Assembly (NCBI GenBank): GCA_948470905.1
Contig: CAOKQK010000035.1
Coordinates: 1 to 34,323, forward strand
Direction: 5' to 3'
Length of the DNA: 34,323 bases
Origin: an uncultured Lachnospiraceae bacterium
Lineage (GTDB): Bacteria > Bacillota > Clostridia > Lachnospirales > Lachnospiraceae
Within the stretch, counting starts at the first letter, position 1; the number at the start of each line of letters is the position of its first letter. The position numbers were made by a program, and so were the translations under genes. Under the pieces are notes generated by a model. It did no database searches. It saw only the letters and a program-made list of their open reading frames with translations, and was not told the origin of the DNA. Positions 1 to 34,323 of the stretch are shown piece by piece.

Positions 1-48
1 GTGTTACGGACTTTCACCGATTAGATTGCGCCCATACTGGGCGCACAC
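1..48 (-). mobile_element. 5' end of a group II intron (class C-like), truncated by window edge
   Basis: Read on the minus strand, the sequence right after the T-box terminator's U-tract begins GTGTGCGCCCAGTATGGGCG and continues with a TCTAATCGGTGAAAGTCCG-like stretch. This follows the start of domain I of bacterial group II introns: a GUGYG 5' end, a small CCC/GGG hairpin, a conserved UCUA and GGUGAAAGUCC. Class C introns are known to insert just 3' of intrinsic terminator hairpins, which is exactly the position here. The rest of the intron, including any reverse transcriptase/maturase, lies outside the window. The exact 5' splice junction could be at 48 or 46. Confidence 0.75.
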
Positions 49-84
49 AAAAAAAAGAGACTCCTCCCAAAAAGGACGAATCTC
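49..84 (-). terminator. T-box intrinsic terminator
   Basis: GAGATTCGTCC (74-84) pairs with GGAGGAGTCTC (57-67) with one mismatch and one wobble. It is followed on the minus strand by eight U residues (49-56). The left arm overlaps the 3' flank of the T-box antiterminator, so the two folds exclude each other. The U-tract directly abuts the putative intron start. Confidence 0.9.
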
Positions 85-412
85 TCGTGTTACCACCTTT
101 CATTCATGCATAATTCACATTATGCACCTTATCAGGTACGGGGAAAATCTTTTCTTTTCCCGATACCCCGGACCTATAACGGTGTCTGCCGTCGTGATCT
201 ACTAACCTGATGCGCAAATCCGTACCGCCTGCCCGGCATCAAAACCCACACAGGAGTGGACAATGCTTCCATCAGATATTCAATACGCTGCTCATGGATG
301 TATTCATATCACCAAATCATGCGCCTCTCAGCACCCGGCAGCTCTCTGTATGACTTGTCGCGCGATATTACTTATTCCAATCATTGCATTTTACTGTTCT
401 CTGTTTTGTTGT
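49..412 (-). promoter_or_regulatory. T-box leader, tyrosine specifier (UAC)
   Basis: This is a tRNA-sensing transcription antitermination leader. On the minus strand it shows a Stem I with an AGUA/GAA loop-E pair, and the motif GAATACATCCATGAGC, in which the specifier codon UAC (300-302) follows GAA, predicting tRNA-Tyr. An AGAGAGCTGCCGGGTGCTGAGA apical segment lies between them. The T-box proper is AAAGGTGGTAACACG (86-100); its UGGU would pair with an ACCA acceptor end, matching the A discriminator usual for bacterial tRNA-Tyr. The competing terminator follows at once. The regulated gene is off the left edge, and an intron begins right after the leader, so the regulated RNA would have to be spliced or read through. 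Confidence 0.9.
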
Positions 413-418
413 ATTTCT

Positions 419-447
419 ATTATATACACTTTTTTGCCTTTTTACAA
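419..447 (-). promoter_or_regulatory. Sigma-A promoter of the T-box leader
   Basis: On the minus strand, -35 TTGTAA (442-447) and -10 TATAAT (419-424) are separated by exactly 17 bases. The predicted start near 412 gives a leader of about 360 nt, a normal size for a T-box RNA. Confidence 0.85.
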
Positions 448-496
448 TAGGGAAATCAAAATATTTGCATCGCATTCCATCCGCAGCATCCGCTTT

Positions 497-1018
497 CTAA
501 TCCCTCTTTTTCAAATGCTCCAGGATCCAAAATGTAACCGGCCTGAAGATCATGTAAATACCATACCCCAGCGCCCCGCCAATGACATTCGTGATCAAAT
601 CCGTAATATCCGATGAGCGGAAGCCAGCCAGAAGCGGCTGCAGTAATTCAATCCCCAAGCTCATCAAAAAACAGGCAAAGACCGTCCTGCCAAATCCAGC
701 TGCCCTGTTCCCGGTCAATGGGAATAAAAATCCGAACGGGGTGGTCATAATGACATTCAATACTACCTGCCTGAAAAAATCCCCCCTTCCCTCCAAAACA
801 TCTATAAACGGCACCATATTCATAGGTTTATAGGGATGATCCCACACAAAGGGAATAGATGTTATGATCGGCATTAAGGTAAAATAAAGCACAAAAGAAA
901 GATATAGATACATCAATGTATTCACAAGCAGCCTGTCTCTGCCTTTGATTTTCCACCTGGGGAAAAAGGCAAAAACATATAAGAGAGCCAAAGCCGCAAA
1001 ATCTACCAAATATTTCAT
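497..1018 (-). CDS. VanZ family membrane protein
   Basis: The 173-residue protein has four or five hydrophobic segments and two VanZ-family signatures: an FGFLFPL segment after a conserved basic/amphipathic helix, and the C-terminal FRSSDITDLITNVIGGALGY motif. VanZ proteins are small polytopic membrane proteins. VanZ itself confers low-level teicoplanin resistance, but most family members, including this one, have no known role. The ATG at 1018 is preceded by AAAGGAAGG at good spacing. The start overlaps the stop of a doubtful 72-codon ORF by four bases (ATGA). The Tyr T-box promoter lies about 50 bp beyond its stop. No strong terminator is visible between them. Confidence 0.85.
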   Translation of the reverse strand: MKYLVDFAALALLYVFAFFPRWKIKGRDRLLVNTLMYLYLSFVLYFTLMPIITSIPFVWDHPYKPMNMVPFIDVLEGRGDFFRQVVLNVIMTTPFGFLFPLTGNRAAGFGRTVFACFLMSLGIELLQPLLAGFRSSDITDLITNVIGGALGYGIYMIFRPVTFWILEHLKKRD

Positions 1019-1233
1019 AGTGACCTTCCTTTAAATTTAAGAAACTGTAAATAAATAACTTTGCAATTGGCGCAAAATAAATTCACAAAGGCAAGGCGGA
1101 AGAAGGAGTCGGTGCGGGCACCCACCCCGCCCTCTGCCGCCTTCTCCAGCTTATTGAAAAAATCTATCATTTCTTCTGCGCTTACCGGCTCCATGCCGCT
1201 TTCCGGCACAAACGGGTATGGAAGCCGCAGCAT
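1015..1233 (-). CDS. Doubtful 72-residue ORF or repeat-derived remnant
   Basis: An open frame begins MLRLPYPFVPESGM and ends NCKVIYLQFLKFKGRSL. I recognise no family. Its first 14 codons are written in a palindromic element that recurs at 34.2 kb, where the same frame reads MLRLSCPFVPGKGM in front of a gene whose real start is elsewhere. That suggests the N-terminus is repeat-encoded. The middle (SAEEMIDFFNKLEKAAEGG) looks like genuine helix-forming protein. No good ribosome binding site precedes the ATG at 1233. It may be the frameshifted 3' part of the small ORF at 1182-1313. Confidence 0.25.
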   Translation of the reverse strand: MLRLPYPFVPESGMEPVSAEEMIDFFNKLEKAAEGGVGARTDSFFRLAFVNLFCANCKVIYLQFLKFKGRSL

Positions 1234-1313
1234 GGCAGCCGGTATACAATCAACACCATTCCCATATAATCAGACATGAAATGTTCTGTCTCAAACAAAT
1301 ATTGCATTTTCAT
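1182..1313 (-). CDS. Possible 43-residue small ORF (or 5' part of a frameshifted gene)
   Basis: ATG at 1313 is preceded by GAGGGA (and AAGGAG further upstream). The frame reads MKMQYLFETEHFMSDYMGMV, then LIVYRLP, then enters the palindromic repeat (CCGFHTRLCRKAAWSR) and stops at 1182. The first 27 codons look like real protein and sit 24 bases after the VWA gene stop. The product has no family I recognise. Joining it to the next ORF would need a frame change inside the repeat. Confidence 0.25.
   Translation of the reverse strand: MKMQYLFETEHFMSDYMGMVLIVYRLPCCGFHTRLCRKAAWSR
1191..1240. repeat. Palindromic repeat element, copy 1
   Basis: The stretch beginning CCATGCCGCTTTCCGG and ending GAAGCCGCAGCATGGC matches the one at about 34218-34260 almost base for base over about 45 bp. 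It has an imperfect inverted repeat (CCATGCCG / CGGGTATGG) around a TTTCCGGCACAAA centre. Both copies sit at the 5' side of a gene in the same orientation. This suggests a dispersed REP-like element. Confidence 0.6.
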
Positions 1314-1337
1314 TCCCTCGAGTGCAGACGACGCTCC

Positions 1338-2534
1338 TTACTTCCCCTTGGCAAACTCTTTCTCAAACTGTGCCAGATCCATCCCCTTCAGGGCGCGCTC
1401 CAGCAGCACAGGCAACATCTGGGGATTGCAGGCAAAGCAGGGAATGCCCATGCCCGCTATCCTCTGGGCCATCTGGGCGTCATAATAGGGCTTGCCGCTC
1501 CCCGCCAGGGCAAGCAGGCACACCACCGTGACACCTGACTCCTTCATTTCCTCTATGCGCCGCAGGAGCGCTGCGCGGTTTCCGCCCTCCTCCAGGTCGG
1601 AGATCAGGAAGAAAAGCGTCTTGGCGGGATTCTCAATGAACTGCTGGCAGTACGCCACCGACTGGTTGATATCCGTGCCGCCGCCCAGCTGAAAGCCAAA
1701 CAGCAGATCCACAGGGTCGTCGCTCTTTTCCGTGAGATCCACAATGTTGGTGTCGAAAGCCACGATCCTGGTCTTGATGCTGGACATGCTGGCAAGAATA
1801 CAGCTCACAATGGAGGAATAGATCACGGATTCCCCCATGGAGCCGCTCTGGTCGATGTCCAGGATCACCGTCCACTTGTTCGCCGCCGTGGTGCTGGTCC
1901 TGTCAAAGAAATAAAAATGCTCCGGCACTATGGTGCCCAGCTCCGGACGGTAGTGAGACAGGTTCCTGGAAATGGTCCTCTTAAAATCCAGCGCCGCCGC
2001 GGAAGGGATGGGCGAATGCTTCCTCTTGTTGATGGAAGCCGTCACCGCGCGCCGGATATCCTGTTCCAGGAGCTTGTTGATCTCCTCCACGATCTTCCTG
2101 ATGAACAGGCGCACGCTCTCCTTGGAGCGCTTGGGTATCTGATCCTTGAGCAGCAGGATCGTGGAGGCAAGGTTCACGTCCGGCTCCAGATTCTCCAGAA
2201 GCTCCGGTTCAAAGATAAGCTGTTTCAGCCCGCACCTGGTCATGGCATCCCCCTGGATCACCTTGACCAGCTCCTTGTCAAAAAGGCTTCTCACATCCCC
2301 AAGCCAGCGGGTGATCTGGGGATTGGAGGGACCGTTTCCGGCGCCCCTGCCGCTTCCCTGCGGCCCGAAGCCTCCCGACTCTGTGCGGTTGTAGATTGCC
2401 GCCAGCGCCAGATCCATCAGATCCTGCTCCGGGGTAAGCCCGCCCCCTCCCATATTCTCAAAGCGCTTCTGGCTCTCCTGACCCAGGATCAGCCGCCAGC
2501 GCTGCAGTTTCTCTTGTGCCTGCGAATTATCCAT
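1338..2534 (-). CDS. VWA domain protein with intact MIDAS (MoxR partner)
   Basis: The 398-residue protein has an N-terminal helical part (1-215) and a C-terminal von Willebrand A domain (about 222-390). A complete metal-ion-dependent adhesion site is visible: DxSGS at D228/S230/S232, T287 in GGGTD, and D313 in LISDLEE. Such proteins act in the cytosol with MoxR AAA+ ATPases in maturation or insertion of cofactors or complexes; the target here is unknown. The start is set at 2534 (MDNSQAQEKLQRW) because AGAGGTG lies just upstream. An upstream in-frame extension to 2633 would overlap the DUF5682 gene and is rejected. It is the last clear gene of the SWIM-to-VWA operon, 76 bp after DUF5682. Its order in the set resembles E. 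coli yehL-yehM-yehP-yehQ (from memory; yehP is the VWA gene). Confidence 0.85.
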   Translation of the reverse strand: MDNSQAQEKLQRWRLILGQESQKRFENMGGGGLTPEQDLMDLALAAIYNRTESGGFGPQGSGRGAGNGPSNPQITRWLGDVRSLFDKELVKVIQGDAMTRCGLKQLIFEPELLENLEPDVNLASTILLLKDQIPKRSKESVRLFIRKIVEEINKLLEQDIRRAVTASINKRKHSPIPSAAALDFKRTISRNLSHYRPELGTIVPEHFYFFDRTSTTAANKWTVILDIDQSGSMGESVIYSSIVSCILASMSSIKTRIVAFDTNIVDLTEKSDDPVDLLFGFQLGGGTDINQSVAYCQQFIENPAKTLFFLISDLEEGGNRAALLRRIEEMKESGVTVVCLLALAGSGKPYYDAQMAQRIAGMGIPCFACNPQMLPVLLERALKGMDLAQFEKEFAKGK

Positions 2535-2553
2535 ACTTACACCTCTATTTAAA

Positions 2554-2580
2554 GTCCCGCCTCTGCACTTCAGCCCCCTT
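2554..2580. repeat. Degenerate fragment of the operon's 109-bp repeat
   Basis: GTCCCGCCTCTGCACTTCAG followed by CCCCCTT closely resembles the arm GTTCYGTCTCTGCACTTCTA plus CGCCCCCT of the 109-bp repeats at 4888-5105. It lies in the 76-bp gap between the DUF5682 and VWA genes, so pieces of the same element occupy successive gaps of the operon. Confidence 0.5.
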
Positions 2581-2610
2581 GCTGTGGCTTCCGTTTCAAG
2601 GCTGTCACCT

Positions 2611-4875
2611 TTACAGATCAAAATCAAAGTCATCCAGCCCTTCCACCAGCTCCGTCGCCGCCTGGTCCAGGGCCTGGTTCACCGCCTCACTGACCTGCTG
2701 CCCGTTCAGCCCCCAGATCTCTCCCAGGTTCTCGGCGATCTCGTCCTTCTCCGCCGAGGTAAAATCCGCAAACGCCCTGCGAAGGAACACCAGCGCACGC
2801 TTGAATTCCTCCTGATCCAGCTCCTCCAGATAACTGTCCAGGTTCTCCCAGAGGGACAGTCTGGCGATCAGGGCATATCGGTTCTTCATGGCAAGCCCCT
2901 CGAACCACCCGGCCCCCAGATCAGCAGGCACGCCCTTTGACAGCCTGCGCTGCACCTCCAGCTTCAGCTCCTCCGAGGTGGCGCAGCCCCTCTCCAGCAG
3001 GATCGCCATGGCGAAACCGGAAAGCTTCGTGTTCAGGTCATCCCGCCCTGCAGTCTCCTTCAGAGCTGACAGCCACTGTTCCCTGTTCAGGAAATCATGC
3101 GCCAGAGCCGCCGCGTTCAGGTGCTCCATCGCCGTCACGATCTCCTTGCTGGCGGCGTCGTCACAGACACAGGCGCCGGGAAGCAGCAGGCATGCCCGGT
3201 AGAACATCTGCTTCAGGATCGGTTCCAGCGGCGCAGTCTCCAGGCGCCTGATGCTGCCGTAGGATATGACCGTGGACAGCCTGTAGACCGTCTGTGCCAG
3301 CCCCTCCACGGAGACGGCATCCACTGCCTTCTGCTGCAGGGCGGACACTGCATAATTCACCACAGACGCCATCCCGCAGGTAAAACCGTCCTCTATGACC
3401 GCCGCAATTTGGCCGATATCCGCCGCCTGCTCCGCCCTCTCTTTCATCCTGAAAGCTGCCGCCTGCTCCACCGTGTCTCCCTTTAATGCCGCCTCCACCA
3501 GCTCCATCTCCGCCTCCGGCGTCCAGCGTATCACCCAATGCTCCGACCAGGTGGCATTTTCCTGATTGACCTGCTGCATGCTCACAAAGCTGATCTCCAG
3601 CACCCTGAGCTGATGCAGGAAGAATGATCTATGCAGATCCAGAAACGCCGCCTTCTGAGTGGAAACCCTGCGGTTTTCCCGCAGGTCCAGCATGATATCC
3701 TGTGCCGTAAGGCTTCTGTATTTTTCCAGCTTATATTCTTTTAACAGCCTGTAAAAATCCTCCTGGATGCTGGTGCGGCTGACCCCTTCCGGAAGTGTGC
3801 CTATGGCAGTCCCGATCTCCGTGTCCGCAACCGCCAGGCTGATTTCCGAAAAGCTCCCCTTTCCCAGACAGGTCACGGCCGCGTCCCGCAGATCCCTGAG
3901 CACAGGCACCGAGCCGCCCCGTAGTCTCGCAAGCGCGGACGCCAGCCTCACCGCCTCGATGACCTCCGCGGATGAGACAGGATTGCCCTGCTCCCTCTGG
4001 TATCCCGCGATCTTGGACAGATAGCTGTACGCCGCATACATGGGTTCCCCCTTGAGAATCCCCTTCCACAGCAGCTCATAATAAGCAGGCGCCCTGTTGC
4101 CTGCTCCATATCCGGACCTGGCTGACAGCCTGTAATAAGAATAGGGCATCAGCGTATGATTCGCCCCTACCCTGGGCAGGTCTTTCAGTTCCCCGTCCGT
4201 CATTACCGGCTGCTTAGCGGACAATAATCCCTCCACATGAAAGGCTCCTGTCACCGCCACGATCTCCTCCGGTGCCAGACCTTCCGCCATGGCGTCCGCC
4301 AGCTGTCTTCTCATGTAGGCTTCCCTGACCACCGTCTCCGGCCAGTCCGCGTCCCCGCCCGCGGTCAGCGCCCGCAGCTCTTTTCCGAAAGTATTCGCCC
4401 CTTCATGGTATCCGCCCGCGTCGCCCGCATGCTCCATGGTACGCTCCCAAAAGGTCTCGTGCCCGTCCTCTCCCGCCGTCTGCCCGAGAAGCGCATAGAC
4501 ATTCATGCGACCCTCCTCGCCACAGGCATCCGCTCCTGCCTGCTCCCTCTCGGGAAAGCTTAAGAATACATCGGAAGGCAGATCCATAAACCGGCATGCC
4601 ACCCTGTGCTCCCTGCACCAGAGAAACGCCTGGTACTCCGGCGAATACTCCGCAAAAGGATACAGGATGGTGCGGATGGGCGGCTCCTTTGTGTACGCCA
4701 GTATGGCGATCGGCGGCTTCGTCTCCCGTCTGGTAAGGTTCTCCATCTGGTCATTTAAATCGCTGGGGCCCTCCACCAGCACCAGCCGGGGCTTTTTTTC
4801 ATCCAGGAATCTGCGCAGATGCCACGCGCCCGCCGGGGACAGATGCCGGACTCCGTATATATAAGGTTGATTCAT
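2611..4875 (-). CDS. DUF5682 family protein
   Basis: This 754-residue soluble protein has no signal peptide or membrane helix. The N-terminus reads YIYGVRHLSPAGAWHLRRFL and then VLVEGPSD, with GxRH at 8-11 and EGP at 35-37. Near residue 207-216 comes VTGAFHVEGL. The family is uncharacterised. This GxxH...E...GxxHxxG spacing resembles the TIKI/TraB/ChaN-like fold, which is my inference. The C-terminal two thirds is helical, with a hydrophobic/acidic tail (LVEGLDDFDFDL). The ATG at 4875 follows GAGAGGGGA. The gene lies between the MoxR ATPase and the VWA protein, as in other MoxR/VWA clusters, and probably works with them. The repeats upstream make its 5' leader more than 300 nt from the MoxR stop. 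E. coli yehM, a protein of similar length, may be the counterpart. Confidence 0.75.
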   Translation of the reverse strand: MNQPYIYGVRHLSPAGAWHLRRFLDEKKPRLVLVEGPSDLNDQMENLTRRETKPPIAILAYTKEPPIRTILYPFAEYSPEYQAFLWCREHRVACRFMDLPSDVFLSFPEREQAGADACGEEGRMNVYALLGQTAGEDGHETFWERTMEHAGDAGGYHEGANTFGKELRALTAGGDADWPETVVREAYMRRQLADAMAEGLAPEEIVAVTGAFHVEGLLSAKQPVMTDGELKDLPRVGANHTLMPYSYYRLSARSGYGAGNRAPAYYELLWKGILKGEPMYAAYSYLSKIAGYQREQGNPVSSAEVIEAVRLASALARLRGGSVPVLRDLRDAAVTCLGKGSFSEISLAVADTEIGTAIGTLPEGVSRTSIQEDFYRLLKEYKLEKYRSLTAQDIMLDLRENRRVSTQKAAFLDLHRSFFLHQLRVLEISFVSMQQVNQENATWSEHWVIRWTPEAEMELVEAALKGDTVEQAAAFRMKERAEQAADIGQIAAVIEDGFTCGMASVVNYAVSALQQKAVDAVSVEGLAQTVYRLSTVISYGSIRRLETAPLEPILKQMFYRACLLLPGACVCDDAASKEIVTAMEHLNAAALAHDFLNREQWLSALKETAGRDDLNTKLSGFAMAILLERGCATSEELKLEVQRRLSKGVPADLGAGWFEGLAMKNRYALIARLSLWENLDSYLEELDQEEFKRALVFLRRAFADFTSAEKDEIAENLGEIWGLNGQQVSEAVNQALDQAATELVEGLDDFDFDL

Positions 4876-4887
4876 TCCCCTCTCCTA

Positions 4888-5115
4888 TTCCAGTTCTGTC
4901 TCTGCACTTCTACGCCCCCTGATCTGGAAGGATTTTTCATCTGCACAGGTCGCATCTGTAAATTCCTTCCGGGGCGTATCCGTTCCGAGACTGTTGTTCC
5001 AGTTCCGTCTCTGCACTTCTACGCCCCCTGATCTGGAAGGATTTTTCATCTGCACAGGTCGCATCTGTAAATTCCTTCCGGGGCGTATCCGTTCCGAGAC
5101 TGTTGTTCCAGTTCC
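4888..5115. repeat. Two tandem 109-bp nested-palindrome repeats plus 10-bp start of a third
   Basis: Copies run 4888-4996 and 4997-5105 and are nearly identical (one difference seen, T/C in GTTCYGTC); 5106-5115 begins a third. Each unit is a nested inverted repeat: GTCTC...GAGAC outermost, then ACGCCCC...GGGGCGT, then GGAAGGA...TTCCTTCC with flanking T/A runs, with a terminal region holding a further ACAG/CTGT pair. The internal loops are roughly symmetrical. The transcript of either strand could form a long stepped hairpin. The array lies in the 324-bp gap between the MoxR and DUF5682 genes and would be part of their mRNA. One frame is open through both copies on the minus strand, but no ribosome binding site supports translation. 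Confidence 0.9.
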
Positions 5116-5175
5116 CACTTGTGGGAACTTTTCCCGCTTGTGGGAACTTTTCCCGCTTGTGGGAACTTTTCCCGC
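5112..5175. repeat. 19-bp palindromic tandem array (3.4 units)
   Basis: Units TTCCCRCTTGTGGGAACTT at 5112-5130, 5131-5149 and 5150-5168 are followed by a partial TTCCCGC. Each unit contains the inverted repeat TTCCC...GGGAA, so every unit can form its own small hairpin. The array abuts the 109-bp repeats. The stretch from 5169 to 5198 then shows another piece of the 109-bp motif (CTCTACACTTCTGCGCCCC) up to the MoxR stop. Confidence 0.9.
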
Positions 5176-5199
5176 TCTCTACACTTCTGCGCCCCATCC

Positions 5200-6285
5200 T
5201 CACTCATTCAGCTCTTTGCAGGCTTTATACAGCCCTGCCCAGGAGGCGCCGCGCTTCTTCATGACATTTTCCAGATATTCCTTCCAGACCATCCCGTCCT
5301 TGCCCTCGTCCTTCACCACGGCGCCCTGCAGCCCCGCGGCCAGATCTTCTTCCGTAATCCTGCCGTTCCCAAAGCTTCCCGCCAGGGACATACTGTTGCA
5401 CAAAAGGGAAATCGCTTCCGCGGTGGACAGCACTCCCGCAGGGCTTTTCAGCTTCTGGCTGCGGTCCAGGGTCTCACCGCTTCTCAGCTCCCGGAAAATG
5501 GTGCAGACCTTCTCCACAACCTCCTGCTCCGGCAGTACGGCATGAAGGTCCAGCCCTCCGGAGAGCTGCTCCACCCTGGTCCGCACGATTTCCATCTCCG
5601 CCTTGAGATCTGCCGGAGTGGGAAGCACTACGATATTGAAGCGGCGCTTCAGAGCCGCGGACATCTCATTGACCCCCTTATCCCTTGTGTTTGCGGTGGC
5701 TATCATGGAAAAGCCTTTCTTTGCCGGGACCTCCATCCCAAGCTCCGGCACGGATATCCTTTTCTCCGACAAAATAGAGATCAGCGCATCCTGCACCTCG
5801 GAGGCACACCTTGAAATCTCCTCCATCCTGGCGATGCTCCCCGTCTCCATGGCATGGAACACCGGGCTCTTTAACATAGCCTCCTCCGAGGGACCGTTGG
5901 CGATCAGCATGGCGTAATTCCAGGAATAACGGATCTGTTCCTCCGTGGTTCCCGCCGTCCCCTGGATCACCTGGGTGGAATCTCCGTTGATCGCCGCCGC
6001 CAGATGCTCGGAAAGCCAGCTCTTTGCCGTCCCCGGCTCCCCGATCAGCAAAAGCGCCCTGTCCGTCACCAGCGTGGCAATGGCAATCTCTACCAGACGC
6101 TCATGCCCGATATACTTGGGGGTGATCTCCACGCTGCCTGCCTTTCCGCCGCAGATATAAGTCTTCACCGAACGGGGCGACATGCGCCACCCCTGGGGAA
6201 TGGGATTCTCCTCCGCCGCTATCAGTGCGTCTATTTCCTTTTGATAAAGCTGCTCCGCAGGCAGCCGCAAAACTTCCTGTTCCAT
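5200..6285 (-). CDS. MoxR-family AAA+ ATPase
   Basis: This is a 361-residue AAA+ ATPase. Walker A is GEPGTAKS (82-89). The Walker B/E region reads IARMEEISR (151-159), with Glu where MoxR proteins usually have Asp before the catalytic Glu. Sensor 1 is in MIATANTRD (194-202), followed by an arginine-finger-like LKRRFN (212-217). MoxR ATPases pair with VWA proteins as chaperones for metal insertion or complex assembly. The ATG at 6285 (MEQEVLRLPAEQL) is chosen because the longer frame runs back into the preceding gene; AAAGGAGA lies 13 bp upstream, slightly far. The gap to the preceding helical-repeat gene is only 25 bp, indicating co-transcription. Counterpart by order: E. coli yehL. Confidence 0.88.
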   Translation of the reverse strand: MEQEVLRLPAEQLYQKEIDALIAAEENPIPQGWRMSPRSVKTYICGGKAGSVEITPKYIGHERLVEIAIATLVTDRALLLIGEPGTAKSWLSEHLAAAINGDSTQVIQGTAGTTEEQIRYSWNYAMLIANGPSEEAMLKSPVFHAMETGSIARMEEISRCASEVQDALISILSEKRISVPELGMEVPAKKGFSMIATANTRDKGVNEMSAALKRRFNIVVLPTPADLKAEMEIVRTRVEQLSGGLDLHAVLPEQEVVEKVCTIFRELRSGETLDRSQKLKSPAGVLSTAEAISLLCNSMSLAGSFGNGRITEEDLAAGLQGAVVKDEGKDGMVWKEYLENVMKKRGASWAGLYKACKELNE

Positions 6286-6310
6286 AATTAACGATATTCT
6301 CCTTTCCCGT

Positions 6311-8248
6311 CTATATTGACCGCACAACATCTTCCAGATGTTCCATCTGAAATTCGCTGGCATCCCGCAGCCGCTTCCTGTAAGCGTCACTCTTTACCAT
6401 TTCCAGAAGCTCCTGCGCCTCCGCCCTCTTAGCCTCGCCCGTGCCCGGCAGCGCGTTCAGGATATTTAAAATCTCCCATACATAGAATTGCTTTTTATTT
6501 TTGAAATAATTTATCGCAATACCCTGGCACTTCTGGTATCCATGCTGCCTTAACTGTGTGCAGCAATAAAAAATCTCCTCCGACCCCTGGAGCGCACGCT
6601 GATAAAAATATTCCATGAGCTGGCTCTCATAATTCTGGTCGCTGTCAGGGATACACTTCCCCAGCACCCGGTCCAGCCTGCCTGCCCACTTGTAAGATTT
6701 ACCGTCCTTCTTCCCCATCAGAAGCTGGAGGAAATCCCCCTCCACCCTCTGCCTGACCGGCAGAACCAGCCGGATAAACTTTTCCAACGCCGTGTTATAG
6801 ACCACCGCCTCCATAACCCAGGTCTTCCTTCCTGCATCCCAGAACAGCCCTGACAGAGCATTGGCGAACTGTTGGACGTCAATCTTCGTTCTGTCCAGCT
6901 CATTCCACAGCCACTGGGTACAGTCCTCCTCGCTTAAAAGCTTCGCCAGCAGGGCAGCAGGAAAATACGCCTCTCCCGCCTGAGTATCCCTGTAAGCCTC
7001 ATAGAGCTCCAGCACCAGGGAAATCATCTCCCTGTCAGGACACAGCACCAGATATTCCCTGACCCTCTTTGCCAGCTGGCGCTTTAAGGTGTGGTCTATG
7101 TTTCCCCTCTGATCAATATAGCCCGCCAGAAGCAGTTTCATGATCTGGGGCTTGTCGGCAAGGACCGCTGTCCTTCTGCAGCATTCGCCCACTACCCTGC
7201 CGCTCTTTCCTTTCAGCGCCTCCAGATAAAATCCCAGCCCGTTCAGATCCTGGATCACAGCCTCCTGCATCTCAGGCGCGATCCCGGCGCCGGTCTTCTC
7301 CTCCAATTTGTCCAGCTGTTCAAAAATCAGTGTCTGCACCATCTGGGATGCCCACTCCGTCCCGGACGTGCCAAGGATATGGGCGGCTTCCTGAACATTT
7401 TTCTCCGCCAGCTTTGCCACACATTCCCTTGCAGCGTCGCTCTCCATGCATGCATAGGCATAATATGCCATCTTTTTCGCCTTGCCCTTCTCCGTCTTTA
7501 TAAGGGCGGACAATAGCTCCTCATTCTCCGGGCTGTGGCGCAGGGCGTAAATAAGCGCCTGCCGGACCTCTTTCTCCGATTCAGGAAGCTGACTGACATA
7601 AAATTCGTTTTCACCTGCTCCCGCAATTGCCTCTATGACCTCCACACGCCGGAACATTTCTTTCTTACCCTTGGGATCAAAGCCTTTTTCCAACAATGGA
7701 ATAATAGACTCTCCCATGTGGGTAAGCCAGTCCTGCACATCCTCTGCAAGCTCCGCATAGGATGCCCCCAACGCCTTGACCAGAGCCGGTTTGATACGGT
7801 AATCGTAAAACAGCTCCGGTTTCCTCTCATGCATCTCTGTCAGATAGCTGTAGCGCCCTCCGCCCGAATTGGTCAAAGCGTCCACGATTGCTTTCAGATC
7901 GGAATAGGGCGCATTGTTCATCACTCCCCCCGTATTATCCAGAGCCAGCGGTGTGATTTCCTCTGCCACCGCCACCTCGCCCTGAGTACACAGCAGGGCG
8001 TCCACCAGGGTAATGGCATCCAGAAGAAGCCCTTCCTTATCCGCTGTCTTCCCATTCTCCTCCGTCTCCGGCGCAAGCAGCCTGCGCACCAGCTCCCCTA
8101 TCCTGGCAAATACCGGAGACGCCGCCTCCAGAGGCTGCATCGCCTCCGCGGCACGCTTTAACCGGAAATCCTCCGCCAGTAGATTGGTTCCGGCAATCGC
8201 CACGGCGCGCAGCCGTGCTTTCAGTTCATAAACAGGTGTAATATCCAT
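6311..8248 (-). CDS. Large helical-repeat protein of the MoxR/VWA operon, function unknown
   Basis: The 645-residue cytosolic protein is almost wholly alpha-helical, with repeated segments of 30 to 40 residues rich in Ala/Leu/Glu and patterns like LPESEKEVRQALIYALRHS, reminiscent of HEAT/ARM-type repeats. No catalytic motif, signal peptide or membrane helix is visible. It lies between the SWIM and MoxR genes, so a scaffold or substrate-adaptor role for the ATPase is a reasonable guess but only inference. The ATG at 8248 (MDITPVYELKARL) is preceded by a weak GAAATGAGG. The 116-bp gap to the SWIM gene shows no terminator. I cannot name the family. Confidence 0.8.
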   Translation of the reverse strand: MDITPVYELKARLRAVAIAGTNLLAEDFRLKRAAEAMQPLEAASPVFARIGELVRRLLAPETEENGKTADKEGLLLDAITLVDALLCTQGEVAVAEEITPLALDNTGGVMNNAPYSDLKAIVDALTNSGGGRYSYLTEMHERKPELFYDYRIKPALVKALGASYAELAEDVQDWLTHMGESIIPLLEKGFDPKGKKEMFRRVEVIEAIAGAGENEFYVSQLPESEKEVRQALIYALRHSPENEELLSALIKTEKGKAKKMAYYAYACMESDAARECVAKLAEKNVQEAAHILGTSGTEWASQMVQTLIFEQLDKLEEKTGAGIAPEMQEAVIQDLNGLGFYLEALKGKSGRVVGECCRRTAVLADKPQIMKLLLAGYIDQRGNIDHTLKRQLAKRVREYLVLCPDREMISLVLELYEAYRDTQAGEAYFPAALLAKLLSEEDCTQWLWNELDRTKIDVQQFANALSGLFWDAGRKTWVMEAVVYNTALEKFIRLVLPVRQRVEGDFLQLLMGKKDGKSYKWAGRLDRVLGKCIPDSDQNYESQLMEYFYQRALQGSEEIFYCCTQLRQHGYQKCQGIAINYFKNKKQFYVWEILNILNALPGTGEAKRAEAQELLEMVKSDAYRKRLRDASEFQMEHLEDVVRSI

Positions 8249-8364
8249 ATTGCCTCATTTCCGCGCATATCCCTGCGCAAATTCAGTGCGAAATTATTCA
8301 ATGTGATAAACCGCTTCCGGAAAATTGACATTTCCCTGCGGGCCTGTACCTTTTCCCCCAGGGA

Positions 8365-9831
8365 TCAGTACAGCAGCCTGACAACATCTTTCTCCGTGAC
8401 AATGCACAGAGGCTGCAGCCTCAGCCGCCTGGTCTGCCCGTCATAATAAAACGCCCCCAGCAGCACCTGATCCCTCAAAAGGCTCTCATCCGGCAGAAGC
8501 CCAACCCTCTCGCAGGACGGCTCCATTCCCGGCGCATCCCCAAGGAGGATAGTCTCCCCTTCCTTCGTCTGCAGCACAAGCCCTTTCTCACACTGCCCGA
8601 TCTGTCCAAAGGACAGCAGCCTGACAAACATGGTGTCCGCCAGGGCGTTTTTCAGGATATTTTTGGCCGCTTTTATCTCTGCCTTAAGAGAAACGGACGC
8701 CGCCTCCCTTACCTTTCGCAGGTCCTCCGGCTCCACGGGACGGATCTCCGCGTTCTCCCAGCGGATGCGCAGGTTCCCCTCCCCGGGATAACACGCCGCA
8801 CTGGCCGGCTCCGCAACGCCGAACACCGTGTCCTCCTGCTTAATATGTTTCAGCGCCTTATAGGGCCTGTAATTGTAAGTTATGTAGACTTCCCCGCTGC
8901 TTAGATCCGCCCAGCAGCCTGTGTCCACAAACTGCTTCCCCGCTGCGTCATCACTAACCCAGAAAGACAGCTGGATCAGGCTGATATCCTGCCTGCTCCT
9001 TCCCAGCGCCGCCAACTCCGAGAGTTTCCAGATACCCCCCAGCTCCTCATATAGGAGGTTGTCATCCTGCCCTACCTCCTCTTTCTCCAGCTTTTCCGTC
9101 AAATAGGTTTTTGATTTTTTGACGAGAGTCCAAAGCCTCTCCAACACATCAATGGCATTATCGTAATGAATTTCATTATTATCCTTTTGGAATTCCTCCA
9201 TCTCCAGGACCAGCCCGTTCAACAGCCTCTGAGGTCCGGGCAGATAGTAGTCTCCCAGCTGCTTGACCAGATCCCTGTAGGTCCCAAGGGAGGCGCCGCC
9301 AAAGGTTCCCAGCCCTGACCTTATGAGGTCCTGCACCAGCTTCTCCAGCAGTGCAAGCCCCTCCAGCTGCTTTTTAAGTTTCTTTGTCCGCGCCGCCTTA
9401 GAGCTCTTAGACGCCGCCTTTTTCTTCGCATCTCCCGCAGCGCTGCCAGCCTCGTCCGCGCCGGACGCGCTCTCCTGGGCTTTCGCTTCCTTCGCCAGCT
9501 TCTTCTCCCTCTTTTTCAGGATATCCTCCGGTATCTCGCAGATATCAAAGGACTTTCCCGCCACTATCTCATAGAGCAGCGCCAGCCCATGCTTGCAGGG
9601 GAACTGGCGGCTGGGACAGGAGCAGCGGCACACCGGCACACCGTCCTGAAAATCCGCTGAGGTGATATAGTTGCTCTTGCCGCTCCCCGTACACTCCCCC
9701 ATATAAAAAGTATCATCCGACGACTTCAGCAGGCGGACAAAACCGCCCTTCTGTGATATCTTCCTGCCGTTTGACGCTGCCGCCGCATTGGGCGCCATGG
9801 CAAGAATCTGTTGCTCCGTGATCTGCTGCAT
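8365..9831 (-). CDS. SWIM zinc-finger protein
   Basis: The 488-residue protein has a SWIM motif CxCx6CxH at C70-C72-C79-H81 (VCRCSCPSRQFPCKHGLAL). SWIM domains bind zinc and usually mediate DNA or protein contacts. A Lys/Ala/Glu-rich charged linker (about 110-155) follows, then a helical region and a beta-rich C-terminal part that repeats the family's hydrophobic pattern. The ATG at 9831 follows AAAGGAG at 8 bp. It is the first gene of the operon, behind the promoter at 9928-9956. SWIM proteins accompany MoxR/VWA clusters such as E. coli yehQ (from memory). Its neighbours suggest it recognises the client or nucleic acid on which the ATPase/VWA pair acts. Confidence 0.87.
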   Translation of the reverse strand: MQQITEQQILAMAPNAAAASNGRKISQKGGFVRLLKSSDDTFYMGECTGSGKSNYITSADFQDGVPVCRCSCPSRQFPCKHGLALLYEIVAGKSFDICEIPEDILKKREKKLAKEAKAQESASGADEAGSAAGDAKKKAASKSSKAARTKKLKKQLEGLALLEKLVQDLIRSGLGTFGGASLGTYRDLVKQLGDYYLPGPQRLLNGLVLEMEEFQKDNNEIHYDNAIDVLERLWTLVKKSKTYLTEKLEKEEVGQDDNLLYEELGGIWKLSELAALGRSRQDISLIQLSFWVSDDAAGKQFVDTGCWADLSSGEVYITYNYRPYKALKHIKQEDTVFGVAEPASAACYPGEGNLRIRWENAEIRPVEPEDLRKVREAASVSLKAEIKAAKNILKNALADTMFVRLLSFGQIGQCEKGLVLQTKEGETILLGDAPGMEPSCERVGLLPDESLLRDQVLLGAFYYDGQTRRLRLQPLCIVTEKDVVRLLY

Positions 9832-9927
9832 AAAGATGGCTCCTTTCCCTTGACCGCTTTTTGTATTCTTTCCCGTCCGTCCCAGTCATGAAGCTTCCGG
9901 GCTATGTACGGGGCGCATTCTGTTTTC

Positions 9928-9956
9928 ATTATAAGCAATATTGGCAGGGAATACAA
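9928..9956 (-). promoter_or_regulatory. Promoter of the SWIM-MoxR-VWA operon
   Basis: On the minus strand, -35 TTGTAT (9951-9956) and -10 TATAAT (9928-9933) are separated by 17 bases. The predicted start is near 9921, about 90 nt before the SWIM start codon. The rest of the 285-bp gap holds only the terminator of the chemotaxis gene. Confidence 0.75.
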
Positions 9957-10061
9957 TCGTTTTCCATGATTTTACGTAATTGAGCAGGTAAAAGGCTTTC
10001 CCCTGCTCGCCGCGCGACCCGTGCGCCGCTCTGCGTCATATTCCTTTGCAGGGATCTGTGC

Positions 10062-10104
10062 ATAAAAGAAAAAGCATCTGGGCTTTTATCCTCCAAATGC
10101 TTTT
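10062..10104 (-). terminator. Terminator of the chemotaxis receptor gene
   Basis: AAAAGCATTTGG (10093-10104, read on the minus strand) pairs with CCAGATGCTTTT (10070-10081) with one wobble. An 11-base loop separates the arms and a T-rich tail (TCTTTTATG) follows. It lies just after the receptor stop codon at 10118. Confidence 0.8.
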
Positions 10105-10117
10105 CACAAATCCGGCT

Positions 10118-11905
10118 TCAAAGTTTAAACTTACTTACACTTGTGAGCAATATGCTGACTTTTTCTTCCAGTTTCGCCACAATCTGAGTGGAATCATCCG
10201 CAACCTTGGAGAGCTCCGTAGACATGGCGGAAGTCTCCTCCGCAACTGCTGCATTGTCCTGCGCCAGCCGGCTCAACAGCTCCAGGGAATGCGTCACGTT
10301 GGTCCTCTGGCCTTCCAGCTCCACAGTGATACTGTCAATCAGCTTGACAGAATTCAGGCACATATCCAGTTCCTGGCGCAGTTTGGAAAAGACATTCTGT
10401 GTCTCCGTCAGGGAACCTACCTGCTGGTCCACGGCAACATTGATCTCCTGCATTGTTTTCACAGATTTCGATGCATTCTCCTGCAATTCCTCTACAACCC
10501 TGTTGATCTCAACCACGGATTCTGCGGACTGGCTTGCCAGCCTCCCGATCTCATCTGCAACCACGGCAAAGCCCCTTCCCGCCTCGCCTGCCCTTGCCGC
10601 CTCTATGCTGGCATTCAAGGCAAGCAGCGCGGTCTGGTCCGAAATCTCATTGATCAGATTTGCCGCCATATGGATCTGCTGTGCGGACTCATGGGTATGC
10701 TCCGTCTGTTGCGTCATTTCGGAAATACTCTTTCTGGTCTTATTGTTTACCTCGATCAGCTGCTTCAGCGTGTCCATGGACCGCTCGCTGATCTGGCTCA
10801 TCTCCCTGGCATTGCTGTCCAGGTTCTCCACTTCCCTGCCAGTCTGGCTGATCCTGTCCGCCATCACACCCACATCACTGGAAGCATCATCGGTGGAACC
10901 TGCCTGTGTGGTCACATTCTCCGCAATGGATTCCGACGCCAGGGACACCTGCATGATAGATTCCTTCATATTGCTGAACGTGCTGTCAAACTTATCCAAA
11001 GCGTCATTGACACCCTGAGACACATCGACAATATTCAGCAGCAGCTGCCGCATGTTGGCCTGCGCCACCCGGAGCGCATCGGCTGTCTGGCCAATCTCGC
11101 TTTTGCTCTTCACAACCACATCCGTTGTCAGATTTCCTTCCGAGATCCGGGCCGCAAACTCCTGTATCTTCTTCAGGGGGGCCACAATCGCCTTGCCGGA
11201 AATAAACGCCGCCACAAGTGCGACCACACTCATAACAAGGAAGATAACGATCACGCTCGTCAGTACGTTCTTATACTGATTATCCAGATAAGTGCGCATA
11301 TCCTCCTTCTCCCTGTTCATGTCGTCTATGTAATTGCCCGTGGAGACGATCCAGCCCCAGGGCTCAAATAATTCAGAATAGGCAATCTTGGGCGCCACCG
11401 TAACACCGTCTGCCTTGGTAAAATAAAATTGATTGAAACCGCCTTTTTCCGCAGTCTGACACACCTTTATGATCTCCTGGGTGATCATGACGCCATTCTG
11501 ATCCTGCAGCAGGTAACGGTTCTTTCCTTCATCCTCCTCAAGAACCGAATGCATGACCAAAGTACCGTCTGTGCCATCAATCCAAAAATATCCGCTCTGG
11601 TCGTCGCGGTAATGCATATTGCGGATGATTTCCCTGGCATCATTTTTTGCCTGATCCTCGGTCTTCTCCCCCGCCTGGAACTTATCATATTCATCCCGCA
11701 GGATTGCCATCGCGGTCTGGATCTGTGACTTGATCTCCGTGTGATACCCCTCGTCCACCGTTGTCTCATATGCCACATATGCAGACTTGGAAAGCGCCCT
11801 GATAGACAGGATTGCCGTCCCTCCTATCACGACTGCTGTCAAAATTGCGGTTATCCCGCACAAACGCATGACTGCAAAAACCAGGCTTTTTGTTTTCTTC
11901 TCCAC
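10118..11905 (-). CDS. Methyl-accepting chemotaxis protein with single Cache (sCache_2-like) sensor
   Basis: The 595-residue receptor has TM1 at about 9-33, an extracellular sensor at 40-205 with the sCache_2-type core ([17 protein letters not shown], then [19 protein letters not shown]), TM2 at about 213-237, HAMP at about 235-290, and a long coiled-coil signalling domain. The conserved hairpin tip reads [20 protein letters not shown]. It should signal to CheA/CheW; no che genes are in the window. sCache_2 receptors often bind small organic acids, but the ligand cannot be read here. The start is GTG at 11905, with GAGGAGG 10 bp upstream. It is monocistronic, with its own promoter (11938-11966) and terminator. 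It implies a motile organism. Confidence 0.93.
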
Positions 11906-11937
11906 TCCTAAACTGCCTCCTCACACTTTTTATTTAC

Positions 11938-11966
11938 ATTTTACTACTACTTTTTCACAAATTCAA
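11938..11966 (-). promoter_or_regulatory. Promoter of the chemotaxis receptor gene
   Basis: On the minus strand, -35 TTGAAT (11961-11966) and -10 TAAAAT (11938-11943) have a 17-base spacer. This is sigma-A-like rather than the sigma-D pattern seen for many motility genes. It sits in the 100-bp gap after the second ABC gene. Confidence 0.6.
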
Positions 11967-12005
11967 TACCAAAAAAGCGTTTTAGCATGGAGCTCTGAGG
12001 TTTCG

Positions 12006-13856
12006 TCAATTATTTTGATAGTACTGCGCCTGCGCGTTCCACAGCTCACTGTACTTTCCTTCCCCGCTCACCAGGACGTCATGGCTGCCGCGCTGCACCA
12101 GCTCCCCCCTGTCAAATACAATTATGTCATCGCAGAATTTACAACTGGAAAGCCTGTGGCTGATTACCACCGTGGTCTTATTCCGGACAATGCAATGAAA
12201 GCTCTCATAGACCGCCGCCTCCGCAATGGGATCCAGAGCAGCGGTAGGCTCATCCAACACTACAAATGGAGCATCCTTGTACAGTGCCCTCGCCAGCGCC
12301 ACCTTTTGTTCTTCCCCGCCGGACAGGTCGATGCCCTGATTCTCATATCTGCGCCCGATTACGGCCTCCACTCCCTGCTCCAGGTTACGGAACCGTTCCC
12401 CAAAGCCAGCCTTTTCCAGGCAGTCCTGCACCCTGTCCCTGTCATAGTCAAAGTCTGCCGTGATATTGGCGGCAAGTGAAAAGTCAAACAGCCTGTAATC
12501 CTGAAACACAACGGAAAACAGCGCCAGATATTCCTGATAACGATATTTTGCGATATCTATCCCATTCAGCAGGATGACCCCCTCCGTGGGATCATACAGA
12601 CGGCAGAGCAGCTTGATAAAGGTGGTCTTTCCGGAACCGTTTTCTCCCACGATGGCCAGCTTGTCACCAATATGAAATCTCATGCTCACATTCCGCAGGA
12701 CCCATGCATCTGTCCCCGGATATCGGAAGCTGACATTTCTGAACTCGATCTCATAGTCGATATCATCCCTCTTTTCCACAGCAAGCGTGCCGTGGTACAT
12801 CTCGTCAGGCAGATCCAGAAACTGATACCATCTTTCCAGATATTTGTTGTTCTGACGCAACTTGGTAATATCATCCGTGATACGGATAAAGGAGCCCACA
12901 AACTGAGTGACCGTACCCTTATAAAGGAGGAAGCTGCCTATCTCAAACGTGCCTATGAATGCCTTTGCAGCTGTGATGACAAATACCGCCGTCCTCAGCA
13001 CTGCATTCTGCAGCATTGAAAATGTGCTGTACTTGACCCGCACCTTTTCCACCTCTGCCAGATGCGGCGGCCTTATCAGCGCTTTCCTGCTTTGCTTCAA
13101 TATGATTTTTCTGAGATTGAATATCGTCACATCCGATCCCCAGGCTGAACCATATGCATTCAGAAATTTCTGATGATGCACCTGAGGCTCCCAGGCCTTC
13201 AGCAGCTTGTCTGTATGCACTCCCGCGATGCGGACCGACAGCATGACATTCAGAAAGATGATCGCCGTCATCAGCACTGCGGAAGCGGGCGAATTGATAA
13301 ACGCCAGAAAGCCTGTCAGCGAAGCGTCCCTGACCGTGCGAAACATGGAAAAGGTCAGCGCGGCGGACACGATCAGGTTGGAGAGGCTGCTTATCATCGA
13401 CGGCAGGCTCTGCCCCACAATGACCGGCAGCCCCTGGCCATGCTGTATCGCAAGAGTGATATCCTCCCGAAGCGCTGTGACCTTTGGATCTTCCAGATGC
13501 TCATACTGCATTTTATACTGCTGTTCGGCATTATAAAGTTCAAACCTCCTGTAAAAATCAAAATCCCATACTGATTGTCTCCCCCACAAAACGCTGTTTG
13601 CAATATTGATGACAAACATTCCCGCAACAGTGATCAGCGCCAGTGTCATCAGTCTCCGCGGGGCGCACTCGCCCGCAAGCTCATTCACAAGCTGAGAGGA
13701 CATAAAAAGTGAAAAATACGGAAACAGCTTCTGCGCCACAGAACAGACGATATTGTAAGTCATAATCTGAGGGCATATCTGCCAGCCAAGCTTCACCCCC
13801 CGCGCAAAAAGCTTCCAATCTTCTTTGACAGTGCGTTTTTCTATGTTTTTCTCCAT
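12006..13856 (-). CDS. ABC transporter half, permease-ATPase fusion (second of pair)
   Basis: This is a 616-residue exporter-type half transporter. The N-terminal membrane domain of about six helices (40-330) is followed by the nucleotide-binding domain. Walker A is GENGSGKT (about 402), the signature LSGGEEQK (about 509), Walker B VVLDEPTAALD (about 534) and the H-loop VVISHRLSSC. The start is taken as ATG 13856 (MEKNIEKR), preceded by GGGAG; ATG 13868 is also possible, and the longer TTG start at 13901 is unlikely. It lies 90 bp after its partner and would form a heterodimer. LytTR control of the operon suggests export of a peptide, lipid or drug. No candidate peptide substrate gene was found nearby. 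Confidence 0.88.
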   Translation of the reverse strand: MEKNIEKRTVKEDWKLFARGVKLGWQICPQIMTYNIVCSVAQKLFPYFSLFMSSQLVNELAGECAPRRLMTLALITVAGMFVINIANSVLWGRQSVWDFDFYRRFELYNAEQQYKMQYEHLEDPKVTALREDITLAIQHGQGLPVIVGQSLPSMISSLSNLIVSAALTFSMFRTVRDASLTGFLAFINSPASAVLMTAIIFLNVMLSVRIAGVHTDKLLKAWEPQVHHQKFLNAYGSAWGSDVTIFNLRKIILKQSRKALIRPPHLAEVEKVRVKYSTFSMLQNAVLRTAVFVITAAKAFIGTFEIGSFLLYKGTVTQFVGSFIRITDDITKLRQNNKYLERWYQFLDLPDEMYHGTLAVEKRDDIDYEIEFRNVSFRYPGTDAWVLRNVSMRFHIGDKLAIVGENGSGKTTFIKLLCRLYDPTEGVILLNGIDIAKYRYQEYLALFSVVFQDYRLFDFSLAANITADFDYDRDRVQDCLEKAGFGERFRNLEQGVEAVIGRRYENQGIDLSGGEEQKVALARALYKDAPFVVLDEPTAALDPIAEAAVYESFHCIVRNKTTVVISHRLSSCKFCDDIIVFDRGELVQRGSHDVLVSGEGKYSELWNAQAQYYQNN

Positions 13857-13893
13857 CCCTGCTCCCATCTGCCTGCCCCCCGCAGGCATACTA

Positions 13894-13984
13894 TCCGCCA
13901 AGACCCTCCATGCCCTGACTTATTGCTCTCCGGCTCCTGCTCCCCCTCAGCATCCGCCAAGCCCCTCTATATCCTGGCTTACTG
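13894..13984. repeat. Decayed 59-bp-period duplication at the ABC gene junction
   Basis: TCCGCCAAGACCCTCCATGC (from 13894) and TCCGCCAAGCCCCTCTATAT (from 13953) begin two 32-bp blocks that agree at about 26 positions. The second encodes the last residues of the first ABC gene (SQDIEGLGGC). The first is a non-coding relic just after its stop. Confidence 0.6.
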
Positions 13985-15812
13985 TTTCTAAGTCTTCCCT
14001 GTAATATCTGCTCTGCAGCTCAAACAGCTCCCGGTATTTTTTGTTCGCCGCCATCAGCTCCTCATGCGTGCCTGTTTCCGCGATCTCTGACCCATCCAGA
14101 AGGAATATCCTGTCACAGAACCGTGTGGAGGCAAGCCGATGTGAGATAAATATGGATGTGGCATAAGGGCAGATTCCCGAATCCCCCGTTATCTCGCTGT
14201 ACCTGCGGTACATCCTGTCCTCGGCAATGGGGTCCAGAGCAGCTGTCGGCTCATCCAGTATGATACATTTCGGTCCCCGATACAGCAGCCTCGCCAGAAG
14301 CAGCTTCTGTGCCTCACCCCCTGAAAATTCCGTTCCCTCCGGATTGATCTGACGGTTGAGTGGTGTGGCCGCGCCCCCGGGCAGGGCGGCAATCTTGTCC
14401 TCAAGCCCTGCACGGCGGATGCACATGGCAAGCCTGTCACTGTCAATGTCATCATCCTCATCCGTACAGGCAATATTCTGTGCAATGGACACAGGGAGCA
14501 GATTATAATTCTGCGGAACCAGCCCGAACAGCGTATACAGCTCGTCACGGTTGTATTCTCCCACCGGATGCCCGTCCAAAAGAACCTCTCCCTCCGTGGG
14601 AAGCAGAAGGCCGCACATCAGTTTGGTCATCGTGGTCTTGCCAGCGCCGTTTAACCCCACCAGAGCAAGCTTCTCCCCCGCCTCTATCTTAAAGCTTATA
14701 TTCTCCAGTACATTTTTCTCTCCCTGAGGATATTTAAATGTAACATTTCTAAATTCTATGGAAAAAGCCCCCTCCGGCAGCGGGATACCCTGTCCCCTGT
14801 TCATCCTGTCGGGCACCTCCAGATTCTCCCGGTAATCGGAAATCCTCATGGCTCCCGCACAGATCCCGGACCACATCCCCAGGATTTTGGACACAAAATC
14901 AGCCATCTGTGTGACTGCGGAGAAATATAACACAAACTGGGCCGCATCAATCTCTCCTGCAACAGCCTTGGAAATCAGGAATGCATACGCCACCCCGTCC
15001 CGGAACAGCACCGCCAGAAAACTGATCAGCCGGCTCACAAGCTCCCTCCGCTGCAGCCTTTCTCTCTCCGCCTTGCCGTCCTTCAAGAGCCTCCTGCCCA
15101 ACAGGGCCAGATACTCCCTGAAATTGTAAAGCCTTATGTCCTTTCCGTATTTCAGGTTTCTGGCTATGTGAAAGGCAAGATAATTGATCTTCTTGTTGAT
15201 GATATTGAGGCGATCCTGTGTCTCATACTCTCGTTTTCTCACCCACGCAGACGCCAGATATCCCACCACAGAACTTCCGATGAGAAGCAGGATGATCCAG
15301 GGATTCACCAGGGATATGATAGATCCGAACAGAAAAAACTTGAGCACCGCAGATACCATGGCGGCAAAATTCAGCGGGAACATGGTTGCATTGTGAGACG
15401 GCCTGGCACGTTCGTCCAGCTGCTGAACTTCCGGATCATATTCCAGAAAGCAGTCCCTGTCGCGCCAGCGCCTTATGAGATCATACTCCATCTGCCCCTG
15501 AATATAGTGTCTGCTCAGGACAGTCTCGATCTCGATGCGCTTGTCGGCCAGCGAAAGCAGTATTTCCGCCAGTCCCAGCCCCAGAATAATCAGACCGACC
15601 GTTGAGAAATACCGGGACTTCTCCAGATACCTCAGGGTAATAGAAGGCACATACAGAGCCAGTGCGGACATGGCAAGTGAAACAGGAACTGTAAATATAC
15701 CCACAAAAACCAGACCGCGGGCATACTTCCACATCATTTTGTACATATAGCCCACACAGGACAATATTCCATATTTGGGTTTTCGTCTTTTTTCTTTCTG
15801 TACTTTTGCCAT
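13947..15812 (-). CDS. ABC transporter half, permease-ATPase fusion (first of pair)
   Basis: This is a 621-residue exporter-type half transporter. The membrane domain (about 25-330) starts after a basic N-terminus (MAKVQKEKRRKPKYG). The nucleotide-binding domain has Walker A GLNGAGKT (about 384), signature FSGGEAQK (about 495, F for the usual L), Walker B IILDEPTAALD (about 520) and a FISHRLAS H-loop. The ATG at 15812 has GGGAGG 7 bp upstream. It is the first gene of the two-gene ABC operon, behind a promoter that carries a LytTR-type operator. The regulator and kinase genes are the next two upstream, so this is a typical regulator-transporter module. The substrate is unknown. Confidence 0.88.
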   Translation of the reverse strand: MAKVQKEKRRKPKYGILSCVGYMYKMMWKYARGLVFVGIFTVPVSLAMSALALYVPSITLRYLEKSRYFSTVGLIILGLGLAEILLSLADKRIEIETVLSRHYIQGQMEYDLIRRWRDRDCFLEYDPEVQQLDERARPSHNATMFPLNFAAMVSAVLKFFLFGSIISLVNPWIILLLIGSSVVGYLASAWVRKREYETQDRLNIINKKINYLAFHIARNLKYGKDIRLYNFREYLALLGRRLLKDGKAERERLQRRELVSRLISFLAVLFRDGVAYAFLISKAVAGEIDAAQFVLYFSAVTQMADFVSKILGMWSGICAGAMRISDYRENLEVPDRMNRGQGIPLPEGAFSIEFRNVTFKYPQGEKNVLENISFKIEAGEKLALVGLNGAGKTTMTKLMCGLLLPTEGEVLLDGHPVGEYNRDELYTLFGLVPQNYNLLPVSIAQNIACTDEDDDIDSDRLAMCIRRAGLEDKIAALPGGAATPLNRQINPEGTEFSGGEAQKLLLARLLYRGPKCIILDEPTAALDPIAEDRMYRRYSEITGDSGICPYATSIFISHRLASTRFCDRIFLLDGSEIAETGTHEELMAANKKYRELFELQSRYYREDLETVSQDIEGLGGC

Positions 15813-15848
15813 GCTTATACCTCCCTGCTTTCCCCTGGTCTATTGCAC

Positions 15849-15909
15849 AGTATAGCACTTCCACACAAAAAAAGTTACCTTCCGTGAATGAAATGTAACT
15901 TTCAGTGAA
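15849..15909 (-). promoter_or_regulatory. LytTR-type operator and promoter of the ABC operon
   Basis: Two direct repeats read on the minus strand, TTCACTGAAAGTTAC (15895-15909) and TTCACGGAAGGTAAC (15874-15888), match at 12 of 15 positions and are spaced 21 bp start to start, two helical turns. The -10 TATACT (15849-15854) lies 19 bp after the proximal repeat. That repeat therefore covers the poor -35 region (TAACTT), the layout of promoters activated by LytTR dimers (ComE, PlnC, AgrA type). The LytTR regulator encoded at 16795-17496 is the obvious candidate activator. Confidence 0.8.
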
Positions 15910-15951
15910 CCAAATTTTAAATTTTTTGACAAGCAAAATATTCCACCTGTG

Positions 15952-15981
15952 GGGTTGGACCCTCCATGGAGCATTCAACCC
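15952..15981 (-). terminator. Hairpin after the GHKL kinase gene, possible terminator
   Basis: GGGTTG (15976-15981 on the minus strand) pairs with CAACCC (15952-15957) around the perfect palindrome CTCCATGGAG. The tail (CACAGGTGGAATATTTT) is a weak U-tract, so termination may be partial. Confidence 0.4.
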
Positions 15982-16032
15982 GACCCCCGCAGTTGCCGCA
16001 GGACAAATCCACAAGGGCAAACATCTATGTAT

Positions 16033-16692
16033 TCAGCCGTCAAGGGGTATCAGGGCCTCCGCCGTAAATCCTCCGTCCTCGCTGTCAGCGCTGAAGGTAC
16101 CCCTGTGTTTCTTTATAATCCCTGTGACTCTTGAGAGCCCAAAGCCATGCTCGGCGCCCTTTGAGGATTGGAAGATGGTCCCTGTCTTCTCAAGCTTTCC
16201 GCCCGCCGCGTTGGTGACGGCAATATACAGGTAAGTACTCTTTGTGCCGATATAGAGCCGGATAAAACGTTTCTCCTCCGCCAGCCTCCTGTTCTCCTCA
16301 ATGGCATTGTCCATAAGATTTCCGATAATGACACACAACTCTACGTCATTGATCCCTGCGGCTGCAGGAATTACCGCCTTGGCATTTACCGGGATGTGAT
16401 TCTGCGCCGCTATGGATATCTTGCCGTTCAGGATGGCATCCACCATGACGCGGCCGGTCTTCAGCACCGTATCCACTGTAGTCAGATCATCGTTGAGCTG
16501 GCGCAGATACGCATTGACCTCCTCATAATTGCCCAGGGCCATGCTTGCCTGCATAGCCTGGATGTGATTGTGATAATCATGCCTCCAGCCGCGCATCTTT
16601 GTGTACATTGCTTCCACCTCATCGCAGTACTTCCGCATAAGATCGCTCTGATAAGCATCTATCCTCTTGTTGATCAGTTTTTCTAACCACAT
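16033..16692 (-). CDS. Soluble GHKL sensor kinase lacking a membrane domain
   Basis: The 219-residue kinase has a phospho-acceptor-like RHDYHNHI motif (H38), an N-box NLMDNAIEE (125-133) and a G-box HGFGLSRV (about 190-197). This matches the GHKL kinases that pair with LytTR regulators (AgrC/ComD type). Those usually have five to seven membrane helices before the kinase domain; here only about 30 residues precede the H-box and no hydrophobic segment is present. The short 102-bp gap upstream encodes no membrane helix in a usable frame. The ATG at 16692 follows ATAGGTATACT. The signal may come from another protein, perhaps the ABC transporter. It is co-directional with the response regulator upstream. 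Confidence 0.85.
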   Translation of the reverse strand: MWLEKLINKRIDAYQSDLMRKYCDEVEAMYTKMRGWRHDYHNHIQAMQASMALGNYEEVNAYLRQLNDDLTTVDTVLKTGRVMVDAILNGKISIAAQNHIPVNAKAVIPAAAGINDVELCVIIGNLMDNAIEENRRLAEEKRFIRLYIGTKSTYLYIAVTNAAGGKLEKTGTIFQSSKGAEHGFGLSRVTGIIKKHRGTFSADSEDGGFTAEALIPLDG

Positions 16693-16794
16693 AGTATACC
16701 TATACCTGATTTCATATCTGTATAAAATCCGGACTTTCTCTCAAAACCGGCAATTCAGCCGCAGACGGCGGGTCATCAAAATCCCTGCGCATGT

Positions 16795-17496
16795 TCAGAA
16801 TAATTCTATGATTGCCTTCCCTACCGCTTCCGCCCCGCCACGGCTGACGGGAATTTCCTCCCCGTTTCGCAGTACCACGCTGCGCGAGTTGATCCGGGCA
16901 ACAAAACACAGATTGACCAGAAAAGACCTCTGACACTTATAAAAACGCTCGTCAAGGTCAGCCTGCATCTCCGCAAGGGACGCTTTCATGCGGTACTGTC
17001 CGTCCTGCGTGTGTATTGATACATATTGTTTCTGTGCTTCAATATACAATATGCTGCCGAGAGGTACAAAGCATGTCTGCCTGTCAAAGACCACCTTCAG
17101 ACGCTTCTCTGTCTTTGTCAGATTAGCTGCCGCCCTGGCCAGGACATTTGACAGACGCTCCCCCGACACAGGCTTCATAAGATAGTGTAGCGCCGACACC
17201 TCATAGCCCTCCGCCATAAAGTCCGGAAAGCCGGTGATAAAGACGATCTGCACAGAACTGTTATCCCTGCGGATCTTTCCCGCAAGCTCCATACCGCTCA
17301 CTTCTCCCATCTCAATATCCAGAAGCAGGATGTCAAAGTCTCTCTCCGTCTCATAGCAGAACAGGAAAGCTTCCGCCGAAGGAAATTCCCTCACCACAAC
17401 AGGGCTGCCTTGCAATTTCGCCCAATCCGCCACAAGCGCCGCCAGATATCTGACATCCGCACCGCAGTCGTCACAGATGGCTATCTTAAAATTCAT
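16795..17496 (-). CDS. LytTR-family response regulator
   Basis: The 233-residue protein has a receiver domain (1-120) with acidic pocket DD at 9-10, phospho-acceptor D60 in ILLLDIEMGE, and T/K conserved sites (FITGFPD, YLMKPVS). It is followed by a LytTR DNA-binding domain (about 130-233), with ILYIEAQKQYVSIHT and RFYKCQRSFLVNL typical of the fold. The ATG at 17496 follows GGGAGATAGGA. The direct repeats upstream of the ABC operon are its likely target. It sits 34 bp after the MmcQ gene and 102 bp before the GHKL gene, probably one transcript with both. Confidence 0.93.
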   Translation of the reverse strand: MNFKIAICDDCGADVRYLAALVADWAKLQGSPVVVREFPSAEAFLFCYETERDFDILLLDIEMGEVSGMELAGKIRRDNSSVQIVFITGFPDFMAEGYEVSALHYLMKPVSGERLSNVLARAAANLTKTEKRLKVVFDRQTCFVPLGSILYIEAQKQYVSIHTQDGQYRMKASLAEMQADLDERFYKCQRSFLVNLCFVARINSRSVVLRNGEEIPVSRGGAEAVGKAIIELF

Positions 17497-17530
17497 TCCT
17501 ATCTCCCTTCAACATGCCCCGGCATATATA

Positions 17531-17944
17531 TCATTTTTTGTCCTTCGCGCTGCCTTTTGCCTTTGCCGCGTCCTTTCTTCCGTCCTCCCCACTGCCCCTT
17601 GCCTTTGGGCGGTCCTTCCCCCTTATCAGGTCATAGCTCTCGGCTATCATGCGCCTGATCTCCTCATCCGGTATGGTGCCGTCCAGGATAATAGTATTCC
17701 AGTGCTCCTTATTCTGATGCCAGCCCGGAATAACGGCCTTGTAAGCCTGCCGCCAGAACTCCCTCCACTCCGGGTCCACCTTGACATTCACATTCATATA
17801 TCCGTTCCGCTCATAAGTCCACGCAAAGGCTTTCCTGTTTTTCTTATACCTGACGATCTGCCAGTTGTCATCATGGAATGGGGCGTCCTGCCAGGTATCC
17901 GGAAAGGTAAGGCAGTATGCCAGGACTTCCTGTCTTGTAGTCAT
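17531..17944 (-). CDS. MmcQ/YjbR family protein
   Basis: The 137-residue protein has the family core: PDTWQDAPFHDDNWQIVRYK near the N-terminus, then a central AFAWTYERNGYMNVNVKVDP and a WNTIILDGTIPDEEIRRMI segment. MmcQ/YjbR proteins have a CyaY-like double-wing fold and are called DNA-binding, but their roles are mostly unproven. The C-terminal 30 residues are an unusual Lys/Ala/Gly/Asp-rich basic tail (KAKGSAKDKK) that could bind nucleic acid. The ATG at 17944 has GGAGG about 13 bp upstream. It sits between the hybrid kinase and the LytTR gene, in the same direction. Confidence 0.9.
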   Translation of the reverse strand: MTTRQEVLAYCLTFPDTWQDAPFHDDNWQIVRYKKNRKAFAWTYERNGYMNVNVKVDPEWREFWRQAYKAVIPGWHQNKEHWNTIILDGTIPDEEIRRMIAESYDLIRGKDRPKARGSGEDGRKDAAKAKGSAKDKK

Positions 17945-17976
17945 AATATCTGATAATCCTCCAAAAATTCCACCGG

Positions 17977-20900
17977 TCAGAGCAGATGTCTGCGCAGCAC
18001 TTCCATAAACAGTTCGATATCCAGAGGCTTCGCCAGATGGTCGTTCATGCCACTTTTCAGCGCTGCCGCCTTGTCCTCCTCAAGGGCATTTGCCGTCATG
18101 GCAATGATCGGAAGTGTTTTCACATCCTTTCTGGATAAAGCCCTGATTGCCCGGGTCGCCTCATACCCGTTCATAATAGGCATCTGCACGTCCATCAAGA
18201 CCGCGTCATAATAATATTCCTCCGACCTGGATACCATGTCCACCGCATCCGTTCCGTCCGGGGCAGACTCCACCACGAATCCGCTCTCTGTCAATATCAC
18301 CTCTGCAATCTCACGGTTCAGCTCCACATCCTCCACCAGGAGAACGCGTTTTCCGCCAAAATCCTCCTGGCTCCATACGGCATCCTGTCTATCTTCCTTT
18401 ATGCCAAGATTGTTTGCGGCAAGAAGTGCAGATTTCAGATCGGACATGAAAAGCGGTTTTGCACAGAATGCCGTGACGCCGGCTGCCTTTGCTTCCTCCT
18501 CAATATCCGTCCAGTCATAAGCCGTCAAAATAATGATTGGCATTTCGCTTCCCACGATGCGGCGGATCCTTTTTGCCGTCTCCATTCCGCTTGTCTCCGG
18601 CATCTGCCAGTCAATGATAAAGGTGTGGAAGGAATCTCCTTCATCCCTGGCGATCTCTGCGCGATGCACAGCCTCCCTGCCGGAGGTCGTCCATTCAGGC
18701 CGCATACCGATGGTTTTCAGCATCTTGCTCACGCTGTCACAGACATTGAAATCATCATCCACCACCAGCGCCCGGAGCCCTTCCAGCTCCTTGATCTGCG
18801 CCGCGTTCTGCTCAATATCCTGCAGCTTCAGGGTAAGATTGACCGTAAACGTGCTCCCCTTTCCCACCTCGCTTACAACCGAGATCGTGCCGTTCATCAT
18901 TTCAATGATATTCCTGGTGATAGCCATGCCCAGGCCGGTTCCCTGGATCCCGCTCTTGGTCGTGGTGGTCTCCCTTTCAAAGGGCTCAAAAATATGCTTC
19001 ACAAACTCATCGGACATACCAATCCCGTTGTCCTTAATGACAAAGATATAATCACCGTATCCATGCTTGAACGTGGTATTCTGCATGATGCGGAACGATA
19101 CCGTCCCTCCCGCCGGCGTATATTTTACTGCATTGCTCATAAGGTTTATGAAAATCTGGTTTAACTTCAGAGGATCCGTGATCACATCTTCGTTGGCAAC
19201 CTCAAAGGTATCAATAAACAGCTCCAGCTGCTTTGCCTTCACCTGAGGCTGGATAATATTCACCAGATTGTGCATCAGTTCGGAGATATTGCATTCCTGC
19301 TCATGAATCTGCATCTTGCCGCTTTCGATACGGCTCATGTCCAGGATATCATTGATCAGGCTTAAGAGATGGTTACTGGATGCCAGGACCTTCTGCAGGC
19401 AGTCCTTTACCTGATCCTTATTGTCGATATGGCTTGCCGCAATGGTGGCAAAGCCGATAATCGCATTCATGGGCGTGCGGATATCGTGGCTCATGTTGGA
19501 GAGAAAAGTGGTCTTCGCCTCATTGGCATGCTGCGCATGCATCAGGGCATCCTGCAGTGCCTGCGTCTGCTCCCTCTGCTTTATGACCTGTTCCGTGATA
19601 TCACGCGACACCACCATGGCGATAATGTCCTTTGTGATGTCATCCCTGGTCATAATGAATGACTGTCGCACGCACATGGGGCTGTCATCATCCTCCGTCC
19701 TGGTCCAGAAGTCAATGTCAATTTCCGCTTCTCCCTGGTCAAAATGTTCTTTCAGATATTCCCCATCTACCACTCTGTTATAATCTTCAAGAGATTCCGG
19801 CAGCACATACTGGCGCCACTTTTCAAAATATTCAGATGCTCTGCACGGTGCCTGCAGTCCCAGCTGCTCCAGCAGGGAAATCTGTTCCCCGTCTCCCCTG
19901 ACGCACATAATGTCGCCATTGATCAGGTCTTTTGTCAGATTAAGCTCAAACGTGCTGAATGCGCTTGAGGTAATAGCGATCCTGTACTGACGCTCCTTGC
20001 GGTTCATCACAGACAGCTCTTCCAGCCTGCTCTGCTCCCTCTGCTTCATCTCGGAGATGTTCTGCCTGACATAAAGAATTTTCGCAGTCCTGCCTTCTTT
20101 CCGCTCCAGGCAGACAGCCGCCAGATGCTCCCACTCCTCTTTTCCATCCCGCATGAGATGGCATTCATAGGTATAGACATCCTTATCTGCAAGATTTTCT
20201 ATAACGGAATCCTTTTCAAATGCCTGCAGAAACTCCTTTTGCCCGTCTTCCCCAATGATATTCCTGCTGTGGCTCACAATGACTTCGGAATACTCCCTTT
20301 CCTCCATGAGCTGATTGCCCATGGAATTCACACCTTCCATATAAGAGCAGGAACCTGTCTCCAGATCCGCCGTCAGATATCTGGAGGCGAAAAGGATGTT
20401 CAGCCCTTTCAGCACATAATTGACCTGGCGGTTCTCATTTTCCAGCTTCTTTCTCTGTTTACCGGCCCGGAAGACCAGGAAAGCCACGCAGGCTGCGAAC
20501 AGAATGATCAGGGACACCTCCAGCCGGATTCCGGCAAGATTTGCCTTCTCTATCATCCCCTGCGTGACAGTCTGTGGAAATGCCTGCACCAGGACACATT
20601 CGCTGTCCGGTATGGATATCACACAGAGATTGTCTGTTTTGCTCCCCTCGCCGCAGATGAATGCCCCGCTTCCTCCATTCCGGAATATGGCTTTCGCCGC
20701 CTCCGCTGTATCCCTGTCGATCACGCCGGAGCTTTCCAGAATATCGGGCAGATTGCCCTCCCCATAGTTCCTGCCGTCGGAGCCCGCGATCACCCGGCCG
20801 CCCGGCGTACACAGCCAGGTGTCCGAAACCTCGCCAAAATAAGTGGTACCAAGCATTTCTCTGAGGTATTTTTCTGTCAGGTAGGAGCCCCGGATAATGC

Positions 20901-21414
20901 CCACGATCTTCCCTTCAAACCGCACCGGCGCATAGAAGACGATCCTTGCCTCCTCATCCGAAAGCTGTGTGTCAAGCATGACAGACATGCCGCTCTCTCC
21001 CTGCATCCCCCGTTTGTAATAATCGCTGTCAGAAGAATCGGTGATCATACCGTCCGAGGTATAAGTAACCCCGTCCACATCCGTAAAACGGACCGTGTCA
21101 AAAATAGAATTATTCTCCATTTCCCTGAGCAGCCCAGTGCTGATCACCGTTTTCCCCGAAACAATCTCAAAGGTATATTGGGCGACAAAATGTTCATTAA
21201 AGAAATGCGCATATGTATTGATCATACTCTGCCCATCTTTGAATTCGTCAGCAACCTGACGCGCCGCCTGACGCGCCGCATCCTCCGCATAATTTCTGTT
21301 CTGCTCCGCGATCCTGTGCTTATTCTGTACTGTGTATCCATAAAACAGGATAAACACAATCACCAGCAGAGGAGCCGCATAAATAACCGGCTGTAGTAAA
21401 TGCTTGCTTTTCAT
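17977..21414 (-). CDS. Hybrid sensor histidine kinase with Cache, PAS and two receiver domains
   Basis: In this 1145-residue membrane kinase, TM1 (about 8-28) and TM2 (about 297-318) flank a large extracellular double-Cache-like sensor (with DVDGVTYTSDGM and GKIVGIIRGSYLTEK). PAS-type regions and a coiled coil follow. HisKA has FLSNMSHDIRTPMNAIIGFA (H about 642), and HATPase has DNGIGM and GTGLGMAI. There are two receivers, with acceptors D935 (IIDWQMP) and D1075 (VLMDVQMP). No HPt domain is present, so a separate phosphotransfer protein would be needed. The start is moved to ATG 21414 (MKSKHLLQPV), since GAGGGGGG lies 8 bp upstream; the in-frame ATG at 21432 is inside that ribosome-binding region. 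It lies 61 bp after the lysozyme gene. Confidence 0.9.
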   Translation of the reverse strand: MKSKHLLQPVIYAAPLLVIVFILFYGYTVQNKHRIAEQNRNYAEDAARQAARQVADEFKDGQSMINTYAHFFNEHFVAQYTFEIVSGKTVISTGLLREMENNSIFDTVRFTDVDGVTYTSDGMITDSSDSDYYKRGMQGESGMSVMLDTQLSDEEARIVFYAPVRFEGKIVGIIRGSYLTEKYLREMLGTTYFGEVSDTWLCTPGGRVIAGSDGRNYGEGNLPDILESSGVIDRDTAEAAKAIFRNGGSGAFICGEGSKTDNLCVISIPDSECVLVQAFPQTVTQGMIEKANLAGIRLEVSLIILFAACVAFLVFRAGKQRKKLENENRQVNYVLKGLNILFASRYLTADLETGSCSYMEGVNSMGNQLMEEREYSEVIVSHSRNIIGEDGQKEFLQAFEKDSVIENLADKDVYTYECHLMRDGKEEWEHLAAVCLERKEGRTAKILYVRQNISEMKQREQSRLEELSVMNRKERQYRIAITSSAFSTFELNLTKDLINGDIMCVRGDGEQISLLEQLGLQAPCRASEYFEKWRQYVLPESLEDYNRVVDGEYLKEHFDQGEAEIDIDFWTRTEDDDSPMCVRQSFIMTRDDITKDIIAMVVSRDITEQVIKQREQTQALQDALMHAQHANEAKTTFLSNMSHDIRTPMNAIIGFATIAASHIDNKDQVKDCLQKVLASSNHLLSLINDILDMSRIESGKMQIHEQECNISELMHNLVNIIQPQVKAKQLELFIDTFEVANEDVITDPLKLNQIFINLMSNAVKYTPAGGTVSFRIMQNTTFKHGYGDYIFVIKDNGIGMSDEFVKHIFEPFERETTTTKSGIQGTGLGMAITRNIIEMMNGTISVVSEVGKGSTFTVNLTLKLQDIEQNAAQIKELEGLRALVVDDDFNVCDSVSKMLKTIGMRPEWTTSGREAVHRAEIARDEGDSFHTFIIDWQMPETSGMETAKRIRRIVGSEMPIIILTAYDWTDIEEEAKAAGVTAFCAKPLFMSDLKSALLAANNLGIKEDRQDAVWSQEDFGGKRVLLVEDVELNREIAEVILTESGFVVESAPDGTDAVDMVSRSEEYYYDAVLMDVQMPIMNGYEATRAIRALSRKDVKTLPIIAMTANALEEDKAAALKSGMNDHLAKPLDIELFMEVLRRHLL

Positions 21415-21475
21415 CTGTAATACCCCCCTCATAAATTATATTTCTGACGACCTGACAGAGCCCAGCCCCCAATAA

Positions 21476-24400
21476 TCAATGCTCCAGATAGCTGATGTTC
21501 AGATCCACATCGCCCTTTACGCCGCTGACACTTCCGTTCGCCTTATACTGCCATATGTCATACTTTCCGGAGTAGGTAGGAGACGCCGCATACTGTGCCA
21601 GCCAGACTTTATAGGCATTTAATTCAGCCATATTGACCTGCTGCTCCATCCACAGCTTGTTGGAATAGACCCCCGCTGTATAGCCTGCATTTTGGATCGT
21701 CTGGCAGAAAGCTTTGCACACTGCTGTCCTGGTGTTATTGTCAATCTTGTCACCGCGTCCGCCGCTGCGCTCCACATCTATGAACACCGGATAGGTAATC
21801 TTGTAATTCCTGATCTGCTCCAGTACCATGGATGCTTCTTCCACCGCTTCCACCTCGTCTATTGCCTGCGAATAGAAATATACGCCAACCTTCAGCCCCG
21901 CCGCCGTAGCGCCCTTCATATTGGAATCAAAATACGGGTCCTCGATCAGTTTGCCGGCAGAAGATCCCCTGTAGCCACTGCGGACAATGACATACGAGAT
22001 ACCGGAATTCTTCACGGCATTCCAGTCAATGGTGCCATTCCACTTGGACACGTCAATTCCGATCAAGCCGTCGCCCGTCACAAGAGCGCCGTCTGCGGCA
22101 AACTGGTACTTCGCCCCCTGTATGATATGCTCTCCTGTCACCTTGACGCCGTCTGCGGTAAAATAATAAATCTTCCCCTCAATAGTCTGCCACCCTGAAT
22201 ATCTGATTCCTCCTTTCAGGAAAAACTTTTCCGCCTGATAATAATCTGCATGGGACGCTTCTCTGTATTTATCGTTTTCCAACACGTACAGCTGATTGCC
22301 CGCGGCATCCTTCAGCTTCGTCCCCGTATCCTCCCTGGGATGTTTCCTGACTGTTACCGTACAGACTGCCTCCGCCTCCCCGCCGTCTTCGCTGTACCTG
22401 ACAATGATCTCCGCACTGCCTTCATTGACGCCCGTGACAGTCACCTGCCATCCAGAAACGCTGACCTGTGCCACCTCCGTATTGGAGGACTCCGCAGTCA
22501 CATTCCCCGGCGCGTCCTGCCCCCCGTCCACCGCGGCATGGAGCACTGCCGGAACCGTCAGGAACACAGTTGCGGAGGACCTGTCCAGTGTAAGAGTTCC
22601 GTCGAAGCCTGTGTCTGGCTCCGAGTCCGGCTCGAAATCCGGTTCCGGGTCCTGTTCCGGTTCAGGTGTCACATCAGGAACCGGCTCGGCGGTTGCTTCC
22701 GGTTCGGTGTCCGGTGCTGGCTCGGCAGTTGCTTCCAGTTCAGTGTCCGGTGCTGGCTCGGCGGTTGCTTCCGGTTCGGTGTCCGGTGCTGGCTCGGCAG
22801 TTGCTTCCGGTTCAGTGTCTGGTGCTGGCTCGGCGGTTGCTCCTGCTGCTGTGTCCGGTGCTGGCTCGGCGGTTGCTTCCGGCTCGGTATTGGGAGACGG
22901 CTCACTTACGTTATCAGGCATCCCTGTGTCCTCAGCCGTCATCATCAATATCCTTCTTATTGCAGTTGCCGCAGGATCCGGAATTTCGCTCTTTGCAATT
23001 TCGTTATATGTAACGCCGATAACCTTACTTTCCACCCAGGCTACGGTATCTGTCAATATTGATTCCACCACTGTCTCATTTTGCTTGGTATCCTCCTGGG
23101 CGACATTGACCTCGGATTCCTGCTTCACTTCATTTGCCACATCAACCGGCTTATAGACGATCTCCTCCTGTACCTCTGCCGTCCGCACGGCTGTGGACAC
23201 CGTATAATCTGCATAGCGAAAGTCCTGCAGCATTTCCATCGCCACCTGATAATTTCCTGCAACGATGTTTTTCTTATATATTATACCATCCATATCCTCA
23301 TCAGACCAGGTAATATTCTTCCCGTCCGGAGCTGTCACTGTAACGGTAAAGGGCACATTAGGCACCAGCTTACCGGTCTTCTGGTTGATGAACTTTATCT
23401 TCAGATCCTTATGAACGGACGTAAACACAGGAGCAATGGAAATCTGTCTGTCATACGTAGTCTCATCATATCCTTTATTATCATCTTCCGGCTCCGGCAA
23501 GACCACTATCTCCATTTTCGCCGCTTCAGCGTCTGCCACGGCTACCAGCCCTCTCTCTCCAATAATGGAAATACCCTCCAGCTGTGTACCAACATTGGCA
23601 AAGTCAGCCACCTGATCCGCCCTGGCTCTCCGGTTTGCCATGACAACTCCCGCCACAAGCGCCAGGATCAGTACCGCTGCGCCGGTTCCCATCATCACCC
23701 AGTCTATCAGATCCAACCTGCCAGAACCCCGACGCTTCTTCCGGGATCCTGCCTTCCTACGGTCGTCCCTGTCCGCTGGCGCCTCCTCATCCAAATAGAG
23801 TGCCTCCTCATAAAGCGCCCCGGCATCCATAAATTCCTCATCATCGGCATATGCTTCCATTTTTTCGCCATATACCAGCTCCACATTTTCCGCTTCTATA
23901 TATTCTGCTGCATCCTCTCCGACGTAATACTCTGCTCCTCCTGCGTAATACGCCGTGTTCTCCTCAGCATAATACCCTGCTTCTTCCCCGGTGTAATGTT
24001 CTACATTATCCTCAGCACAATACTCGGTTTCCTCTCCAATGTAATACTCCGCTTCCTCCTCGGCGCAATACTCGGTTTCCACCTCGGCGTAATACTCCGC
24101 TTCCTCCTGAGCGCAATACTCGGTTTCCTCTCCGGCGTAATACTTCGCGTCCCCTTCAGCGCAGTACCCGCCTTCCTCTCCAGTGTAATACTCCGCTTCC
24201 CCCTCAACGCAATACTCGGTTTCCTTTCCAGTGTAATGCTCTGCGTTCTCCTCAGCATACTGCTCTCCGATTTCTGCAGGCTCCTCAAATTCACCGGCTA
24301 TAGCGTATGCCGGTTCCCTGTCCTCCGCTTCCGCATATCCCTCCTCCGAAATCTGCTCAATACAGTACCCTCCGCCTTCTCCTGCATAATATCCCACATC

Positions 24401-24976
24401 TTCCCTGGCATAATCCCCCCCGTTCTCCCCAGCGCAATACTCTGCTTCCTCTCCGGCGTAAGGCTTTGCTTCTTCCTCTGCGCAATACTCTGCTTCTTCC
24501 CCGGCGTAATACCCCGTTTCCTCCTCCGCACAATATTCGCCTTCTTCTCCGGCGTAATACTTCGCGTCTCCTTCAGTACAGTACCCGCCTTCCTCCCCAG
24601 CGCAATACCCTGCTTCCTCTCCGGCGTAATATCCCGTATTCTCCCCAACATACTGTTCTTCGGTTTCAGCAGGTTCCTCATACTCATCAGCTATGGCGTA
24701 TTCCCATTCCATGTCCTCCGGCTCCGCAAAATGCTCGGAACCAGCAAACACTTCATCTTCCCCAAAGTTCGCCGTTTCCGGCTCCGGATACTCCGCGTCC
24801 GTATATCCTTCCTCCAGGTCCTCATTTTCGGCATAGCACTCCCCGTCATCCTCAAACCCATCATACACTACACGTTCGTCTGCCTCTCCCCCCACGCCTT
24901 CCCAGCCCCGGAGATTGTCGGCATCGTCTTTTTTTCTCTGTATTGGCTTTGCGGTACGACGGAATAATTTATTCAT
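21476..24976 (-). CDS. Giant membrane-anchored GH25 lysozyme with acidic repeat tail
   Basis: This is a 1166-residue type II membrane protein. Residues 1-30 are basic. About 40-375 is an acidic Tyr/Cys/Glu array. A KKRR-type stretch (about 410-418) precedes one membrane helix (about 424-447), so the N-terminus should be cytoplasmic. Outside come a stalk with a VNA-like segment, a Pro/Glu/Thr array (about 692-772), a BIG2-like Ig domain (790-877), two cell-wall-binding repeats (about 900-968; IYYFTADGVKVTG) and the GH25 muramidase domain (about 970-1166). Catalytic acids appear in GIDVSKWNG (D975) and FIDVE (D1067/E1069). It should cut peptidoglycan from a membrane anchor. The ATG at 24976 follows GGAGAGGA; the promoter is at 25019-25047. 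Confidence 0.92.
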   Translation of the reverse strand: MNKLFRRTAKPIQRKKDDADNLRGWEGVGGEADERVVYDGFEDDGECYAENEDLEEGYTDAEYPEPETANFGEDEVFAGSEHFAEPEDMEWEYAIADEYEEPAETEEQYVGENTGYYAGEEAGYCAGEEGGYCTEGDAKYYAGEEGEYCAEEETGYYAGEEAEYCAEEEAKPYAGEEAEYCAGENGGDYAREDVGYYAGEGGGYCIEQISEEGYAEAEDREPAYAIAGEFEEPAEIGEQYAEENAEHYTGKETEYCVEGEAEYYTGEEGGYCAEGDAKYYAGEETEYCAQEEAEYYAEVETEYCAEEEAEYYIGEETEYCAEDNVEHYTGEEAGYYAEENTAYYAGGAEYYVGEDAAEYIEAENVELVYGEKMEAYADDEEFMDAGALYEEALYLDEEAPADRDDRRKAGSRKKRRGSGRLDLIDWVMMGTGAAVLILALVAGVVMANRRARADQVADFANVGTQLEGISIIGERGLVAVADAEAAKMEIVVLPEPEDDNKGYDETTYDRQISIAPVFTSVHKDLKIKFINQKTGKLVPNVPFTVTVTAPDGKNITWSDEDMDGIIYKKNIVAGNYQVAMEMLQDFRYADYTVSTAVRTAEVQEEIVYKPVDVANEVKQESEVNVAQEDTKQNETVVESILTDTVAWVESKVIGVTYNEIAKSEIPDPAATAIRRILMMTAEDTGMPDNVSEPSPNTEPEATAEPAPDTAAGATAEPAPDTEPEATAEPAPDTEPEATAEPAPDTELEATAEPAPDTEPEATAEPVPDVTPEPEQDPEPDFEPDSEPDTGFDGTLTLDRSSATVFLTVPAVLHAAVDGGQDAPGNVTAESSNTEVAQVSVSGWQVTVTGVNEGSAEIIVRYSEDGGEAEAVCTVTVRKHPREDTGTKLKDAAGNQLYVLENDKYREASHADYYQAEKFFLKGGIRYSGWQTIEGKIYYFTADGVKVTGEHIIQGAKYQFAADGALVTGDGLIGIDVSKWNGTIDWNAVKNSGISYVIVRSGYRGSSAGKLIEDPYFDSNMKGATAAGLKVGVYFYSQAIDEVEAVEEASMVLEQIRNYKITYPVFIDVERSGGRGDKIDNNTRTAVCKAFCQTIQNAGYTAGVYSNKLWMEQQVNMAELNAYKVWLAQYAASPTYSGKYDIWQYKANGSVSGVKGDVDLNISYLEH
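22660..22900. repeat. 36-bp tandem array coding Pro/Glu/Thr stalk repeats
   Basis: About six in-frame copies of a 36-bp unit encode ATAEPAPDTEPE-like dodecapeptides in the extracellular stalk of the lysozyme. Copies differ by a few bases (TEPE, TELE, TAAG variants). The even unit length keeps the frame, so copy number could vary without breaking the gene. Confidence 0.85.
23850..24680. repeat. Acidic Tyr/Cys repeat array in the lysozyme N-terminus
   Basis: Nine-residue units such as YYAGEEAEY and YCAEEEAEY alternate, so Cys recurs about every 18 residues. The array has a second level: a DMEWEYAIADEYEEPAE start (about residue 88) recurs as DREPAYAIAGEFEEPAE (about residue 217), showing an internal duplication of about 130 residues. 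DNA units are 27 or 54 bp. Confidence 0.85.
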
Positions 24977-25018
24977 TCAAATACATCCTCTCCAAATAAA
25001 ACTTAACATTTTCGTAAT

Positions 25019-25047
25019 ATTATATCATTGCCTCTTTTTTACTTCAA
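25019..25047 (-). promoter_or_regulatory. Promoter of the GH25 lysozyme gene
   Basis: On the minus strand, -35 TTGAAG (25042-25047) and -10 TATAAT (25019-25024) have a 17-base spacer. The start would be near 25012, about 36 nt before the ATG. The lysozyme, hybrid kinase, MmcQ, LytTR and GHKL genes follow with no strong terminator seen, so read-through is possible. Confidence 0.75.
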
Positions 25048-25103
25048 GCTTTCGGGATATTTATTCATAATTTCTTAAATCTTTTTTATTCGTCCTAATA
25101 ATG

Positions 25104-25132
25104 TAGACTTTCTTTCCACATAATAGTAAAAT
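25104..25132 (+). promoter_or_regulatory. Promoter of the SGNH-like gene
   Basis: TAGACT (25104-25109) and TAAAAT (25127-25132) are separated by 17 bases, with start near 25139. It diverges from the lysozyme promoter about 60 bp away in an AT-rich gap. A leader of about 75 nt remains before the ATG at 25214. Confidence 0.5.
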
Positions 25133-25213
25133 AGGAGAAGTTGTTTTGTTACTGTGAACGGAGTGAATAACAACGTTGTTTTTACCACGCATAACCAGAA
25201 ACGGAGAAAAAAA

Positions 25214-26389
25214 ATGAGCGACAGAAAAACGCCGGAACAGCATATCCCTAAAATACCCGATATAGAAATCATCGATTTGGAGATGACCGACCTGGAAGAC
25301 GAGACAGTTGCCACACACACAAAGAAGGGCCGGTCTAACGACACCAGGGACAGCATGATGAACGCTTTCTCTGACCCTGATGCCCAGAAGCCCAATCCTG
25401 TCCTGAAGTTTCTCTCACACATCAACATCCACATCGTGTTAGCTGCTGTTTTTGTGACCGTTGTTGCAGTCATTGCGTACAAAGTTGTAAACTGGGGAGA
25501 ATTTATAGACCTTGACGAGATTTTCAAGGACGGAGCAGGCGAATACAGTGATACTTTTGACAGTATAATCCGCCTGGTCGACAAGAGCGGGATGCCGATC
25601 GAACCCATCAACGACGACGGCATAACCACAATTGTTGCTTTTGGCAACGCTCCCTTTGCCGATGACAGAAATTCAAAGGACAGCCTGGCCAATATGATCT
25701 CTGACATGGCCGGAGCCACGGTGTACAACTGTTCCATCAGCGGAAGCTATCTCGCCTCCCTGCCCTACGAAAGCGCCTACGAGACAGAAGCACCCCTCAA
25801 CGCCTTTAATTTTTACTGGATGTGCCATCTCGCCTGCGGCAGCCTGGTCGACAGCAAATATCAGACGGCCCTGGAAACTCTGGGCGACAGCGCTCCCCCG
25901 GAGGCGCAGGAGGTTTATAATACCCTCAAGTCCATTGACTATGATAATGTAGACGTTATCGCCATCATGTATGATGCCAGCGATTATCTGGCAGGGCACC
26001 CCATGTACAGCGACGATGATTTCACAGACATTACCCAGTTTACCGGAAATCTCGAGGCAGGCATCCAGCTCATCCAGGATACCTACCCCCATATCCGTAT
26101 CATCGTCCTCTCCCCCACATATGCCTACAGCGACAAGATAGACGAGGAGACAGGGAAATACATCAGCAGCGACATCATGCGCTATGGGCAGGATGTGCTT
26201 TCCACCTATGTGATCAAGCAATGCAGTTCCAGTATCCGCAACCGCGTCACCTTCGTGGATAACCTGTATGGCACAGTCACAGCGGAAAACGCAGATGCCT
26301 GCCTGACCGACTACCTGCATTTGAACAAAAACGGCAGGGAACTGGTTGCGAAACGCTTTGTCTATGCATTGAATTACTATAACAACTAA
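25214..26389 (+). CDS. Membrane-anchored SGNH/GDSL-hydrolase-like protein, nucleophile apparently missing
   Basis: The 391-residue protein has an acidic cytoplasmic tail (1-65), one membrane helix (about 70-92) and an extracellular domain. It has the SGNH layout: block I VAFGNAPFADD (143-151), block II NCSISGSYLAS, block III-like IMYDASDYLAGHP, and block V DYLHLNKNG with the D366/H369 pair. In block I the usual GDS is replaced by GNA, so the catalytic Ser is absent or shifted. It may be inactive, a binder, or use another residue. The ATG at 25214 follows CGGAG at 8 bp; the frame extends upstream to 25154 but without a ribosome binding site. It is the only plus-strand gene, divergent from the lysozyme, and both have acidic cytoplasmic tails. 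Confidence 0.75.
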   Translation: MSDRKTPEQHIPKIPDIEIIDLEMTDLEDETVATHTKKGRSNDTRDSMMNAFSDPDAQKPNPVLKFLSHINIHIVLAAVFVTVVAVIAYKVVNWGEFIDLDEIFKDGAGEYSDTFDSIIRLVDKSGMPIEPINDDGITTIVAFGNAPFADDRNSKDSLANMISDMAGATVYNCSISGSYLASLPYESAYETEAPLNAFNFYWMCHLACGSLVDSKYQTALETLGDSAPPEAQEVYNTLKSIDYDNVDVIAIMYDASDYLAGHPMYSDDDFTDITQFTGNLEAGIQLIQDTYPHIRIIVLSPTYAYSDKIDEETGKYISSDIMRYGQDVLSTYVIKQCSSSIRNRVTFVDNLYGTVTAENADACLTDYLHLNKNGRELVAKRFVYALNYYNN

Positions 26390-26416
26390 GGCTCTGTCCG
26401 AAAATCAAATACTCTC

Positions 26417-26442
26417 GCGGGAATACCGGTGTGAATTCCCGC
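26417..26442. repeat. 8-bp-arm inverted repeat downstream of the SGNH-like gene
   Basis: GCGGGAAT (26417-26424) and ATTCCCGC (26435-26442) are perfect inverted repeats with a 10-base loop. No U-tract follows, so a simple terminator is unlikely. The rest of 26390-26625 holds the strong hairpin at 26491-26534 and nothing else recognisable. Confidence 0.6.
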
Positions 26443-26490
26443 AGATACCGACCAGGGCGTCTCCCATTCCGGATCCTCCAAAAACATAAC

Positions 26491-26534
26491 AACAGGATGC
26501 CAGCTGCCAAAATACGGCTGCCGGCATCCTGTTT
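26491..26534. terminator. Bidirectional terminator between convergent genes
   Basis: AACAGGATGCC (26491-26501) pairs perfectly with GGCATCCTGTT (about 26523-26533), with further imperfect pairing inside (AGCTGCC / GGCTGCC). A T-run follows on the plus strand and an A-run precedes it. It separates the SGNH-like gene (+) from the fucokinase gene (-). Confidence 0.8.
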
Positions 26535-26625
26535 CCTTAACAATTTCCGATCAAATCAGCGCTCCTTTAAAGACCTGTAAGAAACACAGGCTGACTGATA
26601 AATACTGCTGACCGTCACGCCGCTC

Positions 26626-29600
26626 CTAAAACAGAATCTCACAGTCCCACACATCAATGCCGCTGTCCTGAAACACATCGTACAGCTGCCTGTGCAGTTC
26701 TTCCTTGGTAATCCCTTTTTTCAGGATCACTTGCAGGAAGCCCCCGCCTCCTGCACCCGCAATGAATCTGCCGCAGATCAGATTTTCACACACCTTGAAT
26801 ATCTGTTCGATACAGGTATTCGTCGCGCCGCTGTCCAGCTTCTTGGAACATTCCCAGTGCCGGTTCAACAGCTCCGCAAAAGCGTCAATGTTCCCTTCTT
26901 CCAGCTCAAACCGCATAAGGGCGGCAAGATGCTTCATCTCCTTCAGTGCTTCTACGGATTCCGGCCTTGCGCCGATATAATTGCCCACCACATCCCGCAG
27001 CAGGTTTCTCGCAAGCCTCCTCTGCCCCGTGTAGATCAGCGCGAACCTCTCCTGCAGCTCCTGCCTTGTCTTTGCACTGAGCTCCACATGGTCTATCGTC
27101 AGCTGCTGGCGGATGCCTGGTTTAGACCGGATAAACTTGATCCCTTCTGTGAGTCCTCCCACCTGGTCCTGCCAGCCGCCCCCTGTGGACATGATCTGTT
27201 CCATACAGAGCACTGTCTGCGCCAGCCTGTCATCACCTGTATCCAGCCCCAGGAACTCGTAAATCGCCTTTACGCATGCTGCAGACAAAATGCTGCTCGT
27301 CCCCAGCCCGCTCCCCTTCGGGATGCCAACCGCCTGTGTGGAAAGATAAATCCCTCCGCCAAGCCTCCGCAGTACATCCTCCAGCTGCTCCTCACCCTTC
27401 AGAGGGATAACTCCGCAGGCGATCAACGCCGCCTTATGCAGAGCAAAGGAGTCATATGGATTATGACAGTCACAGACCTCCCAGGTACTGTGCGCCTCTC
27501 CCCTGGCGCCCACATCCTGGCTCTCAAATTCCACCTTCAGCTCCTCCAGCCTTCTGACCGTCACCTGGATTGGTTTGATACCTCCCAGCGTGACAGCTGC
27601 ATTCAGCACCGCTCCGCCCTCCTCATTGCATTGAGGAGGCGTGTCCGTCCAGCCGCCGCCCCAGTTGACGCGCACTGGCAGGCTTACCGACACATGATCC
27701 TTACATATCCGGAAATTTCTGTTGTCCGGCAGGTTTTTCACCGCGTCATCATATATCGTCTTCTCGATTGTGCCAAAGCACTTTGCCTCCAGAATATCAT
27801 AGGTCATGCCGCACAAGGTCAGTTCCCTGGACTGCATGGCTCTGAACAGCGCATAGTAGATCCGCACCTTCAGCGGAACGGGAGCGGCATCCGCATCCAT
27901 GAGCAGCTCCCTGAACACATTTTCCGTAATTCCTTTTCTTCCGAAGATTCCCAGGGCATCTTTATAGAAAACGCCTTTGGAAAGCATTTCCACAAACCGG
28001 TTGGCAAGGATACGGCTCTCCAATTCTCTGCAAAATATATCATAAGCCCTGGTGTCCGCCTGGTTAAAGCTTTCATACAGGCTGGTCCTCTCCCCAGACC
28101 GCCATACAGAAACCTCCGCCGGAGACGCTTCTCCCGCCGCCATCCTGCCCACCAGCGCCGCCATCTCCTGAGCCTCCTCCCAGGAGCCGCACTTCGGGTA
28201 GAGCCTGGCAAACCACAGATAATCTTCCTCATCGTCCCAGAGCTCTTTTGCCAAAATACTATTCTGCGCCATGAACTGACGGAGGCTTGTCCCATGAAAA
28301 GCCGCCCCCTTCTCCATTCTTCCCTTGGGATTATCCTCCACATGATAACAGCGGATAACATAGCTGCCGTCCCTGAGCTTTAAGCCATGCCACACCGTAT
28401 CCCCGGGAACATTTGCATCCCGCAGATGGACACCCGAAACTACAGCGCCCTCCCCCACCACGGAAGAACCCAGGACATAGCTGCTCTCAATATAACTGCC
28501 CTTCCCGCAGACCGCCGAACGTCCCACATAACTGTTGTAGGCAGCATACTGAGCTGCCCTGCCGCCTGTGAAACCAGGCTCTCGCCCCGCCGTCTCTCCT
28601 CCGCCCGTGGATTTGAGTTCACGCCCTGCCGTCTCTCCTCCGCCTGTGAAACCAGGCTCTCGCCCCGCCGCCTTTCCGCCCGTGGATTTGAGTTCACGCC
28701 CTGCCGTCTCTCCTCCGCCTGCGGAACCAGGCTCTCGCCCCACAGTCTCCCCACCTGTGGAATTGGTCTGTTTCTTCCACCCAAGGAAGGCATACTCCTC
28801 CACTTCGGCGGTGACAAGGCTCCGCAGCTCCGCAGTTGTGCCAAAATGGATAAATTTCGCCGGGGAGAAGCTCATCAGCTTTATGGAATATTCATGCAAA
28901 GCCTCCCATAGCCTGGTCCTGCAGCTTAACAGTTCCTCATTGATCTCTCCCTCCGCAGCCTCCCTGTAATACTGCTCCAGCGTTGCCGCACCTGCCAGAG
29001 GATAGAGAAAGTCCCCGTAGAAGCTGATCCTGGCCCTCTCATTTACAAATTCCTCAAACTTCTCCGCGTCATTTTCACCGTCTGTGCTTATAAGGCCAAA
29101 AAGGGACATCAACAGGTCGCTGCCAAACAGCACCGCACCGGTATCCAGATCCACGCAACCCTTGTCATTGACGGCGCCTGCCTCCCTGAGCCGCTCCTCA
29201 CTCTGCTTATGTAGAAACTGCCCTACATAATTATGTCCGTCATTCAAATAGACCCCGTGGTCTTTTCCAATGTCCGCCTTCTCTTTGATGGAAATAGCCA
29301 TCGCCCCATGGGACACCGCATCAATCTGCAGAGGATTGAATAAAAGGAGCACATCGCCGGACAGCACAAGCATCCCCTCCTGTATTCTGGACGGGACGCC
29401 GGACATACCGATGATCAGCTCGTCAAAAAGTGTTGAATTCCTTCCGTCCGGAAGCTCCCTGGGCACAGGTGAAAAGAGCTTGCCCACAGCCGAGTACTGG
29501 GGAACCCGCTTGCTGTCCCCGCCGGAATGGATGACCAGGATCCGTTTTCCCTTAAAAGGATTCACTGGCTTGCTCCCAACAACCGCCTGACTCCCAGCTG

Positions 29601-29928
29601 CCGCCTGACCTCCGCCTGTGAGCCTCTCCTGCTCTGCAATATAGCGAAGCACATTAAAAGTCGCTCCGCCACTGCCCACGCGCTTGCCCTCCGGATCGGA
29701 CAGGACTGCATAATGACATTTCTCCGGAAGCAGATTATCCTCCCTGCGCCTGCGTATCTGTTCCCGGTAGGTCTGCGCCTGCTCCTCGTTGGAGGCTGTC
29801 AGAACACAATAGTCCCACCTGTAAAAATTCAATTTGTTAATGCTTCTCTCGTAATCCTCCCAGGCATCCAGATAAGACTGCTGCAAAAACAGATCATTCA
29901 TCTTTAATAATGAATTATTATATTCCAT
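26626..29928 (-). CDS. Bifunctional fucokinase / fucose-1-phosphate guanylyltransferase (Fkp-like)
   Basis: This 1100-residue fusion should convert L-fucose to fucose-1-phosphate and then GDP-fucose in the cytosol. The N-terminal pyrophosphorylase (about 30-390) has VGSGGATFNVL and the HSGGDSKRVPQYSAVGKLF loop, then a beta-helix-like part (YVGRSAVCGKGSYIESSYVL). The C-terminal GHMP kinase (about 740-1095) has PVRVNWGGGWTDTPP and the ATP loop PKGSGLGTSS (about 873). Bacteroides Fkp is about 950 residues; the excess is largely a 13-residue tandem array at about 385-456 and a small GQAAAGSQAV insert. The ATG at 29928 follows AGGAAGG. It is the last gene of the glycan cluster, so it probably supplies GDP-fucose for surface fucosylation. 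Another GDP-sugar (heptose-like) is less likely. Confidence 0.88.
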   Translation of the reverse strand: MEYNNSLLKMNDLFLQQSYLDAWEDYERSINKLNFYRWDYCVLTASNEEQAQTYREQIRRRREDNLLPEKCHYAVLSDPEGKRVGSGGATFNVLRYIAEQERLTGGGQAAAGSQAVVGSKPVNPFKGKRILVIHSGGDSKRVPQYSAVGKLFSPVPRELPDGRNSTLFDELIIGMSGVPSRIQEGMLVLSGDVLLLFNPLQIDAVSHGAMAISIKEKADIGKDHGVYLNDGHNYVGQFLHKQSEERLREAGAVNDKGCVDLDTGAVLFGSDLLMSLFGLISTDGENDAEKFEEFVNERARISFYGDFLYPLAGAATLEQYYREAAEGEINEELLSCRTRLWEALHEYSIKLMSFSPAKFIHFGTTAELRSLVTAEVEEYAFLGWKKQTNSTGGETVGREPGSAGGGETAGRELKSTGGKAAGREPGFTGGGETAGRELKSTGGGETAGREPGFTGGRAAQYAAYNSYVGRSAVCGKGSYIESSYVLGSSVVGEGAVVSGVHLRDANVPGDTVWHGLKLRDGSYVIRCYHVEDNPKGRMEKGAAFHGTSLRQFMAQNSILAKELWDDEEDYLWFARLYPKCGSWEEAQEMAALVGRMAAGEASPAEVSVWRSGERTSLYESFNQADTRAYDIFCRELESRILANRFVEMLSKGVFYKDALGIFGRKGITENVFRELLMDADAAPVPLKVRIYYALFRAMQSRELTLCGMTYDILEAKCFGTIEKTIYDDAVKNLPDNRNFRICKDHVSVSLPVRVNWGGGWTDTPPQCNEEGGAVLNAAVTLGGIKPIQVTVRRLEELKVEFESQDVGARGEAHSTWEVCDCHNPYDSFALHKAALIACGVIPLKGEEQLEDVLRRLGGGIYLSTQAVGIPKGSGLGTSSILSAACVKAIYEFLGLDTGDDRLAQTVLCMEQIMSTGGGWQDQVGGLTEGIKFIRSKPGIRQQLTIDHVELSAKTRQELQERFALIYTGQRRLARNLLRDVVGNYIGARPESVEALKEMKHLAALMRFELEEGNIDAFAELLNRHWECSKKLDSGATNTCIEQIFKVCENLICGRFIAGAGGGGFLQVILKKGITKEELHRQLYDVFQDSGIDVWDCEILF
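28562..28770. repeat. Minisatellite inside the fucokinase gene
   Basis: Five in-frame units of 12 to 13 codons, alternating GGETAGREPGFTG and GGETAGRELKSTG types, fill the linker between the pyrophosphorylase core and the beta-helix part. Alternate units are nearly identical at the DNA level, indicating recent duplication of about 75 to 78 bp blocks. Confidence 0.9.
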
Positions 29929-29947
29929 ACTTACACCTTCCTGTCCC

Positions 29948-30724
29948 TCACCATTCTGTAATCAGGGGATACTCCGTGCGGTAGACAGAATATCCATCCA
30001 TCTCGCAAAAAAGCTCCCACTTATAATCGGCAAAGTTTCCCTTCACCCTCCTGCTGGACTGCAGGATCACATAGTGGCATCTTTCTTCCAGCACCGCCCT
30101 GTTCAGAGCCTCCAGATCGATCTCCTCCGCCGTGATCAGCTCATAAATCTCACTCTCGAAGCCCCAGCGCTCCACTATGGTCTCACGCCCGTAGGGCATG
30201 CATACCAGGGGGGAATACTGGCGCACGAACTGCACGAACTCCGGCGGGAACGCCGCCATTACCTCCCGTCCCGGGACGATGATGGCATCACAGATGTGTA
30301 CCACGCTGTCCGGCATATGATACTTATTGTCAGCCCTGTAAAAAAACGGATTGCTGTAGACAAAGCTGCCTGAAAAGACAATCACTGCCGCCATGCCGAG
30401 AGCCAGGGCACCCGCCGCACGCCTTCCCTTACCTTCCTTCACCTTCCAGCAGACAGAGATACCGCTATAGGCGATCACCGGAGTGATCGGCAGCAGCCAC
30501 AAGAGCCTGTAATAAATCTCGTCGCCCAGAATCTCAAACAGCAGCTTTGCAAACAGGGGATTAAAATACAAAAGAAGCAGCGTCACCGGCATATATACAA
30601 AAAGTATACGGACGTATTTTCTCTTTTCATTTATAAACAGATAAATGACCGCAAGCAAAAACCATATTACGATCATGCCTGTCCCCATAAAATTCCGAAA
30701 CAGTTCAACCGCGTCTCTCCACAT
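29948..30724 (-). CDS. Polytopic membrane protein of the glycan cluster, unknown function
   Basis: The 258-residue protein has four hydrophobic segments in its first 140 residues (GTGMIVIWFLLAVIYLFI, then VYMPVTLLLLYFNPLF and others), followed by a soluble domain of about 120 residues ending DGYSVYRTEYPLI. That tail resembles the C-terminal domains that follow GT-C-like membrane proteins. The start is set at ATG 30724 (MWRDAVELFRNF), since CGGGAGGA lies 4 bp upstream. The longer frame to a GTG at 30817 has no ribosome binding site and begins near the palindrome at 30826-30859. It lies 19 bp before the fucokinase gene, so the two are probably co-transcribed. I cannot name the family; it may work with the DUF6077-like protein upstream. 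Confidence 0.75.
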   Translation of the reverse strand: MWRDAVELFRNFMGTGMIVIWFLLAVIYLFINEKRKYVRILFVYMPVTLLLLYFNPLFAKLLFEILGDEIYYRLLWLLPITPVIAYSGISVCWKVKEGKGRRAAGALALGMAAVIVFSGSFVYSNPFFYRADNKYHMPDSVVHICDAIIVPGREVMAAFPPEFVQFVRQYSPLVCMPYGRETIVERWGFESEIYELITAEEIDLEALNRAVLEERCHYVILQSSRRVKGNFADYKWELFCEMDGYSVYRTEYPLITEW

Positions 30725-30825
30725 AAATCCTCCCGAATCCAGCAGGTGAAGCTCATCCCTGCCCGCCGCTACAGGCACCCGTTGCTCCTGCAACTGATAT
30801 CCAATGCTAAAAAACACCGTATTTT

Positions 30826-30859
30826 CGTAACAGTTCAGCGACCTGTCTAAACTGTTACG
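30826..30859. repeat. 13-bp-arm palindrome between membrane genes
   Basis: CGTAACAGTTCAG (30826-30838) and CTAAACTGTTACG (30847-30859) pair over 13 bp with one wobble and an 8-base loop. A second small hairpin (CTCCCGC/GCGGGAG, about 30895-30918) lies right after the DUF6077-like stop codon. No clean U-tract follows either, so these could be repeat elements or RNA processing sites rather than terminators. Confidence 0.75.
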
Positions 30860-30918
30860 TATTTTCTACACATTCCGCCCATATGCATCAAAATTCCTCC
30901 CGCCATCGTCCGCGGGAG

Positions 30919-31983
30919 TCAATTCAGAAACAGATACAAAACCGCATAACCCACACACGGAAGGCAGCAGAGCCCCATGGGCACCAACTGCCGCCACCGC
31001 CTGTAGCTCACGGCGCCAAACAGCCCTGTAATGCCTGCAAGCATACAGAGAAGCACTCCTCCAAGGGTACTGCAGAGGCAGCTGGTAATATTTGCCGAAA
31101 GCAGCAGCAGGTAAAATACGCCCGGAAGCTTCTCCTGCCTCTCCAATCTTTTCAGCCATAAGAGCAGCAGGTAAAAAAGGAACGGGATCACAATACCGCT
31201 GAGCGCCGCTTTTCCCTGCCTGCTCCTGGCGATCAGAAAGCTCTCAGACGTATATATGGAATAATTTCCAAACAACACCAAAAGCTCCGTAAAGATCAGG
31301 TACAGAGGAAACTTTCCTCCCCATGCGGGAAGTAGCGTCCTGCCCAGCAGATAAAATACTCCATAGGCAAAGGCGATCAGCACCACCGGCAGCACCAGAT
31401 GCGCCACCGACACCGCCTCCATGCCGGACAGCTTCGCCAGACAGGCGATCCAAACTGGAAAGGGCGCCAGCCCGTGCCTGGCGTCCAGCTCCGTGCTGTA
31501 GCCGGTATAGGGCAGCTTCCTGTACATCAGCTCATCATTCGCAACCGTAGTGGAAATTGCCACATAATAGGCATCATCCCCATCCGTATAAGTCATCCGC
31601 ACCGCCTGCACCAGCTGGAATAAAAGCACTGCCGCAAACAAGGTCCAAAGCAGCGCCTCCGCCCTGCCCGGCTTTCTCCTGAACACCGGTATCACTGCTC
31701 CCGACGCCTTCTTTTTCCTCCAGCCTGCAATGCTCCGCGCCGCCCCCAGAGCCGCCAGCGCAAGGCTGCAGCCCAAAAACAGATACAACATAGGTACGAA
31801 ATTGCCACTCCAGAGCACAAAAGGGACGCAGATCAACTGAAAGCACGCCCACAGACAGAACTGGCCGCTGACCCACCGAAGGGGCAGCTGTCCCACACTT
31901 TTATCTACATCTGTAAATATGCCTCCCACAAGCAATGGTACAGCAAACAGAAGCAATGCCAAGATCAACAGTTGTAAAGCCAT
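30919..31983 (-). CDS. DUF6077-like polytopic membrane protein
   Basis: The 354-residue protein has about nine or ten membrane helices and a conserved-looking extracellular stretch MTYTDGDDAYYVAISTTVAN (about 129-148), followed by YTGYSTELDARHGLAPFPVW. This resembles DUF6077 proteins and the first loop of GT-C glycosyltransferases, where acidic residues sit outside the membrane. The family call is from memory and moderate. The ATG at 31983 follows AAAGGAGT at good spacing and lies 12 bp after the GT-C gene stop, so they form an operon. The protein ends in a helix (VGYAVLYLFLN), and the following 258-residue protein supplies further helices plus a soluble tail, so the pair may be one split enzyme. 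Confidence 0.65.
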   Translation of the reverse strand: MALQLLILALLLFAVPLLVGGIFTDVDKSVGQLPLRWVSGQFCLWACFQLICVPFVLWSGNFVPMLYLFLGCSLALAALGAARSIAGWRKKKASGAVIPVFRRKPGRAEALLWTLFAAVLLFQLVQAVRMTYTDGDDAYYVAISTTVANDELMYRKLPYTGYSTELDARHGLAPFPVWIACLAKLSGMEAVSVAHLVLPVVLIAFAYGVFYLLGRTLLPAWGGKFPLYLIFTELLVLFGNYSIYTSESFLIARSRQGKAALSGIVIPFLFYLLLLWLKRLERQEKLPGVFYLLLLSANITSCLCSTLGGVLLCMLAGITGLFGAVSYRRWRQLVPMGLCCLPCVGYAVLYLFLN

Positions 31984-31995
31984 ATGACTCCTTTC

Positions 31996-34143
31996 TCACC
32001 TGGACCGGGCCGGTATCATGACATAAAGACTGTCCCCATGCACGCTTTCAGAGAGCTGTATCTGCTCCCGGGGCGCATAGCCATACTTCTCTGCAAAAAC
32101 TTCCAACACTTCATCCACTCTGACACCGCCCTTGACCAACAGCACAAACCGCCCAAGATCTTCTATGGAACCTGTGTCCTGCCTGTCTTCAAGCTCTGCC
32201 GCCGTCAGCAGCAGCGACCTGTCATAATGTGCAAACTCCTTCAGATTCTCGTAATACCCCACCCCGTCATAAATGCAGATACACGCCTCGTCTCCGTGTG
32301 CCGCCGCCACATCCTCCTGCTCCTGATAACCAAGGTAGAGGTATTCTCCGTCGTACCCCCACAAAGCCGCTCCCTGCAGGATCATCATCAGCACGCATAA
32401 GCCGCAGGCACACAGCCGGGGAACATCCCAGGTGCGGGCTTTCCCGGTAGTGCCGCGGGGGCTGTCCTTCCCGGTGTCTCCCTTCGAGACGCTGTCCTCC
32501 CGGCTGTCGCTTCCCTGGGCGCTGTCCTTACAGGAGACACTCTGCCCGTCCCCGGCTTCCCGGCACAGACCTGATGCCAAAAAGGACAAAACCCACGTCA
32601 GGAGCACCCCGCCTGCAAGTGCCGCGAACGGAAACACAGGCATGACATAGCGGTCCACAAGATAAGGGGACATTCTGGCCGCCAGAAGGAAATATCCCGC
32701 CACAGGCAGCAGCACCAGCGCCATGTATGCCCCTCTGCCAGCGGCTCCCGGTGCGGATTTCCCCGCTTTCTCCAAGGCTCCTCCTGCACTTTTTTCTGCC
32801 GCCTTCTCCAAGGCGGCTACTGAACTTCCTTCCTCCGCCTTCTCCGAGACTGCTACTGCAATTCCTTCCTCCGTCTTCTCCAAGGCTGCTCCTGTGCTTC
32901 CTTCCTCCGCTTTCTCGAAGGCAGCTTCTGCACTTCCTTTCTCTGCCCTCTCCGAGACTCCTCCTGCACTTCCTTCCTCCGCCTTCTCCAAAGCGGCTCC
33001 TGTGGACGCTTTCCGCCGCAGCAGCCACACAACGCAGGCGGCCGTACCCACCGCCGTCAGCAGCCAAACTCCGGGGCTTAAGGTTTTCTCCAACAAAATC
33101 CCTCCGAAGGCTGCAACTCTCTCTCCGTAACCGCTTAAGCCCTGAGACAGGTTTTCCAGAGCCTCCACACCTCTGCCGCTGGAAAGCACATCCGATATTG
33201 CAAAGGGGAACAGGGCAACTCCCACCGCCGCCGCAATGACAAGAGAACGCAGCAGGTACAAAAATTCCCTGAACCTTTTAGAGGAGAGAAGCAATATCAA
33301 GGCTGTAACAGCCAGAATCATGCAGTAAAACAAAAAGAAATACTGTGTCCAGAACCCCAGCACCGTCACAGCAATCAGCCCCTTGTTGTCCCTGTCAAAG
33401 GACCTGTCACGCCATTTTCTGAGTACCAGGTACAGAAACGCCACACACCACAGCGTCAGCATGGCATACATGCGGATCAGCAGCACAGTCGCCACCACCC
33501 CGGAAGAAATACCATATAACAGCGCGCACAGGATGCCTGTGAACCGGGAATACCTTTCCATTCCCAGCGCCTCCGCAAGCATCCGTCCCAGCTTAATCAA
33601 AAGGACCATCACCGCCGCCACAGCCGCCAGATTGATGGCACAGCCCATCCAGGGACTGGCTTTTCCCTGAAAAATGGAAGAAATCGTGTGAAGAAACATA
33701 AAATGCAGGGGCGGATGGTTGTCGTCCTTCACATTAAAATATACGGACAGATAGTTAAAGGCATCCTCTTTCCCCACTGTGATATAGTCCCGAAACTGCT
33801 GCCCGGTGATCCACACAGGCTCCTCGTAGACATCCGCTTTATAAGTCAGAAGCCTGCTGTTTCCCCGGTTTCTGACCACATCCTCCACAGCTATCGCCAG
33901 ATTGCTGAGCGTCTCCCTCAGGGTATCCCCTTTAATCTCGCAGCGGATAAATTTTGCCAGCCGTCCCTCCGGCTGGGTGGTAACGATCCAGGGATTGTAC
34001 TCCCCATTGGACAGCTCAAAACTGAGCAGCTCGTCCATGTGAAAGCCCTCTTTTTGAGAGACAAAAAAGCCAAGCAGGACAAGGCACAACGCCACAACTA
34101 AGATTTCCACACCAACTCTATGTCCGCCCGCTCTCCTTTTCAT
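31996..34143 (-). CDS. GT-C type membrane glycosyltransferase (GT39/ArnT-like)
   Basis: The 715-residue protein has a first membrane helix (about 10-28), then the GT-C acidic motif HMDELLSFE (D37/E38) in the first outer loop and DNHPPLHFMFLH (about 141-152), typical of PMT/ArnT-like enzymes using lipid-linked sugars. About ten further helices follow, then a C-terminal soluble domain ending SESVHGDSLYVMIPARS. Between helices lies a low-complexity array of seven 12-residue units (SxGAALEKAEEG) and later a Ser/Asp/Lys-rich linker. The start is placed at ATG 34143 (MKRRAGGHRVG) because GGGAGGTG lies 8 bp upstream; the frame to 34260 runs through repeat DNA. It heads the glycan operon; sugar and acceptor are unknown. 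Confidence 0.85.
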   Translation of the reverse strand: MKRRAGGHRVGVEILVVALCLVLLGFFVSQKEGFHMDELLSFELSNGEYNPWIVTTQPEGRLAKFIRCEIKGDTLRETLSNLAIAVEDVVRNRGNSRLLTYKADVYEEPVWITGQQFRDYITVGKEDAFNYLSVYFNVKDDNHPPLHFMFLHTISSIFQGKASPWMGCAINLAAVAAVMVLLIKLGRMLAEALGMERYSRFTGILCALLYGISSGVVATVLLIRMYAMLTLWCVAFLYLVLRKWRDRSFDRDNKGLIAVTVLGFWTQYFFLFYCMILAVTALILLLSSKRFREFLYLLRSLVIAAAVGVALFPFAISDVLSSGRGVEALENLSQGLSGYGERVAAFGGILLEKTLSPGVWLLTAVGTAACVVWLLRRKASTGAALEKAEEGSAGGVSERAEKGSAEAAFEKAEEGSTGAALEKTEEGIAVAVSEKAEEGSSVAALEKAAEKSAGGALEKAGKSAPGAAGRGAYMALVLLPVAGYFLLAARMSPYLVDRYVMPVFPFAALAGGVLLTWVLSFLASGLCREAGDGQSVSCKDSAQGSDSREDSVSKGDTGKDSPRGTTGKARTWDVPRLCACGLCVLMMILQGAALWGYDGEYLYLGYQEQEDVAAAHGDEACICIYDGVGYYENLKEFAHYDRSLLLTAAELEDRQDTGSIEDLGRFVLLVKGGVRVDEVLEVFAEKYGYAPREQIQLSESVHGDSLYVMIPARSR
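32760..33008. repeat. 36-bp minisatellite inside the GT-C gene
   Basis: Seven in-frame 36-bp units encode STGAALEKAEEG, SAGGVSERAEKG, SAEAAFEKAEEG and similar dodecapeptides, a charged coiled-coil-prone insert between membrane helices. The units are diverged but clearly in register. Confidence 0.88.
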
Positions 34144-34217
34144 TCGCACACCTCCCTGTCCGCTTCTATGGACATGACTTTTCCCCTGTTCCGGTTTCCT
34201 CTCAGAGCTACTTGTTG

Positions 34218-34259
34218 CCATGCCCTTTCCGGGCACAAATGGGCATGAAAGCCGCAGCA
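34218..34259. repeat. Palindromic repeat element, copy 2
   Basis: CCATGCCCTTTCCGGGCACA followed by AATGGGCATGAAAGCCGCAGC matches the element at about 1191-1240. This copy has a perfect inverted repeat CATGCCC...GGGCATG and an inner CCGG centre. It lies about 75 bp before the GT-C start codon. Confidence 0.6.
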
Positions 34260-34323
34260 AGCCAACGGAATATCAGGCTTGATGCACAGCAAGCTGACGA
34301 AATATCAGGCTTGATGCACAGCA
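34260..34323. repeat. Two 32-bp direct repeats running to the window edge
   Basis: Units at 34260-34291 and 34292-34323 share ATATCAGGCTTGATGCACAG and differ at about three positions near their start (AGCCAACGG versus AGCTGACGA). The second unit ends exactly at the window edge, so the array may continue. There are no unique spacers, so this is not a CRISPR array. Confidence 0.85.

Follow-up and report, generated by a model that had tools for sequence, protein, structure and literature searches.

A conserved MoxR-VWA gene cassette with DUF5682, a predicted Tiki/TraB-type protein, in a Lachnospiraceae contig and its relation to Escherichia coli yehLMPQ

Introduction

MoxR-type AAA+ ATPases paired with a VWA protein are known mainly through their clients. 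A literature search found no client for the YehL subfamily, which is classed apart from RavA and CGN in an excerpt of PMC3893208. In agreement with the original prediction, which held that E. coli yehLMPQ lacks a known role, the search also found no published function for yehL, yehM, yehP or yehQ. MoxR-vWA pairs are in addition the core of published ternary conflict systems, which comprise VMAP, iSTAND, FtsH or beta-propeller components; the terms SWIM, EreA and YehL do not occur in the text describing them (PMC7159879).

Results

Layout of the cassette

The window, i.e. the whole stretch of 34,323 nt that was analyzed, carries on its minus strand five large co-directional genes in the order SWIM-helical-MoxR-DUF5682-VWA (Table 1), separated in gene order by 116, 25, 324 and 76 nt. 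The five large genes that had been announced are thus present and all point the same way, and the unit is conserved, its order recurring in distant genomes. An AAGGAG precedes the ATG of the SWIM gene. For MoxR, the best start is an ATG that is also preceded by AAGGAG, while the listed ORF of 396 aa begins at an upstream GTG (to 6390). The likely start of the VWA gene is likewise an ATG, the listed ORF being longer (431 aa, to 2633).

Table 1. Position of the cassette genes and associated elements in the window
Feature	Position	Strand	Remarks
SWIM zinc-finger protein, first gene	8365..9831	-	488 aa; PF04434 27.5 bits, cut-off 19.6
Alpha-helical (HEAT-like) repeat protein	6311..8248	-	645 aa; PF13646 in relatives
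MoxR-type AAA+ ATPase	5200..6285	-	361 aa; AAA_5 132 bits
DUF5682 protein	2611..4875	-	754 aa; PF18934, 505 bits
VWA_CoxE protein	1338..2534	-	398 aa; PF05762 153 bits
Promoter-like TTGTAT-17 nt-TATAAT ahead of SWIM gene	9928..9956	-	direct reading; weak
MoxR-DUF5682 spacer repeats	4888..5168	-	tandem duplication and palindromic repeat

The genes had been described as following one clear promoter, which was not confirmed: the TTGTAT box matches the -35 consensus at 3 of 6 positions, and a consensus scan, which found 7 promoter-like sites versus 4.3 expected, did not list the pair. The MoxR-DUF5682 gap contains a 109-nt tandem duplication (4888-5105) and three tandem copies of a 19-nt palindromic repeat (5112-5168), an element with 80 matches across the genome (control, 0) and probably incidental here. 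Because the gap holds this duplication and these genome-wide repeats, a single transcript is unproven.

Gene order, co-inheritance and the two arrangements

Loci were drawn by DUF5682 similarity (the best 80 of 559 confirmed) and counted as distinct loci after merging of duplicates (L124 with L063, L125 with L056). They were typed according to which SWIM, helical, DUF5691 or DUF4132 genes they carried, a procedure that favors complete cassettes; eleven left-over loci were typed by their nearest DUF5682, ten as type I and one (L137) as type II. Among the type I loci with enough flanking sequence, 74/78 contained all five genes and 73/78 kept the order of the window, counts that are conditional on DUF5682 because of the way the loci were drawn. 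The fair denominator is 78 rather than 77, because L059, the only flanked locus among the ten, lacks the SWIM and helical genes (none within 9.9 kb upstream). A few further loci depart from the pattern: L060 (no SWIM or helical gene within 8.2 kb upstream), L087 (no SWIM gene), L079 (no VWA gene within 9.9 kb downstream) and a Methylosinus locus (L008) with a VWA gene split into three pieces. In the type II locus L137, no SWIM or DUF4132 gene was found within 8.0 kb downstream. Broken synteny, which would have pointed to chance association, was not seen apart from these exceptions. The reverse test, performed in 61 genomes of the genus, does not depend on DUF5682 selection: MoxR was found in 24/24 genomes with DUF5682 versus 1/37 without it. 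One of these genomes (G226), typed as I by its DUF5682, retains part of the helical gene at a contig end, and another (G204) shows SWIM-helical-MoxR and no DUF5682 before the contig end.

The type II arrangement is MoxR-DUF5682-VWA-SWIM plus DUF4132, corresponding to E. coli yehLMPQ with yehI. The genome of the window carries a full type II set in yeh order on another contig (C64), and the two types fall in separate clades (support 0.998-1.0). The likeness to yehLMPQ that had been proposed therefore stands as a relation, the window bringing together the MoxR, DUF5682, VWA and SWIM genes of a YehL-type system, but not as an order: the window does not follow the yehLMPQ gene order and represents the separate type I arrangement.

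Features of the MoxR, VWA, SWIM and helical-repeat proteins

The MoxR/VWA pairing that had been pointed out was right, and the motifs of both proteins are intact. In 112 distinct MoxR relatives, the Walker A Lys, the sensor-1 Asn and an Arg-Arg pair are invariant, and the Walker B motif is Glu-Glu, not Asp-Glu, in all 112; the window protein also scores above the bpMoxR Pfam cut-off (32.5 versus 27 bits). With a length of mostly about 375-420 aa the VWA proteins are short; each MIDAS residue (DxSxS...T...D) is retained in 105-107 of the 107 distinct relatives. The predicted SWIM zinc finger was equally borne out, PF04434 being above its cut-off. The CxC...CxH finger lies at residues about 65-88, and the CxC/CxH pattern is present in 100/102 distinct relatives, the two others (L015, L023) being ORFs that start at a contig start.

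The helical-repeat protein of the window itself had no Pfam match; HEAT repeats (PF13646) were found on 50 of 120 listed relatives. Profile comparison related this protein to two families, DUF4132 (501 matched columns, E 4.4e-6) and DUF5691 (424 columns, E 3.5e-4), with reversed controls at E 0.14 or worse.

A predicted Tiki/TraB-type domain in DUF5682

The DUF5682 protein comprises an N-terminal domain (residues 1 to about 250), predicted by AlphaFold2 together with structural and profile matches to have a Tiki/TraB fold with the parallel-sheet core of this superfamily, and a mostly alpha-helical remainder. His11, Glu35, Gly210 and His213 are invariant in 116/116 relatives, as are Arg184, Glu80, Asp98 and Glu185; position 8 is Gly in 99 and Pro in 17. 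The domain thus contains a conserved Glu and two motifs of the form GX2H, the pattern of the superfamily. They align with the TraB motifs at E 3e-7, using a TraB profile built from two sequences; two further TraB-family sequences gave E 0.017, and all four combined 5.1e-6. Arg184 pairs with the Arg of the 'ERD' segment in TraB, and an excerpt of PMC6254334 names a basic residue conserved close to the active site as a superfamily feature.

Other comparisons were less telling. One Ere sequence did not match the DUF5682 profile, and the first Glu of the 2His/2Glu set of RRSP and Ere is replaced in 116/116 relatives (position 9 is Ile in 79 and Val in 37); this Glu, two residues before the first His, is also missing from the four TraB proteins inspected. 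Foldseek alone returned nothing for DUF5682 at E ≤ 0.001 (best 0.018), nor did it with the full model, for which the rows were mostly helical-repeat proteins, and a PDB sequence search with DUF5682 profiles gave nothing convincing. PMT chains did not appear in the VIA list, which carries no weight in either direction. An apparent DUF5682-VWA fusion (L059) was set aside as evidence, since no fused relative occurs among 120 listed matches and it may be a frameshift.

The N-terminal domain is likely a hydrolase and probably a protease. ChaN binds haem and some TIKI-fold domains are not proteases, so the invariant residues are not in themselves proof of hydrolysis. The TIKI-fold domain of PMT, for instance, lacks a catalytic motif and leaves KRas uncut (excerpt of PMC6254334). 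The possible enzyme that had been suspected in DUF5682 thus takes the form of a predicted Tiki/TraB fold with a His-Glu-Arg-His set. The statement that the operon has no obvious client enzyme has to be corrected, this domain making DUF5682 a candidate client or effector within the operon.

Neighboring genes

Clusters recurring in at least 4 loci were considered as outside partners or clients and rejected: they lie at scattered distances and belong mostly to large families, i.e. histidine kinases, ABC transporters, short-chain dehydrogenases, MATE-type and other transporters (identified in part by reading the sequences). A Clp-type AAA+ gene follows VWA by 318-384 nt in four loci (L017, L018, L019, L035), which look like one lineage because they also have other neighbors in common. 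In an empty-site comparison with the five relatives examined whose MCP gene is closest, DNA similarity was limited to that gene, so that no insertion boundary could be read.

Discussion

We favor, with a probability of roughly 0.5, the view that all five genes belong to a single conserved module and that the MoxR ATPase with its VWA partner would remodel or activate a dedicated client from the same operon, DUF5682, likely a hydrolase and probably a protease. Gene content and order are conserved, the genes are co-inherited, the MoxR, VWA and SWIM motifs are intact and the His-Glu-Arg-His set is invariant. By analogy with NorQ/NorD, CbbQ/CbbO and RavA/ViaA, a MoxR hexamer, holding the VWA protein through its pore, would use ATP to twist or open the client DUF5682, so as to load a metal or switch on its active site. 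Sensing and scaffolding, by which the substrate is brought in, may fall to the SWIM protein and to the long helical protein, which is HEAT-like or DUF5691 in type I and DUF4132 in type II. As for the trigger, a cue from stress or DNA damage is a weak lead.

Considerably less probable than this activation of DUF5682 is the insertion of a metal or cofactor into an enzyme encoded elsewhere, e.g. a molybdoenzyme, DUF5682 being a ChaN-like metal or haem carrier and not a hydrolase. The whole would resemble Mg-chelatase, whose AAA+ and VWA proteins serve a large catalytic subunit. This possibility is made doubtful by the lack of a metalloenzyme family recurring beside the cassette among the neighbor matches listed, and by an excerpt of PMC8533742, in which moeA/moeB of D. 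radiodurans were unresponsive where DUF4132 genes responded. It is still less likely, indeed improbable, that DUF5682 is a structural pseudo-enzyme and that the machine acts instead on some unrelated complex of protein or nucleic acid, which it remodels after recognition by the SWIM and helical proteins, as Rea1/Midasin acts on ribosome precursors. The large helical parts of three components would fit such a role, as would the fact that SWIM fingers occur in nucleic-acid proteins; in the same sense, the excerpt of PMC8533742 reports that DUF4132- and WGR-domain genes rise upon DdrO depletion in D. radiodurans, and a table excerpt of PMC11002266 lists yehF among SOS genes (values up to 1.14). 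However, LexA-type sites (CTGTN8ACAG, ≤1 mismatch) stay at chance level in the E. coli locus (7 versus 5.3 expected, none directly before yehL), the window contains no Bacillus-type site (GAACN4GTTC), and the invariance of His11, Glu35, Arg184, His213, Glu80, Asp98 and Glu185 goes beyond what a scaffold needs.

A conflict (defence) function, which the original prediction had left open, is not favored. The SWIM and helical proteins would then sense an invader and MoxR-VWA would set DUF5682 free to act as a toxic hydrolase. Several observations agree with this: the MoxR-vWA core of the published conflict systems (PMC7159879), a patchy distribution (21/200 genomes of the family, 24/61 of the genus), and a presence in 36 records of a plasmid collection, several of them chromosome-sized (31 when searched with E. 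coli YehM). A phage collection gave one match in 50,697 records, an unverified 14-kb faecal scaffold. Individual nearest neighbors also match defence models (e.g. PtuA, AriA, Csx1, DolB), but the suggested check of DUF5682 neighborhoods for defence-island enrichment showed none. The ORFs were picked mechanically from 44 loci, so that some ORFs may be antisense; counting families, not proteins, at E ≤ 1e-10, PADLOC yielded 42 families among the 86 nearest ORFs versus 63 among 85 further ORFs from the same loci (86 of 165 drawn at random, L050:17263-22302 left out). The five proteins themselves had no confident match in PADLOC 2.0.0 (mad8, 14.5 bits, E 0.0045; DpdE, 13.5 bits, E 0.0028). Moreover, yehM is near-universal in E. 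coli, at least 80% of the gene being present in 5166/5426 genomes, unlike typical accessory defence. Defence is accordingly unlikely, ranking below metal insertion and slightly above a pseudo-enzyme.

The assignment of DUF5682 as a predicted Tiki/TraB-type enzyme would provide a widespread orphan system with its first testable enzyme, and an orphan operon of almost every E. coli with a concrete active site and interaction. Two gene arrangements found across many phyla are united as one system, and it is suggested that SWIM, HEAT-like, DUF5691 and DUF4132 proteins are parts of the same machine. Tentatively, and with less confidence than in the activation of DUF5682 itself, one may envisage a new class of regulated hydrolytic machine, in which a MoxR hexamer and a VWA lever would open or metallate DUF5682 as a Tiki-type protease, while a SWIM zinc finger and an alpha-solenoid would select the substrate. 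Both of its arrangements would be ancient, and the yehLMPQ operon, near-universal in E. coli, would be one of the two.

Comparison with known systems

The closest relative, yehLMPQ, shares the MoxR, DUF5682, VWA and SWIM families with the window, and YehM is 25% identical to the window DUF5682. It differs in its arrangement, the SWIM and HEAT-like genes coming first in type I, while in type II SWIM follows MoxR-DUF5682-VWA and is accompanied by DUF4132. Type II SWIM proteins also have two SWIM motifs (16/18), compared with one in the window. The MoxR-vWA ternary conflict systems have the core pair in common with the window, but Pfam and NCBIfam scans found no VMAP, iSTAND, FtsH or beta-propeller third component in the five proteins, and the variable C-terminal effectors of their VWA proteins are absent from the short VWA proteins of the present type. 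In NorQ/NorD, CbbQ/CbbO and RavA/ViaA a client is likewise acted on by a MoxR AAA+ together with its VWA partner, and the MIDAS and ATPase motifs are intact in the window; its MoxR belongs to a different subfamily, with the Glu-Glu Walker B, and the proposed client is unlike theirs. Finally, the N-terminal domain of DUF5682 shares with the Tiki/TraB/ChaN/EreA superfamily the predicted fold and the set of two His, one Glu and one Arg. It lacks the ExH Glu present in Ere and RRSP, and is set apart from the superfamily by its long helical part and by being encoded with a MoxR-VWA pair.

Cassette in the window

The five genes of the cassette follow one another from SWIM to VWA in the window, with intergenic spacers of 116, 25, 324 and 76 nt in that order. 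For MoxR and VWA, we preferred starts shorter than those of the listed ORFs because the lengths of the relatives match these. The clear promoter of the original prediction is plausible, sequence reading having found a −35/−10-like pair before the SWIM gene, but it lies under the threshold of a promoter scan. The 19-nt palindrome looks like a REP-type element; it has 80 copies across the genome (≤2 mismatches), compared with 0 for a reversed-pattern control. The 78-nt stretch is another dispersed repeat, with 94–95% copies on two other contigs (C18 and C101).

Features of the window
Feature	Position	Strand	Remark
SWIM gene	8365-9831	minus	first gene of cassette
Helical-repeat gene	6311-8248	minus	second gene
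MoxR gene	5200-6285	minus	shorter start
DUF5682 gene	2611-4875	minus	fourth gene
VWA gene	1338-2534	minus	shorter start
TTGTAT-17-TATAAT pair	9956-9928	minus	before SWIM gene
109-nt tandem duplication	4888-5105		near-perfect (99%); MoxR-DUF5682 spacer, just before DUF5682
19-nt palindromic repeat (TTCCC...GGGAA type)	5112-5168		three tandem copies; MoxR-DUF5682 spacer
78-nt stretch	about 9990-10067		5' of SWIM gene
T-box leader	69-393	minus	Rfam RF00230, 97.1 bits; serves gene past window edge
Long protein	26626-29928	minus	fucose pyrophosphorylase and GHMP kinase domains; probably bifunctional L-fucose salvage enzyme
Adjacent pair of ABC exporter proteins	12006-17496	minus	next to GHKL kinase and LytTR regulator; looks like peptide-signalling or bacteriocin-type set

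Conservation and the two arrangements

The cassette is real and conserved. We compared 118 loci (116 distinct), comprising the best 80 of 559 confirmed DUF5682 relatives from a genome scan and loci from a plasmid collection, E. coli, a phage collection and whole genomes. Type I denotes the arrangement of the window. In this sample, drawn via DUF5682, 78 distinct type I loci had a DUF5682 gene flanked by 5.5 kb or more on its upstream side and 1.7 kb or more on its downstream side, and the full set was present in 74 of them; gene content decided the type of 77 of the 78, and the nearest DUF5682 that of L059. The order SWIM-helical-MoxR-DUF5682-VWA was found in 53 of the 74 complete loci, and 17 had DUF5691 instead of the helical gene in an otherwise identical order; three had the DUF5691 form plus an extra DUF4132, and one had its first two genes swapped. 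Within the same flanks, the remaining four loci were L006 and L093 (SWIM-DUF5691 as a single ORF), L087 (no SWIM gene) and L059 (neither SWIM nor helical gene). Among shorter-flank loci, SWIM and helical genes were absent from 8.2 kb upstream in L060, and VWA from 9.9 kb downstream in the cyanobacterial contig L079. In annotated plasmid records of Deinococcus, Rhizobium and Methylosinus, DUF5691 takes the position of the helical gene in an order that otherwise matches the window's, VWA being split in three pieces in Methylosinus, and a Hymenobacter plasmid record has SWIM-DUF5691 as a single ORF.

Nineteen distinct loci were assigned by similarity to type II, the arrangement of E. coli yehL-M-P-Q, where YehM is the DUF5682 protein. 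Eleven read MoxR-DUF5682-VWA-SWIM-DUF4132, three had DUF4132 at another position, and four were without it in the stretch covered; in L137, SWIM and DUF4132 were both absent from 8.0 kb downstream. One of the four belongs to the window's own genome, with DUF4132 just beyond the stretch counted. This second DUF5682 locus, on contig C64, carries MoxR, DUF5682, two inserted genes, VWA, SWIM and DUF4132; sequence reading names the inserts, between DUF5682 and VWA, as beta-galactosidase-like and Sel1-repeat-like (L004 4755-7894). Insertions within the cassette were also seen in the genus genome G204 and in L042. An Iodobacter plasmid record has the yeh order preceded by DUF4132 genes, and a Sinorhizobium one reads MoxR-DUF5682-DUF4132-VWA-SWIM. 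In trees of MoxR, DUF5682 and VWA, type II (L137 included) and type I are separated, with support of 1.0, 0.998 and 1.0, respectively. Six type II loci (e.g. L135 10640-11182) hold a stand-alone ORF of some 180 aa, inside the cassette in five of the six copies; it had no Pfam match and looks like the split-off C-terminus of the SWIM protein.

Since all cassette loci had been found via DUF5682, each gene was also sought separately in 61 genomes of the window's genus. DUF5682 was present in 24, and the MoxR protein in all of these and in G204 (Fisher p 4e-16); searches with the type I helical protein and with the type I SWIM protein hit an identical set of 8 genomes. In G204, SWIM-helical-MoxR is followed by unrelated ORFs to the contig end, which makes this genome an exception, either real or due to the assembly. 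Pairwise distances of MoxR, DUF5682 and VWA were correlated (0.95–0.97), the observed value for 84 type I loci being reached in 0 of 500 permutations.

Motifs of the components

Walker A Lys, sensor-1 Asn and Arg-Arg were kept in 112 of 112 distinct MoxR relatives. In all 112 YehL-type relatives, Walker B carried Glu-Glu where Asp-Glu is usual, a marker of this clade. YehL is a named MoxR subfamily (PMC3893208). Every MIDAS residue of VWA was retained in 105 to 107 of 107 relatives, and the SWIM motif in 100 of 102, the ORFs of the other two being cut. The SWIM motif occurs once in type I proteins and twice in 16 of 18 type II proteins. The helical protein matched the DUF4132 profile (E 4.4e-6, 501 columns) and, more weakly, DUF5691 (E 3.5e-4, 424 columns), with reversed controls at 0.14 or worse; DUF5691 and DUF4132 matched each other at 0.02 only. 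Because of these resemblances, the fifth component may be one kind of helical scaffold throughout, on evidence that is moderate since repeats can match by kind.

Possible function and relation to known systems

DUF5682 is the sole enzyme-like protein of the cassette apart from the ATPase, and neighbour clustering of the compared loci gave no outside gene recurring beside it across phyla. On these two grounds, DUF5682 would be a dedicated client or effector of MoxR-VWA. The simplest reading is that MoxR-VWA would switch on or metallate DUF5682, the target being chosen by the SWIM and helical proteins. Since the literature describes Tiki proteins as metalloproteases (PMC12329661), the predicted Tiki/TraB-type fold of the DUF5682 N-terminal domain is probably that of a protease. 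A Clp-type AAA+ gene (AAA_2, ClpB_D2-small) directly after VWA (318-384 nt) in four related Lachnospiraceae-type loci (L017, L018, L019 and L035, e.g. L035:13933-16287) would fit a link to proteolysis, in one lineage only.

Defence, which the original prediction left open, would agree with the patchiness of the cassette in the window's family (DUF5682 in 21 of 200 genomes) and its presence on plasmids. Yet the nearest ORFs were not enriched, PADLOC giving 42 families among the 86 nearest and 63 among 85 further ORFs, and yehM is near-universal in E. coli (at least 80% covered in 5166 of 5426 genomes); this comparison and this frequency both count against the cassette being a typical accessory defence system. 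Weak leads to a stress role are the rise of genes with DUF4132 and WGR domains upon DdrO depletion in D. radiodurans (PMC8533742) and the entry of yehF in a table of SOS genes (PMC11002266).

In the open-licence PMC literature we found no paper on DUF5682 or DUF5691 and, by title and abstract, nothing on a DUF5682/MoxR-VWA cassette, though a function may have been published elsewhere; the only papers there to name two or more of yehL/M/P/Q are one announcing a genome and one on a strain resource. Within that literature, as far as searched, the cassette is uncharacterised. The C64 locus has a gene order like that of E. coli yehL-M-P-Q once its two inserted genes are set aside, but DUF4132 (yehI) is upstream in E. 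coli and after SWIM in C64. In the NorQ/NorD structures, a VWA finger lies inside the MoxR ring pore, and the proposal is that an ATP-driven twist opens the client so that metal can be inserted; the authors expect other AAA+/VWA pairs to place a finger in the pore in this way (PMC13036017; PMC9976466). Systems of the MoxR-VWA kind are already known, and what is new here is the assignment of a predicted enzyme fold within one.
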